Source of the DNA: Candidatus Epulonipiscium viviparus | GTDB taxonomy: Bacteria; Bacillota; Clostridia; Lachnospirales; Cellulosilyticaceae | Direction of reading: 5' to 3' | NCBI RefSeq assembly: GCF_030708075.1 | Contig: NZ_CP117982.1 | Coordinates: 1 to 64,000 of the forward strand | DNA: 64,000 bases | Shown here: in pieces, positions 1 through 64,000 of the stretch | Layout of the letters: the number at the start of each line of letters is the position of its first letter | Numbering within the stretch: position 1 is the first letter of the stretch | Translations under genes and position numbers: made by a program | The notes under the pieces: generated by a model | What the model was told of the DNA's origin: nothing | Database searches by the model: none | Seen by the model: the letters and a program-made list of their open reading frames with translations, nothing else

Positions 1-908
1 GGGATGCGGCATCAGCTTGGGATGCGGCATCGGCTTGGGATGCGGCATCGGCTTGGGATGCGGCATCGGCTTGGGATGCGGCATCGGCTTGGGATGCGGC
101 ATCGGCTTGGGATGCGGCATCGGCTTGGGATGCGGCATCGGCTTGGGATGCGGCATCGGCTTGGGATGCGGCATCGGCTTGGGATGCGGCATCGGCTTGG
201 GATGCGGCATCGGCTTGGGATGCGGCATCGGCTTGGGATGCGGCATCGGCTTGGGATGCGGCATCGGCTTGGGATGCGGCATCGGCTTGGGATGCGGCAT
301 CGGCTTGGGATGCGGCATCGGCTTGGGAGGCGGCATCGGCTCGGGGGGCGACATCAGCTTAGGATGCGACATCAGCTTGGGATGCGGCATCAGCTTAGGA
401 TGAGATATTAGCTCGGGATGCGGCAGTGGCTCGGGAGGCGACATCAACTCAAGATGCGACATCAACTCAGAAAGCGGCATCAGCTTAGGAAGAGATAATA
501 GCTCGGGATGCGGCATCGGCTTGGGATGCGGCATCAGCTTAGGATGCGATATTAGCTCGGGGCTTGATTACAGAAATGGCAATGATTACCAATACGAAAA
601 TAGTATTTTCAATCGGCGACACAGCAACTGAGGATGCGCATCATAAGAGGTGACATCAACTCAGGATGCGAATCACTCAGGGGCGAATCAGCTCGGGAAG
701 CGCAGCGGCTCAGGGGAGACATAGGCTGGAGGCAACACAACTCGAGAGCGCATACAACTCAGGATGCGACAGCTCAATCAGATGCGCAATACTCGGGAGC
801 GACATCAGCTCGGGGGGCGACAATAGCTCGGGAGGCGGCAGCGGCTCGGGGGGCTACAATAGCTCAGGGAGGCGACAAAGCTCGGGAGGCTACAATAGCT
901 CGGGACTT
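1..908. repeat. 18-bp minisatellite array, block 1 (enters from left edge)
   Basis: Tandem copies of GGCTTGGGATGCGGCATC, close to perfect from the window start to about 330, then increasingly diverged units (such as AGCTCGGGATGCGGCAGT) to about 908. The unit contains the odd palindrome GATGC-G-GCATC. Because 18 is a multiple of 3, several frames stay open and give six-residue repeats (MRHRLG, GCGIGL), but no ribosome binding site or signal peptide precedes them, so I treat the array as non-coding. Identical units recur about 11 kb away at 11690-11765. The array is interrupted at about 565-640 by a copy of the unique flank that also ends it at about 909-985. Confidence 0.93.
567..640. repeat. 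Interspersed copy of the array-flanking sequence (partner at 909-985)
   Basis: The stretch containing AAATGGCAATGATTACCAAT followed by ACGAAAATA and TTTCAATCG occurs here and again at about 915-960, just outside the array. The two differ by a handful of substitutions. This suggests that the array edge, with some unique flank, was duplicated and embedded in the array during unequal exchange or slippage. Confidence 0.8.
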
Positions 909-1055
909 AGTTATGAAAATGGCAATGATTACCAATACGAAAATACTACTTTCAATCGACTACACAACGACGAATACATATGATGATTTGACTTTGAATG
1001 AAACGGCGACTGTATCGGCCGCGGATGATACAGAATTATGGCTCTCGTTATTCTT

Positions 1056-1098
1056 GCCATAGTGATGTACTTTGTGTTTGTATTACTATGGCTTTTTT
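1056..1098 (+). terminator. Rho-independent terminator in the leader of gene A
   Basis: GCCATAGTGAT pairs with ATTACTATGGC (11 bp with one G-U) around a loop of about 15 nt and is followed by TTTTTT. It ends about 55 nt before the ATG of gene A and about 40 nt before its ribosome binding site. No convincing gene lies upstream to be terminated, so it may be an attenuator in the leader of gene A or a barrier to transcription out of the 18-bp array. A possible upstream promoter is TTGACT near 988 with a poor -10, which I do not trust. Confidence 0.8.
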
Positions 1099-1153
1099 AA
1101 TTTTCTTGATGCGGATGGCATCAGTTTGTTCTATTTGAAAAGGAGATGACTTT

Positions 1154-3604
1154 ATGTCTTTATTAAAAAAATATCGTAAACAAATGGCTTTTACTTTATT
1201 GGCTACCGGCGCTATTACTATCGCACCTATTGATGCTTTTGGAACTACTCCGTCGTACCCAGATAATTCTATTGGGAAGTTAATTGAGGCAGCAACAACT
1301 AAAGACGACAAAGGCAACATTACTGGAGTTAACGATAATATAATCGGCTATATTGAAGAGTTCCCAGATGGGGTAGATGCAGATGACTTAGCGATCGATG
1401 CTAACTTAAATGCTGCACTCAGGTTTACCGAGTTGCATATTTCTGACATATTAGGTTTGGAGTTTTCTAAAGATCAAGGGTATATTAATTTGCTAGAGGA
1501 CGATGACAATGTGTTTTCTGAGTTGAAAAAAATGCTTAGCACCACAACTATTTCTAAATCTGCTAATCCTGGATTGGTGGAACATCTCAAGTCTCTCACA
1601 ACAATAATTGCGGACACTACTGATAATGTGAAGAAACTGAAGATTGAAGTGGGCGCAGGTTCGGAATACAAAACTTTGATCGATACGCTAAAAGCTGAGA
1701 TTCATTACGTTGATGCTCATATGGATTTCTCTGAGTTTGCTTCAGTGAATGCGGATACTGCAAGTGAAAAACCATTCGATTTCGGAGACAACACCAAAAC
1801 TGTAAAAGATAGTGATCCGACAACGGCGGTATCAATTGCGATTAGTAAGGACGGCTCAGATGTATCCGAAAACAATTACTGGGTAACGCAGGAAACTTAT
1901 AATGCATTGAAGTCTGCTCTCGATGATGCTGTTGAAACTTTGATGAATGTATACAAAGATACCACAATTCTCTCTACTCCAACTACTGGATTCGATGCGG
2001 CGGTGGAATTATTAGATCCTCCAATTGATGACAAGACACCTGCTACTACTTCAGCATTCTCAACTTTTGCTGCGGGTAATGAATTCAAAAATGAGATTGA
2101 TACTAACGGCACTGCGTTAGCTATGGGTGCAAAAGCTATAGCGTTGCTACCAGATGAGACTGTCTACAAAATTGAACAGATGCTTGGCACCAAGGAGAAT
2201 CACACAACCGCTGAAAATATTGATGAAACCATCGCGGCATTAGAAGATGCATATGACGAATATCTTGCAGCTGAAAAAGGTTCAGCCGAACTTGCTGATC
2301 CAGATACATTTGCGTTAGACACCAAAATCGCCTTGGCGATGACGGGATTGACATCTACCGATGCTATTGCTGGAACCATCCCTACTGTACCTACCTTTGG
2401 AACTTCCACCACGGAGGTTATATATGTATACACTAAGGATGATGGAACTGCTGTAGCAAAATCAGAGGCCACTACTATCAAGCTAAACACTAAGGAGATT
2501 CTGAATACTCTGAATGCAAATAATATGGGATTCGATGATGACTCTACATTCTTTATCGCTCCAGTAGTAACTGATGATCCATATGATCTTGTAACTGAGA
2601 ATTTTGAATTAGCTGACGTAACGGTAACTGGAGAAATTCCTCTTAAGTACATCACCAAGGCGGAAGCAAATGCAAAATTTAAAGCTGTAAAAGCAATGGT
2701 TGATGAGATGAAACTTTATGATGGTAAAGATATTACAGAAAATGGCGGAGAAGCTGGTGTTGATACTGAAGCCGAATATAAAGCATACCGTGCAGAAATC
2801 AGTGCGGGAGTTTCAGCGGCGGCTAAAAATGATTATGATGCGGATACCAAAATCACTCTTGTAGCCGAGAAGATGGCGGCATTTGGCGAAGAGATGGTAG
2901 AATTTGCCAAAATGGGCACTGGTGCGGAGCAGAAAATTGTGGCGAATACATTAGGGCAATACTTAGCTCGCCTCGGCTATACTACTTGGGATGATACTGA
3001 TAAGATATACAAACCAGTAACGATAGATACAACTAATCCTGCGTTCGTTAACCAAAAAGCTGTGGGTACAGATAGTACCGAAGTTGCGGGCACCGCTCCA
3101 AAGGAAATTGGCGATATCAAGATTGATCTTGAAAGTACTTCAATAACTGCCAAAACGGACTTCTTTAATATTTCAACTAATGGCGTAGATATTCCTGAAT
3201 CACAGTCTTGGGTAACTGTAGAAGAACGCGATGCCCTTGCCGCAGTATTATTGAGTGCTCATGAATTACTTGAAGAAAATCAAGACACTTCTTCTATAGT
3301 CGCAATACCGAGGTTAGAAGCAAAAATCGAAGAGGTGAAAGCGGCAATTGAGGCATATGATGCGGCCGCTAAAGAGGGTCTCCAGGACAACTTCGAAGAA
3401 GAGGTTAAGAAGATCTATGATGCATTAGATAAAATAAAGACATATATGTACCTTCCTGCATTTGACATTGAAGAGAGTAACACACAAGCCATGCCTGTTA
3501 TTTCCCAGCAAAGACAGATGGAGGAAAAATCATTAACTACTAGCAAAACTGCATTATCAAACGAAGGTATTTTCGCTATCACTCGTGAAGTGATTTTACA
3601 TTAG
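1154..3604 (+). CDS. Giant exported repeat protein A, N-terminal fragment (frameshifted gene)
   Basis: 816 residues. The start is fixed by AAAAGGAGATGA about 8 nt upstream and by a signal peptide: basic MSLLKKYRKQ, then a hydrophobic segment to about residue 25 and a likely cleavage near 30. The same leader opens the two paralogues at 24479 and 38265. The mature part is acidic, Ala/Thr/Asp-rich and mostly helical. Family landmarks are IHYVDAHMDFS (about 183-193) and two Trp-Val-Thr modules at about W243 and W686, each followed by an amphipathic helix of the type LxxAxxxAxxxL. No catalytic motif is visible. The frame ends at TAG after REVILH, whereas the paralogue at 14739-24479 continues from REVF with thousands more residues. 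The next frame resumes homology immediately (SDFTLEKGT...), so this is the first piece of a gene broken at about 3592. Function is unknown; a surface or extracellular structural or adhesive role is inferred. Confidence 0.88.
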   Translation: MSLLKKYRKQMAFTLLATGAITIAPIDAFGTTPSYPDNSIGKLIEAATTKDDKGNITGVNDNIIGYIEEFPDGVDADDLAIDANLNAALRFTELHISDILGLEFSKDQGYINLLEDDDNVFSELKKMLSTTTISKSANPGLVEHLKSLTTIIADTTDNVKKLKIEVGAGSEYKTLIDTLKAEIHYVDAHMDFSEFASVNADTASEKPFDFGDNTKTVKDSDPTTAVSIAISKDGSDVSENNYWVTQETYNALKSALDDAVETLMNVYKDTTILSTPTTGFDAAVELLDPPIDDKTPATTSAFSTFAAGNEFKNEIDTNGTALAMGAKAIALLPDETVYKIEQMLGTKENHTTAENIDETIAALEDAYDEYLAAEKGSAELADPDTFALDTKIALAMTGLTSTDAIAGTIPTVPTFGTSTTEVIYVYTKDDGTAVAKSEATTIKLNTKEILNTLNANNMGFDDDSTFFIAPVVTDDPYDLVTENFELADVTVTGEIPLKYITKAEANAKFKAVKAMVDEMKLYDGKDITENGGEAGVDTEAEYKAYRAEISAGVSAAAKNDYDADTKITLVAEKMAAFGEEMVEFAKMGTGAEQKIVANTLGQYLARLGYTTWDDTDKIYKPVTIDTTNPAFVNQKAVGTDSTEVAGTAPKEIGDIKIDLESTSITAKTDFFNISTNGVDIPESQSWVTVEERDALAAVLLSAHELLEENQDTSSIVAIPRLEAKIEEVKAAIEAYDAAAKEGLQDNFEEEVKKIYDALDKIKTYMYLPAFDIEESNTQAMPVISQQRQMEEKSLTTSKTALSNEGIFAITREVILH

Positions 3605-3708
3605 AGAAGGGTACCACGAAATCTGATGCATATAGCACTATCCAGAATCAAAAACTTATCGATACTAGTAAAATCGAGAGCTACGTAACTCCAGCGGATC
3701 TTGATGCA

Positions 3709-6700
3709 TTGTTTGCAGCGATCGACCCTGTAGTGTTGTTGATTAACAATCATACTATCGCTCCAGAGGGAGATATAGTAGACGTTCACTCTGATGCGAT
3801 CAAGAATGCGAGCGATCTATATAACGACTTAGTTACTAAATACTTAAATGGCGAAATCGAAGCAATAGTCAATAAAATTGAAACAGCGGTGGGAGTTTTC
3901 GAAGATGCTAAGAAGGAAGTTGTGTCATATACCGCCCAAAGAGATCTTCTAGTTGCGGCGATAGATACTAATATGGAAGCTACTCCAGAAATTGACGCCG
4001 CAGATGGCTCAATTAGAGATCTAATCCGCGAGGATACTGATGGAACAGTTTATATAGATCCAGATTCAACAGAGCTTTTGGTATCAAAAGATGGTGGTTA
4101 TACATTTGTGAAATACACCCCTATTGACGGTACTAATCCTGGCAAGTGGGAGACTGTTGATGAAGCTCCAGAGAAATGGGTTGATGAAGCGACGCTTTCG
4201 GCATATAACTTAGCAATTGTGGCCGCTGAGAAAGTTGTTGACGATAGTGCGATCGACGCTTATCTTGTAGTAGAAGGAACCTCAACTCCATCTGATGATA
4301 CGAAAGACCCTACAGTAAGTACATTCGATCCAGCCTCTACGAAGCCATATGCCGAATTAAAGCTCAACGAAGATGTTCTAGCAAATATATTGTCAGCGGC
4401 GGCGAATGGTGAAGATTACTTCGAAGAAGCGAAAAAAGAACTCGATGCAGCTAAGGAGGCTTTCGAGAAGGCAGCTAAAGAGCCAGTAAAAACAGAGGCT
4501 GTTGAAGCAAAATTAGAGGAATTCAAAACGGCTCTTGAGGAGCTATACACCATTGAAGAGGCAGAGGCAGCAGATGAAACTTCACGTGATACTCTTGGAT
4601 ATGTGGCGGCGGGCACAGCTGATGACACCAAAGTAATTGTAGCTAAATTTGTGGATGATAATGGTAGTCCAGAAGACAAGACTGACGATACAATAATTGG
4701 ATACTTCCCAGCTCACATCTACGTAAGTGACGATACCACTGGCGTAATTAACTCTGTTACAGACAAGGCATACGGGTTGAATACTAGTGGTGAGTCTGAT
4801 GGTTCGGCTCCTAAGAAGTATGTAAATACTAGAGTATCCAAGAACTTTATCGAGGCCGTTCAAGCAGCAGAAGAAGTAAAAACCAAGAGCCTTGCGGACC
4901 TCAACAAATTGATTACTTCGAATGGCAAATACTTCGATAACATTATAGCTAAGTTGACAGCAGAGAAAGTGAAATTTGATGAGGCATCCAAAGCGTATAT
5001 CGATATAACAGCCTTCAACACAGCCGCAACTGCTGCTCAAGCTTTAATTGGCGCCGGAACAGAATTAAGCGATAAATTCACATTCACAGATGCCGCTGGT
5101 GAAGAGTTCGTAAAAGCAGATGTATTCGCAGGACTAACAATTGCTAATGGCAAAGTAGATTTAACGACAGAAATTACATTGGGAACTAAATTAGTATTCT
5201 CACTTGATGGTATTTATGAATGCGATGAGAATGGCGTGGCATCTGAGGAAAAACTTGAAACAGGTACTACAACACACTGGGTAACTCCAACGATGTTCAA
5301 AAATCTCAAAGACGCTATCATCGAAGCACAGGAATTAGTCAATTTGGCAACTAGTCTTAACGAAGATATAGTATACGAATATGCTAATACCATAAATACC
5401 CTCAATACAATCGAAGCCGGTCTCGCTGCAACAGGAGATACTGATGCAGATAAGGCTCTTAAAGCGGCTGGTGCAGCAGCAGTAGGGGATCTCGAGCTTG
5501 CAGCCGGAGCGGAAGAAGTCTTCATAATTGCATTCGGCGATGATGCAACTGACGAACAAAAAACGTCAGCTACCAATCTTGCAAAAACACTAAAATCTGG
5601 CTATTTTTCAAGTCAAATAGATTTCACTAAAGTTGTGGTGGAGTTCGTACCAACTAAAATAGAGGTTATTGATGAATCTGCAGCTGCTGACTGGGTTAAG
5701 AAAGCGAAAGTAATTATCTATGGAGCTGACGAAGTAGCTGGCGGTGCTTTAGATACTACCAATCCTGATGTCCCTGTTGACAATAGAGATGCGTTAGTCA
5801 GCGAGCTACCAGGTGGATTCGATGTTCTTACGCTAGCCGCTCTTACAGCAGCTGACAAGAATGAGGATAAGGATGACGATGACAAAATTATTTATGGCCT
5901 ATCTATGATCGAGATCGAAGAGGCATTTGGTGCCGCTGTATACTTTGAGAAAACATACATCGATGCGTTGAAAGCGGCGATAAAAGTAGTAGAAGATGCG
6001 GGCGAAGACGTAGAAGCCGAAGAAGTAGAAGCACTTGCATTGTTAGTAAATCAAGCACCGAAAGAAGTTAAAGATGTAGAAATCGAGAATAACGCGAAAA
6101 TCGATCTATACAATAGTTACGTGAATACCGAGGCTCTATTAATGAAAGACGGCAAAGAAGTTGTAGCCAGCGACAACAAAGGTGCTTCAACATCTAAAGA
6201 CACATATTGGGTAACATCCGCACAATTAAATGGTTTGAAGGCAGCGTTGACGAACACCGAAAAACTATTAAACAATACAACCACCACCGCAAAAGCATCT
6301 GCCATATTTAATAAAAATCTTGTTGCGCAACTTACAACTAACGCGCGTCTTGGAGCGGCGTTCAAGCCAGCACCAGGCACCGCAAATCCAGATGAGCTGA
6401 CTAAACTTAATGCAGCCAAGGCCGAATTATTAGCACGAATAAATTACGCGACAGTTTTGATAGGCCAAAAAGCATATTTGGAAGACGGGACTCAAGATGA
6501 AAATGCCGTAATTATAGATGAAGGCAGAATCGTTGTCAGTACAGCATTCGGAACCGATGTATCTGGAGAAGATAAAGACGGCAATTTAATTCCAGATTCT
6601 GGAGATCGCTGGACATCGCAAGCGGCGCTCAATGCAGCGACGACAGCTGTCAAGGCCGCTGTTAATGCATATAAGCATACATTAGCAACTGAAACATCGT

Positions 6701-9700
6701 TAGACAAAGCGCAACTGATACTTAACAATAGCATCGCCAACTTCGAGAGAACCGCTCAATACGGAGCGAAAGAATTATACGCATCAGTGGCGGCGACAAT
6801 GCAAACGTATGTGAACAACATCAGAAAAGGAAACGAAACTTATGCCGATGGGGCGATCATCGCAGCAGATCAATTAGCACAAAGTTTACTCAACGGAGCC
6901 GACGTCGCGGTAAACCAATATTGGTCAACCAAACTTGAAGTGACCAAGATTCTTAACGCAGCAACAGTGGCGGAAAACGTTCTTTTGAAATTTGCCAACC
7001 CTGATAAACCAACATCGAAAACTAGCCTTCCGGCGCTTGTCGTATCGCTCAATAATATTAAGAGATCGTACGAATACTTCTACGGAAGAGATTTAGAAGG
7101 CAAAGTGATCGACGAAATTGTTCCGAAAGTACAGCAAGGAACGAACTTAGTGGAGACATCAGAAATCCGCAGCCTTATCGAACTTTCTGTAGCGAAAGTC
7201 AACGACCTTGTATACCTCAAAGGAGCACCAAGACCGCATTTTAAATACACATTATCAGACGGAACTGCGGGCAACTCGTATGGCTACGACCAATTGATTC
7301 CAGATGAAGATTATAACTTCGAGAAAATGGAAGACGGCGACGATGGCAACGGAAATGGAATCGACGAAGAAGAAGCAGAAAACGGAATAGATATCCGCGT
7401 ATCAAGTAAAGCCAATGGAATCGATGTACCAACCGATACTCAATGGGTACCAAGTGTCGCAGTAAATCAATTTGTAGCAGCAATCAATGGAGCGCAAACG
7501 TCATTAGACCGATTCGACATGGCCGCAGATAAAGTAAAAAATCAAATCATCCTAACAAACGCGATTGCAGCGTTAGAGAAAGCCAACGGAGCGTTCGACG
7601 CGGCAGTAAAAACATCAGATTCTTCTATCAGCGAGGCATCAGAAGCGTATCAAGATTCATACAAAACACTAGCAAATTCGATAATACAAGGTTTCAGTGT
7701 ACTTGGATTCAATGAAAACGGTGTACTCGAGGAAGACATTAGCATGGCGAGTGGAGAATTAGCTATCGAGGTCGCAGTAAGAGGAACGTTATCAGGAGAC
7801 GGTGGTGACGTCGACAGTTCATATAACTGGGTACCGATGGCAAATTACAACGGATTTAAAAACGCAGTGATCGTAGCGCAAACAGCACTCAATGCTCCAG
7901 CGGCAAATACCAAGAGCCTGACCACCGCATATACTATATTGAACAACGCGGCAACGACGTTGGCGAAAGTAGCAAGCGCTAGAGGCGAAGGAAGATTTGA
8001 TGAAAGAGATGGATTAGTATCAGAATTGCAAGGACTTGTCGACGAGGCGAATGCAATTTTATTTGGAGACGACGGGGAAACACCAATTTTCACAAGTGCA
8101 ACTGGCAGAGATGTACCGGTAGGCGAGAAATGGCTTACTGGACCAACAATATCCTCGTTGAATGCGCAAGTCACACTTGCAATAAACTCGATTACAAATG
8201 CCGGGACCAATCCGCACCCTGTAACTGGCTTAAAAGGCAACGGAAGAACTACAATAAATCAGTTAAACACTAACATTAAAACACTAACAACGGTATTAGA
8301 CAAAACAGAACCAAAAGAAGGAACATTGGAAGGCGAGATGACCGATGCGGCAAAAGCGAGATTAATTCTCAAAGCTCAAATCGACCAAGCGAATGAATAC
8401 GTAAAAACTCGCGTGAGTACTTATCAAGGAACTGAGTTAGCAGACGGAGTCATCTGGGTAACAAATGCGAACGTGGACGGATTTAAATATAGCGATACGG
8501 AGAACGCAGACTCGATACGACCTACAGTGTTCATATCAATGGCAGCAAAAAGAGCGATGCCAGCATACAATAAACCGTATACAGCGGTAGGAGCGAAAGA
8601 AGGCTATGAGCAAGCGAGCGCCGATTTACAAAGTGCCATCGACCAATTCGAAAATATTTTGGCAAATAAAACACCAAGCGGAGCGGAAGTTGGAGCAGGT
8701 GAACCACAACTATCTGGAATAGGATCACTCAATTCAATCAACGCTGAAAAAGTGGCAATCAACGCCAAAATGGCAGAATATTCCACAACAGTCAAATTAA
8801 CCAGAGTCGCATCCGACGACACAGCAATAGCGAAGTTACCAGAAGGGGTGTATTACGCATCAGCAACAGAGATTGGAACAATGAACACCGCTATCGCAAC
8901 AGCGAGAAAGGCACTAGGTACATTCGAAAAAACAGTCGATGCTGTCGAGTTTTTAAGAGACGTAGTGTCTGCTGATCTCACTGAAGCACACGATGAATTC
9001 TTAAATGCACGTAAAATGAAAGGTATATACGAAGAGACTACAATGGCAACGGCAACGACAGCGGTAGAAACATTATTCGATGGCGACGATGAGAACCAAA
9101 TCATCCTTCCAGCTGGTTCAACTAGCGCAAGTGCCACAGCGTATATCAAAAATCTCGTTGAATCTGTTATAGCAAATGAAACTATCACGGTAGATGTTAT
9201 TGATGCAAATATTAAAGAGCCAACAGCTGGAACCGCAGAGGAACCAGAAGGTGAAGCAGGCGAAGGTACAGCAAAAATCAAGTTAACTAATACCCAAGCG
9301 GCAGAAGATGCAACTGACAAAGAGGTAACTGTTGATGCAACCTTCAAAGTAGCGGCGACACCATATAAGTGGGACGCTATAAGCAAAACGAATGTACTAA
9401 TGGCGGCATCGAAAGTTCATTCCAAGACAGAATTCGTAGTAGACGGTGCGATAGCGAAAGCGGCCCGCGATGCAGAAGCAGTTGACGCAGTCGACGATAC
9501 AAAACTCGCAGCTGAAGCAAAGGCGGTCGCAGCTGATTTGAAGATACAAATCGAAAACTTGATCAACGACTCGGCGATAGAAGTGTTTGTTGTCGCAGCC
9601 GACTCTGATGAAAACAACGCATTAACTGGCGACAAAAATCTGACTACAATAACAGCGGCGACTGATGACTACGATAATCAAACACCAGATACCGAAAACA

Positions 9701-10461
9701 AAAAAGGAGAAGATGGCAAGTTAGAATTTAACGTAGCATTGAGATTAAGCTTTAACGAAGTTCCTGGAATCCTAATGATCGCCGAACCAGCTATCGTAAG
9801 CGAATTGGTTGAAGTTACCAACGATGATGCTGCTGGAACTGGCGCAAGCGATGAGTATTACACCGTTATATTTAAAGAGGCGTTGACAGCTAAAGTAACG
9901 GCGGCACCATACACCGTGAGTTCACCAGCCGACAAGGCAGCAGTTGATATGGCTAATACAATCTACACAGCGAACGTAAAAACAACAGCTCATAGTATTG
10001 AGAATACTCTTGAGAATCCAGCGACTACAGAAGCGTTAGCGAAGGCGCAAATTTCTAAGCAAATCACCAACTTGCTAACCGAAGGATTGGGAGACAACAG
10101 TACAGATGAAGCTCATAATTATGATGTTATCGAGGACGTAACTTTCGAAATTATCACTACAGAATTTAAGGCACCGACCCGAGAGGCAGCCGGATCATTC
10201 GCCTTTGCAGTTAAGTTCACCCAAGGCATTGATTCTACATCTAGTGCGGACCAAGCTGCATTGGCTATAGAGCAAAATCCAGAAGATGTATTAGGCGACT
10301 TCGTGGCCGCGCTAGAATCATTCCCTACATTTGCAGCCACTTACGTGTACAATGCAAGCGGTTCACTTGAAAAGGTTGATCCAAAAGATGATGGAAGCTT
10401 CGAATACGAGGAAGGTGTAGGACCATATGTCTTAGCCGACAAAATGCAACAGATAAGCTAA
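3709..10461 (+). CDS. Giant exported repeat protein A, central fragment (no own signal or RBS)
   Basis: 2250 residues from a nominal TTG. Homology to paralogue B actually begins upstream at about 3592 in this frame, so the TTG is not a real start; there is no ribosome binding site or signal peptide. It is colinear with B from HYVTPADLDALFAA onward and almost identical to it over roughly 5.9-8.9 kb. It holds about ten W-V-T-type modules (KWVDEA, HWVTPT, YWVTSA, RWTSQA, YWSTKL, QWVPSV, NWVPMA, KWLTGP, IWVTNA), the single cysteine of the protein (codon 5221-5223, context YECDENG), and two Asp/Gly-rich stretches that resemble calcium-binding type-3 loops (DKDGNLIPD at about 6570, DGDDGNGNGIDE at about 7336). 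It ends prematurely at KMQQIS-TAA because an AAAAA tract present in B is AAAA here. It is expressed only if the upstream frameshift is suppressed or is a sequencing error. Confidence 0.85.
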   Translation: MFAAIDPVVLLINNHTIAPEGDIVDVHSDAIKNASDLYNDLVTKYLNGEIEAIVNKIETAVGVFEDAKKEVVSYTAQRDLLVAAIDTNMEATPEIDAADGSIRDLIREDTDGTVYIDPDSTELLVSKDGGYTFVKYTPIDGTNPGKWETVDEAPEKWVDEATLSAYNLAIVAAEKVVDDSAIDAYLVVEGTSTPSDDTKDPTVSTFDPASTKPYAELKLNEDVLANILSAAANGEDYFEEAKKELDAAKEAFEKAAKEPVKTEAVEAKLEEFKTALEELYTIEEAEAADETSRDTLGYVAAGTADDTKVIVAKFVDDNGSPEDKTDDTIIGYFPAHIYVSDDTTGVINSVTDKAYGLNTSGESDGSAPKKYVNTRVSKNFIEAVQAAEEVKTKSLADLNKLITSNGKYFDNIIAKLTAEKVKFDEASKAYIDITAFNTAATAAQALIGAGTELSDKFTFTDAAGEEFVKADVFAGLTIANGKVDLTTEITLGTKLVFSLDGIYECDENGVASEEKLETGTTTHWVTPTMFKNLKDAIIEAQELVNLATSLNEDIVYEYANTINTLNTIEAGLAATGDTDADKALKAAGAAAVGDLELAAGAEEVFIIAFGDDATDEQKTSATNLAKTLKSGYFSSQIDFTKVVVEFVPTKIEVIDESAAADWVKKAKVIIYGADEVAGGALDTTNPDVPVDNRDALVSELPGGFDVLTLAALTAADKNEDKDDDDKIIYGLSMIEIEEAFGAAVYFEKTYIDALKAAIKVVEDAGEDVEAEEVEALALLVNQAPKEVKDVEIENNAKIDLYNSYVNTEALLMKDGKEVVASDNKGASTSKDTYWVTSAQLNGLKAALTNTEKLLNNTTTTAKASAIFNKNLVAQLTTNARLGAAFKPAPGTANPDELTKLNAAKAELLARINYATVLIGQKAYLEDGTQDENAVIIDEGRIVVSTAFGTDVSGEDKDGNLIPDSGDRWTSQAALNAATTAVKAAVNAYKHTLATETSLDKAQLILNNSIANFERTAQYGAKELYASVAATMQTYVNNIRKGNETYADGAIIAADQLAQSLLNGADVAVNQYWSTKLEVTKILNAATVAENVLLKFANPDKPTSKTSLPALVVSLNNIKRSYEYFYGRDLEGKVIDEIVPKVQQGTNLVETSEIRSLIELSVAKVNDLVYLKGAPRPHFKYTLSDGTAGNSYGYDQLIPDEDYNFEKMEDGDDGNGNGIDEEEAENGIDIRVSSKANGIDVPTDTQWVPSVAVNQFVAAINGAQTSLDRFDMAADKVKNQIILTNAIAALEKANGAFDAAVKTSDSSISEASEAYQDSYKTLANSIIQGFSVLGFNENGVLEEDISMASGELAIEVAVRGTLSGDGGDVDSSYNWVPMANYNGFKNAVIVAQTALNAPAANTKSLTTAYTILNNAATTLAKVASARGEGRFDERDGLVSELQGLVDEANAILFGDDGETPIFTSATGRDVPVGEKWLTGPTISSLNAQVTLAINSITNAGTNPHPVTGLKGNGRTTINQLNTNIKTLTTVLDKTEPKEGTLEGEMTDAAKARLILKAQIDQANEYVKTRVSTYQGTELADGVIWVTNANVDGFKYSDTENADSIRPTVFISMAAKRAMPAYNKPYTAVGAKEGYEQASADLQSAIDQFENILANKTPSGAEVGAGEPQLSGIGSLNSINAEKVAINAKMAEYSTTVKLTRVASDDTAIAKLPEGVYYASATEIGTMNTAIATARKALGTFEKTVDAVEFLRDVVSADLTEAHDEFLNARKMKGIYEETTMATATTAVETLFDGDDENQIILPAGSTSASATAYIKNLVESVIANETITVDVIDANIKEPTAGTAEEPEGEAGEGTAKIKLTNTQAAEDATDKEVTVDATFKVAATPYKWDAISKTNVLMAASKVHSKTEFVVDGAIAKAARDAEAVDAVDDTKLAAEAKAVAADLKIQIENLINDSAIEVFVVAADSDENNALTGDKNLTTITAATDDYDNQTPDTENKKGEDGKLEFNVALRLSFNEVPGILMIAEPAIVSELVEVTNDDAAGTGASDEYYTVIFKEALTAKVTAAPYTVSSPADKAAVDMANTIYTANVKTTAHSIENTLENPATTEALAKAQISKQITNLLTEGLGDNSTDEAHNYDVIEDVTFEIITTEFKAPTREAAGSFAFAVKFTQGIDSTSSADQAALAIEQNPEDVLGDFVAALESFPTFAATYVYNASGSLEKVDPKDDGSFEYEEGVGPYVLADKMQQIS

Positions 10462-10478
10462 GAGCTAGCAGCGACATA

Positions 10479-11102
10479 ATGATGTACCTTAACGCAGCAG
10501 TGAGCGAAGCGATAGGTGGAGGAGCTAAAGTTACACTCGATGATAAATACACAGCCTTCAAGAAAGCCCTTTCAGCAACACCAGCCAAAGCTGGAATAAA
10601 CGGAATATTCAAATTTGTAGCCGTTGTAACAGATGGGGATAGAACCGAAAGAACATTCCAAATCACTATACCGATCGTCGCATTACCATACGAAAAACCA
10701 GAAGAAGTCAAAGCGGTAGAAGCGAACCTAATCTCGCTAGGAGTCGACCTTGAAGCGATCGGCCAATTTGAAGAAGAAGAGATACCGGCATTCAACGAAC
10801 CAGTAATCGAGGAGAATTATGAAGACGAATTTGTAAGCGAATACACCGAGGAATTTGTAGAAGAAGAGTTAACATTCGACGAGCCAGCATACGAAGAAGA
10901 AGCATACGAAGAGCCTACATTCGACGAAGAATACTTCGAAGAGGAATATTTTGAGGAGTTGTTCGAAGAAGAAGAGTATTTCGAGGAGCAATTTGAGGAG
11001 CAATTCGAAGAAGAACTGTTTATGGAAGAATCATTTGACTTCTCAGCAAGTAAGAATAAGTCATTTATAGCAAGAGTGAAAAATCTATTTAAGCGTTCAT
11101 AA
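10479..11102 (+). CDS. Giant exported repeat protein A, C-terminal fragment with acidic tail
   Basis: 207 residues, continuing the homology with B one nucleotide out of frame after the A-tract deletion at about 10443. No ribosome binding site precedes the nominal ATG. Residues about 1-90 are a small folded segment matching B (AAVSEAIGGGAKVTLDDKY...). Residues about 91-190 are an extreme Glu/Asp/Phe/Tyr-rich tail (FEEEYFEELFEEE-type repeats). The last residues switch to basic and amphipathic, KNLFKRS. The same closing FKRS is found in B and C. No LPXTG, SLH or other known anchor is present, so tail and FKRS end may be a private export or attachment signal (inference). An intrinsic terminator follows 44 nt later. 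Confidence 0.83.
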   Translation: MMYLNAAVSEAIGGGAKVTLDDKYTAFKKALSATPAKAGINGIFKFVAVVTDGDRTERTFQITIPIVALPYEKPEEVKAVEANLISLGVDLEAIGQFEEEEIPAFNEPVIEENYEDEFVSEYTEEFVEEELTFDEPAYEEEAYEEPTFDEEYFEEEYFEELFEEEEYFEEQFEEQFEEELFMEESFDFSASKNKSFIARVKNLFKRS

Positions 11103-11145
11103 GCCGACATATAGCACGAGGCTGAGCTTGTAGTAGCAATGATAG

Positions 11146-11182
11146 AAAGCCTTCCCTGGAATTTTTTGGGGGAAGGCTTTTT
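11146..11182 (+). terminator. Rho-independent terminator of gene A
   Basis: AAAGCCTTCCC pairs perfectly with GGGAAGGCTTT around the loop TGGAATTTTTTGG and is followed by TT. The mirror-image gene B has an almost identical hairpin at 14574-14610, so the duplicated unit extends past the coding region through the terminator. Confidence 0.9.
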
Positions 11183-11285
11183 GTATGCTACCTTGGCGAT
11201 AGCAGCTGTATTAGCAGTAACTTCGAGACATATGAGCATTTTTTAATATTGGTGCCAAATAGCCTATTCTCAATAGAGAATAACT

Positions 11286-11363
11286 AAAGAGGAGGTACTA
11301 AAAATAGCAAAACTCAAATTTCGGAGAGGCAGCGAGAGGTTCAGAATTTGTACAGCGTATTAA
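11286..11363 (+). pseudogene. Possible decayed small ORF with strong SD but ATA in place of ATG
   Basis: A near-ideal ribosome binding site, AAAGAGGAGGT (11286-11296), is followed after 7 nt by ATA GCA AAA CTC AAA, reading IAKLKFRRGSERF and stopping at 11361. A downstream frame continues with GSEFVQRIKHAHTNNLKNLV to a TGA at about 11400. This looks like the 5' end of a small gene whose start was lost and whose frame was broken, now abutting the 18-bp array. No family recognised. The rest of 11183-11404 holds only a small hairpin, TATTCTC/GAGAATA, near 11265. Confidence 0.35.
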
Positions 11364-11404
11364 ACATGCTCATACAAATAACTTGAAAAATTTGGTTTGA
11401 GATT

Positions 11405-14022
11405 TAGATTAGGATGAGATAATAGCTCGGGATACAACATCAACTCGGGATGCGACATCAGCTCAGGGATGCGGCATCAGCTTGGGATGCGCATCAGCTT
11501 AGGAGCGGCATCAACTCAGGAGCGGCATCAACTCAGGATGCGACATTAGCTCAAGCGGCATCAACTCAGGGAAGCGACAACAGCTCGGGATGCGGCAGTG
11601 GCTCGGGAGGCGGCAACAGCTCGGGAAGCGGCATCAACTCGCTAGGAGGCGGCATCAACTTAGGATGCGACAATAGCTCGGGATGCGGCATCGGCTTGGG
11701 ATGCGGCATCGGCTTGGGATGCGGCATCGGCTTGGGATGCGGCATCGGCTTGGGATGCGGCATCGGCTTGGGAGGCGGCAGCGGCTTAGGAGGCGATATA
11801 ATGGCTCGGGATGCGACATCGGCTCGGGATGCGACATCGGCTTGGGATGCGGCATCGGCTTGGGATGCGGCATCAGCTTGGGATGCGACATCGGCTCAGG
11901 GGGTGACATCAACTCAGGATGAGATAATAGCTCGGGAGGCGGCATCGGCTCAGGAAGCGACAACAGCTCAGGAAGCGACAACAGCTCAGGAAGCGACAAC
12001 AGCTCAGGAAGCGACAACAGCTCAGGAAGCGACAACAGCTCAGGAAGCGACAACAGCTCAGGAAGCGACATCAACTTAGGATGAGATAATAGCTCGGGAA
12101 GCGGCAACAGCTCAGGAGGCGCATCTTAGGATGCGATAATAGCTCGGGAAGCGACAACAACTCAGGATGAGATAACAGCTCGGGAAGCGACAACAACTCA
12201 GGATGAGATAACAGCTCGGGAAGCGACAACAACTCAGGATGAGATAACAGCTCGGGAAGCGACAACAACTCAGGATGAGATAACAGCTCGGGAAGCGACA
12301 ACAACTCAGGATGAGATAACAGCTCGGGAAGCGACAGCGGCTCGGGATGCGACAACAGCTCAGGAAGCGACAACAGCTCAGGAAGCGACAACAGCTCAGG
12401 AAGCGACAACAGCTCAGGAAGCGACAACAGCTCAGGAAGCGACAACAGCTCAGGAAGCGACAACAGCTCAGGAAGCGGCATCAGCTTGGGAGGCGGCATC
12501 AGCTCAAGATGCGGCATCAACTCAAGATGCGGCATCAACTCAAGATGCGGCATCAACTCAAGATGCGGCATCAACTCAAGATGCGGCATCAACTCAAGAT
12601 GCGGCATCAACTCAGGAGGCGGCATCAACTTAGGATGCAATTCAATATGCTCGGGAAGCGAGCATAGCTTGGGAAGCGACATCAACTCAGGATGAGATAA
12701 TAGCTCGGGAAGCGACAACAACTCAGGATGAGATAACAGCTCGGGAAGCGACAACAACTCAGGATGAGATAACAGCTCGGGAAGCGGCATCAACTTAGGA
12801 TGAGATAATAGCTCGGGAAGCGGCATCAGCTTAGGAAGCGGCATCAGCTTAGGAGGCGATAATAGCTCAGGATGCGACAACAACTCAGGATGAGATAACA
12901 GCTCGGGAAGCGACAACAACTCAGGATGAGATAACAGCTCGGGAAGCGACATCAACTCAGGATGAGATAATAGCTCGGGAAGCGACATCAACTCAGGATG
13001 AAACATCGGCTCAGGAAGAGACATCAGCTCAGGATGCGACATCGGCTCAGGATGCGATAACATCCGCATATAGGATGTGACATCGGCTCGGGAGGCGGCA
13101 ACAACTCAGGAAGCGGCATCAACTCAGGAAGAGACAACAGCTCGGGAAGCGACAACAACTCAGGATGAGATAACAGCTCGGGAAGCGACAACAACTCAGG
13201 ATGAGATAACAGCTCGGGAAGCGACAACAACTCAGGATGAGATAACAGCTCGGGAAGCGACAACAACTCAGGATGAGATAACAGCTCGGGAAGCGACAAC
13301 AACTCAGGATGAGATAACAGCTCGGGAAGCGACAACAACTCAGGATGAGATAACAGCTCGGGAAGCGACAACAACTCAGGATGAGATAACAGCTCGGGAA
13401 GCGACAACAACTCAGGATGAGATAATAGCTCGGGATGCGGCAACAGCTCAGGAGGCGACAAAAGCTCGGGAAGCGGCATCAACTCAGGAAGAGACAACAG
13501 CTCGGGAAGCGACAACAACTCAGGATGAGATAACAGCTCGGGAAGCGACAACAACTCAGGATGAGATAACAGCTCGGGAAGCGACAACAACTCAGGATGA
13601 GATAACAGCTCGGGAAGCGACAACAGCTCAGGAAGCGACATCAACTTAGGATGCGACAATAGCTCGGGAAGCGACATCAGCTCGGGAAGTGACATCAGCT
13701 TAGGAGGCGATAAGAGCTCAGGATGCGACATCAACTCAGAAAGCGGCATCAGCTCGGGATGCGACATTAGCTCAGGAAGCGGCATCAGCTGGGAAGCGGC
13801 ATCAGCTCAGGAGGGCATCGCTCGGGAGGACATCAGCTCAGGATGCGACATCAACTCAGGATGAGGATACATCGGCTTGGGATGCGGGATCGGCGGGATG
13901 CGGCATCTTGGGAGGATCGGCTTGGGATATCGCTCGGGAAGCGACAACAACTCAGGATGAGATAACAGCTCGGGAAGCGACAACAACTCAGGATGCGGCA
14001 TCGGCTCGGGAAGCGATAATAG
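11405..14022. repeat. 18-bp minisatellite array, block 2, with 36-bp higher-order units
   Basis: About 2.6 kb of 18-bp units on the consensus ARCTYRGGAWGCGRCAWC. Homogenised sub-blocks can be seen: five copies of the block-1 unit GGCTTGGGATGCGGCATC (about 11690-11765); AGCTCAGGAAGCGACAAC repeated at 11955-12060 and 12356-12475; AACTCAAGATGCGGCATC repeated at 12500-12620; and a 36-bp dimer of AGCTCGGGAAGCGACAAC plus AACTCAGGATGAGATAAC at 12137-12330, 12690-12790, 13130-13430 and 13495-13625. Open frames run through it on both strands (e.g. PELLSL or EATTTQ six-mers) only because the period is a multiple of three. They lack signals and are broken where units are irregular. It sits at the centre of the A/B inverted repeat. 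Confidence 0.93.
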
Positions 14023-14042
14023 GTGATCTTTGATAAAAGTGA

Positions 14043-14442
14043 ACCGATAGAGTTTTCATACCAGCCGAAACTATCCGTGAGACCCTGAGATTTGAAGTTT
14101 TGCTAGCAGATATAATTATCCAAATCAAGGATAGTTACTATCAAATAGAGATACAAACATCGCAATATCCTAATGATTATGAAATTTGGTGGAAAGGCGA
14201 AAAGTTAGCTACTATTGAGGTAGCAGAATTACAAGTTTGGGAATTAGACGATATCTTTGAGAAAAAGTTATATAACCTTCTACCGATAGTAATATTTGGC
14301 TATAGAAAAGGGATGAAAGAAGGTATGGAAGAAGCAAAACTTAAAACTCATTCTACTACATGAAGGGATCGATATGGCCATGAAAGTAACAGGGTTGTCA
14401 AAAACAGAATTACAACAACTCCAAAATAGCGCATCTTTTTGA
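14043..14442 (+). pseudogene. Remnant of Rpn / PD-(D/E)XK nuclease family transposase-like gene
   Basis: The reading from 14043 gives RFEVLLADIIIQIKDSYYQI then EIQTSQYPNDYE, matching the nuclease core pattern of the Rpn family (strand-Asp ... Glu-x-Gln). It jumps directly to LQVWELDDIFEKKLYNLLPI, the typical late segment (WEL...Y.LLP), and GYRKGMKEGMEEAK. The middle of the family is missing. The frame stops at TGA 14361-14363, but another frame continues HEGIDMAMKVTGLSKTELQQ to a TGA at 14440-14442, the usual C-terminal helix of this family. It is therefore N-truncated (replaced by the minisatellite), internally deleted and frameshifted. It is the only mobile-element-related gene seen in the window. 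Family assignment is from recognised motifs. Confidence 0.7.
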
Positions 14443-14455
14443 AAAATTAAAGCCG

Positions 14456-14492
14456 AAACCTTCTGTGTTGGAATATACTAGGAGGTTTTTTT
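14456..14492 (+). terminator. Rho-independent terminator after the Rpn remnant
   Basis: AAACCTTC pairs with GGAGGTTT (8 bp, one G-U) around a 17-nt loop and runs into TTTT. It lies 14 nt after the stop codon of the Rpn remnant, as expected for the original gene's terminator. Confidence 0.6.
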
Positions 14493-14573
14493 ATATACGA
14501 AAATATAACATCTCTAGCGACCGTTTCAGCGGCGGCTAAAAATTCTGCTATACGTAAAATTACGATTACATAC

Positions 14574-14610
14574 AAAAAACCTTCCCCCAAAAAATTCCAG
14601 GGAAGGTTTT
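14574..14610 (-). terminator. Rho-independent terminator of gene B
   Basis: On the minus strand AAAACCTTCCC and GGGAAGGTTTT form a perfect 11-bp stem with the loop TGGAATTTTTTGG and a TTTTTT tail. It is the counterpart of the terminator at 11146-11182 after gene A. The plus-strand side has only four Ts, so it may terminate weakly in both directions. Confidence 0.85.
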
Positions 14611-14643
14611 CTATTGTTGCTACCAAGGAGCTCAGCCTCGTGC

Positions 14644-14811
14644 TATACGTCGACTTATGAACGCTTAAATAAGGTTTTTCACTCATTCTATAAATTCTGA
14701 TTTACTGAGCTTGCTGAGAAGTCAAATTATACGTCGACTTATGAACGCTTAAATAGGTTTTTCACTCGTTCTATAAATGACTTATTCTTACTTGTTGAAA
14801 AGTCAAATGAT
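14644..14811. repeat. 84-bp tandem duplication of the 3' end of gene B
   Basis: TATACGTCGACTTATGAACG starts at 14644 and again at 14728. The sequence between is a second copy of the last codons of gene B, including the sequence for LFKRS and stop. The outer copy (14644-14727) has decayed: it contains in-frame stops and one extra A after GCTTAAATA. It is now an untranslated relic between B and its terminator. Confidence 0.8.
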
Positions 14812-17800
14812 TCTTCCATAAACAGCTCTTCTTCGAATTGCTCTTCAAATTGCTCCTCGAAATACTCTTCTTCTTCTTCGAACAACTCCTCAAAATATTC
14901 CTCGTATTCTTCGTCGAATGTAGGCTCTTCGTACGCTTCTTCTTCGTATGCTGGCTCGTCGAATGTTAACTCTTCTTCTACAAATTCCTCGGTGTATTCG
15001 CTTACAAATTCGTCTTCATCATTCTCTTCGATTGCTGGTTCGTTGAATGCCGGTATCTCTTCTTCTTCGAACTTATCGATCGCGTCAAGGTCGAGTCCTA
15101 GCGAGATTAGGTTCGCTTCTACCGCTTTGACTTCTTCTGGTTTTTCGTATGGTAACGCGACGATCGGTATAGTGATTTGGAATGTTCTTTCGGTTCTATC
15201 CCCGTCTTTTACAACGGCTACAAATTTGAATATTCCGTTTATTCCAGCTTTGGCTGGTGTTGCTGAAAGGGCTTTCTTGAAGGCTGTGTATTTATCATCG
15301 AGTGTAACTGTAGCCCCACTGCCTACAGCATTGCTCACTGCTGCGTTAAGGTACATCATTATGTCGCTGCTAGCTCTTAGCTTATCTGTTGCATTTTTGT
15401 CGGCTAAGACATATGGTCCTACACCTTCATCGTATTTGAAGCTTCCATCAGCTTCTGGCTCAACTTTTTCAAGTGAACCGCTTGCATTGTACACGTAAGT
15501 GGCTGCAAATGTAGGGAATGATTCTAGCGCGGCCACGAAGTCGCCTAATGCATCTTCTGGATTTTTCGTTATAGTCAATGCAGCTTGGTCCGCACTAGAT
15601 GTAGAATCAATGCCTTGGGTGAACTTAACTGCAAAGGTGAATGATCCGTCTGCCTCTCGGGTCGGTGCCGTAAATGTTTTAGTGATAATTTCGAAAGTTA
15701 CGTCCTCGATAACATCATAATTATGAGCATCATCTGTACTGTTGCTTCCAAATCCTTCGGTTAGCAAGTTGGTGATTTGCTTAGAAATTTGCGCCTTCGC
15801 TAACGCTTCTGTAGTCGCTGGATTATCAAGATCATTTACAATACTATGAGCTGTTGATCCTACGTTCGCTGTGTAGATTGTATTAGCCATATCAACTGCT
15901 GCCTTGTCGGCTGGTGAACTCACGGTGTATGGTGCCGCCGTTACTTTAGCTGTCAACGCCTTTTTAAATATAACGGTGTAATGATCCTCGCTTGCGGCAG
16001 CTCCAGTAGCATCATCGTTGGTAACTTCAACCAATTCGCTTACAATAGCTGGTTCAGCGATCATTAGGATTCCAGGAACTTCGTCAAAGCTTAATCTCAA
16101 TGCTACGTTAAATTCTAACTGGCCATCTTCTCCTTTTTTGTTTTCGGTATCTGGTGTTTGATTATCGTAGTCATCAGTCGCCGGTGTTGTAATCAGATTT
16201 TTGGCGTCAGTTAATGCGTCGCCTTCAGCAGAGTCGGCTGCGACAACAAACACTTCTATCGCCGAGTCGTTGATCAAGTTTTCGATTTGCATCTTCAAAT
16301 CAGCTGCGACCGCTTTTGCTTCAGCTGCGAGTTTTACAGCCTCGTCTGTTCCAGTATCTGCATCGCGGGCCGCTTTCGCTATCGCACCGTCTACTACGAA
16401 TTCTGTCTCGGAATGAACTTTCGATGCCGCCATTAGTACATTCGCTTTGCTTATAGCGTCCCACTTATATGGTGTCGCCGCTACTTTGAAGGTTGCATTA
16501 ACAGTTATCTCTTTGTCAGTTGCAGCTGCATCTTCTGCCGCTTGGGTATTAGTTAACTTGATTGTTGCTGAACCTTCGCCTGCTTCACCTTCTGGTTCGT
16601 CTGCAGTTCCAGCTGTTCCAGGTGTAACAGTTGTACCACTAACATCTACCGTGATAGTTTCATTTGCTATAACAGATTCAACGAGATTTTTGATATACGC
16701 TGTGGCACTGTCGACAGTTGAACCAGCTGGAAGGATGATTTGGTTCTCATCGTCGCCATCGAATAATGTTTCTACCGCTGTTTGGGCTGTTGCCATTGTA
16801 GTCTCTTCGTATATACCTTTCATTTTACGTGCACTTAAGAATGTGTTGTGTGCTTCAGTGAGATCAGCAGACACTACGTCTCTTAAAAATATGGCAGCAT
16901 CGGCTGTTTTTTCGAATGTACCTAGTGCCTTTCTCGCTGTTGCGATAGCGGTGTTCATTGCTCCAATCTCTGTTGCTGATGCGTAATACACCCCTTCTGG
17001 TAACTTCGCTATTGCTGTGTCGTCGGATGCGACTCTGGTTAATTTGACTGTTGTGGAATATTCTGCCATTTTGGCGTTGATTGCCACTTTTTCAACGTTG
17101 ATTGAATTGAGTGATCCTGTTCCAGATAGTCGTGGTTCGTCTGCTCCAACGTCCGCTCCGCCTGGCGTTTTATTTGCCAAAATATTTTCGAATTGGTCGA
17201 TGGCACTTTGTAAATCGGCGCTCGCTTGCTCATAGCCTTCTTGCGCGCCCACCGCTGTGTACAACTTATTGTATGCTGGCATCGCTTTTTTTGCTGCCAT
17301 TGATATGAATATTGTAGGTCGTATCGAGTCTGCGTTCTCCGTATCGCTATATTTAAATCCGTCCACGTTCGCGCCTGTTACCCAGATGACTCCATCCGCT
17401 AACTCAGTTCCTTGATAATTACTTATGCGAGTTTTTACGTATGCATTCGCTTGGTCGATTTGCGCTTTGAGAACCAATCTCGCTTTTGCCGCATCGGTCA
17501 TATCGCCTTCCAATGTTCCTTCTTTTGGTTCCGATCTTTCTAATACCGTTGTTATTGTTTTAATGTTAGTGTTTAACTGATTTATTGTAGTTCTTCCGTT
17601 TCCTTTTAAGCCAGTTACAGGGTGCGGATCGGTCCCGGCATTTGTAATCGAGTTTGTTGCAAGTGTGACTTGCGCATTCAACGCGGATATTGTTGGTCCA
17701 GTAAGCCAGTTCTCACCTACCGGTACATCTTTGCCAGTTGCACTTGTGAAAATTGGTGTTTCCCCGTCGTCTCCAAATAAAATTGCATTCGCCTCGTCGA

Positions 17801-20800
17801 CAAGTATTTGCAAGTCTGATACTAATCCATCTCTTTCATCAAATCTTCCTTCGCCTCTAGCGCTTGCTACTTTCGCCAACGTCGTTGCCGCGTTGTTCAA
17901 TCCGGTATATGCGGCGGTCAGGCTCTTGGTATTTGCCGCTGGAGCATTGAGTGCTGTTTGCGCTGCGATCACTGCGTTTTTAAATCCGTTGTAATTTGCC
18001 ATCGGTACCCAGTTATATGAACTGTCGACGTCACCACCGTCTCCTGATAACGTTCCTCTTACTGCGACATCGATCGCTAATTCTCCACTCTCCAGGCTAA
18101 TGCCTTCCTCGAATACACCGTTTTTATCAAATCCAAGTACACTGAAACCTTGTATTATCGAACTTGCTAGCTTTGTATATGAATCTTGATACGCTTCTGA
18201 TGCTTCGCTGGTAGAAGAATCTGATGTTTTTACTGCCGCGTCGAACACTCCGTTGGCTCTCTCTAATACTGTAATCGCGTTTGTTAGGATGGCTTGATTT
18301 TTTACTTTATCTGCGGCCATATCGAATCGGTCTAATGACGCTTGCGCTCCATTGATTGCTGCTACAAACTGATTTACTGCGACGCTTGATACCCATTGAG
18401 TATCGGTTGGTACATCGATTCCATTGGCTTTACTTGATACGCGGATGTCTGGTCCGTTGTCTGCTGCTTCTTCGTCGATTCCATTTCCGTTGCCATCGTC
18501 GCCGTCTTCCATTTTCTCGAAGTTATAATCTTCATCTGGAATCAATTGGTCGTAGCCATACGAGTTGCCCGCAGTTCCGTCTGATAATGTGTATTTAAAA
18601 TGCGGTCTTGGCGCTCCTTTGAGGTATACAAGGTCGTTGACTTTCGCTACAGAAAGTTCGATAAGGCTGCGGATTTCTGATGTCTCCACTAAGTTCGTTC
18701 CTTGCTGTACTTTCGGAACAATCCCGTCGATCGCTTTGCCTTCTAAATCTCTTCCGTAGAAGAATTCGTACGATCTCTTAATATTATTGAGCGATACGAC
18801 AAGTGCCGGAAGGCTAGTTTTCGATGTTGGTTTATCAGGGTTGGCAAATTTCAAAAGAACATTTTCCGCCACTGTTGCTGCGTTGAGAATCTTGGTCACT
18901 TCAAGTTTGGTTGACCAATATTGGTTTACCGCGACGTCGGCTCCGTTGAGTAAACTTTGTGCTAATTTATCTGCTGCGATGATCGCTCCATCGGCATAAG
19001 TTTCGTTTCCTTTTCTGATGTTGTTCACATACGTTTGCATTGTCGCCGCCACTGATGCGTATAATTCTTTCGCTCCGTATTGAGCGGTTCTCTCGAAGTT
19101 GGCGATGCTATTGTTAAGTATCAGTTGCGCTTTGTCTAACGATGTTTCAGTTGCTAATGTATGCTTATATGCATTAACAGCGGCCTTGATAGCTGTCTTC
19201 GCTGCATTGAGCGCCGCTTGCGATGTCCAGCGATCTCCAGAATCTGGAATTAAATTGCCGTCTTTATCTTCGCCAGATACATCGGTTCCGAACGCTGTAC
19301 TGACAACGATTCTGCCTTCATCTATAATTACGGCGTTTACATCTTGAGTCCCGTCTTCCAAATATGCTTGTTGGCCTGTCAAAACTGTCGCGTAATTTAT
19401 GCGTGCTAATAATTCAGCCTTGGCCGCATTAAGTTTATCCATAGCCTCTTTCTCTGCGGTGCCTGGTGCTGGCTTGAACGCCGCTCCAAGACGCGCGTTA
19501 GTTGTAAGTTGCGTAACAAGAGTTTTATTAAATATGGCAGATGCTTTTGCGGCGGTGGTTGTATTGTTTAATAATTTTTCGGTGTTCGTCAACGCTGCCT
19601 TCAAACCATTTAATTGTGCGGATGTTACCCAATATGTGTCTTTAGCTGTTGAAGCACCTTTGTTGTCGCTGGCTACAACTTTTTTGCCGTCTTTCATTAA
19701 TAGAGCCTCGGTACTCACGTAGCTATTGTATAGATCGATTTTTGCGTTTTTCTCGATTTCTACATCTTTAACTTCTTTCGGTGCTTGATTTACTAACAAT
19801 GCAAGCGCCTCTACTTCTTCGGCTTCTACTTCGTCGCCAGCATCTTCTACTACTTTTATCGCCGCTTTCAACGCATCGATGTATGCTTTTTCAAAGTATA
19901 CCGCCTCACCAAATTCGGTTGTGATTTCGGCATCAGATAGACCATAAATAATTTTGTCATTGTCATCCTTATCCTCATTCGTGTCAGCTGCTGCAAGAGC
20001 GGCTAGCGTGAGAACATCGAATCCACCTGGTAGCTCGCTGACTAACGCATCTCTATTGTCAACAGGGGCAGAACCACTATCATCTAAAGCTCCGCCAGCT
20101 ACTCCGTCAGCTCCATAGATAATTACTTTTGCCGCGTTAATCCAATCCGTAGCTTTTTCTGTACCAACATCCTCAGTTTTAGTAGGAACAAATGCCGCCA
20201 CAACTTCAGTGAAATCTACTTGGCTTTTAAAGTATTCAGTCGTTAATGTTCCTACAAGTGTTTTAGCTGCATCTGTTTGCGCAGTATCAGCATCAGTGCC
20301 GAATGCAATTGTGAGGGTTTCTTCATTTTCTGCTGAAAGCTCGAGATCCCCTATTGCTGCTGCACCAGCCGCTTTAAGAGCCTTACCTTCGTCAGTAGAT
20401 GTATCAGCCTCAAGGCCGGCTTTGATTGTATTGAGCGCTGTTATTGTGTGAATATATGCATCAACAATACCTTCGTCGAAGCTTGTGGCATCGTTTATTA
20501 ATTCCTGCGCATCTATGATAGCGTCTTTTAGGTTTTTGAACATTGTTGGAGTTACCCAATACGTACCATCTGCATATACTTTATCTTCAGTCGCCACACC
20601 ATATTCGTCACATACATAAATGCCATCAAGTGATAGTTTAACGTTAGCTCCCAATGTAATTTCTTTCGTTAAATCTACTACATTATCAGTAAAGGTTACA
20701 GTAATCGCATTTTCAGTTGCGAAATCTGTACCGTCGGCATCTTTGAATGCGAAGGCAGAACCGAGTGCCGTGGTTCCAAGTGCGGCCTGAGCCAATCCAT

Positions 20801-23800
20801 AATTCTCTGTGAAGGCAGTTTTAATGGCAGCATGTTCTGTCTTACCAGCCTTATAGGCCGCTTCCGCAGTAGTAAGTTTAGTTTGAATATCGGTTAAGTA
20901 GTTAGCATTTAGTTTAATTAGCTTATCTAGGTCAACGAGACTCTTGTTCTTAGCATCTTCGGCTGCTTTAATAGCTAACATATAGTCGTTTACAACTCGT
21001 GAATTTACGTAATGAGTCGGATCAGTTTCATATGGCTCGCCCGATACAGAGTTGATAAGGCCAAACTTGTCATTACTTACATACACACCTGCAGGGAAGT
21101 AGGTGATTGTCTTATCAGCGTTTTCAATTTTATAAACGCTATCTGCAGCTCCGTCGATCCATCCAGATTCTTCACGGTTATCTGCCTTAAGAGCGTCAGT
21201 CGCAAGAGTGTATAGAGATCCAACAGCGGCGGTGAACGTGTCAAGGGCATCTTTTACAGTCGTAATATCTTTTGGATCTTCATATGCCTTCTCGAAAGCC
21301 GCCTTAGCTGTAGTGAGGGTCTTGTTCGCCATTTCAAAGTAATCTTCACCGGTCGCCGCCGCTGATACCATCTTCGCTAGAACATCTTCGTTGAGACTTA
21401 ATTCCGCATACTTAGCGGCTGGATCGAATGGAGTTGCGGTATCTGCTTTCGTATCATCAGATGGAGTTGAAGGTGAGGCTCCTTCTTCTACAAGATAAGC
21501 TGCAATCTTACTATCTGTAACAACTTTCTCAGCGGCCACAATTGCTGCATTATATGCCGAAAGCGTTGCTTCATCAACCCATTTAGCCGGAGCTGTAGTA
21601 GCAGGCTCCCACTTGCTAGGAGTATTACCGCCATCAGGAGAAGGGGTATATTTCACAAATGTATAGCCACCATCTTTTGATATCGCAAGATCTGCTGAAT
21701 CTGGCTTGATATAAACTGTTCCATTAAGTGGATCCACGAGGATTAGCTCTCTAATTGAGCCAGCTGCGGCCTCTGGCTTGGTAGAATCTTCCATGTCAGT
21801 ATCTATAGTAGTAACTAGATCAGCTCTTTTGGCATATGACATAACTTCCTTCTTAGCATCTTCGAAAACTCCCACCGCTGTTTCAATTTTATCGGCTATT
21901 GCTTCGATTTCGCCATTTAAGTATTTAGCAACTAAGTCGTTATATAGATTGCTCGCATTTTTAATTTCTGTAGAGTGAACGTCTACTATATCTCCACCAG
22001 CTGGAGCGATAGTCTCATTGCTAACCAACAACGCTACTGGGTCGATTGCCGCAAACAATGCATCAAGATCCGCTGGAGTTACGTAATGAGTAGCCGTAGC
22101 CGCCATAAGCTTCTCGTTTTGAATGGAGCTATACGCAGCAGTAGCGTCAGCGGCCTGACTATCAAGTTCGAATCCTTCTGGAGCTACAGTGAATACTTCA
22201 CGAGTGATAGTGAATACTCCATCATCTGATAATACAGTCGTCTTATCCTCAGGTATAGATCTTTGCGTTGCAAGAACCGGAGCAGTGCCAGAATCAGCAG
22301 GCGTAAATGTAGGAAGAGTAACATGTGGCGTAACCATAGCCAAAGCATCAGTAATTTTCTTAACCTCTTCTGCGAAGTCGTCCTTGAGACCCTCTTTAGC
22401 GGCTGCGTCGTATGCCTCAATTGCTGCCTCTACCTCCGCGATCTTTGCTTCAACTAAAGCTGTGGATATTGTAGATGTAGGAGCATCAACTAGGCCAGAG
22501 AGGAATGTGTGCGCATCGTCTAAGGTATGTGCAAGATCATCGCGCTCATCTTTAGTTACCCAGAAGTGGTCTTTACCAACATCGAGGCCGTCTTTTGCTG
22601 AAATATTGTAGAATGTATCAACAGTTTTAGCTGTTACAGCATCAAGATCTTTGCCAACATTGAGTTTACCAATCTCCTCGCCAGCATCTGTTGAAACAGC
22701 GGTGAGAGCCGCTTTTGTGACAAAGTCAGTAGTAGCTGTATCAGTTGATGCTGTGAATTTACCAGTTGCCCAAGTACCATAGTTAAAGTAAGCAAGATAC
22801 CTGCCAAGCGTATCCATAGCCTCTTGCCTTTCAACAGAAGCACCAACTTTTGCTATGTCGGCGATTTCCTCACCAAATGCTGCCATCTTCTCGGCTACAA
22901 GAGTGATCTTGGTATCCGCACCATAATCATTTTTAGCCGCCGCTGAAACTCCCGCACTGATTTCTGCACGGTATGCTTTATATTCGGCTTCAGTATCAAC
23001 ACCAGTATTTCCGCCATTTTCATCTTTACCATCATAAAGTTTCATCTCCGCGATTAACTTTTTCAATACACTAGCTTTAGCGTTCGCCTCAGCTGGTGTG
23101 ATATATGTGGCATCGATTTCAAGGAATGCAGCAGCATCGCTAGGTTTAGGAACTTTTCCAATGGCGAATGAGTTATTGGTCACAGCTGGAGAGATAAAGT
23201 ATTTATCATCATTACCAAAACCGATCAAAGTAATGTCAGGATCTCCCGTAGCCTCTATAACTTTAGTAGCCTCACTTTTTGTAACTGAAGCATCATTAGA
23301 ATCGGCATACATATACACTTGAGGAGTCGATGCGAAAGAGAGAGCACTCTCTAAGTTAGGATTATCAGCAGGATTAATTCCGAGCATCGCTATAGCAATT
23401 TGCTTGTCGAGTTCGAATGTAGCGGCATTGATAAGTTCTGCCTCACCGTCTTCGGCATCAAGATAGGTATCATACGCATCGGATAGGTTCTTCAACGCTG
23501 TTTCTAAATCTTCGATGGTAGTATAGTTGGTAGCTGTTCCGGTACCCATATCTTTATCGTAAGGGGTTTCGTCTGGTAATTGGGTTATCTTTCCTGTAGT
23601 GCCGTCTTTCTCTGTCGCTAAAGTAGAATCAGTATCTGCCGTTTTAACTGCGTCGGCGAACTCTTTAAACTTATCAGAAGTCTCGACATCGGTACTAAAA
23701 TCAAATTCAATTGCGGTAGCGGCATCTGTGACCATGGTATCAGGGTAGAAGTTCTTTACAGCGGCAACGGCTGCATCTAGCTTATTTTCTAAGTCTGTGT

Positions 23801-24479
23801 AGATAGCATCAGTAACCCAGTATTTTCCATCTGTAACATCGAGTCCATCTTTACTAATAGCAATTTTCACGGCATGCTTCGCTTCTATAGTTGTAGCTTC
23901 GCCAAAGTCAACTGGCTTCTGCTCAGCTCCCACTGGTGGGGCATCAAGAATTAGTGGTGCAAACTCAGAATAATCCATATGGGCATCAACGTAGTGAATC
24001 TCTTGCTTTAGCTCATCGATAGCTGTTTTGTACGCATCTCCAGTTCCAGCTTCTAAATCGATTTTAGCAACATCTTTATTAACATCTGTAATAATCTTAG
24101 CTATTTCTTCAAGATGCTCAATCAATCCGTGAGAACTGTCTTGTGCTATCTTATCTGTTAGTAACATATTTTCGAGAGCAACGAATGCTTCATCATTCTC
24201 TGGAATATAAAAGTGAGTATCAATGAATTCTAATCCTTCTGTGAGAGAAGTGTGAAGAGCAGTGAGCCTCAATGACTTGCCAAATTCAGCATCTATTACA
24301 GGAACATCTTCCAGATCAGCTTTCGCTACATAACCAAATGAATCACCAGCGGCATCACCAGCAGTTGTCATAAGCTCGCCGATAGTCTCAGCCGCAACAT
24401 TGAGCGGAGTAACAGCTATAGCACCAGAAGCAAGTAAAGTAAAAGCCATTTGTTTTCGATATTTTTTCATTAACGACAT
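14739..24479 (-). CDS. Giant exported repeat protein B (intact, 3246 aa)
   Basis: The start ATG at 24479 is set by AAAAAAGGAGATGAAT immediately upstream and by the signal peptide (MSLMKKYRKQ, hydrophobic to about residue 25, AAE cleavage). In order, the protein shows IHYVDAHMDYS (about 180), about twelve W-V-T modules starting at about W221, each with a following LxxAIxxAxxxL helix; a lone cysteine at about residue 1290 (YVCDEYG); Asp/Gly loops DKDGNLIPD (about 1735) and DGDDGNGNGIDE (about 1995); a C-terminal part with repeated TAAPYT/ATPYKWD elements; an acidic FEEEE-type tail (about 3155-3220); and KNLFKRS at the end. The modules resemble FIVAR-like helical repeats of Gram-positive surface proteins (my assignment). 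There is no LPXTG, SLH or enzyme motif. It is the intact twin of the broken gene A and lies in inverted orientation. A surface structural or adhesive role is inferred. Confidence 0.93.
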   Translation of the reverse strand: MSLMKKYRKQMAFTLLASGAIAVTPLNVAAETIGELMTTAGDAAGDSFGYVAKADLEDVPVIDAEFGKSLRLTALHTSLTEGLEFIDTHFYIPENDEAFVALENMLLTDKIAQDSSHGLIEHLEEIAKIITDVNKDVAKIDLEAGTGDAYKTAIDELKQEIHYVDAHMDYSEFAPLILDAPPVGAEQKPVDFGEATTIEAKHAVKIAISKDGLDVTDGKYWVTDAIYTDLENKLDAAVAAVKNFYPDTMVTDAATAIEFDFSTDVETSDKFKEFADAVKTADTDSTLATEKDGTTGKITQLPDETPYDKDMGTGTATNYTTIEDLETALKNLSDAYDTYLDAEDGEAELINAATFELDKQIAIAMLGINPADNPNLESALSFASTPQVYMYADSNDASVTKSEATKVIEATGDPDITLIGFGNDDKYFISPAVTNNSFAIGKVPKPSDAAAFLEIDATYITPAEANAKASVLKKLIAEMKLYDGKDENGGNTGVDTEAEYKAYRAEISAGVSAAAKNDYGADTKITLVAEKMAAFGEEIADIAKVGASVERQEAMDTLGRYLAYFNYGTWATGKFTASTDTATTDFVTKAALTAVSTDAGEEIGKLNVGKDLDAVTAKTVDTFYNISAKDGLDVGKDHFWVTKDERDDLAHTLDDAHTFLSGLVDAPTSTISTALVEAKIAEVEAAIEAYDAAAKEGLKDDFAEEVKKITDALAMVTPHVTLPTFTPADSGTAPVLATQRSIPEDKTTVLSDDGVFTITREVFTVAPEGFELDSQAADATAAYSSIQNEKLMAATATHYVTPADLDALFAAIDPVALLVSNETIAPAGGDIVDVHSTEIKNASNLYNDLVAKYLNGEIEAIADKIETAVGVFEDAKKEVMSYAKRADLVTTIDTDMEDSTKPEAAAGSIRELILVDPLNGTVYIKPDSADLAISKDGGYTFVKYTPSPDGGNTPSKWEPATTAPAKWVDEATLSAYNAAIVAAEKVVTDSKIAAYLVEEGASPSTPSDDTKADTATPFDPAAKYAELSLNEDVLAKMVSAAATGEDYFEMANKTLTTAKAAFEKAYEDPKDITTVKDALDTFTAAVGSLYTLATDALKADNREESGWIDGAADSVYKIENADKTITYFPAGVYVSNDKFGLINSVSGEPYETDPTHYVNSRVVNDYMLAIKAAEDAKNKSLVDLDKLIKLNANYLTDIQTKLTTAEAAYKAGKTEHAAIKTAFTENYGLAQAALGTTALGSAFAFKDADGTDFATENAITVTFTDNVVDLTKEITLGANVKLSLDGIYVCDEYGVATEDKVYADGTYWVTPTMFKNLKDAIIDAQELINDATSFDEGIVDAYIHTITALNTIKAGLEADTSTDEGKALKAAGAAAIGDLELSAENEETLTIAFGTDADTAQTDAAKTLVGTLTTEYFKSQVDFTEVVAAFVPTKTEDVGTEKATDWINAAKVIIYGADGVAGGALDDSGSAPVDNRDALVSELPGGFDVLTLAALAAADTNEDKDDNDKIIYGLSDAEITTEFGEAVYFEKAYIDALKAAIKVVEDAGDEVEAEEVEALALLVNQAPKEVKDVEIEKNAKIDLYNSYVSTEALLMKDGKKVVASDNKGASTAKDTYWVTSAQLNGLKAALTNTEKLLNNTTTAAKASAIFNKTLVTQLTTNARLGAAFKPAPGTAEKEAMDKLNAAKAELLARINYATVLTGQQAYLEDGTQDVNAVIIDEGRIVVSTAFGTDVSGEDKDGNLIPDSGDRWTSQAALNAAKTAIKAAVNAYKHTLATETSLDKAQLILNNSIANFERTAQYGAKELYASVAATMQTYVNNIRKGNETYADGAIIAADKLAQSLLNGADVAVNQYWSTKLEVTKILNAATVAENVLLKFANPDKPTSKTSLPALVVSLNNIKRSYEFFYGRDLEGKAIDGIVPKVQQGTNLVETSEIRSLIELSVAKVNDLVYLKGAPRPHFKYTLSDGTAGNSYGYDQLIPDEDYNFEKMEDGDDGNGNGIDEEAADNGPDIRVSSKANGIDVPTDTQWVSSVAVNQFVAAINGAQASLDRFDMAADKVKNQAILTNAITVLERANGVFDAAVKTSDSSTSEASEAYQDSYTKLASSIIQGFSVLGFDKNGVFEEGISLESGELAIDVAVRGTLSGDGGDVDSSYNWVPMANYNGFKNAVIAAQTALNAPAANTKSLTAAYTGLNNAATTLAKVASARGEGRFDERDGLVSDLQILVDEANAILFGDDGETPIFTSATGKDVPVGENWLTGPTISALNAQVTLATNSITNAGTDPHPVTGLKGNGRTTINQLNTNIKTITTVLERSEPKEGTLEGDMTDAAKARLVLKAQIDQANAYVKTRISNYQGTELADGVIWVTGANVDGFKYSDTENADSIRPTIFISMAAKKAMPAYNKLYTAVGAQEGYEQASADLQSAIDQFENILANKTPGGADVGADEPRLSGTGSLNSINVEKVAINAKMAEYSTTVKLTRVASDDTAIAKLPEGVYYASATEIGAMNTAIATARKALGTFEKTADAAIFLRDVVSADLTEAHNTFLSARKMKGIYEETTMATAQTAVETLFDGDDENQIILPAGSTVDSATAYIKNLVESVIANETITVDVSGTTVTPGTAGTADEPEGEAGEGSATIKLTNTQAAEDAAATDKEITVNATFKVAATPYKWDAISKANVLMAASKVHSETEFVVDGAIAKAARDADTGTDEAVKLAAEAKAVAADLKMQIENLINDSAIEVFVVAADSAEGDALTDAKNLITTPATDDYDNQTPDTENKKGEDGQLEFNVALRLSFDEVPGILMIAEPAIVSELVEVTNDDATGAAASEDHYTVIFKKALTAKVTAAPYTVSSPADKAAVDMANTIYTANVGSTAHSIVNDLDNPATTEALAKAQISKQITNLLTEGFGSNSTDDAHNYDVIEDVTFEIITKTFTAPTREADGSFTFAVKFTQGIDSTSSADQAALTITKNPEDALGDFVAALESFPTFAATYVYNASGSLEKVEPEADGSFKYDEGVGPYVLADKNATDKLRASSDIMMYLNAAVSNAVGSGATVTLDDKYTAFKKALSATPAKAGINGIFKFVAVVKDGDRTERTFQITIPIVALPYEKPEEVKAVEANLISLGLDLDAIDKFEEEEIPAFNEPAIEENDEDEFVSEYTEEFVEEELTFDEPAYEEEAYEEPTFDEEYEEYFEELFEEEEEYFEEQFEEQFEEELFMEESFDFSTSKNKSFIERVKNLFKRS

Positions 24480-24503
24480 TTATTCATCTCCTTTTTTGAA
24501 AGA

Positions 24504-24522
24504 AGCGGCGCACGTGGCCGCT
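24504..24522 (-). promoter_or_regulatory. Hairpin in the 5' leader of gene B
   Basis: AGCGGC and GCCGCT enclose a 7-nt loop (CACGTGC on the minus strand) just upstream of the ribosome binding site of gene B. A second stem, GCAGAG/CTCTGC, lies about 15-40 nt further upstream. Neither has a proper U-run, so they are more likely leader structure or mRNA-stabilising stems than terminators. No clear promoter was found between here and the 171-bp array. Confidence 0.4.
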
Positions 24523-24677
24523 ATATAAAGTGCAGAGAAAACACAACACTCTGCTAGAAATTGGATATACGAGATCCAAAAGTAAACATAATAAGAGCCC
24601 TAAATAAAATAAGCGAGGGCGTTAAGTATTCATCAATCACAATGGTCGCACTAGCTATTATCATGACCTGAGTGATG

Positions 24678-25346
24678 ATTGTGTATTGCCATTATTTGGA
24701 ATTATCAAGATATAAGGTGCCATAACAGCTTAAAGTATTACTTTAACCGAGAAAATTTCGTCACCGGAAACGCCTGTCGTTGCTACATAATTAGCTTAAA
24801 GTATTACTTTAACTGCGGCAAAATCGGGCTGTAATTCGTACAGTAAAATTATCGGATGTACCAGCCACGCGATGATCAAGAGGTAAAACGCCATAACAGC
24901 TTAAAGTATTACTTTAACCGAGAAAATTTCGTCACCGGAAACGCTTGTCGTTGCTACACAATTAGCTTAAAGTATTACTTTAACTGCGGCAAAATCGGCT
25001 GTAATTTGTACAGTAAAATTATCGGATGTACCAGCAATGGCGATGATCAAGATGTAAATCACCATAACAGCTTAAAGTATTACTTTAACCGAGAGATTTT
25101 CGTCACCGGAAACGCCCGTCGTTGCTACATAATTAGCTTCAAGTATTACTTTAACTGCGGCAAAATCGGCTGTAATTTGTACAGTAAAATTATCGGATGT
25201 ACCAGCTATTGCGATTATCAAGATGTAAATCACCATAACAGCTTAAAGTATTACTTTAACCGAGAAATTTTCGTCACCGGAAACGCTTGTCGTTGATACA
25301 TAATTAGCTTAAAGTATTACTTTAACTGCGGCAAAATCGGCTGTAA
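24678..25346. repeat. 171-bp tandem repeat, block 1 (about 4 units)
   Basis: Units start with AACAGCTTAAAG at 24724, 24895, 25066 and 25237, exactly 171 bp apart. Each contains two copies of the odd palindrome TTAAAGTATTACTTTAA, 66 bp apart, followed by CCGAGAAA or CTGCGGCAAAATCGGC. An entry sequence, ATTGCCATTATTTGGAATTA, precedes the first unit and recurs before blocks 2 and 3. 171 is divisible by 3, so a 57-residue frame (SLKYYFN...) stays open, but it has no start signals. After the block, 25347-25429 is unique AT-rich sequence with no feature I can name. Confidence 0.92.
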
Positions 25347-25429
25347 CATCATTGTGATTGAAAATCATTTTTGTATAAGTATCGACTGATTCGTTATCAT
25401 TATTTTATGCAATCAAATCAGTCGCGTTA

Positions 25430-25888
25430 GCTGTTGCCACCGAGTCGACCCCAGCTTTGCCATCGCATCGCCTCATTTGCTATCGCATCGGCCCTCACCA
25501 GCTGTTGCCATCGCAAATCGGCTGTTGCCACCGAATCGGCTCACCAGCTATTGCATCGCATCGACCTCACCAGCTGTTGCCATCGAGTCGGCTACCCCAG
25601 CTATTGTATCGAATCGGCTCACCAGCTGTTGCCATCGAGTCGGCTACCCCAGCTATTGCATCATCGCTCGCCAGCTATGCTATCGCATCGACCCCCCGGC
25701 TATTGCCATCGCATCGACTCCGCCAGCTATTACCACCGAGTCGGCTACCCCGGCTATTGCTATCGCATCGACTTCACCAGCTGTTGCCATCGAGTCGGCT
25801 TCGCGAGCTATTGCTATCGCATCGACCTTGTCAGCTGTTGCCATCGAGTTGGCTTCGCGAGCTACTGCCATCGAGTCGACTGTCTAGT
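25430..25888. repeat. 27-bp minisatellite, block 1
   Basis: Units of 27 bp built from CATCGCATCGACCTCACCAG plus CTGTTGC, alternating with variants carrying ATCGAGTCGGCTACCCCAG. This block contains several small deletions that break the frame. It ends with GTCGACTGTCTAG, after which the 171-bp entry sequence begins. No coding signal. Confidence 0.88.
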
Positions 25889-26441
25889 TATTGCCATTAT
25901 TTGGAATTATCAAAATGTAAGGTGCCATAACAGCTTAAAGTATTACTTTAACCGAGAAAATTTCGTCACCGGAAACGCCCGTCGTTGCTACACAATTAGC
26001 TTAAAGTATTACTTTAACCGAGAAAATTTCGTCACCGGAAACGCCCGTCGTTGCTACACAATTAGCTTAAAGTATTACTTTAACTACGGCAAAATCGGCT
26101 GTAATTCGTACAGTAAAATTATCGGATGTACCAGCTATTGCGATGATCAAGATGTAAGTCGCCATAATAGCTTAAAGTATTACTTTAACCGAGAAATTTT
26201 CGTCACCGGAAACGCTTGGGGTTGCTACATAATTTGCTTAAAGTATTACTTTAACTGCGGCAAAATCGGCTGTGATTTGTACAGTAAAATTATCGGATGT
26301 ACCAGCTATTGCGATTATCAAGATGTAAATCACAATAACAGCTTAAAGTATTACTTTAACCGAGAGATTTTCGTCACCGGAAACGCCTGTGGTTGCTACA
26401 TAATTAGCTTAAAGTATTACTTTAACTGCGGCAAAATCGGC
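25882..26441. repeat. 171-bp tandem repeat, block 2, with 66-bp sub-duplication
   Basis: Same unit as at 24678, preceded by the same entry sequence. Palindromes TTAAAGTATTACTTTAA start at 25935, 26001, 26067, 26172, 26238, 26343 and 26409. The first three are 66 bp apart, showing a half-unit duplication. The last unit is cut after GGCAAAATCGGC and joins directly to the 27-bp array. Confidence 0.9.
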
Positions 26442-28150
26442 TTCACCAGCTATTGCTATCGCATCGACCACCCCGGCTATTGTCATCGAATCGACCCTCA
26501 CCAGCTATTGCTATCGCATCGACCTCATCAGCTGTTGCCACCGAGTCGGCTACCCTAGCTATTGCCATCGAGTCGGCTTCGCGAGCTATTGCTATCGCAT
26601 CGACCTCATCAGCTGTTGTCATCGAGTCAGCCATCCTAGCTATTGCCATCGAACCGATCATCCCAGCTACTACCATCGCATCGACCCCGCCAGCTATTGC
26701 CACCGAGTCGGCTACACCAGCTATTGTCATCGCATCGACTTCATCAGCTGTTGCCATCGAGTCGGCTACCCCAGCTATTGCTATCGCATCGACTCCGCTA
26801 GCTATTACCACCGAGTCGGCTTCACCAGCTATTGTAATCGCACCGACCTCATCAGCTGTTGCCACCGAGTCGGCTACCCCGGCTATTGTCATCGCATCGA
26901 CTTCATCAGCTGTTGCTATCGCATCGACCTCATCAGCTGTTGTCATCGAGTCAGCCATCCTAGCTATTGCCATCGAGTCGGCTTCGCCAGCTGTTGCCAT
27001 CGCATCGACTCCGCTAGCTATTGCCACCGAGTCGGCTACACCAGCTATTGTCATCGCATCGACTTCATCAGCTGTTGCCACCGAATCGGCTTCTCCAGCT
27101 ATTGCTATCGCATCGACTCCGCTAGCTATTACCACCGAGTCGGCTTCACCAGCTATTGTAATCGCACCGACCTCATCAGCTGTTGCCATCGAGTCGGCTA
27201 CCCCAGCTGTTGCTATCGCATCGACCTCATCAGCTGTTGTCATCGCATCGACTTCATCAGCTGTTGCTATCGCATCGACCTCCCCGGCTATTGTAATCGA
27301 ATCGGCTCCGCTAGCTGTTGTCATCGCATCGACTTCATCAGCTGTTGCTATCGCATCGACCTCCCCGGCTATTGTAATCGAATCGGCTCCGCTAGCTGTT
27401 GTCATCGCATCGACTTCATCAGCTGTTGCTATCGCATCGACCTCCCCGGCTATTGTAATCGAATCGGCTCCGCTAGCTGTTGTCATCGCATCGACTTCAT
27501 CAGCTGTTGCTATCGCATCGACCTCCCCGGCTATTGTAATCGAATCGGCTCCGCTAGCTGTTGTCATCGCATCGACTTCATCAGCTGTTGCTATCGCATC
27601 GACCTTGTCAGCTGTTGCCATCGAGTCGGCTACCCCGGCTATTGCTATCGCATCGACTCCGCTAGCTGTTGCCACCGAGTCGGCTACCCCGGCTATTGCT
27701 ATCGCATCGACCTCACCAGCTGTTGCCATCAAATCGGCTTCACCAGCTATTGTCATCGCATCGACCTCATCAGCTGTTGCCACCGAGTCGGCTTCGCCAG
27801 CTATTGCCATCGAATCGGCCTCACCAGCTGTTGCCATCGAGTCGGCTTCGCCAGCTGTTGTCATCGCATCGACTTCATCAGCTGTTGCTATCGCATCGAC
27901 CTTGTCAGCTGTTGCCATCGAGTCGGCTATCCTAGCTATTGCTATCGAGTCGGCCATCCTAGCTATTGCTATCGCACTGACCACCCCAGCTATTGCTATC
28001 GAGTCGGCTATCCTAGCTATTGCTATCGCACTGACCACCCCAGCTATTGTATCGAATCGGCTCCGCTAGCTGTTGTCATCGCATCGACTTCATCAGCTGT
28101 TGCTATCGCATCGACCTTGTCAGCTGTTGCCATCGAGTCGACTGTCTAGT
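26441..28150. repeat. 27-bp minisatellite, block 2 (1.7 kb)
   Basis: The longest block, about 63 units. Alternating units read IASTSSAVA / IESATPAIA on the plus strand and ATADEVDAM / TTASGADSI on the minus strand, and both strands are open for more than 500 codons. An 81-bp trimer is repeated four times (GCTAGCTGTTGTCATC at 27310, 27391, 27472 and 27553). There is no ribosome binding site, no signal peptide and no bias favouring either strand, so I regard it as non-coding DNA. Confidence 0.9.
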
Positions 28151-28806
28151 TGTTGCCATTATTTGGAATTATCAAGATGTAAGGTGCCATAATAGCTTAA
28201 AGTATTACTTTAACCGAGAAATTTTCGTCGCCGGAAACGCCCGTCGTTGCTACACAATTAGCTTCAAGTATTACTTTAACTGCGGCAAAATGGGCTGTGA
28301 TTTGTACAGTAAAATTATCGGATGTACCAGCCACGGCGATGATCAAGATGTAAGTCGCCATAACAGCTTAAAGTATTACTTTAACCGAGAAATTTTCGTC
28401 ACCGGAAACGCTTGTGGTTGCTACACAATTAGCTTAAAGTATTACTTTAACTGCGGCAAAATCGGCTGATTTGTACAGTAAAATTATCGGATGTACCAGC
28501 TATTGCGATTATCAAGATGTAAAACACCATAACAGCTTAAAGTATTACTTTAACCGAGAAATTTTCGTCACCGGAAACGCTTGTCATTGCTACACAATTA
28601 GCTTCAAGTATTACTTTAACTGCGGCAAAATCGGCTGTGATTTGTACAGTAAAATTATCGGATGTACCAGCCATGGCGATGATCAAGATGTAAATCACCA
28701 TAACAGCTTAAAGTATTACTTTAACCGAGAGATTTTCGTCACCGGAAACGCTTGTGGTTGCTACATAATTTGCTTAAAGTATTACTTTAACTGCGGCAAA
28801 ATGGGC
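28151..28806. repeat. 171-bp tandem repeat, block 3
   Basis: About four units with the same entry sequence. Intact palindromes start at 28197, 28368, 28434, 28537, 28708 and 28774. Two others are one-base variants (TTCAAG) at 28263 and 28603. One unit is 169 bp because of a short deletion near 28469. As in block 2, it ends within AACTGCGGCAAAATGGGC and passes into the 27-bp array. Confidence 0.9.
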
Positions 28807-29562
28807 TTCGCCAGCTATTGCCACCGAATTGGCTACCCCAGCTATTGCTATCGCATCGACCTCATCAGCTGTTGCCATCGATCGTCGCTACGAGTCGGCT
28901 ACCCCAGCTATTGCCATCGAGTCGGCTTCACCAGCTGTTGCCATCGAGTCGGCCATCCTAGCTATTGCTATCGCATCGACCTCACCAGCTGTTGCCACCG
29001 AATCGGCTTCGCCAGCTGTTGCTATCGCATCGACCTCACCAGCTGTTGCCATCGAATCGGCTTCGCCAGCTGTTGCTATCGCATCGACCTCATCAGCTAT
29101 TGTAATCGAATCGGCTCCGCTAGCTATTGTCATCGCATCGACCTCATCAGCTGTTGCACCGAGTCGGCTACCCCGGCTATTGTCATCGCATCGACCACCT
29201 CAGCTATTACCACCGAGTCGGCTTCGCCAGCTGTTGTCATCAAATCGGCTTCGCCAGCTGTTGTCATCGCATCGACCTCACCAGCTGTTGTCATCGAGTT
29301 GGCTTCGCGAGCTACTGCCATCGAACCGATCATCCCAGCTACTACCATCGCATCGACTCCGCTAGCTATTACCACCGAGTCGGCTTCCCAGCTGTTGTCA
29401 TCAAATCGGCTTCGCCAGCTGTTGCATCGCATCGACCTCATCAGCTGTTGCCACCGAGTCGGCTACCCCAGCTATTGCCATCGCATCGACCTCATCAGCT
29501 GTTGCCATCGAGTCGGCCATCCTAGCTATTGCCACCGAGTCGGCTTCGCCAGCTACTGTAGT
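28806..29562. repeat. 27-bp minisatellite, block 3
   Basis: About 28 units of the 27-bp family with several short deletions (e.g. near 28880, 29150, 29385 and 29420) that shift frame. It ends about 60 bp from the stop codon of gene C. The remaining 29563-29622 is AT-rich with no convincing terminator hairpin for gene C. Confidence 0.88.
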
Positions 29563-29622
29563 TACTTCGGTTGTACTATTTAATACGGATTTAATGGTAT
29601 TTTTTGCTAATTTTTGAGATTC

Positions 29623-32600
29623 TTATGAACGCTTGAAGAATGACATAATTTTAGATGCTATAGATTTTGTCGGAGTAGCATTTTTCACTAGTGGTGGTGG
29701 GCTAACTGCGTCTATTTCTACATGCTCACCAGGAGTTATGATCGCTTCAAATGTTTCGTCGAAGATTACTGTGTAGAACGAATTGTCGGTAGTGTCATCG
29801 GCACCAGCGTCACCATCTTTAACTACTTCTACTAATTCTTCCTCGATTGCTGGAGTAGAGATAGTCGCCACACCAGGATTTGCGCCGTCATAAGGGATTT
29901 TTAATGCTATATTAAATACGAATGCACCGTCTTCAGACTCATCTTCAGCTTCTGGATCCTCAGGGTCTGGCTTATTAACTTGTGGCTCATATGCTGTTGT
30001 TGCATCGACAGTTTCAGTTGTGAATATATTCTCGGCTTTTAATTCGCTAGTTTCGGCATCAAATTCTTCGGATACAATATATACTTCAACATCTTCATTA
30101 TTAATTAACGCTTTCACTTGTTTCTGGATTTCTTGAGCGGCGAGAAGAGCATTAGCTTTATTTCTAGCTGTCTCATCTGCAGTTTTATCTGTTAGTAAGT
30201 TGCCATCGATCGTGAATTCTCTTGAAGAGTGAATGCGAGATGCGGCTTCGAGCACTGCTGACTTCTCGATTACTGTCCACTTATATGGAGCGGCTGCCAC
30301 TATAAACTCACCTTCGATCACTACTGGTTCAATACCCGTACCCTCAACTGGAGTAGTGCCATCAGTTTTCACTAATGTAATCTTAACGGAAACTTCATTT
30401 TCACCAACTTCACCATCAGGCTCTTCTGCAGTACCTGGAACTGATTCTGCGAAAGTACCGATTGTTGTAGCTTCAACCGTAAATTTAGCTTCCATAGTAG
30501 TTGCTGTACCAGCTCCATCATCAACAGTAATATTCATGTCTATGCCCGCAGCGGCGATTACTTCGTCAAGTTTCTTTACGATATAAGCTTGTGCTTCCGT
30601 CGCATCCATAGCGGCGCCATCGGTTTTAAGTGCTGGAACCACGATCAACTCGTCGCTTTCAAGTACCGCGGTTATGGCCGCTACAGCTTGCTCTAACGGA
30701 GTACCTGCGTACTTAGATTTTTCTTTTACTTTGCCAATATCAACACCTTCATTAGTTTTGGGATGATTATCGTCTCTTCCTGAGAATAATTCGAATTCGC
30801 CATTTAAAACACCCAATGCGCTAGTAGGTGCCGCAGCTGGATCATCGGCGGTGGTTCCGTCTAATGAACCTGCTGTTAACTTAGCCGCATCTGTGGCGGT
30901 GTCCTCAAGGTCGCTTATCGCATCTGTCGCAATTTCGATCGCCTCTTCTATTGCAGAGATAGAAGCATCGTCTGAATACAACGTGCCCATCGCCAATTCG
31001 TAGATATCGCCGTCTTCACTTTCGTCATCCATATCGCCTACTTCTACGACTGTTTCCACATAGGCTTTGATTGCCTCGATTCGTGCAGTTAACACTTCTT
31101 TTGCCGTGTTCAGAGTATCCATTGTTCCAAGGCCTCCGATTAGTGGATCAGTATCAGCGACGGCCGTTCCATCTGGTGTTTTGTTAGCTACAACGTTGGC
31201 AAACTGCTCGATCGCTAACTCTAATTTTCCGATTGCTTCAGTCAACTTGGCCGCAGATCCTTCTGCTGTATGCGGATTCGCCTTCAATACATCGCTCGCC
31301 GCCTTGTGCGCGTCAATGATAAATTCTTTCGGTGCCATCGATTCGTTCTCGCCATCAACTGTGAACCCATCCACGTCTTCTTTTGTTACCCAAGCTAGGC
31401 CGTCCGCGACATCGTTCCCTTGTACATCGCTTTGCGCGTACTTTGTATATTCGAATGCCTGCGCTATTAACATCGTAAGTTCGTTTTTCGCTTTTACCGC
31501 ATCGGCTGTTTCGAGATCTGAGTCCAGCTTACCTGGTTTTAAAAGTTTGGTTGCAGTTGTGACGCTATTTTTGAGAGACGTGATCGTTTGCCCAATACTA
31601 GCGAGCGTGGTTTTGCCTGTACCAACAGTTCCGGTGATAGGGTCTTTGTCAGTTGTGGTGTTGAAGATAGCAGTAGTCGCTAGCTTGATCTGGTTGTTGA
31701 GTGTAGTGATTTGCGCCGCCGGAAGCCAATTGGAATCATCTGGAACATCCGCCCCGGTCGCTGATGCGAAAATAGGGGTACGTCGGTCGGAACCGTAGAG
31801 AATGGCTTCGATATCTTTGATAAGCGATTCCAATTCTTCGATTTTGGTGAGCATTTCATCGTTTTTACCCATTCCGTTTTTCGCCGCCGCTGAAGTTAGG
31901 ATGGCTGTTGATTTGTCGAACGCGCTATACGCATTGCTAAGCTGAAGGGTAAGCGTGGTCGGTAGGCTGATCACTTTCTTCGCGTTGTTAATAGCGTTGA
32001 CGTAAGCGTTATATTGCAATGTATTTACCCATTGCGAATACGAATCTACGTCGCTACCGTCTCCCGCGAGGCTAAGCTTTATCGTGTTGAGTAACGCGAG
32101 TGGGCCGCCAGCCAAATTGCCGTTGATGACCGTGCTAGTAGCTTGCGCGATCGCGTCGTTTAATTTGGTAAGAGCCATATTGTATTTTGATGCCTCTGCA
32201 GATAGAGCCGCGGCAGGTTTGGTTGCCTTCTCGAAATTCTTTGTTGCAAGAGCGAGGGCATCAACGGCCTTGTCGATAGTGAGTTGAGACTGAACTTTTG
32301 CAGTTGCGAAGGTATCGAGTGTCTTTTGCGCTACAGATATAGCATTGGCGTATACATTCACATCTGTGCTAGCCACCCATTGTGTATTGGCAGGTACGTC
32401 AACTCCGCCCGCTTTTACAGAAACTTTGGTTGTTCCCTTGTCGTCGTTTTTGTATTTATTACCAGCCAAACCGTCGGCGTCGGTGTAAGTTGCAGTCGGA
32501 GGCGTTGCGCCAGGTAGGTATGCCAGCCCGTTTATGGCAGCGACAGCATTTTGGATTGCAGTGCGTAATTCTACAGTTTCGATAGCATCGGTGCCCTTCT

Positions 32601-35600
32601 GAGCTAACGGAGTAATTGTGTCGAGTTTTTCGCCTTTAACATTGTAGCCATAGAAGTTTTGATACGCAGTTTGCATTTCCTTGAGAGCCAAGATGGCCTT
32701 GTCGAGCGATGTTTTCTTGTCAGGCGCATCAACATTGGCAAAGCTGTTGAGGAAAGTTGCGGCCTTTTGGGTAGCAGCAGTGATGGTATTTTTTCCAGCA
32801 GTAGTGGTCCACAGCGATGTTGCTGGTACGTCTGCTCCAAACGAAGAGCTCACGGCTATCGATTCCACTGCTGAGAGGTGAGCACCATCATCGGCAAATG
32901 TGCCTTTTTCAGTGTTAGAAATATAAGTTCTGAGAGTGGCAACGACTTTGTTATACGAATCCTTGGTACCAAACTGAGCTGCAGTTTCGAAAGCTGTAGT
33001 AGCTTTTTCGAGAGCAGTGAGAGAGGCCTGCAATGTGGCGGTTGTGGATTTAGTATTTTTCAATGCGGTAACGGCTGTGTTGAGAGCGGTAGTTATTTTG
33101 GTATAGTCGATTGTTGATACCCATTTAGATCCACTGTCTGGAATTAGATCGCCATTGTCATCGGTGCCTTCGACATCGGTTCCGTAAACTTTACTTTCAA
33201 CGATTACAGATTTGCCAGCTGGTGGAGTTGGTGGAGTTAATGGAGCAGTCTCTTGTGTACCATCTATCTTATACGCATTCACATTAGTAAGAGCAGCTAC
33301 AATATTGATGCCCTCAAGAAGCGCTTTTTTTGCTTCATCAAACGCTTTAATAGTAGCCCCAGTTGCAGTTCCAGGAAGCGGCTTAAAGTTTTTGGCAAGA
33401 TTTGCCAATGCGGTAGCCTTAGTAGAGATAGAGGTGTTGACTGCGGTATCGTCGAGAAGCGTTTTTGCCTCTTCGATAGCCTTTGTGATATTAGCGTGTA
33501 CGGCGCTCGTTACCCAATATGAAGAAGTCGAGATGTTTGCACCAGCCGTGTCGCTAATTTCTACATCAGTACCATTAGCATCTTTGAGTACAGCGTTGGC
33601 CGCATGATATGCGTTGTAGAGAGCAATTTTCTTCGAGCTAGCAGGATTCATAGCATAAGAGTTGGCATCCGCAGTATTCACAAGCACCGCGAGATCGGCA
33701 ACTTGCTCGGCTGTAGCTTGGTCGGCAGCTTCTTCTAAAGTAGTGAGAGCTTCTTTTAAGTTCGTTGCATAAGTTTGGTCGAGATAAGTAGGATTAGAGT
33801 CTATGAATGTTTCGAGCTCAGCATCAGAAACGCCATCTCCAGTGGTATCGATTGCTCCTTTAATAGCGATACTAGTTAGGGAGTAGTCACCTTTGTCTGT
33901 ACTAGTTCCGATGAAGGCATCAACGTTTTCGCTAGCAGTAGGAGGCGCATCTGATGTATCGATTTCTTTGTCGTCTCCGTAGAGAATAGCTTTGGCCGCA
34001 TCGATCCACGTAGTTTTTTCAGCTGTAGTAGCTTTTTCAACAGCGGTTGGTTTAAATGCTAGAATCGCATCTACTAAGCCGCTCTCATTATATTGGGTTG
34101 CGAAGTAGGAGCCAGTAGCATCAAGATTCCCAGGATTATCCAAATAGCCGGTGCGCGAAGATGACTCTAGATTGGCAGCATCGTCGACTATTTCTTGTGC
34201 TTTGACCATAGCCTCTTTGAGGTCGTTGAACATCGTCGGTGTTACCCAATGTCCATCTGGTAGAGCAGTGCTTGTTGCATTGCCATTTGGATCGCAAGTA
34301 TATACTCCGTCTACAGATAAATTTACTTTGGATGTATCTAAAGCGATGCCGGCCTCAATGATTTTTCCACCCACGACAGTTGTATCTGCGAATGTTATGG
34401 CGAAGTCGCCGTCGGCTGCATCTTTGGTTGCGAATGTAGCTGCGTTAACGGCGACAGCTGTACCATCACCAGTATCACCAGTAAGTTTAGTTTGAACTGA
34501 TGTATAAGCCGTTACATAATCCGCGCTGTCATGCTCTTTAGTTTTTGCTTCATATGCTGCTATCGCATCTTTAACCTTATTCAATGCATTATCGAAATAG
34601 CTAGGGTCATTTGCGTATGCTTTGTAGTTGTCTGTATCGCTTTTGGCTAAAATTTCATCGACTTCGAGTAGCGCATCTGAGAGATCTTCTACGGCATCGG
34701 TGTCTACGAATTTTTCGATAGCGTTTGAGCCACCAGTACCTGCGACAGGGTCAATCTCGCCAGTTTTAGTATAGCCGTATAGCATGCTTTTGGAATTGTC
34801 ATCCTTTTTGGAATTAATGATGGTATCAGAATGACCTTTACTTACTATATAAATATCTACTGGAACATAGCTAGTTACTTTACCATCTGTACTTTCGATA
34901 GCGTAGACTTTTGCTTTCTCACCACTTACTGTTGCACCTGAATCTATAGCAGCATCCGTAGATGATATATATCCAAGAGCATCGTATGAATCTGGATCTG
35001 TTGCTGCCGTTGTCGCTGTATATGCCACACCGATGGCGTTTTTGAATTCGTCAAACTTTGTTTTGGCATCAGCGGTGTCAGTCTTATCCTTCGTAGCCGT
35101 TCCATACGCTGCTGTAGCCGCATCGAGTGTAGCCTTAGCTGCTGCAAAGTCAGTTTCAGATGCGTCTGGAATATTTGAGCCCCAATCTACTTCTGAATAT
35201 TCTGCTCCCAATGACTTTTCATCTGTAACAGGTGTTGAAGCAGTATCTGTTAAAGTAGATGGGAAAGTATCATCTAATACTTTTTTGGCCGCCTGGATCG
35301 CGTTGTAATAAGTCTTGAGTGCTTCGTTGGTAGTCCATTTCGCTGGGTGAGTGATGCCGCTGGTGGTATCGGCAAATGATTTAAGGTCGCTCCATTTGCT
35401 GGTACCTTCATCATAAGTTTTATACGTATATCCACCATCCTCTGATACGCCGACAGTAGTGGTAGTGTCAGTGGAATAATATTCATCCTTACCGTCAACT
35501 TTTTTGATTGTGGTCATAATTCCGTCTGAAGCTGCGCCATGTACAGCGGTATACAATGCTTCTCTTTCGGTATTATCGAACGGAACGATCGGCTGCTTAC

Positions 35601-38265
35601 TGTCTTCAAATGTAGCGACTGCTTTAGCGATGTCATCGATTTCTTTTTGCAAGTTTCCGGATACGAAATCGTCCATATATTTTTTGAGCTTTGTCTTTGC
35701 GGACGCCTCGGTTAGACCATAAACGACTACATCTTTATACGCCTCAAGCTCATTGAGATATTTCGCTTCGGACGTTAATTTATCTAAATCAGACACTTCA
35801 ACGTAATGTGTAGCGCTTGTATTGGCTACCGTGATGAGTTTTTTCTTCTCGTCTGCAGCAGCAGCTGTAGTAGTATAGCCGTCAGCGGCATCTGCAGAAG
35901 ATTCGGTAATAGAGAAAATACCATCATCAGATAGAGCAATTGCGCTATCAGTTTTTGCTATTCTTCCCGCTGATGAAGAAAGTGCACCGGTAGAAGTATC
36001 AGCTGCAAGCACTGGCAAAGTGACGTAGGTTTCAACTTTTGCTAGTGCTGTGGTCGCATCTGTAATCGCGGTAGTAAATTTAGTTTTCAATCCATCTTTA
36101 GCCGCTTCATCGTATTTATCAAGCGCTTCTTTAAGCTTCTTGATAGAGCCTTCAATGGTAGATACGGATGTACCGCTTAATTTATATAGAGTAGTAGTAC
36201 CATCTGCATCTTTTACACCAGAATCTGTGATATAGCTTTTCGCATTATTGATGGCCGTCACAAGATCATCATGAACACTTTCCGTTACCCAGAACTGACC
36301 TGTATCGAGATCTACCCCTTTATATGCAGAGATGTTGTAGTAGTCTGCTCGTGCTGTAGTAGGTGGAGCTAAAAGAGGATTAAACTGTCCTTGCCTTGGA
36401 ACTGCTACAGCGGTGGTATCTGCATCAATTTCTGATTTAACTTTCAGTGCGTGATTGTCATTTAAGCCAGCGGTGGTAAATCCATCGGTTAGCTTAAGTA
36501 GTGTAATCGGACCAGAAGTAACCGCGCCCTCGACACTATCAGGAACACCTTCAGCAGGTGGAGCAGGTGTAAATTCCACTGTTGTTGCTAATCCCAAGTG
36601 AACGAAGTAGTTGTATAACTGAGTAGTAACGTCCGCGAGTTGATCAGCAGGAGTGTCAGTAGAATCTGCAAAGGCAGTGTAGTTATCAATGCTTTGAGCT
36701 AGACCAGCTATATCCTTTATAATCTCAGCCATTTCATTTGAGCTACCAGATGTTTTAGAGCCGGCCTTAACTTCGGTTGTATAATCTTCTCCCTCTAATG
36801 TAGTTTTTCCATCAGATCCATCATAACTTTCATACGTTTCGATGTATTCTCTTAATTTATCAAGCTGTGTATCGACTCTATCATGGGTAATGTATTTAGG
36901 TTCAGCTTTTACGCCGGCTGGTGGGGTGTCCCAGGTAAGTAAATTTCCGGCAGCTGTATCTTCAACTACGGCTGGTGCTATAAAATATGTAGCATCTGGA
37001 CCAAAACCTTCTCGATCGTCAGCTGTAATGGCGGCACTTGATTCTTCAATATCTGTAGCCGTTGCTTTGGTACCGTCTTTATATTTGTAAATTTGAGGGG
37101 TAGAGCGGAGACTACTGTTGGCACTTTTTGGTAAATCATCATCAAGATTGGTTAGTCCTAGCATAGCTTTTGCGATTTTAATTTCTAATGTAGCAGCAGC
37201 TATGTTAGCCGTGAGATCGTATGTCCCATTAGATGCGGCAAGGTAGGCCGTGTAGGCATCATCGAGAGCAGTTTGCGCGGCGGTTATTTCATCGAGTGTT
37301 GAGTAATCTCCGTCAGCACCTTGCAATGTCTCTTCTTTATATTTTTCCTCATTAGATTTTTTAGCATACGGGGTGCTTGATTCATCATCTAGATTAGCAG
37401 ATGTAGCTAACGTGTTAAATGTATCAGACAACGTTACATTATCTTCGAAGATATCTCCAAGTGTAGTAGTGTCATCGTTATAAGCTCCAGAGTATGCGTT
37501 GTCAACAACAGCCTCGGCAGCAATCATAGCCTCTTGTAATGCGTCGACTACGCTTTGAGTAACCCAATGTCTAGTTGTTTCGACGGTTTTTGCGTCTTTA
37601 GAAATTTCGATCGCTATGGCCTCGGTGGCAGTTCCGAAATCAGTAGGAGTTTTAGTGTCAGCTGTTATAGCGTTATCTTCGTTAGCTGAAAAATCGATGT
37701 GCGCATCTACATAATGGATAGTTTGTTTGAGTGTATCAATAGCCGTCTTGTAGGTATTTTCGATAGCAGAATCAGGCGTAAGCTGTTTAACAGCATTTAC
37801 AGCCGCGTTAAGATCAGCCGCTATATCAGCTATATGTGCTTTTATGCCTTTGTTGGTAAATGTGGCAGGATTTGCCAAAATGTTCGTTAAATTTTCGAAG
37901 GCAGTTTTTGTTGCAGAATCATTTAAGTTTAAGTATTGCTGACCAGTGGTGTATTCTAAACCATCAGTTTTAGATGTAAAGATTTGAGATAATCTCATTG
38001 CATCTGTAATTAATGTATCGAGTTGATAATCTGCAGCGAACGTTAATTTATCTACCAACAGTTCGTTGCCAGGGTGAGCAGTACCTAAAGCCGCCGCGTC
38101 GGCTGGTAGTTCATGAATGTATCCAGCTGTCTCATCAGTAGTACCAGCCGTAATTAAACCAGCTACATCATCGGCAGCGTTAACATCGATCGGTAACATA
38201 GTAATTGCTCCGGTCGCTAAAAGTGTAAAAGCTACTTGCTTTCTATATTTCTTCATCAAAGCCAT
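29623..38265 (-). CDS. Giant exported repeat protein C (2880 aa), divergent paralogue of A and B
   Basis: The ATG at 38265 is preceded by AAAAAAAGGAGATGAATT. The signal peptide is MALMKKYRKQ plus a hydrophobic segment, with likely cleavage after VNA. The module order is the same as in B: IHYVDAHIDFS (about 190), then W-V-T-type modules HWVTQS (about 233), FWVTES, HYVEVS, KWTTNE, HWVTPT, YWVTSA, KWVSTI, LWTTTA, QWVAST, QWVNTL, NWLPAA and AWVTKE. The single cysteine falls in the same place (about residue 1324, YTCDPNG). An Asp/Gly loop, DDNGDLIPD (about 1700), matches that of A and B. The last residues are MSFFKRS, but the long acidic tail of A/B is missing. Identity to A/B is much lower than A to B, so C is an older duplicate. 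Function is unknown; extracellular location is supported by the signal peptide. Confidence 0.93.
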   Translation of the reverse strand: MALMKKYRKQVAFTLLATGAITMLPIDVNAADDVAGLITAGTTDETAGYIHELPADAAALGTAHPGNELLVDKLTFAADYQLDTLITDAMRLSQIFTSKTDGLEYTTGQQYLNLNDSATKTAFENLTNILANPATFTNKGIKAHIADIAADLNAAVNAVKQLTPDSAIENTYKTAIDTLKQTIHYVDAHIDFSANEDNAITADTKTPTDFGTATEAIAIEISKDAKTVETTRHWVTQSVVDALQEAMIAAEAVVDNAYSGAYNDDTTTLGDIFEDNVTLSDTFNTLATSANLDDESSTPYAKKSNEEKYKEETLQGADGDYSTLDEITAAQTALDDAYTAYLAASNGTYDLTANIAAATLEIKIAKAMLGLTNLDDDLPKSANSSLRSTPQIYKYKDGTKATATDIEESSAAITADDREGFGPDATYFIAPAVVEDTAAGNLLTWDTPPAGVKAEPKYITHDRVDTQLDKLREYIETYESYDGSDGKTTLEGEDYTTEVKAGSKTSGSSNEMAEIIKDIAGLAQSIDNYTAFADSTDTPADQLADVTTQLYNYFVHLGLATTVEFTPAPPAEGVPDSVEGAVTSGPITLLKLTDGFTTAGLNDNHALKVKSEIDADTTAVAVPRQGQFNPLLAPPTTARADYYNISAYKGVDLDTGQFWVTESVHDDLVTAINNAKSYITDSGVKDADGTTTLYKLSGTSVSTIEGSIKKLKEALDKYDEAAKDGLKTKFTTAITDATTALAKVETYVTLPVLAADTSTGALSSSAGRIAKTDSAIALSDDGIFSITESSADAADGYTTTAAAADEKKKLITVANTSATHYVEVSDLDKLTSEAKYLNELEAYKDVVVYGLTEASAKTKLKKYMDDFVSGNLQKEIDDIAKAVATFEDSKQPIVPFDNTEREALYTAVHGAASDGIMTTIKKVDGKDEYYSTDTTTTVGVSEDGGYTYKTYDEGTSKWSDLKSFADTTSGITHPAKWTTNEALKTYYNAIQAAKKVLDDTFPSTLTDTASTPVTDEKSLGAEYSEVDWGSNIPDASETDFAAAKATLDAATAAYGTATKDKTDTADAKTKFDEFKNAIGVAYTATTAATDPDSYDALGYISSTDAAIDSGATVSGEKAKVYAIESTDGKVTSYVPVDIYIVSKGHSDTIINSKKDDNSKSMLYGYTKTGEIDPVAGTGGSNAIEKFVDTDAVEDLSDALLEVDEILAKSDTDNYKAYANDPSYFDNALNKVKDAIAAYEAKTKEHDSADYVTAYTSVQTKLTGDTGDGTAVAVNAATFATKDAADGDFAITFADTTVVGGKIIEAGIALDTSKVNLSVDGVYTCDPNGNATSTALPDGHWVTPTMFNDLKEAMVKAQEIVDDAANLESSSRTGYLDNPGNLDATGSYFATQYNESGLVDAILAFKPTAVEKATTAEKTTWIDAAKAILYGDDKEIDTSDAPPTASENVDAFIGTSTDKGDYSLTSIAIKGAIDTTGDGVSDAELETFIDSNPTYLDQTYATNLKEALTTLEEAADQATAEQVADLAVLVNTADANSYAMNPASSKKIALYNAYHAANAVLKDANGTDVEISDTAGANISTSSYWVTSAVHANITKAIEEAKTLLDDTAVNTSISTKATALANLAKNFKPLPGTATGATIKAFDEAKKALLEGINIVAALTNVNAYKIDGTQETAPLTPPTPPAGKSVIVESKVYGTDVEGTDDNGDLIPDSGSKWVSTIDYTKITTALNTAVTALKNTKSTTATLQASLTALEKATTAFETAAQFGTKDSYNKVVATLRTYISNTEKGTFADDGAHLSAVESIAVSSSFGADVPATSLWTTTAGKNTITAATQKAATFLNSFANVDAPDKKTSLDKAILALKEMQTAYQNFYGYNVKGEKLDTITPLAQKGTDAIETVELRTAIQNAVAAINGLAYLPGATPPTATYTDADGLAGNKYKNDDKGTTKVSVKAGGVDVPANTQWVASTDVNVYANAISVAQKTLDTFATAKVQSQLTIDKAVDALALATKNFEKATKPAAALSAEASKYNMALTKLNDAIAQATSTVINGNLAGGPLALLNTIKLSLAGDGSDVDSYSQWVNTLQYNAYVNAINNAKKVISLPTTLTLQLSNAYSAFDKSTAILTSAAAKNGMGKNDEMLTKIEELESLIKDIEAILYGSDRRTPIFASATGADVPDDSNWLPAAQITTLNNQIKLATTAIFNTTTDKDPITGTVGTGKTTLASIGQTITSLKNSVTTATKLLKPGKLDSDLETADAVKAKNELTMLIAQAFEYTKYAQSDVQGNDVADGLAWVTKEDVDGFTVDGENESMAPKEFIIDAHKAASDVLKANPHTAEGSAAKLTEAIGKLELAIEQFANVVANKTPDGTAVADTDPLIGGLGTMDTLNTAKEVLTARIEAIKAYVETVVEVGDMDDESEDGDIYELAMGTLYSDDASISAIEEAIEIATDAISDLEDTATDAAKLTAGSLDGTTADDPAAAPTSALGVLNGEFELFSGRDDNHPKTNEGVDIGKVKEKSKYAGTPLEQAVAAITAVLESDELIVVPALKTDGAAMDATEAQAYIVKKLDEVIAAAGIDMNITVDDGAGTATTMEAKFTVEATTIGTFAESVPGTAEEPDGEVGENEVSVKITLVKTDGTTPVEGTGIEPVVIEGEFIVAAAPYKWTVIEKSAVLEAASRIHSSREFTIDGNLLTDKTADETARNKANALLAAQEIQKQVKALINNEDVEVYIVSEEFDAETSELKAENIFTTETVDATTAYEPQVNKPDPEDPEAEDESEDGAFVFNIALKIPYDGANPGVATISTPAIEEELVEVVKDGDAGADDTTDNSFYTVIFDETFEAIITPGEHVEIDAVSPPPLVKNATPTKSIASKIMSFFKRS

Positions 38266-38661
38266 TAATTCATCTCCTTTTTTTGTATAGCATAATAAAT
38301 CGAATTTAGTTATACTCTAAAAAATATATTGCATATCCAAATATATGAGCTCGGGTAATAATGCATTCATATAATAATTTATGATATTAATTATATCGGA
38401 AGCGGTGTTATAGTACATTAATAAGACTTATCCAAGATTTGGAAAATTAATTGTAATAAAAATCCAAAAAATTAGAAGAAATTAGTGTAAAATGCTAAAA
38501 ATATAACATAAAATAATGAAAAGCATTATATAAAGTTGGAGATAAACAACCTGTAGAATCTTCATTTTTATGTGCGATATATAGAAATAAATAAAGCATC
38601 GTATTTTTTAACGATCTACAGGGGGCATCGCATGTTATAGCGAACTACATAAAAAGGAAAA
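38266..38661. other. AT-rich intergenic region upstream of gene C
   Basis: About 400 bp, strongly AT-rich, between the start of gene C and the 9/54-bp array. It must contain the promoter of gene C, but I could not pick out a -35/-10 pair with confidence. A palindromic pair, GATCTACAGG near 38613 with CCTGTAGAATC near 38551, flanks about 50 bp and might form a loose stem. No ORF with start signals. Confidence 0.6.
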
Positions 38662-40044
38662 GAGAATAGCAAAGAAGCTGGCGCCGATCGAGCAGATGGA
38701 GAAGAAGGAGAAGATGTAGAAAATGGGGAGGATGTAGCAGATAGAGAGATGAGATGATGTAGAAGACGGAGAAGATGGAGAAGAGGATGTAGCAGATCGA
38801 GCAGATTGAGATGACGGAGATGATGTAGAAGCTAGGGAGGATGTAGCAGATCGAGCAGATGTAGAGAGACGGAGAAGATGTAGAAGATAGGGAGGATGTA
38901 GCAGATCGAGAAGATGTAGAAGACGGAGATGATGTAGAAGTTGGGGAGGATGGAGCAGATTGAGATGATGTAGATGACGGAGATGATGTAGAAGTTGGGG
39001 AGGATGGAGCAGATTGAGATGATGTAGATGACGGAGATGATGTAGAAGTTGGGGAGGATGGAGCAGATTGAGATGATGTAGATGACGGAGATGATGTAGA
39101 AGTTGGGGAGGATGGAGCAGATTGAGATGATGTAGATGACGGAGATGATGTGGAAGCTGGGGAGGATGTAGAAGCTGGGGAGAATGTAGCAGATCGAGCA
39201 GATTGAGCAGATGTGGAAGATGGAGATGACGGAGAAGATGAAGAAGCTGGGGAGGATGTAGAAGACGGAGATGATGTAGAAACTAGGGAGGATGTAGCAG
39301 ATAGAGCAGATTGAGATGATGTAGAAGACGGAGAAGATGTAGAAAATGGGGAGGATGTAGCAGATAGAGCAGATTGAGATGATGTAGAAGACGGAGAAGA
39401 TGTAGAAAATGGGGAGGATGTAGCAGATCGAGAAGATGTAGAAGACGGAGAAGATGTAGAATCTGGGGAGGATGTAGCAGATAGAGCAGATTGAGATGAT
39501 GTAGAAGACGGAGAAGATGTAGAAAATGGGGAGGATGTAGCAGATAGAGCTGAGATGAGTAGAAGACGGAGAAGATGTAGAAGGTGGGGAGGATGTAGCA
39601 GATAGAGCAGATTGAGATGATGTAGAAGACGGAGAATGATGTAGAAGTGGGGAGGATGTAGAGCAGATTGAGATGATGTAGATGACGGAGATGATGTAGA
39701 AGGGGAGGATGTAGCAGATGAGCAGATTGAGATGATGTAGAAGACGGAGATGATGTGGAAGCTGGGGAGGATGTAGCAGATCGAGCAGATTAGATGATGT
39801 AGAAGACGGAGATGATGTAGAAGCTAGGGAGGATGTAGCAGATCGAGCAGATGAGATGACGGAGAAGATGTAGAATGGGAGGATGTAGCAGATAGAGCAG
39901 ATTGAGATGATGTAGAAGACGGAGAAGATGTAGAATCTGGGGAGGATGTAGCAGATCGAGCAGATTGAGATGATGTAGAAGACGGAGAAGCTGGAGACGG
40001 TGGAGAAGATGTAGCCGATCGAAAAGATGTAGAAAATCGAGCAT
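38662..40044. repeat. 9-bp based minisatellite with 54-bp higher-order units
   Basis: Nine-base modules such as GATGTAGAA, GACGGAGAA, GATGTAGCA, GATCGAGCA and GATTGAGAT are strung together. A 54-bp unit is repeated almost perfectly at 38941-39160. On the plus strand one frame reads DVEDGEDVE-type repeats but meets TGA in nearly every unit (GCA GAT TGA). The minus strand is open for about 400 codons (FYIFSVFYIISICSICYILP-type) without any start signal. I treat it as non-coding. It ends directly at the permease terminator. Confidence 0.9.
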
Positions 40045-40046
40045 AT

Positions 40047-40069
40047 AAAAAAGAGGCCCATAAGACCTC
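40047..40069 (-). terminator. Rho-independent terminator of the APC permease
   Basis: On the minus strand TGAGGTC and GGCCTC form a short stem around TTATG, followed by TTTTTT, only 7 nt after the permease stop codon. The 9-bp array starts immediately beyond. Confidence 0.7.
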
Positions 40070-40075
40070 AATAAA

Positions 40076-41428
40076 TTAAGCAACTTTTTTTTCCTGATCG
40101 CCTTCTCTGTGAACAGCAATCTCGGTGTAATATAGCATTGCAGCAAGAATGATAGTAAGACAAATAGAAAAGTGAACAAAGAATAACGAATTGCTAAAGA
40201 CCGATGATAAAATGATGCACGCACCGAAAATGGCAAGACCTGGAATAACATACCCTTTAATTTTGCTCTTGATTTCGCCACTCTTAGCAAGCAAAATTAC
40301 ATGGATGTATAGATAAATATATAAACCGTAGCTAAGGGCAATAGAAATTTCGGAGACATCACCGGATGTTAATAAGGCAAATTTCTGAGTAATGAAATGA
40401 ATTACAAGCCAAAACATAACAACAACAAAAAAGACGATAGCTGACCTGATGGAAACGCCATATTGTTCACTGATAATCTTAATTTTATTAGCAAAAGGAA
40501 ACATATTACGAGCGGCAAGAGATTGTGGAAGCCTAATACCACCCAAAATGAGGCCATTTACAGTACCAACAACAGAAATAATAACAAAGATGAGAACGAT
40601 TTTAGCGCCCATAGGACCCATTAACGAATTGGCAGCGACATCAACATGCGCATCACCTAAAGCAATAACATTTTGCGGACCTATCAGCGTACTGATACCG
40701 ACAAAATAAACGATATAAACAGCCAGAACAATAAGAGGGCCAACAACAAAAGCGATAGGGAGATTGCGTTTACTATTTTTAACTTCCGCACCGATCGCAG
40801 AAGTTACGATCCATCCATCAAAAGAAAAGGCGATAGGAGCGAGGGCAGCCAAAACGCTTGCTGTACCCACAGTTTTCACATTGGTAGAAGTAAGAGTAGC
40901 GCCGGGGTCACCCATAGTAAGGCCGCATATAGCAAAGAAAATAAGAGGAATCAATTTTATAATAGTGGAACCGTTTTGCAAATAGCCGCCAAATTTTTTA
41001 GATAATATATTAATAACAAATAGGAAAACAATATAAATAGCGCCAATAACGGTTTGATTCATGAGAGTCATGTTGAAGCCAAAAAGCAAGCAGGTGTAAA
41101 TGCCGGCAACCCAAGCTACAACTGCAGTAATAGTGGGGTAATACAAAAATACCTGAAACCAACCGATAGCACAAGCGACGGGTTTGCTAAACTCTTCGGC
41201 ATAAGTAATGATACCGCCGGACTTCGAATTACGAGCGGCGAGTTCGCCAATAGTGAGGCTACCAAAAACAATGCTAATGGCAGCGAAAGCAAAGACCAAA
41301 ATACCGAGACTAACGCTCCCACCAGTGTAATTTAGAATGTCATCGCTCTTAAAAAAGATACCCGAACCGATAACGATGCCAACTATCATAGTGATAGCAG
41401 TAAATAATCCATATTCTTTCTGTTTCAT
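40076..41428 (-). CDS. APC-superfamily amino-acid permease
   Basis: 450 residues, about twelve hydrophobic segments, with length and motifs typical of the amino acid-polyamine-organocation superfamily and closest in feel to the SteT/LAT-like exchangers. TM1 carries the unwound-helix motif GIVIGSGIFF (about 17-26). The conserved FSFDGWIV (about residues 200-208) corresponds to the FxYDGW motif of TM6. It would carry an amino acid across the membrane in exchange or with a proton; the substrate cannot be told from sequence. The start ATG has GAAGGAAGTG 8 nt upstream. It is divergent from the chemoreceptor gene on the other side of a 429-bp spacer, and its own terminator follows within 10 nt of the stop, so it is monocistronic. 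Confidence 0.9.
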   Translation of the reverse strand: MKQKEYGLFTAITMIVGIVIGSGIFFKSDDILNYTGGSVSLGILVFAFAAISIVFGSLTIGELAARNSKSGGIITYAEEFSKPVACAIGWFQVFLYYPTITAVVAWVAGIYTCLLFGFNMTLMNQTVIGAIYIVFLFVINILSKKFGGYLQNGSTIIKLIPLIFFAICGLTMGDPGATLTSTNVKTVGTASVLAALAPIAFSFDGWIVTSAIGAEVKNSKRNLPIAFVVGPLIVLAVYIVYFVGISTLIGPQNVIALGDAHVDVAANSLMGPMGAKIVLIFVIISVVGTVNGLILGGIRLPQSLAARNMFPFANKIKIISEQYGVSIRSAIVFFVVVMFWLVIHFITQKFALLTSGDVSEISIALSYGLYIYLYIHVILLAKSGEIKSKIKGYVIPGLAIFGACIILSSVFSNSLFFVHFSICLTIILAAMLYYTEIAVHREGDQEKKVA

Positions 41429-41472
41429 ATTATAATCACTTCCTTCTAATTAAAAATGTGTAAGAAAATTTA

Positions 41473-41501
41473 ATGCTATGCATGCGGTCGCGGTATGTAA
41501 A
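41473..41501 (-). promoter_or_regulatory. Candidate sigma-70 promoter for the APC permease
   Basis: Minus strand TTTACA, 17-nt spacer, TAGCAT, about 45 nt before the permease ATG. The -35 matches 5 of 6 and the -10 matches 4 of 6. Confidence 0.4.
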
Positions 41502-41603
41502 AAACTGATTCGCACAGCATAAAGCATTTGCAAAATGAAAATTAAAGATAACTAGTCTGCAATGACAAGTATAACATATAAATAATGTAAATTCTAGATT
41601 TTG

Positions 41604-41631
41604 TTGCAAAATTTAATATCTTTGTTATAAT
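41604..41631 (+). promoter_or_regulatory. Candidate sigma-70 promoter for the chemoreceptor gene
   Basis: TTGCAA, 16-nt spacer, TATAAT, giving a leader of about 220 nt. A second TATAAT at 41794-41799 has no good -35. I saw no clear motility-sigma (TAAA ... GCCGATAT) promoter. The rest of 41502-41857 is AT-rich with no other feature. Confidence 0.4.
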
Positions 41632-41857
41632 AATGAAGTACCCTTAAAAAATATTTTAAATTGTCTTGGTCAAAAAGAAAATCAGAGAACAGGAAAAAAA
41701 GTAACTGATAAAGATGCTGATAAAGATAAAAAAGAATAAAGTTAAAGGGACAAATTTTTTTTTGAATCAACACACTTTTTTTGGAATTACAGTTATAATT
41801 ATTAGAGTTATGAAATATGTATAGTAGTGTTAGTGATCATACTAAAGGGGGAGAATT

Positions 41858-43831
41858 ATGAAAAGAAAAGCGTTCAAAACGCAAATTAACCTTACATTTG
41901 GTATAATTGTTGCAATTATACTATTATGTAGCACCATTATTAGACTATTTTCTATTGCGACAACGACAATTGAGGTGGCAGAAAAGACATCGATTAGCAA
42001 TGCATCGATAGCTGTAAACGGGTTCTCAAACTGGCTTACAGATAAAACTACTTTGGCAGAAACATTGGCAACAAAGCTATCTGTTGTAGACGAAATAAAT
42101 TTAGATCAGCTGAGAACATACTTACAATTGCAATCTAATTTAAAACACGATATCGAAACTTTATATTTCTTCACAGCCGATGGCGAAGTAATAGACCCTG
42201 ATGGATGGCAGCCATCTTTCGGAGAAGACCTCACGCAATCAGGATGGTATAAGGGAGCAATGTCTACAAATGGTACATACGTGTCAAAACCATATACAAG
42301 CCCTCTAACTGGAACTCTATTAATTGGAGTATCTAGAAAAGTAACACAACACGCGACACACGAATTGCTTGGAGTAATAAATATGGAAGTACCACTAGAC
42401 TCAATGCAAGAACTGATAGTAGAGCTTTCTGGCACAGATGGAACAAGTATATTTATTATAGATCAGGACAACGAAATCGTCGTTCACAAAGAAGAGATCA
42501 ATATGCCATCTGGTGGAAAAATGAAAACATTACAATCAATCAATCCAGTATCAGCAAACGACATCATTGCGATGCGCGATGGAGACGTCATTTCGACCAT
42601 TACATCAATGGGAGACGGGGCTTATACAACAGCGTTCGCAGTGCCTAATACATCATATAGAATGGTATCAAATTATCCGAAATCACATGTAACAGACGCC
42701 ATATGGAAAGAAATTATCTCTAGCATATTAATTATGGTAATTAGCCAGATAGTATTCTATATAGCAGTAAAAATAATTGTAAGAGTATATATTTATCCAT
42801 TAGAGCACGTAGTAACAGAGCTAGGCAAGCTTCAACAAGGAAATTTAAACATTTCAACAACTCACATTGCAAGAACTACACTGGAGCTAGAAGCTATCGT
42901 TGGAGCGCTAGATACTGTTTCAAGTTCAATTAACGGATATATCGAAGAAATAGCGAAGATTCTACAAAGCTTCTCAGAGGGCGACTTTACACCGACACCG
43001 CAACAAAATTATGTAGGCGACTTCAACAAAATCAAGGTATCGTTGCTAGCGATTTCAGTAAGCTTAAAAGACCTATTATATAATACACAATCATCAACAG
43101 GTAATGTTTTAGACGCGGCAAATCAAATTGCAGGCTCCGCACAAGAACTAGCAGACCTAACAATCGGTCAAGTAGACCTAATCAGCCACTTCAAAGACGA
43201 AACCATCCAAGTAGCAGAAGGAGTAATAGGCATAATCGGAGATATCGATAAGAGTTATGAAGTAGTAAATGACATGACCAACAAAGCGCTTGATAGCAAA
43301 AAGATAGGAAACGACCTAGTAACCGCAATGAAAGATATCAGCGTATCTATCAACGAAATTAGTGATGTAATTGGATCGATCGAAAATGTCGCAACACAAA
43401 CGAATCTGCTAGCACTTAACGCATCAATCGAGGCAGCACGTGTCGGAGAGCAAGGAAAAGGCTTCGCAGTTGTAGCAAACGAAATTCGAGAGTTGTCAAC
43501 AACTACAACACAAACCGTAAAAGATATATACGGTCGAATCGAAAAGAATCTAGAAAGTTTACGCAAAGGAGAAAACATGGTGCAATTAACATCGACCGCG
43601 CTAGATACAATAGTTCAGTCGAGCGTCGAAACCAGAGACTTCTCCAAAAATCTTTCTGCTAATGCAACTAGTCAGAAGGAATCGTTACACGCAATAATAG
43701 CCAAAGTTGAGATGTTACAAACAGAGATCAGCAAAAACTCTGGCATATCAGAAGAAAACGTCGCAGTCAGTCAAGAGCTTGCAGCACAAGCAGATAATTT
43801 GAAAGGTCAATTAGATAAGTTTGAGATATAG
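41858..43831 (+). CDS. Methyl-accepting chemotaxis protein with dCache sensor
   Basis: 657 residues. TM1 is about 11-32. A periplasmic-type dCache_1 sensor spans about 35-285 (SGWYKGAM, YVSKPYTSPLTGTLLIGVSR, VINMEVPLD). TM2 is about 287-310, a HAMP-like linker about 310-362, and the signalling domain about 400-657, with the kinase-contact hairpin TNLLALNASIEAARVGEQGK (about 515-534). It senses an extracellular ligand and controls CheA/CheW. The amino-acid-binding signature RxWY is SGWY here and the usual Asp before LTG is Ser-Pro, so the ligand may not be a standard amino acid (inference). GGGGGAG lies 6-7 nt before the ATG. No che genes are adjacent, as is common for orphan receptors. A terminator follows. 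Confidence 0.95.
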   Translation: MKRKAFKTQINLTFGIIVAIILLCSTIIRLFSIATTTIEVAEKTSISNASIAVNGFSNWLTDKTTLAETLATKLSVVDEINLDQLRTYLQLQSNLKHDIETLYFFTADGEVIDPDGWQPSFGEDLTQSGWYKGAMSTNGTYVSKPYTSPLTGTLLIGVSRKVTQHATHELLGVINMEVPLDSMQELIVELSGTDGTSIFIIDQDNEIVVHKEEINMPSGGKMKTLQSINPVSANDIIAMRDGDVISTITSMGDGAYTTAFAVPNTSYRMVSNYPKSHVTDAIWKEIISSILIMVISQIVFYIAVKIIVRVYIYPLEHVVTELGKLQQGNLNISTTHIARTTLELEAIVGALDTVSSSINGYIEEIAKILQSFSEGDFTPTPQQNYVGDFNKIKVSLLAISVSLKDLLYNTQSSTGNVLDAANQIAGSAQELADLTIGQVDLISHFKDETIQVAEGVIGIIGDIDKSYEVVNDMTNKALDSKKIGNDLVTAMKDISVSINEISDVIGSIENVATQTNLLALNASIEAARVGEQGKGFAVVANEIRELSTTTTQTVKDIYGRIEKNLESLRKGENMVQLTSTALDTIVQSSVETRDFSKNLSANATSQKESLHAIIAKVEMLQTEISKNSGISEENVAVSQELAAQADNLKGQLDKFEI

Positions 43832-43892
43832 GAATGTAAGAAGATAGTTTTTCCCCAAGAATCTTGAATGACGGATAAAATTCTTCAACAAC

Positions 43893-43926
43893 AAGAGTTT
43901 CGATGTAAAAGTCGGAGCTCTTTTTT
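43893..43926 (+). terminator. Rho-independent terminator of the chemoreceptor gene
   Basis: AAGAGTTTCGA pairs with TCGGAGCTCTT (11 bp, two G-U) around TGTAAAAG and ends in TTTT. It lies about 60 nt past the stop codon. Confidence 0.75.
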
Positions 43927-44079
43927 AATGCAAGAAAGTTATAAAAGCTACTTTGAAAGGTCAAATATAAAAGCTACCTAAAAAGCTGCCTAAATGGTAA
44001 CATTTACCTTATTATCTGCAGATGTACGAGTAGCAAGTAAGCGCATCAGCGTTGGGTTCGGCATCAGCGGTGAATAAAC

Positions 44080-44115
44080 AAAAAAAAGATAAGATAGTTT
44101 TTGACTACCTTATCT
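44080..44115 (-). terminator. Rho-independent terminator of the SpoVB-like gene
   Basis: On the minus strand AGATAAGGTAGT and ACTATCTTATCT form a 12-bp stem (one G-U) with a 5-nt loop and a run of seven T. It lies 22 nt after the stop codon. The spacer between the two convergent genes (43927-44079) shows nothing else recognisable. Confidence 0.85.
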
Positions 44116-44137
44116 AAGTTTCTTCTTATTATAATGA

Positions 44138-45667
44138 TTATAGAAATGCTTTGATATCTTCTTTTGTAATGCATTTGAACGCGAATAAAAATGTGATGTA
44201 GAACAACCCTAGCAATGCGATCGCTATTACTGTAGCTACCTTCGCTCCCACCATGCCGCTTAGTAAGCTGTTATATATATATCGAATGGCAATCGAGCCG
44301 ATGCTTATCGCTATTGCTGGTTTCATTATCCAACTGAGAACGTTTATTGGTAGGCTGATAGAGTCTAGCGCATGGTAGAGGTGATAGCATGTGGCGATTC
44401 CGGCTTGGGCTAGTAGCGCTAGTGTGAATCCTACTAATCCAGATTTTGGTACCCCGACTATTATTAACACGATACATGCTACTGACCCTAGTATGTTTCC
44501 TTGGAATGTTGTTTTTTGTAGCCCAAGCCCGTTTAATACGCCGTTTAGTATCCCTTGTAAATAGAAAAATGGACATATCAGCGCTAGCAGTTTGAGGAGG
44601 TGACCCACTTCGCTCATATTATAGACTAGCATCGCTATTTCGTCTCCTAATGTAAAAAATAGTCCCCCCGCTCCTATTCCGATGATTGCAGATAGTTGTA
44701 CTGACGAGGCCACCGTGCGTTGTAATTCGGCGTTGTTGGATCTCGCTTTCGCGTCGGAGATCGACGGGATGAGTGCCACCGATAGCGACCCCGTTAGCAT
44801 TGACGGAAATAATAAAAGTGGCATCGCCATTCCAGAGTACATTCCAAATACGCTTAATGCATCGCTCGAGCTTAGTCCAAATTTTTCGAGTTGCATGGGG
44901 ATTAGGATATTTTCTACCGATTGCAATGCGGAAGTTAAAAATCGATTCGCTGTGATTGGTAATGACAGGTAGAAGATCGTGTTGATGGCACTATTATATG
45001 TAATTATAGACGGTTTGGTACATTTGATTTTGTTTCGAGCCCTAAAAAACATAAATATGGCAAATCCACAAGAGGCAAATTCGCCACCGCAGAGTCCGAG
45101 CATCGCCGCCGCACAGGCATATTCCAAGCCATATGGAACCATCATTCCAGCAACGAGATAAATAATAATCATTCTAGCAACTTGCTCTATTACCTGAGCT
45201 ATTGCAGGAACGCTCATCTCTTGACGACCCTGAAAATAACCGCGGATGCAGCACGAGGTTGCCATAAACGGTAGACAAGTTCCGAGTAATTGAATAGACA
45301 AAGACGTATCTGCTGCATGAACAAAGTATATTGCAATGGGCTCGTGAAAAATAAATAAGAATAGAGAAATTGGTATGCAAATAACCAGTGATAGCACGAT
45401 CGCGCTTTTCATAATTTTAATAGCATCGTCATGGAATCCCCGAGCATTGTATTCGGCAACTTTTTTGGAAACGACTAGCGATACTCCCGCACTGGAGACA
45501 GCCCAGGCAAGCATATAGATCGGAAAGATCAGTTGGTATAACCCCATTCCTTCGGCACCCATAGTGTGAGATAAAAAGATTCGAAATATAAAACCTAAAA
45601 TTCTAGTTATAAAACTGGCACCAGTAAGAATCATAGTTCCTATTAGTAGTGTTTTTTTACTCATCAT
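44138..45667 (-). CDS. spoVB: SpoVB-like polysaccharide/lipid II flippase (MOP superfamily)
   Basis: 509 residues, about 14 transmembrane helices, of the Polysacc_synt/MVF (MOP exporter) group. The N-terminus, TLLIGTMILTGASFITRILG followed by FIFRIFLSHTMGAEGMGLYQ, is the classic SpoVB/YtgP opening. It is thought to flip lipid-linked cell-wall or polysaccharide precursors, and in sporulating Bacillota SpoVB is needed for spore cortex synthesis. Paralogues (YtgP/MurJ-like, YabM) are similar, so the exact orthology is not proven. The start is ATGATG with AAAGGAG about 8 nt upstream; either ATG is possible. It is monocistronic with its own terminator, and its upstream region carries a possible independent promoter and a separate promoter-terminator unit. 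Confidence 0.88.
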   Translation of the reverse strand: MMSKKTLLIGTMILTGASFITRILGFIFRIFLSHTMGAEGMGLYQLIFPIYMLAWAVSSAGVSLVVSKKVAEYNARGFHDDAIKIMKSAIVLSLVICIPISLFLFIFHEPIAIYFVHAADTSLSIQLLGTCLPFMATSCCIRGYFQGRQEMSVPAIAQVIEQVARMIIIYLVAGMMVPYGLEYACAAAMLGLCGGEFASCGFAIFMFFRARNKIKCTKPSIITYNSAINTIFYLSLPITANRFLTSALQSVENILIPMQLEKFGLSSSDALSVFGMYSGMAMPLLLFPSMLTGSLSVALIPSISDAKARSNNAELQRTVASSVQLSAIIGIGAGGLFFTLGDEIAMLVYNMSEVGHLLKLLALICPFFYLQGILNGVLNGLGLQKTTFQGNILGSVACIVLIIVGVPKSGLVGFTLALLAQAGIATCYHLYHALDSISLPINVLSWIMKPAIAISIGSIAIRYIYNSLLSGMVGAKVATVIAIALLGLFYITFLFAFKCITKEDIKAFL

Positions 45668-45691
45668 AAAGCTCCTTTCGTTGTGCTTATA

Positions 45692-45719
45692 TATATATCT
45701 TTATGAGGCTTGTCCGCAA
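45692..45719 (-). promoter_or_regulatory. Candidate proximal promoter of the SpoVB-like gene
   Basis: Minus strand TTGCGG, 16-nt spacer, TATATA, leaving a short leader of about 18 nt that just includes the ribosome binding site. TTGCGGACAA occurs twice, about 30 nt apart, and could be a regulator site. Confidence 0.35.
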
Positions 45720-45746
45720 AGTATGAAAAAAAACTTTTGTCCGCAA

Positions 45747-45778
45747 TAAAAAAGACCCTATGAACTAAATCATAGGGT
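45747..45778 (-). terminator. Rho-independent terminator, leader/sRNA unit
   Basis: Minus strand ACCCTATGA and TCATAGGGT form a perfect 9-bp stem around TTTAGT, followed by CTTTTTTATT. It lies 80 nt upstream of the SpoVB-like start. Confidence 0.85.
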
Positions 45779-45939
45779 GAACTAAACATGGTAAAAAAAT
45801 TTTTGTAAATTGAACAACAATTATGTTTTGTAACAAACTCAAAAAAAAAGAAAAATGATAAATAGTTAAATTACTTTAACATAAAACGCTAAATGGGTTC
45901 AATTAATTTGATTTGTACTGAACTTTAAAGCTCAATTAC
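45747..45939 (-). ncRNA. Candidate small RNA or attenuated leader upstream of the SpoVB-like gene
   Basis: A strong minus-strand promoter (45946-45974) and a strong minus-strand terminator (45747-45778) delimit a transcript of about 190 nt with no credible ORF. It is AU-rich and begins with a small stem (GAGCTTTAAAGTTC). If a second promoter serves the flippase gene, this is a free small RNA; otherwise it is a leader with a premature terminator. I do not recognise any Rfam class by eye (6S RNA considered because of size, but the sequence does not show its long closing stem). Confidence 0.4.
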
Positions 45940-45945
45940 ATTGGC

Positions 45946-45974
45946 ATGGTAGCACAAAAAATATAGAGTGTCAA
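45946..45974 (-). promoter_or_regulatory. Sigma-70 promoter, minus strand
   Basis: TTGACA, 17-nt spacer, TACCAT on the minus strand. The -35 is perfect and the -10 matches 4 of 6. It drives the candidate RNA at 45747-45939 and possibly the SpoVB-like gene. Confidence 0.6.
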
Positions 45975-46124
45975 CGCTTTTTTGGAAAAAAATCTCAAAA
46001 AAGCGAACAACTTGCCAAGTACTATTTGAATTAGTTATATTTTTTGGAACATATGAGCATACTGATTTCAAAAGGTCAACATAGCAAAGCAAAAATTCCC
46101 AGTTACATTTTTTTTCCATAACTA

Positions 46125-46153
46125 TTGACAAAAGCAGCAGCGGGCGTTAAAAT
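46125..46153 (+). promoter_or_regulatory. Sigma-70 promoter of giant gene D
   Basis: TTGACA, 17-nt spacer, TAAAAT: perfect -35 and 5 of 6 at -10. It gives a leader of about 100 nt that contains a 6-bp stem (GTAAAG at 46163 with CTTTAC at 46193) and then AAAAAGGAG 9 nt before the ATG. It is divergent from the minus-strand promoter at 45946-45974. Confidence 0.75.
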
Positions 46154-46260
46154 GTCTTTATCGTAAAGTTGGCATATTTTAACCAAATCCGGCTTTACCG
46201 CAATCAAAGTTATAGTGAAAAAGTTTTTTGTAATGTTAAAAGAAAAAGGAGTACTATAAT

Positions 46261-49200
46261 ATGAACAAATTACAACGAAAGCTTGCCCTACTCATGGCAA
46301 CTACATCGTTTACTTTAAATATTCCAGCATATTCTATGGAGTTTGATAACTTTTTAGATGATAGCTTGGGTATATTTGAAGAAATGATAGAACAAGAAGA
46401 ATTGTTGGATGAAATATTTTATCCATATGGAGATGCAGACGTTTTTGATGAAAGTTTTGACAGTAGTTTCGACGATAGTTTCGGCGATAGTTTTGACGAT
46501 GTCTTTATAGATGAAACTATGAATAGTTACGAAGATTTCTTTGAACAAGAAGAGAAAGAAATAGAAGAAAATATTGAAGACTTTGAATTCGATGAAGAAT
46601 CAACAGAAGAAAACGGTGGCATTGCGACAATGGTGCCAGACAGTTTTAAAGTTTCGGAGGATTCCCCCGATGAGTTTGCTATTAATTCGTTAACAGAAAT
46701 ATATGTAGACGGTCAACGGGTTGATGTAAGCGCGACTTACCCATATACAGCAGTTAGCACGAAAAAGACTATATATGCAGGAGAAGAATACATACTTCCA
46801 ACAGTATCGCTTGATCCAGACGCATCGTTGCCTTTGTTTTCAAGAATTACTGAAAATGGAAAAGATATACAGGAAGAAGAGGGTGTATTAGCAATAAGCT
46901 CGAGCCGTGATGCCTTTACAAGGCTTAGAGCCGCTGAAGAGGAAATTACATATACGGTATCATACTATGCAAATGAAGGCGATTCTCAAGCAGTATACGA
47001 AGTGAATGTTATAACTAGTCCAAGTCTTGGGGTTCTAATAACAGATGGAAAATTCAAGGGTCAAATGATTACAACAGATACAACTCTGGATACTACATTG
47101 GGTGCGGGTGATATAAAAAGCAGCCACTTTATGATTACAGCTACAGAAGTGACGAACCCTGTTCCAGAGGTTAAGAAAGTTGGTGACTCAAATTGGAGTG
47201 GCACAATTGATAATATAGAAGATGCGGTGGGGCAATATACAATCACATATAAATATATAGATCCTGCGAATACAGAGACATTAGTGATCACAGTAAATGT
47301 TACTTCACTAGAAAAGGGCGAACTGATTATTAATCTGAGTGACACTAATCCTTCTTCAATCGCTCTTAAGAATATCGATCAATATAAGTGGCCATATCCA
47401 AGTTTTGATTATGGTGATAATGCTTTGAATCATGATAGTCCAGGGATTACTTATGAAGTGACAGTAGAGAAAAAAGGCGCTTTGATGATAACCACTTTAC
47501 CGTCAGGACCTGCTCCAGGTAATAGTGCTGCTGCCATAGATGCTATAAAAGCTGGCGGTGCCGGGGATTACACATTCACCTATACCGCATCATACACAGA
47601 TCCAGATACAACTGAAGTTGTCGACGCAAAACCGGTTACTCGCGATCTTAAGGTAACAGCAGATGGTGAAAAACCTGTGTTGGATAAAAATTCTATTTCT
47701 GCTGACTATACATCGAATATAGGAGACACGTTTCCTATTCCTCAGATTATCGCAACCGATGTTGATGGGGATGAGCTTGTAATTAAATATACAATTGAAT
47801 CTGCAGAAGTAGCTGGCTTTGAATCACCAGGAGAGTTAGATTTAAAAACCGATAGCACGTTCTCTTTTCTGCTACCCGGAAAATATACTATCACTTATGT
47901 AGCACATGAAACTAGAGAAGGCGGAATGACTAGTGATCCAGTTGTGATCAACTTGACAGTGACAGCGATAGGCGCACCAACTCTGGATGTGATCAAATAT
48001 CTCGAAGAAGTATCATACATGAGTGAAGCAGAATATGATATCTCTAGTACCGCACTATCAATTTTAGTAGATTCGAAACCAATTGCAAGCGATGCTGAAG
48101 GAATAGTAATTTCCTATACCAATGCTGCGGGAGAAGATATTGAGAAGATCGATACTACGACACCTGGTGAATACATGTTGGTAGTTAATTATACGAATGA
48201 CAAAAACATTCCAGCGGCGCCGGTGAAAAAACCTGTTACTGTATCAGAAAATCAGCCACCAACGTTTGACGAGTATTCAGAGACTCCAAAATCCCCGTTC
48301 GCAGGAATCGCATATACTGTTCCAGCGCTAACAGCTGTGGACCCAGAAATGGTGGGTCACTCTCAGGCAGCCACATATCCTGTGGAAATCAAATATACGG
48401 TTGTAGAAGGAGGCGCTGCGCCAGACTTTACTAACGCAAAAGCTTTGACGGACCCATACACGTTTGCAGAAGCTGGAACGTATAAAATCGCATATCAAGC
48501 CACAGACTCGACTACACTTACGGCTTCCTCAACTAAGGAAATTTCTATAGAAGTTATCGAAAATGTTATGCCTAAAATTACCATTTCTCATGGCGCAGTA
48601 AGCTATAATGGCGACTTCAACCTCGATCAAACTTTTGGAGATACGGCAGACTCTCTAAACAGCTTGACTGCATCCGCAAAGGACGGAGAGGTTAATATTG
48701 ATGCGTCAAAAATAACCTTGACGATTACGCAAACTATTAATGACGTCGGAGAAGCTGTGAATGAGGACATAGCTGATTTTGATGCGCTCATGAAAAAAGT
48801 AGGAACTTATACCGCAACTTGGTCGGTCGCAGATGTGGAAGACCCTAGCAAAAGCGCAACGCTAACAGCGACGATTAAAGTGATTGATGACAAGAAACCA
48901 GAAATTACTTATGACGGAGAGCTAAATCAAGTGATTGAATTTGGCGGGTCATTTGATCTAAGCGCGCTTACTGTTACTGCGACTGATAATTATGATGGGG
49001 ACCTAACACCTACTCGAACGGTGACAATGGGTGACCCACCAGTGGAAGTGCCAAGTGAGACTACTACTCTTAATCAGCCAGGGACGTATACTATTACTTA
49101 TACTGCAGTAGACAAGTCGAAAAATGAAGCGACGCTGGAAATTAATGTATTGATAAAAGAGGACCCTGAGGGTAATGCACCTAAATTTTCAATAATTCTT

Positions 49201-52200
49201 AATGAAGGAGCAGAGAGCGAAAAAACTTTTACTGCCGATGGGCAAATCAACATGATCGCCGGAGAAGCTGCACCTAAATTGAAGGGCACATATACCACCA
49301 AAAATAATACAGTACCACAAGACGTTACTGCTAAAATAACCGATTCTACCGATGCCGAAGTAACCGATCCTGACACAGCGTTGAAAAATCCTGGCACTTA
49401 TAAATATACGTATGAAGTACAATACGAGACAAGCGAGGAGCCACCTCAGACCAAAACTTCTTCTGTGGTGATAACCGTCGTGGTTGCGGAAAACGAGATG
49501 CCTATAGTTAGTGCAACATACAAGGGAGCAATACTCCAGACTCCAATTGAAATAAATATGGGAGATGCTGCGCCAGAAATTACTCTTAGCGCAACAGACG
49601 ATGGAAAAGATGTAGATTTAACAGTGAACGCACCTACTATTTCTATAACAAAAGATGGAGCAGACTTTACAGGAGGAATCGACACTATTCCTAACGCGGC
49701 GGGTGAGTACATTATCACTTATTCTGTTGCAGATAGTATAGACAGTACAAAAAGCGGTACGTTACTTGTGACAGTAAAAGTTAATGGTGCACCAGTGATA
49801 CACTATGATGGGGCAGCAGCAGGCGAAACGGTAGACGAATCCATTGCTCAAAACGGCGAATTAACAAAGTCGATCACAGCAGTCGACGCAGAAAATGATC
49901 CTATAACTTGGTCATTTGCTATCGAGGGCGAAGGCACATATACAACTCAAGCAGATCTGAACACTAAAATTAAGACACTTGCAGCTGGGGTTTATAAAAT
50001 TGTTGTAACCGCAACAGACAATGCAGGTCTTGCAGATAAATTTACGATCAACCTCACTATTGCCACGAATGTGGCACCAGAAATTTTTTATAATGGAATA
50101 TCGACTGATGCAACCGAAACTATCGAAGTGGGCGGAACGTTAAAGGATATTACTACTAGTGAAGATGTTGCAAAGCTGACTTTCAAAATCGGCGAAGAGG
50201 CAGCAGTTGATTATGATAAATCAGTATTTGATAACGCAATCAAGGCGTTGCCTGTTGGTACGCATACAATCGTGATCGTAGCGACTGATGCGACTGATTC
50301 AACTTTAACCGATACTTTAACGATTACTTTAACTGTAGCTGCTGCGAATGTGGCACCAGTAATTTCTTATGATGGAGCAGATGCTGGAGATACAAAAGCG
50401 CTTTCGATTACAGCGGGCGGAACTTTAGCGGCGATTACTACTAATGAGACTGATGCAAAGTTGACTTATTCTATAGACGGAGCTCCAGCTGTACCTCATA
50501 CACCAACAGAATTTGATAACGCGATCAAGGCGTTGACTGCTGGTGAGTATACGATCGTGATTACAGCGACTGATGCGCTTGAGCCAACTTTAACCGATAC
50601 TTTAACGATTACTTTAACTGTAACTGCTGCGAATGTGGCACCAGTAATTTCTTATGATGGAGCAGATGCTGGAGATACAAAAACGCTTTCGATTACAGCG
50701 GGCGGAACTTTAGCGGCGATTACTACTAATGAGACTGATGCAAAGCTGACTTTCAAAATCGGCGAAGAGGCAGCTGTACCTCATACACCAACAGAATTTG
50801 ATAACGCGATCAAGGCGTTGTCTGCTGGTGAGTATACAATCGTGATTACAGCGACTGATGCGACTGAGCCAACTTTAACCGATACTTTAACGATTACTTT
50901 AACTGTAGCTGCCGCGAATGTGGCACCAGTAATTTCTTATGATGGAGCAGATGCTGGAGATACAAAAACGCTTTCGATTACAGCGGGCGGAACTTTAGCG
51001 GCGATTACTACTAATGAGACTGATGCAAAGCTGACTTTCAAAATCGGCGAAGAGGCAGCTGTACCTCATACACCAACAGAATTTGATAACGCGATCAAGG
51101 CGTTGACTGCTGGTACGCATACAATCGTGATCGTAGCGACTGATGCGATTGAGCCAACTTTAACCGATACTTTAACGATTACTTTAACTGTAACTGCTGC
51201 GGCTGGTCCAGAATTTAAAGATGGCGGGGTAACAAAAACTGTTCAGGAAACTAAATTGAATGCAACTGTTATAAAGGAAGCCGATTTGGCCGCGTTGCTA
51301 TCTGATTCAACGGCTACAATTTCGAATTTTGCGCAAAAAGCTGCGTATGGATTAAATCCGGTATTTAATAGCGAAAGAGTAAATGTGATAGCAACTACTT
51401 TTACAGCAACAAATGCGGGCGGCATTGCTAGCGATTTAACTTATACTCAGTACACTGTTGTAGATCAGGAAGCGCCATCGTTTGGAATATTTAATTCATC
51501 GTCTAGAGATGCGATAGTTCATAGCCCTAAGGGTCGTACATTCTTCCCATTTGCTGTAACCGATAAAAAAGATGGAGTGATGATAGATCAAACTAGTAGA
51601 ACTTTAATAGACCCTACTGGAAATACTACAGGAGCATATACAGGACCAATACTTTCGACAGAGGCCAAGGCGAATGCATATGGCATTCACAAATACGTAT
51701 ATGAAGTAACAGATAGCGATACCAATTCTACAACCGCGACATTTTATGGTGTTATACATCCAAATAAAACTCAATATGAAGCAGGTCCGTCGATAACTGT
51801 AGACACTCTTGCACCTGAATATAAGACCAACAATATAGATCTGGAAGTTCCGAAAAAAACGATAGAGCAATACGCACCTTATGTACCTGCTGTAGAAATC
51901 GCAGATGGAAGCACGTTGGAGATTACGATACTGAAATCTGATCCTATTACCGCTGGCTGGGAAGTGACTGTAGTAGAAGACAAAGTCACCACTGTAGATG
52001 CGGTGAAAGCAATAGCAGAAACGGCTGGGGAATATGAAGTTGTATATATGGCAAAAAGTGGTAACGACGCAGGGGTATATGCTCAACAGATAACAGTAAC
52101 TCCGGGCGAGAATACTGCGCCAGTTTTGACCGTAACAAATGGAGAAAGTAATTATACTTCAAATACAGTAACAACTGTTATGCTAAACGAGCCGGCACCA

Positions 52201-55200
52201 ACTCTTAGCGCAACGGCGACGGATAACGGAATCGATGTTACTGTGGCAGACCCTGTTGTAAAAAAAGGAGAAACCGTTTTACCTGGTGGGCTGGCTGATA
52301 TCAATACGGCAGAAGTTGGAGAATATACTGTGACCTATGTTGTTGCGGACGGATTTGATTCTAGCCTCGATAAAACTATTGTAGTAACGATTAAAGTGAT
52401 AGAATCGTTTGCGGGAGTTGACTTTATACGAGATGGCAATGCCGCAAATCAAGATGCCGGGATCGCATTATCTAAGGGCGACACATATACTGCACCAGAA
52501 GTGAAGGCTGTAGTTGACGGTGCAGCAGGAGAGGTATTAACTCCGGTAATAGTTCGATTGACTGGAAAAGGTAATCAGACAGAGGTGGATTCAAGTAAAC
52601 ATGGATCATACTCGCTGACGTATACACACCCAGGAGACGCTTCAAAAACTCTCGAGATTATAGTGGTAATCATGCCAGATGCAACTAATGAGAAGCCACA
52701 CTTTGAGGCAAATGAAAAAGCCTGGGATACGATAGGGTTCTCGGACAAAGCTACCAGTGTTTCACCAGGAATAACTGCCTTAGATGCAAAAGACGGAGAT
52801 TTGTTCACGTTTAAGCCAGCAGAGGGAACAGGAGTATATATGACTGTATCGAAAGCTGGGGAGGAAATTGTTGCTCGCCGACATATCTACAAGGGAGCTA
52901 GTGGTCTTGCAGTTACGTTTAATAAAGGACCTGGTGCGTATGAGATAAATTATGAACTGCTAGATTCTGATAGCAATGCGGCAAGTTTGAATTATACGTT
53001 TGTGGCATCGCCGATAGCTAAAGATAAAGATACCGTCGTGATTCCTGGAACTCCGATATTTACTGTAGATGGTAGAGCGATTTCGACATGGCCACTAAAA
53101 GACACCACTGTACCGAGAGTTGATTTGGCGCAACATCAGCCGTATGCACAGACTATTACAATAACAGAAGGAGCAGACCCGGCGGCAGTAGTTGGTAGAG
53201 TATTTAAGCTGAATGGCGCTAATAATGTGGATAACGTATCGCCAACCGATATCGATTATAAAGCGTTAAATGTTGAAGAGCCTGGAAGGTATTTCGTAAT
53301 TCTCACCGCAGAGTCCGCTGGAGGACAGGGTGGCGTATACGCAGAACTGGTGACAGTAACGGCAAATGAAAAGCCTGTTATTACACCGCCAACCGAGACA
53401 GAGCTTACTACAACTGTAGGAGCAGTAATCACCTTACCAAATGTAAACGCGGAAGATCCTGAGGATGGCCCTCTAACAGCTACTTCTACGATTTACGATG
53501 CCGATAATGCGATAGTTGCCGACGTTGCAAAGATGGTGGAAAAAGCTGGAATATACACCGTAAAATATATTGCAACTGACAGTGCGGGAGGTGTATCTGA
53601 CCCAGTTGAAGTTACTGTTACAGTAACAGATCCTGCAAACGAAGCGCCGGTATTGGCTTTGAAAAATCCTGAAGATGCCAATGTAACTGCCACTGTAGGT
53701 GCAGTAGACTTTGCGTTACCAGAATTGAATGCAACAGACAAAGAGGACGATGCGGCAAGCAAACCGATTTCTGTAACTCATACAATCAAAGACTCCACGG
53801 ATGCAACTATAGAAGATGTTGCGACAATGCTATCGAAAGCTGGAGTTTATAAAGTAACATTTGTCGCGACCGACTCCGAGGGAGTTAAATCGAATGAAGT
53901 TGTAGTTACTGTAACTGTGGCAGAAGCGGTAGATACCGAAAAGCCTGTGATTACGTTTACATTTAGCGGATACAAGTATGGCAAAGAAGAAACACCAGGA
54001 GCTCCTCAGACATTTAGTAGCGCTAATCCGTATCCTGACGGGGAAACTATGTTTACGATGGCTGAGAACATGACTCAAGGAGATATTATTACTGTTGTAA
54101 CAAACGTCACAGACAATATCTCAGAAGATGTTCAACTAGAATGGAAGGCGTACGAGAATAAAATTGCTGAACCTCCGATGGCTCTTGAAAATTTGGAAGA
54201 TATCACCAAAAAGAAAGGCAATTACTTTGTAACTTTCACAGCAACTGATGAGGCCGGAAATACTGCAGAAATGATTGTTAAGCTAACTGTGAAAGAATAC
54301 ATTCCGGTGGAGTTTGTCTATAACGGGCAATCGTATAAAGAAGTTAAAAATGATATAGAGCACAAATTGAAGGTAGGAGAGTCATACGCACCGACGATCG
54401 AAATTATTGAGGATTCACTAAACAACTTTACGTATTCTGTAGCTAAGGTAGGTGGCGGTGAGATTTTGGCACCTACTACCGAAAAGAGCGACATTGCAAA
54501 GGCGATTGCTGATATCAACACTGCGTTGGGAACTCCAGTATTGGGAGATAAGTTTACTGTGAAATTTGTAACAAAAGCGTACAATGTGCCAGACCAAACT
54601 TTTGATATAGCATTGGAATATGTGGCGGCTGATGTGGATACAACTGTACCGCAAATTACTGTAAATGATGGAACTACTGCTCATACCAAAGACTTTGAGG
54701 TAGAGCTGGAAGTAGGAGAGACTATTCCAACGTTTACGGCAACAGCGATGGATGAAACAACTGATGTTACCGCTGATATCAAAACTGCTGTGACGAAGAA
54801 CGGCGAAGCATTTACAGAAGGAGTGGAAGGAATTACCAGTGCCGAAGAAGCGACGTATGTGATCACTTATACTGTAAGCGATGGAACTAATACGGGCACG
54901 CTAAAAGCGACGATTACTATTATACCTAAGAATGTGGCACCAGAAATTTCTTATGGCGGAGTACCAACTGATGAAACCACTGTAGTGATCGCAGAGGGCG
55001 GAACTATAATGGCGATTACTACTAATGAGAATAATGCAAAGCTGACTTATTCTATAGACGGAGCTCCAGCTTTACCTCACACACAAACAGAATTTGATAA
55101 CGCAATCAAGGCGTTGCCTGTTGGTAAGTATACGATCGTGATTACAGCGACTGATGCGCTTGATTCAACTTTAACCAATACTTTAACGATTAATTTGATT

Positions 55201-58200
55201 GTAACTGCCGCGAATGTGGCACCAGAAATTTCTTATGATGGAGTATCGACTGATGCAATAACCGAAACTATCGAAGCGGGCGGAACGTTAAAGGCGATTA
55301 CTACTAATGAGACTGATGCAAAGTTGACTTATTCTATAGACGGAGCTCCAGCTTTACCTCATACACCAGCAGAATTTGATAACGCAATCAAGAAGTTGAC
55401 TGCTGGTGAGCATACAATCGTGATTACAGCGACTGATGCGACTGAGCCAACTTTAACCGATACTTTAACGATTACTTTAACTGTAACCGCCGCGAATGTG
55501 GCACCAGAAATTTCTTATGATGGAGTATCGACTGATGCAATAACCGAAACTATCGAAGTGGGCGGAACGTTAAAGGCGATTACTACTAATGAGACTGATG
55601 CAAAGCTGACTTATTCTATAGACGGAGCTCCAGCTGTACCTCATACACCAGCAGAATTTGATAACGCAATCAAGGCGTTGCCTATTGGTCCGCATACGGT
55701 CGTGATTACAGCAGCTGATGCGACTGATTCAACTTTAACCGATACTTTAACGATTACTTTAACTGTAACCGCCGCGAACACTGCGCCAAAAATCACTCCG
55801 TTAGGTCAAGATAAATATACAGTACTTCTCAATGACGAATTATTTGTATTTCCAACTCCTATCGTAACTGATAAAGAAGACGATGCTGCAAATAAAGAGG
55901 TTGCCGTGACTCACGCAATTACAGATTCTGGCAATAATCCGATAGCTAGTCTTGCTGAGATGATTGCAGTGGCGGGCGTATATACTGTCGCTTATACAGC
56001 AACTGACTCTGCTGGTGCGACATCGGCTCCATATACAATTACTGTTGAGGTAGTTGCGGAAATGGCTGGTGCGATATTCTTTAATCCGGGAGAGCCTATG
56101 TATGAAATAGAGTCTGGTTCGGAATTTACTATACCAGATGTCACTGCGGTTGATGGGTATTTACAAAAGCCGCTTGAGGTGAAAAGAACAATCTTAAACA
56201 AGACCAATTCTATTATACGCGAAGATGCGCTCACCGATATTTCCGGAACATATAGAATAATTTATAGTGCGACATCTGCGTCTGGTGTACCGGGAACTTA
56301 TACGATTACGGTGAACGTTACTGATGCGACAGCACCGGTGATTTGGTATAACGGAACTGAACAAGCAAATCAGGCGTTGATCGAATTGACCGGGGAGAAG
56401 GCTTTGACCAAGGGATCGGTATATGCACCAGAAATTATCGTAACTGATGCGAATACTCCTGTACCTGCGATTAGATTTGATATATATCCAGGATTAATTG
56501 CTCCGGGCACGCCATCCGGAAGTTTGCCACCAAAATTTAAGGTAGATGGAAAGGAAATCGATATTTCGGAAATTCCAAATCAAGTAGCGGGCAATTACAC
56601 TGTTATTTACTCCGCTAATGACGCTATCAATTGGAGATCTATTTATATTCAGATTGAAGTTAAAGATGGGACTCCAGAAGCGGTAGAAAACGCGCCGATC
56701 ATTACGATTAAAGATAAGAACGGCATTGTTAGAAGCGAGGACGAAGATGCTGGAGGTACGACGCCTTATAACCACGAAGTCGCGATGAATACCACTGTAG
56801 AAGAATTCCAGAAATTGGTACAATACTCTGCTACCAAATCAGATGCAGCAACACCGCTGGAGGTTATAGTTTCCAATATTACGCATGATAACAATACGCA
56901 ATTTTCAACTATAGAGCAATTCTTAAATGTGCCAGGGTATTACACCGTTACTCTACAAGCTAAAGATGGTGACAAGGCGACGGTAAGACGCATTAGTATT
57001 AGAATTGTGGATACCAGTGTTCCGGTAATTAGTTATAAAGGAGAAGCAATACCAAATAAAGGGGCGCTTGATATTACGTTAAACCCAACAGAGAGATTTA
57101 ATGCCGCCGATATTTCAATAACAGACAACTCGCTAAATGCTGGTGGATCGGGAGTTCATATTACGCCTCCGGGTGGTACCGAATCGGCATTGATTAAGTT
57201 TAACGACAAAACTGCGGGTACAGGATTTGTAGATTCGCTAAATAAAGTTGGAGAGACCGTAGGAAAGTATAAGCTACGATTTGTGGCAAAAGATTGGCAG
57301 CCAGGTAATGCTCTGGGAGTTGACAAAAATGCAGAAGTGACCATCAATGTAGACGCGTTGGCAGTGGCACCAGGCGCGGATACCGAAAAACCAGTGATCG
57401 CGGCTCCGGCTAATGCTAAAATTGAGGTGAATAAGGGCGATGAGTTTGAGATGCCTCCAGTGCCAGCTGTAACTGATAATAGCACAGACAGATTAACGGT
57501 TATAACTACGATTTATGATGTGACAGGATTGGAAACTGCGGAGATTGCCGAGTTGATGGCAATTGTTTTGACGGACGAAAATAAAATTGCGCTTGAAGAG
57601 GAAGGCGTGATTGTTGATGCGGTCGATACATCTAAACTTAACGAGTACAAGATTCGTTATGATGCGGTAGACCGAGCAGGAAATAGAGCAGACCAGCAAT
57701 CAGTGGCTGTTACAGTTGTAGAGAGCGAACCAGATACCGTATTTCCGAGTATCGACTTTACTGCAGGCGAATTTAGTCTGAACGCTCAAAGTGCGACTCC
57801 TACTACTGGCGCGTTTGAAATGACGGCTATGACTGCACCAGAGGTGTCGATTACTGTTACTGATAAGGCTACTATTGTGCCTACTGTTACGCTTGCTGGT
57901 GTAGCAATTACGGGGGCAACGGCTGCCGATATCGCGACGGCTCTAAAAGCTGAGCTTAATAAGTTGGCAGCGGCGGACACTGCGTATGTAATTGATATTA
58001 AAGCTTTTGATGGAACCAACGAAACGCAGATGATTATTAATGTAACTGTGAAAGCGGCAGTGGTGGTGGGTGCTCCAACATTTGCTAATGGCGAACTCGA
58101 GAAAGAGGATATCCATTTGAACTCTATCGCTCCAGACGCTCCGTCGATAGAGGCAGCAGATCTGGCGGCCACTCTAAAGAGCATGCTTGATACTCAATTC

Positions 58201-61200
58201 GCAGAGGACCCGGACGTAACTGTTACTCCTGGAAAAGTTACGTGGGGATATAGCAATAAATTTTTAAATAACAAAGTTAATGTAGTACGCATTCCGTTTA
58301 CGGCAACATTAGATGGAAAAGTAAATGATCTAGTTTATACACGCACATTGGCACTAGATCAGGAGGAGCCTGCGTTCTATATATTCAACACGACTGCAAA
58401 GGATAATATTTTGCCGATAGTAAAAGGTCAGGAATGGTATCCGTTTGCAGCAGCAGATAAGAAAGATGGAAGCTTAATTCCTGCTACCACAAGAACGCTA
58501 ACCGGCCCTGATGGCGAAGTTATTGGCACTTACACAGGCTATAAAGATTCTGCAACTGAAGCAAAAGTTGATCAGTTTGGTTTGTATCAGCATAGACATG
58601 AGATAACAGATAGCGATGGGCATACAGAAGATGCGACGTTCTTTGGCATTGCGGTGCCGAAGAACGATGATCCAAATAAATTGGAGATTACTGTGGATGG
58701 CAAAACTCCGACATATACTACTCCAGATAAGCTAACTGTGGAGACGAGGACGCTTGCGCAATATACGCCATTCATGCCTGAGGTGGTATATCCGTTTGTG
58801 AATAGTTCGGTTCAGACTATCGTGCTATCTACAACACCAGTAGGTCCAAATAGAGATGTAGAAGTAGTGACATTGAATGGTTCGATCGACGATGTTAAAA
58901 CTGTTGCAAGGACCGCAGGAATCTTTACTATCGCATATATGGCTATTGACAATACTGACCCTACAAAAGCGGGGACATATATCGAGGAAATAACAGTAAC
59001 TGCGGGTGAGAATACTGCGCCAGTGTTAACTGTAACCGATGAAACTAATTCTTATACCGAAGATTTTGAGTTGACATTTAAAATGTTAGACATCTTACCG
59101 CTTATTCAAGCAACGGCAACAGACGAAGGAGTCGATATTAATGCATCTGGTCCTACAGTTAAGAAAGTGGGCGACAATGCTTGGACCGGAACTGTCGAGG
59201 ATATAACAAATGCGGCAGGAACTTATACTTTAACCTTTGTTGCGGAAGATACTTTCGATTCTACATTAAATAAGACTATTGTAGGGACCATAAATGTAGT
59301 TACTGATGGACCAAAATTCGCAGATGGCTCGACTTTAAAGGAAGAAATTACCACCGACTTAGCTGCAGCGGCTCCAACTGAAGACTATATCAAAACTTTA
59401 CTGGACGATACGAGTGCACAGATCTCTGATTGGAAACAATCGGCTTCACACGGAAGTATTCCTGTATCCAAAGCTAGAGTAAACGTAATAACAACTACTT
59501 TTACGGCAACAAACGCTAAGGGCGCTCAGGCTTTGACGCATATTCACACTACTGCCCATGATCAAGCAGAGCCGTCCTTCGGAATCAACAACGTGGCAAC
59601 AAAAGATATTATTACAATCAGTACCAAGGGTCGAGCATTTTTCCCATTTGCGGCAACCGATAGAGAAGATGGAAGCTTGATCAGCAAAACGCAACGTACG
59701 CTTATTAACCCTGCAGGCGAAACTCAGGCAACATTTGTGGGAGCAACTGGCGCCGATGATGACACAGGCAAGGCAGCGACATTTGGATTGCACCAGTATG
59801 TATATGAAGTTTCAGATAAAGATAGCAATGCGATTAAATCTACAGTGTATGTATTTACGACTCCTAACAAAGCACAACAAGCAGAAAATCCAAGCATTAC
59901 AGTAGATGGCGCCGAAGCTGCATATACAAATACTGAAGGCACCAAGATGGAGTTTAAAGCTGTAGAAACAACGAAAGGTAAAGCGTATACGCCGAATGTT
60001 GTTATTCCACCAGATGCTACATTAAAAATAGCAATATTAAAATCTGCAGGAGAAAAAGAGACACTCGATGTAACAATGATAAACGGCGATGCGACAATCG
60101 ACGATGTGAAGGCGCTTGCAAATGAAGAGGGCATATATACGATTGGATATATGGCAGTGGATAACGCCAATCCAGAAAAAGCGGGAATGTTCTTACAGAC
60201 GCTAACTGTGGCTCCAGCGGCGAACGCACCAGTGATTACTGTACCAGATATATTAGAATACGATGTCGCTCAGGGCGGAAAATTTGATATACCTGAATTG
60301 AAAGCTACCGATGTGGAAGACGGCGAAGTTACTGCAACATACAAAGTGAGCGTCAACGGAACTGAGACTGCTTTTGATACAGCTGCAGAAGTGGGGACTG
60401 TGTTTACGTTTACTTATACTGCAACAGACTCGGAGAACAATGTGTCCGAACCGGTTGTTATTACGGTAACCATCACAGAGGCAGTTGCCGAAGGAATTAC
60501 ATTTACGATTCCACCAGATGCGAAGCTTGAGTTTGACGTTGGCGAGGAGTTTGTGATTCCGGCTATTGTCGCAACAGATGAAAACGGAGTGAAATTAGAT
60601 ACGACGTATTCCATTATTAGAAGACCGGGCGGATTCCTTAATACTGATAACGCGTGGACAGAAGCCACCGTGACTAGCTTGAGTGGTACGTATTCTGTAA
60701 TATTCTTAGCAAGGGACGCATATGGAAATGAAGCGACAAAGGATGTTCAAATTAAAGTAGTGGATGAGATCCCGCCGGTTATATATTACAACGGCGTAGA
60801 TGCGGGAGATACGCAAACGCTAAATCTTAAGAAAAATGAAGCTTTGATTGTTAATGTAACTATGGTCGAGAACGCTGCAATGGCAAAACTTACCAGAATT
60901 GTTACGGATGAATCAAATACTATTATTAAGGATAACAAATTCCCTGACATTACAAAAACACCGGGAACGTATAAAGCTGTTTATACTGCAACAGACGGAG
61001 TTGCAACAGACAAATTGACGATGACAATTGTAGTTTCAGAAGAAGCGGTAGATGCGACAGGGCTTCCGGTGATTACTGTAACAGATGAGCGAACTGGAAA
61101 TTCGGTAGTAGCCGGAAAGCAAGTATTTAGGTTAATGACCGATACCCCAGAAACTCTGGATATTACTCACACAACAGATATCGAGGCAGATCTTCAAGTG

Positions 61201-64000
61201 GATTATACCGCGAGCATTGCCAACTTATCTCAAACTGTACCGCTAGAGGATATATTTAAAACTCCGGCTTATTACACAACAACTGTTAAAGCAACCAACA
61301 AGAATGACCCAACCAAATCATCTATGTTTATGTATACTACCGTTATTCAAGATAATCAAAAACCAGTATTTTATTTTGAAGACGTATTGCAAGATGATTT
61401 AGCCGAGGCTACTATCGAGCATGTAGTGGAGACGACCGGAACTCTCGCACCAAACGTCGTACCGTATGATAATTCATTGCGAGCAGGAAAGGCGCCAGTG
61501 AAGATTGTGAGCACTATCGCTGGAGTTGAGACCCAAGTACTTCCGCATAAAGATGCCAGTGGAAATGATTTAGTGCTTGCTGCAACACAACAGCCATATC
61601 AAGTAGATGACACAGGAGCTTCGACAAACAAACTTTATACCGATACTCAAATATGGGATATGGTTAAAGCGTTGGGTACGCAAGAAGGTACGCATAAGTT
61701 ATCGTATTACGCATCTCAATGGCAAGGTTATTTACATGCAACTAGAGGCGACTATGCCGAGTTTTTCCTAACTGTAAATGTTGTCGCAACTCCAGATGAG
61801 ATAGCTCCGGTTATAGCTGATCCAGACCCGCTTAAATATGAAGTGGCTCAAGGGGGGGCATTCACTATGCCGCCAGTTCCTAGCGCAACTGATGATAGAG
61901 ACGACGTAGTTACTGTTAACGTGGCGGTTATGGACCCAGATAACAAAATTAGTACTACTGTTGATACAAACAAAGTAGGCACGCATCGAATTATTTACTC
62001 CGCAAAAGATATTGCTGGAAATAAGGCCGAACCGAAAGAAGTAGAAGTAGTGGTTAAGGCTGTAGCGGATGACGAAAAGCCTGTGATTACGTTTACATTT
62101 AGCGGATACAAGTATGGCAAAGAGGAAACACCAGGAGAGCCTCAGACATTTAGTAGCGCTAATCCGTATCCTGACGGGGAAACTATGTTTACGATGTTTG
62201 AGAGCATGACTCAAGGAGATATTATTACGGTTACAACAAACGTCACAGACAATATCTCAAAAGATGTTGAACTGACCTGGGAAGTACGCGAGAATAAAAT
62301 TACTGAACCTGTGATTACTCTTGAAAAATTGGAAGATATCACCAAAAAGAAAGGCAATTACTTTGTAACTTTCACCGCAACTGATGATGCCGGAAATACT
62401 GCAGAAATGATTGTTAAGCTAACTGTGAAAGAATATGTTCCTGTAAAATTCGTATATAATGGAAAGACGTATAACGAGGTTACGAATGAAATAGAGCACA
62501 AGTTGAATGTAGGAATGCCATACGCACCGACGATCGAAATTATTGAAGATTCACTAAACCAATTTACGTATTCTGCCACTAAGGTAGGCGGCGGTGAGAT
62601 TTTGACACCTGCTACTGGAAAGATGACTGACCTTCCAAAGGCGATCACTGACATCAACACTGCGTTGGGAGCTCCAGCAGTTGGAGATAAGTTTACTGTG
62701 AAATTTGTAACAAAGGCATACAATGTGCCAGACCAAACTTTTAATATAGCATTGGAATATGTGGCGGCTGGTGTGGATACAACTGTACCTCAAATAGCAG
62801 TAAACGATGGAACCACTGAGCATACTGACGACTTTACTGTGAAAGTGAAGAAAGACGGCGCAATTCCAACTCTTACGGCAACAGCTATGGACGGCACAGA
62901 TAATGTTACTGCGGATATCAAAACTACTGTGACGAAGAACGGCGAAGCATTTACAGCTGGAGTAGCAGGAATCACTAGTGCGGAAGAAGCAACTTATGTA
63001 ATAACTTATACTGTAAGCGATGGAACCAACAACGATACGTTGAACGTAACAATACATGTGGATGCCACGGGGCCGGTGATTACGTTTAAAGCAGAAGGAC
63101 TGAAGCAAGGGGCTGGCAATGCGGCGACGTCGTTTGAATTTATATCAAATAAATTGGGAGAGAAGCCGAGTGCGGTATTTAATTTGGCAGACACATTCCC
63201 GTATACCATTACCGCAAAAGATGAAGTGGACGGAGCTGTAACTTATAAGTATGAAGTACACGATGAGAGAGGCGTTACCAAATTTGAGGATATGATGGCC
63301 GTTATGAATAAGGCAGGAAACTACCGAGTTACGATAACTTCAACAGACGAAGTTGGCAACGAAACTTCTATGGCAGTGATGTTGTATTCGCAAGAATTTG
63401 AGAAGGCAGAAGTTTCCTACGGTGGAGCGGCGATGGCAGCGGGAGATACTAAGAGCGTAACGATCGCGCCTGCAGATGTGGGTGCGTACAATCCAACTTT
63501 ATCTGTATCGGATGGAGCTTTGAGATGGGCAAAATATTCGATAACTAAAAATGGTACAGAGATAACTCCGGTAACGACGATGCCACAAGCAACTGTTGGG
63601 GATGAAATAGTCGCAAATACAACCGACGCAGTAGCGGCAATCAAAGCTGCAGTAGCGGGAGCAAAAAATGGGGATCAAATTGTAGTGAATTTAGAAGTTG
63701 TGGACTGGTTCTTATATACTGATAAAGCACCTGCAAAATACACGATCAACATTTCGATAGGTACAGAAGTAGATCTAACTAAACCAACGATAGCTATTAA
63801 CGAGAATACTGCCGACTACATGATCTACAAGTATAAAGGTCAGGGATTAACTCAGGGGGTTGTTGCCACCGACAATGTGGATGGCGATTTAACAGCAGAT
63901 AAATTTAAGGGAGAAGACGCCGGAATCTATAGAAATGTTAAGATTAATGGCGAAGCACTAGCAGAAGAGAAAGTATCGAAAGCAGATTTGGCGGCTAAGT
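46261..64000 (+). CDS. Giant secreted Ig-like repeat protein D (at least 5913 aa, open at right edge)
   Basis: From the ATG at 46261 the frame is uninterrupted to the window edge; the sampled lines across the whole region read in frame with no stop. The N-terminus MNKLQRKLALLMATTS is a signal peptide with cleavage near residue 25. A very acidic linker follows (about 26-125, repeats of FDDSF/FDESF and EEIEENIEDF). The remainder is a long string of beta-sandwich modules with the closing motif G-x-Y-[TK]-[IV]-x-Y-x-A-x-D (GTYTITYTAVDKS, GKYTITYVAHE), as in DUF5011/HYR/Big_3 domains of Gram-positive adhesins. Near-identical 94-95-residue tandem copies lie at 50341-51195 and 54925-55770. No enzyme motif seen. 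The C-terminal anchor is outside the window. Likely a giant adhesin or surface fibre (inference). Its own sigma-70 promoter and AAAAAGGAG support expression. Confidence 0.93.
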   Translation, partial: MNKLQRKLALLMATTSFTLNIPAYSMEFDNFLDDSLGIFEEMIEQEELLDEIFYPYGDADVFDESFDSSFDDSFGDSFDDVFIDETMNSYEDFFEQEEKEIEENIEDFEFDEESTEENGGIATMVPDSFKVSEDSPDEFAINSLTEIYVDGQRVDVSATYPYTAVSTKKTIYAGEEYILPTVSLDPDASLPLFSRITENGKDIQEEEGVLAISSSRDAFTRLRAAEEEITYTVSYYANEGDSQAVYEVNVITSPSLGVLITDGKFKGQMITTDTTLDTTLGAGDIKSSHFMITATEVTNPVPEVKKVGDSNWSGTIDNIEDAVGQYTITYKYIDPANTETLVITVNVTSLEKGELIINLSDTNPSSIALKNIDQYKWPYPSFDYGDNALNHDSPGITYEVTVEKKGALMITTLPSGPAPGNSAAAIDAIKAGGAGDYTFTYTASYTDPDTTEVVDAKPVTRDLKVTADGEKPVLDKNSISADYTSNIGDTFPIPQIIATDVDGDELVIKYTIESAEVAGFESPGELDLKTDSTFSFLLPGKYTITYVAHETREGGMTSDPVVINLTVTAIGAPTLDVIKYLEEVSYMSEAEYDISSTALSILVDSKPIASDAEGIVISYTNAAGEDIEKIDTTTPGEYMLVVNYTNDKNIPAAPVKKPVTVSENQPPTFDEYSETPKSPFAGIAYTVPALTAVDPEMVGHSQAATYPVEIKYTVVEGGAAPDFTNAKALTDPYTFAEAGTYKIAYQATDSTTLTASSTKEISIEVIENVMPKITISHGAVSYNGDFNLDQTFGDTADSLNSLTASAKDGEVNIDASKITLTITQTINDVGEAVNEDIADFDALMKKVGTYTATWSVADVEDPSKSATLTATIKVIDDKKPEITYDGELNQVIEFGGSFDLSALTVTATDNYDGDLTPTRTVTMGDPPVEVPSETTTLNQPGTYTITYTAVDKSKNEATLEINVLIKEDPEGNAPKFSIILNEGAESEKTFTADGQINMIAGEAAPKLKGTYTTKNNTVPQDVTAKITDSTDAEVTDPDTALKNPGTYKYTYEVQYETSEEPPQTKTSSVVITVVVAENEMPIVSATYKGAILQTPIEINMGDAAPEITLSATDDGKDVDLTVNAPTISITKDGADFTGGIDTIPNAAGEYIITYSVADSIDSTKSGTLLVTVKVNGAPVIHYDGAAAGETVDESIAQNGELTKSITAVDAENDPITWSFAIEGEGTYTTQADLNTKIKTLAAGVYKIVVTATDNAGLADKFTINLTIATNVAPEIFYNGISTDATETIEVGGTLKDITTSEDVAKLTFKIGEEAAVDYDKSVFDNAIKALPVGTHTIVIVATDATDSTLTDTLTITLTVAAANVAPVISYDGADAGDTKALSITAGGTLAAITTNETDAKLTYSIDGAPAVPHTPTEFDNAIKALTAGEYTIVITATDALEPTLTDTLTITLTVTAANVAPVISYDGADAGDTKTLSITAGGTLAAITTNETDAKLTFKIGEEAAVPHTPTEFDNAIKALSAGEYTIVITATDATEPTLTDTLTITLTVAAANVAPVISYDGADAGDTKTLSITAGGTLAAITTNETDAKLTFKIGEEAAVPHTPTEFDNAIKALTAGTHTIVIVATDAIEPTLTDTLTITLTVTAAAGPEFKDGGVTKTVQETKLNATVIKEADLAALLSDSTATISNFAQKAAYGLNPVFNSERVNVIATTFTATNAGGIASDLTYTQYTVVDQEAPSFGIFNSSSRDAIVHSPKGRTFFPFAVTDKKDGVMIDQTSRTLIDPTGNTTGAYTGPILSTEAKANAYGIHKYVYEVTDSDTNSTTATFYGVIHPNKTQYEAGPSITVDTLAPEYKTNNIDLEVPKKTIEQYAPYVPAVEIADGSTLEITILKSDPITAGWEVTVVEDKVTTVDAVKAIAETAGEYEVVYMAKSGNDAGVYAQQITVTPGENTAPVLTVTNGESNYTSNTVTTVMLNEPAPTLSATATDNGIDVTVADPVVKKGETVLPGGLADINTAEVGEYTVTYVVADGFDSSLDKTIVVTIKVIESFAGVDFIRDGNAANQDAGIALSKGDTYTAPEVKAVVDGAAGEVLTPVIVRLTGKGNQTEVDSSKHGSYSLTYTHPGDASKTLEIIVVIMPDATNEKPHFEANEKAWDTIGFSDKATSVSPGITALDAKDGDLFTFKPAEGTGVYMTVSKAGEEIVARRHIYKGASGLAVTFNKGPGAYEINYELLDSDSNAASLNYTFVASPIAKDKDTVVIPGTPIFTVDGRAISTWPLKDTTVPRVDLAQHQPYAQTITITEGADPAAVVGRVFKLNGANNVDNVSPTDIDYKALNVEEPGRYFVILTAESAGGQGGVYAELVTVTANEKPVITPPTETELTTTVGAVITLPNVNAEDPEDGPLTATSTIYDADNAIVADVAKMVEKAGIYTVKYIATDSAGGVSDPVEVTVTVTDPANEAPVLALKNPEDANVTATVGAVDFALPELNATDKEDDAASKPISVTHTIKDSTDATIEDVATMLSKAGVYKVTFVATDSEGVKSNEVVVTVTVAEAVDTEKPVITFTFSGYKYGKEETPGAPQTFSSANPYPDGETMFTMAENMTQGDIITVVTNVTDNISEDVQLEWKAYENKIAEPPMALENLEDITKKKGNYFVTFTATDEAGNTAEMIVKLTVKEYIPVEFVYNGQSYKEVKNDIEHKLKVGESYAPTIEIIEDSLNNFTYSVAKVGGGEILAPTTEKSDIAKAIADINTALGTPVLGDKFTVKFVTKAYNVPDQTFDIALEYVAADVDTTVPQITVNDGTTAHTKDFEVELEVGETIPTFTATAMDETTDVTADIKTAVTKNGEAFTEGVEGITSAEEATYVITYTVSDGTNTGTLKATITIIPKNVAPEISYGGVPTDETTVVIAEGGTIMAITTNENNAKLTYSIDGAPALPHTQTEFDNAIKALPVGKYTIVITATDALDSTLTNTLTINLIVTAANVAPEISYDGVSTDAITETIEAGGTLKAITTNETDAKLTYSIDGAPALPHTPAEFDNAIKKLTAGEHTIVITATDATEPTLTDTLTITLTVTAANVAPEISYDGVSTDAITETIEVGGTLKAITTNETDAKLTYSIDGAPAVPHTPAEFDNAIKALPIGPHTVVITAADATDSTLTDTLTITLTVTAANTAPKITPLGQDKYTVLLNDELFVFPTPIVTDKEDDAANKEVAVTHAITDSGNNPIASLAEMIAVAGVYTVAYTATDSAGATSAPYTITVEVVAEMAGAIFFNPGEPMYEIESGSEFTIPDVTAVDGYLQKPLEVKRTILNKTNSIIREDALTDISGTYRIIYSATSASGVPGTYTITVNVTDATAPVIWYNGTEQANQALIELTGEKALTKGSVYAPEIIVTDANTPVPAIRFDIYPGLIAPGTPSGSLPPKFKVDGKEIDISEIPNQVAGNYTVIYSANDAINWRSIYIQIEVKDGTPEAVENAPIITIKDKNGIVRSEDEDAGGTTPYNHEVAMNTTVEEFQKLVQYSATKSDAATPLEVIVSNITHDNNTQFSTIEQFLNVPGYYTVTLQAKDGDKATVRRISIRIVDTSVPVISYKGEAIPNKGALDITLNPTERFNAADISITDNSLNAGGSGVHITPPGGTESALIKFNDKTAGTGFVDSLNKVGETVGKYKLRFVAKDWQPGNALGVDKNAEVTINVDALAVAPGADTEKPVIAAPANAKIEVNKGDEFEMPPVPAVTDNSTDRLTVITTIYDVTGLETAEIAELMAIVLTDENKIALEEEGVIVDAVDTSKLNEYKIRYDAVDRAGNRADQQSVAVTVVESEPDTVFPSIDFTAGEFSLNAQSATPTTGAFEMTAMTAPEVSITVTDKATIVPTVTLAGVAITGATAADIATALKAELNKLAAADTAYVIDIKAFDGTNETQMIINVTVKAAVVVGAPTFANGELEKEDIHLNSIAPDAPSIEAADLAATLKSMLDTQFAEDPDVTVTPGKVTWGYSNKFLNNKVNVVRIPFTATLDGKVNDLVYTRTLALDQEEPAFYIFNTTAKDNILPIVKGQEWYPFAAADKKDGSLIPATTRTLTGPDGEVIGTYTGYKDSATEAKVDQFGLYQHRHEITDSDGHTEDATFFGIAVPKNDDPNKLEITVDGKTPTYTTPDKLTVETRTLAQYTPFMPEVVYPFVNSSVQTIVLSTTPVGPNRDVEVVTLNGSIDDVKTVARTAGIFTIAYMAIDNTDPTKAGTYIEEITVTAGENTAPVLTVTDETNSYTEDFELTFKMLDILPLIQATATDEGVDINASGPTVKKVGDNAWTGTVEDITNAAGTYTLTFVAEDTFDSTLNKTIVGTINVVTDGPKFADGSTLKEEITTDLAAAAPTEDYIKTLLDDTSAQISDWKQSASHGSIPVSKARVNVITTTFTATNAKGAQALTHIHTTAHDQAEPSFGINNVATKDIITISTKGRAFFPFAATDREDGSLISKTQRTLINPAGETQATFVGATGADDDTGKAATFGLHQYVYEVSDKDSNAIKSTVYVFTTPNKAQQAENPSITVDGAEAAYTNTEGTKMEFKAVETTKGKAYTPNVVIPPDATLKIAILKSAGEKETLDVTMINGDATIDDVKALANEEGIYTIGYMAVDNANPEKAGMFLQTLTVAPAANAPVITVPDILEYDVAQGGKFDIPELKATDVEDGEVTATYKVSVNGTETAFDTAAEVGTVFTFTYTATDSENNVSEPVVITVTITEAVAEGITFTIPPDAKLEFDVGEEFVIPAIVATDENGVKLDTTYSIIRRPGGFLNTDNAWTEATVTSLSGTYSVIFLARDAYGNEATKDVQIKVVDEIPPVIYYNGVDAGDTQTLNLKKNEALIVNVTMVENAAMAKLTRIVTDESNTIIKDNKFPDITKTPGTYKAVYTATDGVATDKLTMTIVVSEEAVDATGLPVITVTDERTGNSVVAGKQVFRLMTDTPETLDITHTTDIEADLQVDYTASIANLSQTVPLEDIFKTPAYYTTTVKATNKNDPTKSSMFMYTTVIQDNQKPVFYFEDVLQDDLAEATIEHVVETTGTLAPNVVPYDNSLRAGKAPVKIVSTIAGVETQVLPHKDASGNDLVLAATQQPYQVDDTGASTNKLYTDTQIWDMVKALGTQEGTHKLSYYASQWQGYLHATRGDYAEFFLTVNVVATPDEIAPVIADPDPLKYEVAQGGAFTMPPVPSATDDRDDVVTVNVAVMDPDNKISTTVDTNKVGTHRIIYSAKDIAGNKAEPKEVEVVVKAVADDEKPVITFTFSGYKYGKEETPGEPQTFSSANPYPDGETMFTMFESMTQGDIITVTTNVTDNISKDVELTWEVRENKITEPVITLEKLEDITKKKGNYFVTFTATDDAGNTAEMIVKLTVKEYVPVKFVYNGKTYNEVTNEIEHKLNVGMPYAPTIEIIEDSLNQFTYSATKVGGGEILTPATGKMTDLPKAITDINTALGAPAVGDKFTVKFVTKAYNVPDQTFNIALEYVAAGVDTTVPQIAVNDGTTEHTDDFTVKVKKDGAIPTLTATAMDGTDNVTADIKTTVTKNGEAFTAGVAGITSAEEATYVITYTVSDGTNNDTLNVTIHVDATGPVITFKAEGLKQGAGNAATSFEFISNKLGEKPSAVFNLADTFPYTITAKDEVDGAVTYKYEVHDERGVTKFEDMMAVMNKAGNYRVTITSTDEVGNETSMAVMLYSQEFEKAEVSYGGAAMAAGDTKSVTIAPADVGAYNPTLSVSDGALRWAKYSITKNGTEITPVTTMPQATVGDEIVANTTDAVAAIKAAVAGAKNGDQIVVNLEVVDWFLYTDKAPAKYTINISIGTEVDLTKPTIAINENTADYMIYKYKGQGLTQGVVATDNVDGDLTADKFKGEDAGIYRNVKINGEALAEEKVSKADLAAK
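50341..51195 (+). repeat. Three tandem 285-bp coding repeats within gene D
   Basis: Each copy begins with the codons for AANVAPVISYDGADAGDTK and ends TLTDTLTITLTV. Copies start at 50341, 50626 and 50911, exactly 285 bp (95 codons) apart, and are nearly identical. A diverged copy precedes them from about 50059. Each copy is one Ig-like domain. Confidence 0.9.
51205..52130 (+). repeat. About 0.9-kb module of gene D, copy 1 of 3 (others 58069-59025 and 59305-60235)
   Basis: The three blocks share the protein pattern GPxFxDG ... [AD]L..LL.. ... RVNVI.T.FTATNA ... D...PSFGI.N ... KGR.FFPFA.TD..DG ... RTL..P.G ... YGIH.YVYE.[TS]D.D ... SITVD ... Y.P.V.I ... VKA.A...G.Y...YMA ... V..GENTAPVLTVT. 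Copies 2 and 3 are nearly adjacent; copy 1 is 7 kb upstream. Nucleotide identity is modest, so these are older than the 8136-bp duplication. Confidence 0.75.
53941..54900 (+). repeat. About 1-kb coding duplication in gene D (partner at 62077-63036)
   Basis: The segment starting KPVITFTFSGYKYGKEETPG recurs 8136 bp downstream at 62077 with high nucleotide identity to about 63040, ending around TYVITYTVSDGT. It spans three to four Ig-like domains, so it is a duplication of a multi-domain block. Confidence 0.85.
54925..55770 (+). repeat. Three tandem 282-bp coding repeats within gene D, second cluster
   Basis: Copies of the same domain type as at 50341 but 94 codons long, with NVAPEISYDGVSTDA starting at 54931, 55213 and 55495. 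The 1-codon length difference from the first cluster shows that each cluster was expanded separately from related seeds about 4 kb apart. Confidence 0.88.
62077..63036 (+). repeat. Second copy of the about 1-kb coding duplication in gene D
   Basis: Partner of 53941-54900. Differences are mostly scattered substitutions (for example GAPQT versus GEPQT). The neighbours on both sides of the two copies differ, so the block moved as a unit. Confidence 0.85.

Follow-up and report, generated by a model that had tools for sequence, protein, structure and literature searches.

Candidatus Epulonipiscium viviparus belongs to the Lachnospiraceae and lives as a symbiont in the gut of surgeonfish (PMC8245194). 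It carries an intact gene of exported type whose 6,833-aa product is probably a surface fibre with an exposed stalk under diversifying selection. Between two genomes of the species, the long Ig-like stalk of the protein accumulates amino-acid changes faster than silent ones, whereas its C-terminal base is conserved; this contrast in selection is new here. With Epulopiscium among the largest of bacterial cells, proteins of this kind bear on how so extensive a surface is covered and protected. For a giant surface protein the size is ordinary; what merits attention is the pattern of selection, together with a basic C-terminal tail.

Identification and limits of the giant gene

The DNA analysed (the window) comprises the first 64 kb of a genome available as one contig of 3,282,261 bases (G000:C1). 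A sequence-only reading of the window had reported a frame of more than 5900 codons running off the right edge. This frame is a real gene: it opens with the ATG at 46261 on the forward strand, continues through 5,913 codons to 64000 and, when extended rightward as that reading had proposed, closes with a TAA at 66760-66762, 2.76 kb past the window edge, with no N along the way. At the base composition of the region, a frame this long would stay open by chance with a probability of about e^-458, and the remaining five frames contain 178-589 stops each. The product has a mass of 728 kDa, a pI of 4.3 and not a single cysteine, hence neither a thioester nor a disulfide. The same reading had predicted that an ORF caller would miss the gene and report many short antisense frames in its place. 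The first point is only an effect of the cut window, since the frame is closed in the genome, and the second was overstated, with just two antisense frames of at least 150 aa inside the window part of the gene. An annotation gap was rejected because the gene has its own stop, and overlapping antisense genes were rejected as chance frames.

The flanking signals announced by the sequence-only reading could all be located. A promoter-like site of the sigma-70 type (TTGACA-17-TAAAAT, 46125..46153) matches the consensus at 11 of 12 positions, while shuffled sequences average 1.4 such sites per 351 bases scanned; a ribosome binding site, AAGGAG (46246..46251), is read 9 nt before the ATG; and the frame begins with a putative Sec-type signal peptide, MNKLQRKLALLMATTSFTLNIPAYS (46261..46335). 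A similar sequence opens a 5,531-aa paralogue. Export of the protein is strongly implied. On the 3' side, a terminator with a 9-bp stem followed by eight T (66773-66794) is succeeded by genes for a putative MarR-type regulator and two putative ABC exporters, identities assigned by visual inspection of the sequences.

The sole match in a species-level genome collection was NZ_ABEQ01000041.3, a draft of Candidatus Epulonipiscium (Epulopiscium) viviparus. This independent conspecific draft contains an intact orthologue of 6,847 aa in a conserved gene order that includes the downstream genes. DNA identity is 96.9% in the giant gene and 98.8% over 5.7 kb downstream, and amino-acid identity of the giant protein is 94.5%. 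In a related species (G002), the start of the contig truncates the orthologue and leaves a C-terminal part of 2,292 codons. The suggestion that the protein ranks by size among the larger bacterial ones loses its force even within the genus, where G002 has a 7,666-codon frame. A PNAS paper of 2023 reportedly describes the E. viviparus genome and may already list these giants.

Modular organization of the protein

The sequence-only reading had seen only Ig-like modules and an acidic N-terminal linker. Both are present, but the list was incomplete: an LRR-like segment and a basic tail lie beyond the window edge. The linker (46336..46620), acidic and aromatic, is encoded with 12-bp repeats and differs in length by 12 aa between the two genomes. 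Ig-like modules cover most of the remaining length, notably the stalk, residues 301-5650 (47161..63210). The Ig-like assignment had been left to stand or fall with an HMM scan, and it stood: PF16403 is matched with E-values of 3e-25 and 7e-23 (88.5 and 80.8 bits for a Pfam cut-off of 27) and InlK_D3, also above its cut-off, with 7e-18. For residues 1652-2050, AlphaFold2 predicts consecutive beta-sandwiches (pLDDT 78), that is, an Ig-like fold of this segment. The nearest solved structures retrieved with Foldseek were cadherins, Dscam and the Sap S-layer protein, at low TM-scores that we ascribe to bending of the bead chain. With its Pfam match and predicted fold, the protein belongs to the PF16403 type of bacterial surface Ig-like proteins. 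An NCBIfam scan produced sub-cut-off matches only (OmpL47 barrel, LapB repeat), and the first 3,000 residues had no match when searched by sequence against PDB.

The stalk includes two tandem arrays, one of ~95-aa Ig-like units at residues 1174-1647 (49780..51201) and another, with related units, at residues 2891-3180 (54931..55800). It also contains an internal duplication spanning ~360 aa, with copies at residues ~2525-2885 (53833..54915) and ~5221-5600 (61921..63060) that share 86% DNA identity. Units of both arrays are homogenised within each genome, those of array 1 differently in the two, and one array 1 unit is closest to the other genome's array 2, a resemblance that suggests ectopic gene conversion.

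The base, residues 5651-6833, occupies 63211..64000 in the window and continues outside it. It holds the last Ig-like modules, the LRR-like segment (residues ~6570-6790) and the basic tail TFINTAWSNIKNWFKS. The LRR-like segment is matched weakly, with E-values of 0.036 in Pfam and 0.005 against solved LRR proteins in PDB. The predicted model of the C-terminal 454 residues, which include the LRR-like segment and tail, was built from three sequences and reached a pLDDT of only 41. Pfam scans of the whole protein detected no SLH domain, its C-terminus has neither LPXTG nor a hydrophobic span, and Pfam and NCBIfam scans revealed no carbohydrate-binding or adhesin head domain.

Contrasting selection along the gene

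Values of dN/dS were obtained from two genomes, the present one and the draft, with the repeat arrays and the margins of gaps masked. A codon likelihood model and pairwise counting gave concordant results. The ratio is 1.59 over residues 301-5650 (likelihood ratio P 4e-4, with region limits set after the profile was seen) and drops to 0.22 over the last 1,183 residues (P 2e-7). Within the stalk, residues 301-2800 reach 1.85 (P 7e-4), while residues 2801-5650 alone give 1.32, which is not significant (P 0.16). The gene as a whole, at 1.17, does not differ from 1 (P 0.18), and four neighbouring genes pooled are at 0.25. Fisher tests separate the stalk from the base (P 2e-9) and from the four neighbours (P 5e-9). 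The dS of the giant gene (0.026) is in line with that of neighbouring genes (0.014-0.044), so the high ratio stems from a raised dN and not from depressed silent change. The amino-acid changes avoid hydrophobic residues (0.22 observed for 0.30 expected, P 1e-3), and the stalk fold is therefore still constrained. Targeted hypermutation of adenines was rejected, since the changes involve several base types and extend across thousands of codons.

Several other giants of the genome give raised ratios, most of them higher: 2.72 for a 2,880-aa protein (P 2e-14), 2.74 for one of ~6,150 aa (P 3e-23), 2.6 for each of two more, and 1.49 for a 3,246-aa protein (P 0.006). The elevation is not general to giants, as a 6,879-aa protein is at 0.76 and an SLH-anchored Ig giant at 0.20. 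The strongest signal is seen in a 6,151-codon frame (6,204 in the draft) located between ~21.0 and 2.6 kb from the end of the contig, where dN/dS is ~4 over residues 3100-5300 (P 6e-20) and the C-terminal part is conserved.

A probable surface fibre and its alternatives

We infer a location at the cell surface and an orientation in which the base sits at the envelope. The signal peptide would direct the protein through Sec, and the last ~1,180 residues, with their Ig modules, LRR-like segment and basic amphipathic tail, would make up a base under constraint, located at or within the envelope. From there, ~5,300 residues of Ig-like beads could extend as a long flexible stalk toward the gut. Its exposed faces would diversify under selection while the hydrophobic core is retained, and repeat units would be exchanged and homogenised within the gene. 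The likeliest selecting agents would be antibodies of the fish, phage or other antagonists that recognise the surface, such as predators. Polar changes scattered along thousands of residues fit recognition across a wide exposed surface better than tuning of a single binding site.

The stalk could instead be a spacer whose length matters and whose sequence does not, in which case dN/dS would settle near 1 without any arms race. The whole-gene ratio, that of the second stalk half and the tandem units speak for such relaxed constraint; still, we hold it to be unlikely in view of the ratio at residues 301-2800, of values up to 2.7 (P <1e-13) in other giants and of the sparing of hydrophobic residues, which bespeaks a fold under constraint. 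Errors or mixed alleles in one assembly might also raise dN, particularly in repeats or in a draft derived from a population. Some giants are indeed split by frameshifts in the window genome, and the draft contains N bases (N being its only ambiguity letter). However, errors should strike stalk, base and neighbours equally and break frames, while the giant frame is intact in both genomes, the repeat arrays were masked, and dN/dS is ~0.2 in the base and in the SLH giant at similar dS, so that an artefact appears highly improbable.

The surgeonfish host of Epulopiscium eats algae, and the fibre might be an adhesin or bind algal polysaccharides, its changes tracking differences in host or diet instead of antagonists. 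Adhesins do occur among giant proteins with Ig-like modules or repeats, for example in Mobiluncus and Staphylococcus (PMC10619420, PMC9302970). We regard this alternative as possible though doubtful, given the missing carbohydrate-binding or adhesin head domain in the scans above and changes that extend over thousands of residues rather than one binding face. A surface fibre diversifying under recognition by antagonists is the reading we favour.

Comparison with known giant proteins

Thousands of residues of repeated Ig-like beads are also found in the giant adhesin of Mobiluncus mulieris, of 7,651 aa (PMC10619420), from which the Epulopiscium protein differs by its lack of cysteine and of an LPXTG end and by its C-terminal LRR-like segment and basic tail. 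Apilactobacillus kunkeei, another animal symbiont, encodes several extracellular proteins of 3,000-8,000 aa, Giant1-5, that take up 4-6% of its genome (PMC12863079). They share with the present protein a signal peptide, internal repeats and a conserved C-terminal segment. Giant1-3, however, are mainly helical rather than Ig-like, and the set is under purifying selection with dS 4-8 times dN (PMC12863079), unlike the Epulopiscium stalk, where dN is above dS. This is the sole comparable symbiont set that we found in the literature. In Epulopiscium, more than 4% of a genome devoted to giant exported proteins, several with dN above dS, would mean intense recognition pressure on the surface.

Listeria internalins (InlK D3/D4, LRR) resemble the protein in their InlK_D3 Ig-like modules and LRR-like segment. 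They differ in scale and order: their LRR domain is N-terminal, Ig-like modules come next and a cell-wall anchor last, whereas here the LRR-like segment is C-terminal and weak and LPXTG is lacking. Within the genome, the SLH-anchored giant (G000:C1:1071125-1080907) likewise consists of PF16403 modules over thousands of residues, but it ends in SLH-like sequence and is under purifying selection.

A basic C-terminal tail

A short basic stretch, mostly amphipathic if helical, closes 17 giants, with KSFIARVKNLFKRS and SIASKIMSFFKRS as examples; these giants come from both genomes of the species and from two related ones. We described such tails (last ~15 residues net positive and amphipathic, in proteins of >2,800 aa) with a composition rule and with a profile of 16 tails, both made after the tails had been seen. 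The rule finds a tail in 14 of 29 giants and in 4 of 105 other frames (P 4e-8). The profile matches, at E <0.006, only C-termini of giants or giant fragments in four genomes of the genus (the present one, the same-species draft, G002 and G003). Among the 295 genomes of the order that were covered, the others gave no convincing match. A G002 giant outside the training set (4,083 codons, NNFFAKLLTKIFRS) is matched exactly at its end, with E 0.08. The very end of the 6,833-aa protein is matched with E 3e-4, its own tail being in the training set; by the rule it falls just under the charge limit, with +2 in the last 16 residues and a moment of 0.56. The G002 orthologue ends in STGLLGIFSRIKNFFKM, which can be aligned with this end although the preceding linker differs.

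A held-out profile, trained on a family of ~3,000-aa giants only, gave weak matches to the tails of the G002 orthologue (E 0.45) and of the 6,879-aa protein (E 0.45-5.5 for the two), and the tail of the 6,833-aa protein was not among its matches. The tails are therefore alike in kind only, and common descent between families is not established. The tail may serve the giant protein as a membrane anchor. In penicillin-binding protein 5 of E. coli, a helix lies on the outer leaflet of the membrane, and this arrangement is, by analogy, our first candidate for the mechanism. If the shared tail does anchor, it would retain proteins by a signal distinct from LPXTG, SLH and lipoproteins. One may tentatively picture the surface of Epulopiscium as clad in giant fibres that are for the most part unrelated, each held by a basic amphipathic tail specific to the genus, a new anchoring signal; their outer parts would be under widespread diversifying selection in an arms race with host immunity or phage.

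Other giants and repeats in the genome

The genome contains at least 11 giant genes or broken giant genes, amounting to 145 kb or 4.4% of the chromosome, a lower bound from sampled stretches around matches. The 5,531-aa paralogue shares 51-54% identity with the 6,833-aa protein over long stretches and ends before the LRR-like part. The 3,246-aa and 2,880-aa proteins (14739-24479 and 29623-38265 of the window, both on the minus strand) belong to one secreted family of ~3,000 aa, with several to ~10 members per genome; Pfam gives no match for the 2,880-aa member. Another giant of this family, at 1154-11102 on the plus strand, is broken into three frames, while its draft orthologue is open over 3,329 codons; the split may be due to assembly error, phase variation or decay. 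The giant frame at G000:C1:81291-93850, ~3,740 codons long, terminates in EEVFEEPVA repeats, and since a basic tail, NVFAKMFKKIFRI, follows directly in another frame, a frameshift probably occurred within the repeat. Intergenic minisatellites occupy 1-548, 11412-14016, 24720-29554 and 38686-40034 of the window, with units of 18/36, 171, 54/81/162 and 18/54 bp, respectively; the 36-bp unit attains up to 72 copies, and the open frames on these arrays look spurious.

Follow-up and report, generated by a model that had tools for sequence, protein, structure and literature searches.

Gene D of Candidatus Epulonipiscium (Epulopiscium) viviparus, a giant, polyploid symbiont of the fish gut, contains repeats at several scales, the smallest domain-sized ones being nearly identical tandem units of 282/285 bp. 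This locus raises the question of how the gene grew and whether its most similar units are new. The original prediction had read their near-identity as a sign of recent expansion and had suggested that the length of the protein may vary between cells or strains. The DNA analyzed, here called the window, is a stretch of 64,000 nucleotides which corresponds to positions 1-64000 of the source genome, a single contig of 3,282,261 bp. For this species PMC8245194 describes tens of thousands of genome copies and a circular chromosome of ~3.28 Mbp. Gene D runs past the end of the window (64000) to position 66762, and a literature search found no paper on it. The features of the gene are as follows.

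46261-66762, plus strand: gene D, complete frame of 6,833 aa without internal stop (46261-64000 inside the window); N-terminus that looks like a signal peptide, acidic stretch, Ig-like units, LRR-like C-terminus, end IKNWFKS
46453-46500, plus strand: 12-bp array (Ser-Phe-Asp-Asp)
50068-50346, plus strand: cluster 1 unit 1, 93 aa, the most diverged
50347-50631, plus strand: cluster 1 unit 2, 95 aa, with a cluster-1-type head and a cluster-2-type middle
50632-50916, plus strand: cluster 1 unit 3, 95 aa
50917-51201, plus strand: cluster 1 unit 4, 95 aa
51202-52110, plus strand: 0.9-kb module 1, without Pfam family at E 0.01
53905-54894, plus strand: 1-kb block, copy A
54931-55212, plus strand: cluster 2 unit 1, 94 aa
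55213-55494, plus strand: cluster 2 unit 2, 94 aa
55495-55776, plus strand: cluster 2 unit 3, 94 aa
58060-59016, plus strand: 0.9-kb module 2, orthologous to a module of the paralogue D' (65.8% aa)
59296-60225, plus strand: 0.9-kb module 3, orthologous to a D' module (61.2% aa)
62041-63033, plus strand: 1-kb block, copy B, 8136-8139 bp downstream of copy A

The reality of the three repeat levels was examined by a self-comparison of the complete gene, which recovered both arrays and the distant block at the predicted positions. The 285-bp array appeared as a match of 50300-50907 with 50585-51192 (95.4%) and the 282-bp array as a match of 54930-55496 with 55212-55778 (90.3%). The single-domain tandems form two clusters, of four and three units. 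The clusters also matched each other (50430-50662 with 55293-55525, 94.8%). Matches spaced by 8136/8139 bp started from 53937-54410, 54514-54650 and 54788-54887 at 89-94% identity. They belong to the multi-domain block of about 1 kb, whose copies are 85.4% identical over 987 columns of DNA alignment. The real gene held 20 repeated segments, the longest of 608 bp, versus zero segments of at least 60 bp and a longest repeat of 17 bp in 100 codon shuffles. Three 0.9-kb modules are likewise present. Their limits shifted slightly, to 51202, 58060 and 59296, and they are repeats at the protein level, with pairwise identities of 34-43% in amino acids and about 50-54% in DNA. The span of 51205-63036 first given for the whole system proved too narrow, since the 285-bp cluster lies just before 51205 and the gene extends to 66762.

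The three levels arose at different times. Oldest are the 0.9-kb modules: their pairwise dS is 1.7 or more, with synonymous sites near or at saturation. Modules 2 and 3 lie inside a stretch in which D (aa 3207-5200) is collinear with D' (aa 2842-4684), a paralogue of 5,531 aa at 3239406-3256001. Each resembles its own D' counterpart at the identity listed above, versus 34% crosswise, and consequently the two modules parted before D and D' did. For module 1 no collinear counterpart was found in D'. In the metagenome-assembled genome Epulopiscium sp. AS2M-Bin001 a single match of 42% covers both modules 2 and 3. The 1-kb block is next in age, with a dN of 0.125 and a dS of 0.357 between its copies. 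A second genome (NZ_ABEQ01000041.3, Candidatus Epulonipiscium viviparus strain N.t. morphotype B) contains a complete D orthologue, and the stretches surrounding the two block copies are 96.6% and 97.9% identical to their own counterparts there. Each copy is closest to its own counterpart, so the block duplication is older than the strain split, by a factor of about 15 (dS ratio ~0.357/0.023). The 282/285-bp units are the youngest. They were found in 2 of 24 genomes of the family (E 0.001), both of the same species. The reading that D grew in nested fashion, by duplicating domains in frame at three scales, is therefore upheld, and the scales can be put in time order.

The comparison of strains covers two genomes, both of which were obtained from cell populations according to the papers cited for them (PMC8245194, PMC3416734). 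The D orthologue comprises 6,847 aa versus 6,833 aa and is 94.5% identical over 6,641 aligned positions. The number of units was equal, 4 + 3 in both genomes, two genomes being few. The largest net length difference amounts to 36 bp and is due to three extra units of the 12-bp array at 46453-46500 in the second genome. The remaining differences in length are indels of 1-2 aa, some of which appear as units of 93, 94 or 95 aa. No D' was detected in the second genome, whose draft assembly is listed at 80% completeness. As both strains carry 4 + 3 units, the expansion is most simply older than their split. A recent expansion, in which near-identical units are new and differ in number between strains or cells, would suit the 92.6-96.5% identity of neighbours in D, as PMC8201768 reports length variation for repeats of this kind. 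We nevertheless consider it unlikely, since unit number is the same in both genomes and the 14 aa by which proteins of about 6,840 aa differ do not lie in unit number. Variation of D length between strains thus finds little support in these two genomes, and the step from near-identity to recent expansion does not hold; recombination between copies fits better.

Evidence for such recombination came from the divergence of the units between strains. Outside the clusters D is 97.68% identical (dN 0.021-0.022, dS 0.023-0.024), and divergence position by position would predict about 97.7% for each pair of corresponding units. The observed values were 87.1, 87.0, 88.8, 91.9, 93.3, 88.3 and 97.2%. Six of the seven pairs thus reach only 87-93%, unlike the rest of the gene; the last unit of cluster 2 shows no excess divergence. 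Synonymous changes numbered 40.0 in 503.8 sites of the units versus 97.8 in 4286.8 sites outside (odds ratio 3.7, p 8e-10), and non-synonymous changes were over-represented 5.1 times in the units. Selection alone is ruled out as the cause of the array differences because synonymous divergence is raised as well. Within one genome, cluster-1 neighbours are up to 96.5% (D) and 96.8% (second genome) identical. In D, neighbouring units of 94-95 aa show 92.6-96.5% DNA identity (units 2-4 in cluster 1, units 2-3 in cluster 2). The nearest relative lay in the same genome for three of the seven D units (one tie, three across strains) and for four of seven in the second genome. Cluster 1 shows clear homogenisation, cluster 2 a weak one.

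A divergent array could also have entered by DNA uptake from another lineage instead of arising by exchange within the gene. PMC8245194 reports that recombination outweighs mutation in the diversity of this species and that competence genes are many. We regard import as improbable, given that the excess divergence centres on both arrays and that cluster-1 units resemble their neighbours in the same genome. Single units are also mosaic in composition. Unit 2 of cluster 1 in D joins a cluster-1 head to a cluster-2 middle, and unit 2 of cluster 2 in the second genome bears a cluster-1 head. These two units, from opposite clusters, are each other's best match across the strains (93.3%). In a run test 7 of 21 unit pairs in D passed Bonferroni correction, two of them between clusters, as did 5 of 21 in the second genome, three of them between clusters. 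When all 14 units were pooled none of 91 pairs passed, a threshold that 1,000 permutations could not reach.

The repeats of the second genome may be misassembled, as it is a Sanger draft of population DNA (PMC3416734). In that case repeats would be misjoined in one of the genomes and the mosaics would not represent true molecules. The population origin of both assemblies (for PMC8245194, provided that its genome is the one studied here) and 28 places with N in the second D gene speak for such an artefact. All 28 lie beyond nt 10845 of the gene and none in the arrays, and PMC3416734 describes paired-end sequencing. Moreover, all four cluster-1 units of the second genome have an ADVGDT residue in common that none of the seven D units contains, a pattern that misjoining by itself would not produce. 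We therefore judge an artefact very unlikely.

A further explanation is turnover by unequal crossing-over. Units would be lost and regained in each lineage, and their equal number would be a coincidence or reflect a selected stalk length. This differs from gene conversion solely in mechanism. In the global protein alignment of the strains, cluster 1 indeed shows a loss of 95 aa and a gain of 95 aa split into three pieces, and cluster 2 a pair of 95/94 aa. On the other side, mosaic tracts shorter than a unit and mosaics across the clusters indicate exchange tract by tract, and three D units (the first of cluster 1, the first and third of cluster 2) have their positional counterparts as nearest relatives. 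We hold turnover by unequal crossing-over to be rather doubtful. From the sequence comparison, ongoing recombination between copies appears to account for the near-identity of the units better than a recent expansion does.

Taken together, D is likely to be a giant secreted filamentous protein which arose in three waves of duplication and whose youngest units undergo concerted evolution by recombination. The first in-frame duplication would have given the 0.9-kb modules, the second copied the multi-domain 1-kb block, and the last multiplied the 282/285-bp single-domain units. Homologous recombination would since have carried short tracts from one unit to its neighbour and, less often, from one cluster to the other across 4.6-5.1 kb. 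Both gene conversion and balanced unequal exchange could accomplish this. Such exchange would give each lineage mosaic units of its own while the copy number stays equal. One gene thus displays three separable ages of growth, and the second genome shows that near-identity between domain repeats is no sure sign of recent expansion. With polyploidy of this degree, exchange between repeats opens variation inside single cells to direct testing. Recombination among D units across the tens of thousands of genome copies could even yield many versions of D per cell, which we consider a long shot. If this were true, one giant cell would display shifting surface variants and pass them on via few germline copies.

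Several known systems resemble D in part. The Periscope Proteins (SasG, Rib, Sgo_0707, CdrA), defined in PMC8201768 by near-identical tandem repeats with length variation between strains, are, like D, large surface-type proteins with long tandems of folded domains that closely resemble one another. Unlike these, D has the same number of units in two genomes, lacks a known N-terminal ligand-binding domain and is encoded in a genome without a sortase match. It is also much larger and holds two short arrays amid older, diverged repeats. The giant adhesin of Mobiluncus mulieris (7,651 aa, 51 Ig-like domains; PMC10619420) is likewise one chain of similar size and domain number, but is described with an LPxTG anchor and cross-linked ester/isopeptide domains, whereas D has no sortase partner. 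Leptospira LigA/LigB/LigC are Ig-like surface proteins with mosaicism made by recombination (PMC10534446). In D, which belongs to another phylum and is of another size, the exchange would take place among units of one gene in two separated arrays. Mycoplasma genitalium MgpC (MG192) varies by crossover, possibly gene conversion, between repeats (PMC2169797). Its MgPar donors are described there as partial copies elsewhere in the genome, in contrast to D, where the putative donors are units of the same gene.

With an iterated profile HMM, the Ig-like units numbered at least 48 in D and 38 in D'. The Bacterial surface Ig-like domain PF16403 matched three pieces of D with 71.9, 60.2 and 42.7 bits, versus a curated cut-off of 27. 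Judged from these profiles, most of D is Ig-like. The structure of two tandem units was predicted with a pLDDT of 94.9 and a pTM of 0.70 and consisted mostly of strands with one short helix in each unit. By our reading of the strand pattern the units would be beta-sandwiches. The best PDB matches of this model were cadherin and Ig tandems and Rib domains, so that the tandems of Rib, a Periscope Protein, are among the fold matches of the predicted units. The Z score on a second look was near 8, which is the level of a common fold and denotes general Ig/cadherin likeness. Module 2, for which no Pfam family was found at E 0.01, gave a beta-rich model of moderate confidence (pLDDT 69.9) that was left out of the fold search.

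A sortase/LPXTG anchor was rejected for D, as no sortase family match was present in the whole genome (one genome searched). No SLH domain was among the Pfam matches of D; SLH proteins are present elsewhere in the genome. D may have an anchor of another kind. The Pfam and NCBIfam matches of D included no adhesive domain. Its great length (6,833 aa) and repetitive stalk domains (48 units) agree with the characteristics of fibrillar adhesins defined in PMC9210967. On this sequence evidence we lean towards D being a secreted or surface-held stalk, perhaps an adhesin. It may be displayed on the cell surface or shed from it.

Selection along the gene was assessed from dN/dS between the strains, with codons containing N left out. 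For aa 201-1173 a ratio of 2.34 was obtained. The limits of this segment were set after a sliding window, so its p of 0.0035 becomes about 0.025 after correction for seven segments. The ratio for aa 5201-6833 was 0.25 (p 5e-9), and the N-terminal and C-terminal halves of D differed (p 1.8e-5). The N-terminal part may thus be the exposed, diversifying end of the protein. The giant gene C (29623-38265), for which no Pfam family was found at E 0.01, showed a ratio of 2.01 over 2,111 of 2,880 codons (p 5e-8). Seven ordinary flanking genes gave 0.00-0.49, the gene at 44138-45667 being compared over 235 codons. The high ratios in D and C suggest that the giant proteins form an interface under selection, with the fish host, phage or competitors on the other side. 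The gene at 38832-40061 was left out of these controls owing to its 9-bp repeats and unreliable alignment. Its protein is only 57% identical between the genomes, versus 97-99.6% for other flanking genes.

Other giant proteins and repeats occur around D. Two giant proteins form an inverted pair (3709-11113 and 14728-24479) with 92.2% identity over 5,980 bp (5154-11113 versus 20679-14728). The second genome has both genes and partial extra copies on two other contigs. FKRS is the C-terminal end of a short ORF (10479-11102) and of the giant proteins B and C (11088-11102, 14739-14753, 29623-29637), and D ends in FKS. A C-terminal FK(R)S tail was not enriched genome-wide, with 28 matches versus 39 for a reversed-pattern control. 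Repeats of 9/18, 18/36 and 27/54/81 bp form long arrays, some of them open on both strands, at 1-548, 11412-14016, 25521-28159, 28811-29554 and 38686-40034. Three arrays of an intergenic-looking 171-bp unit with AGCTTAAAGTATTACTTTAAC (24720-25346, 25932-26442, 28168-28807) flank the 27-bp arrays. A further giant frame of 5,811 aa is located at 3262275-3279710, just upstream in contig numbering, and together with D' (3239406-3256001) it makes up a series of giant genes about the ends of the contig.
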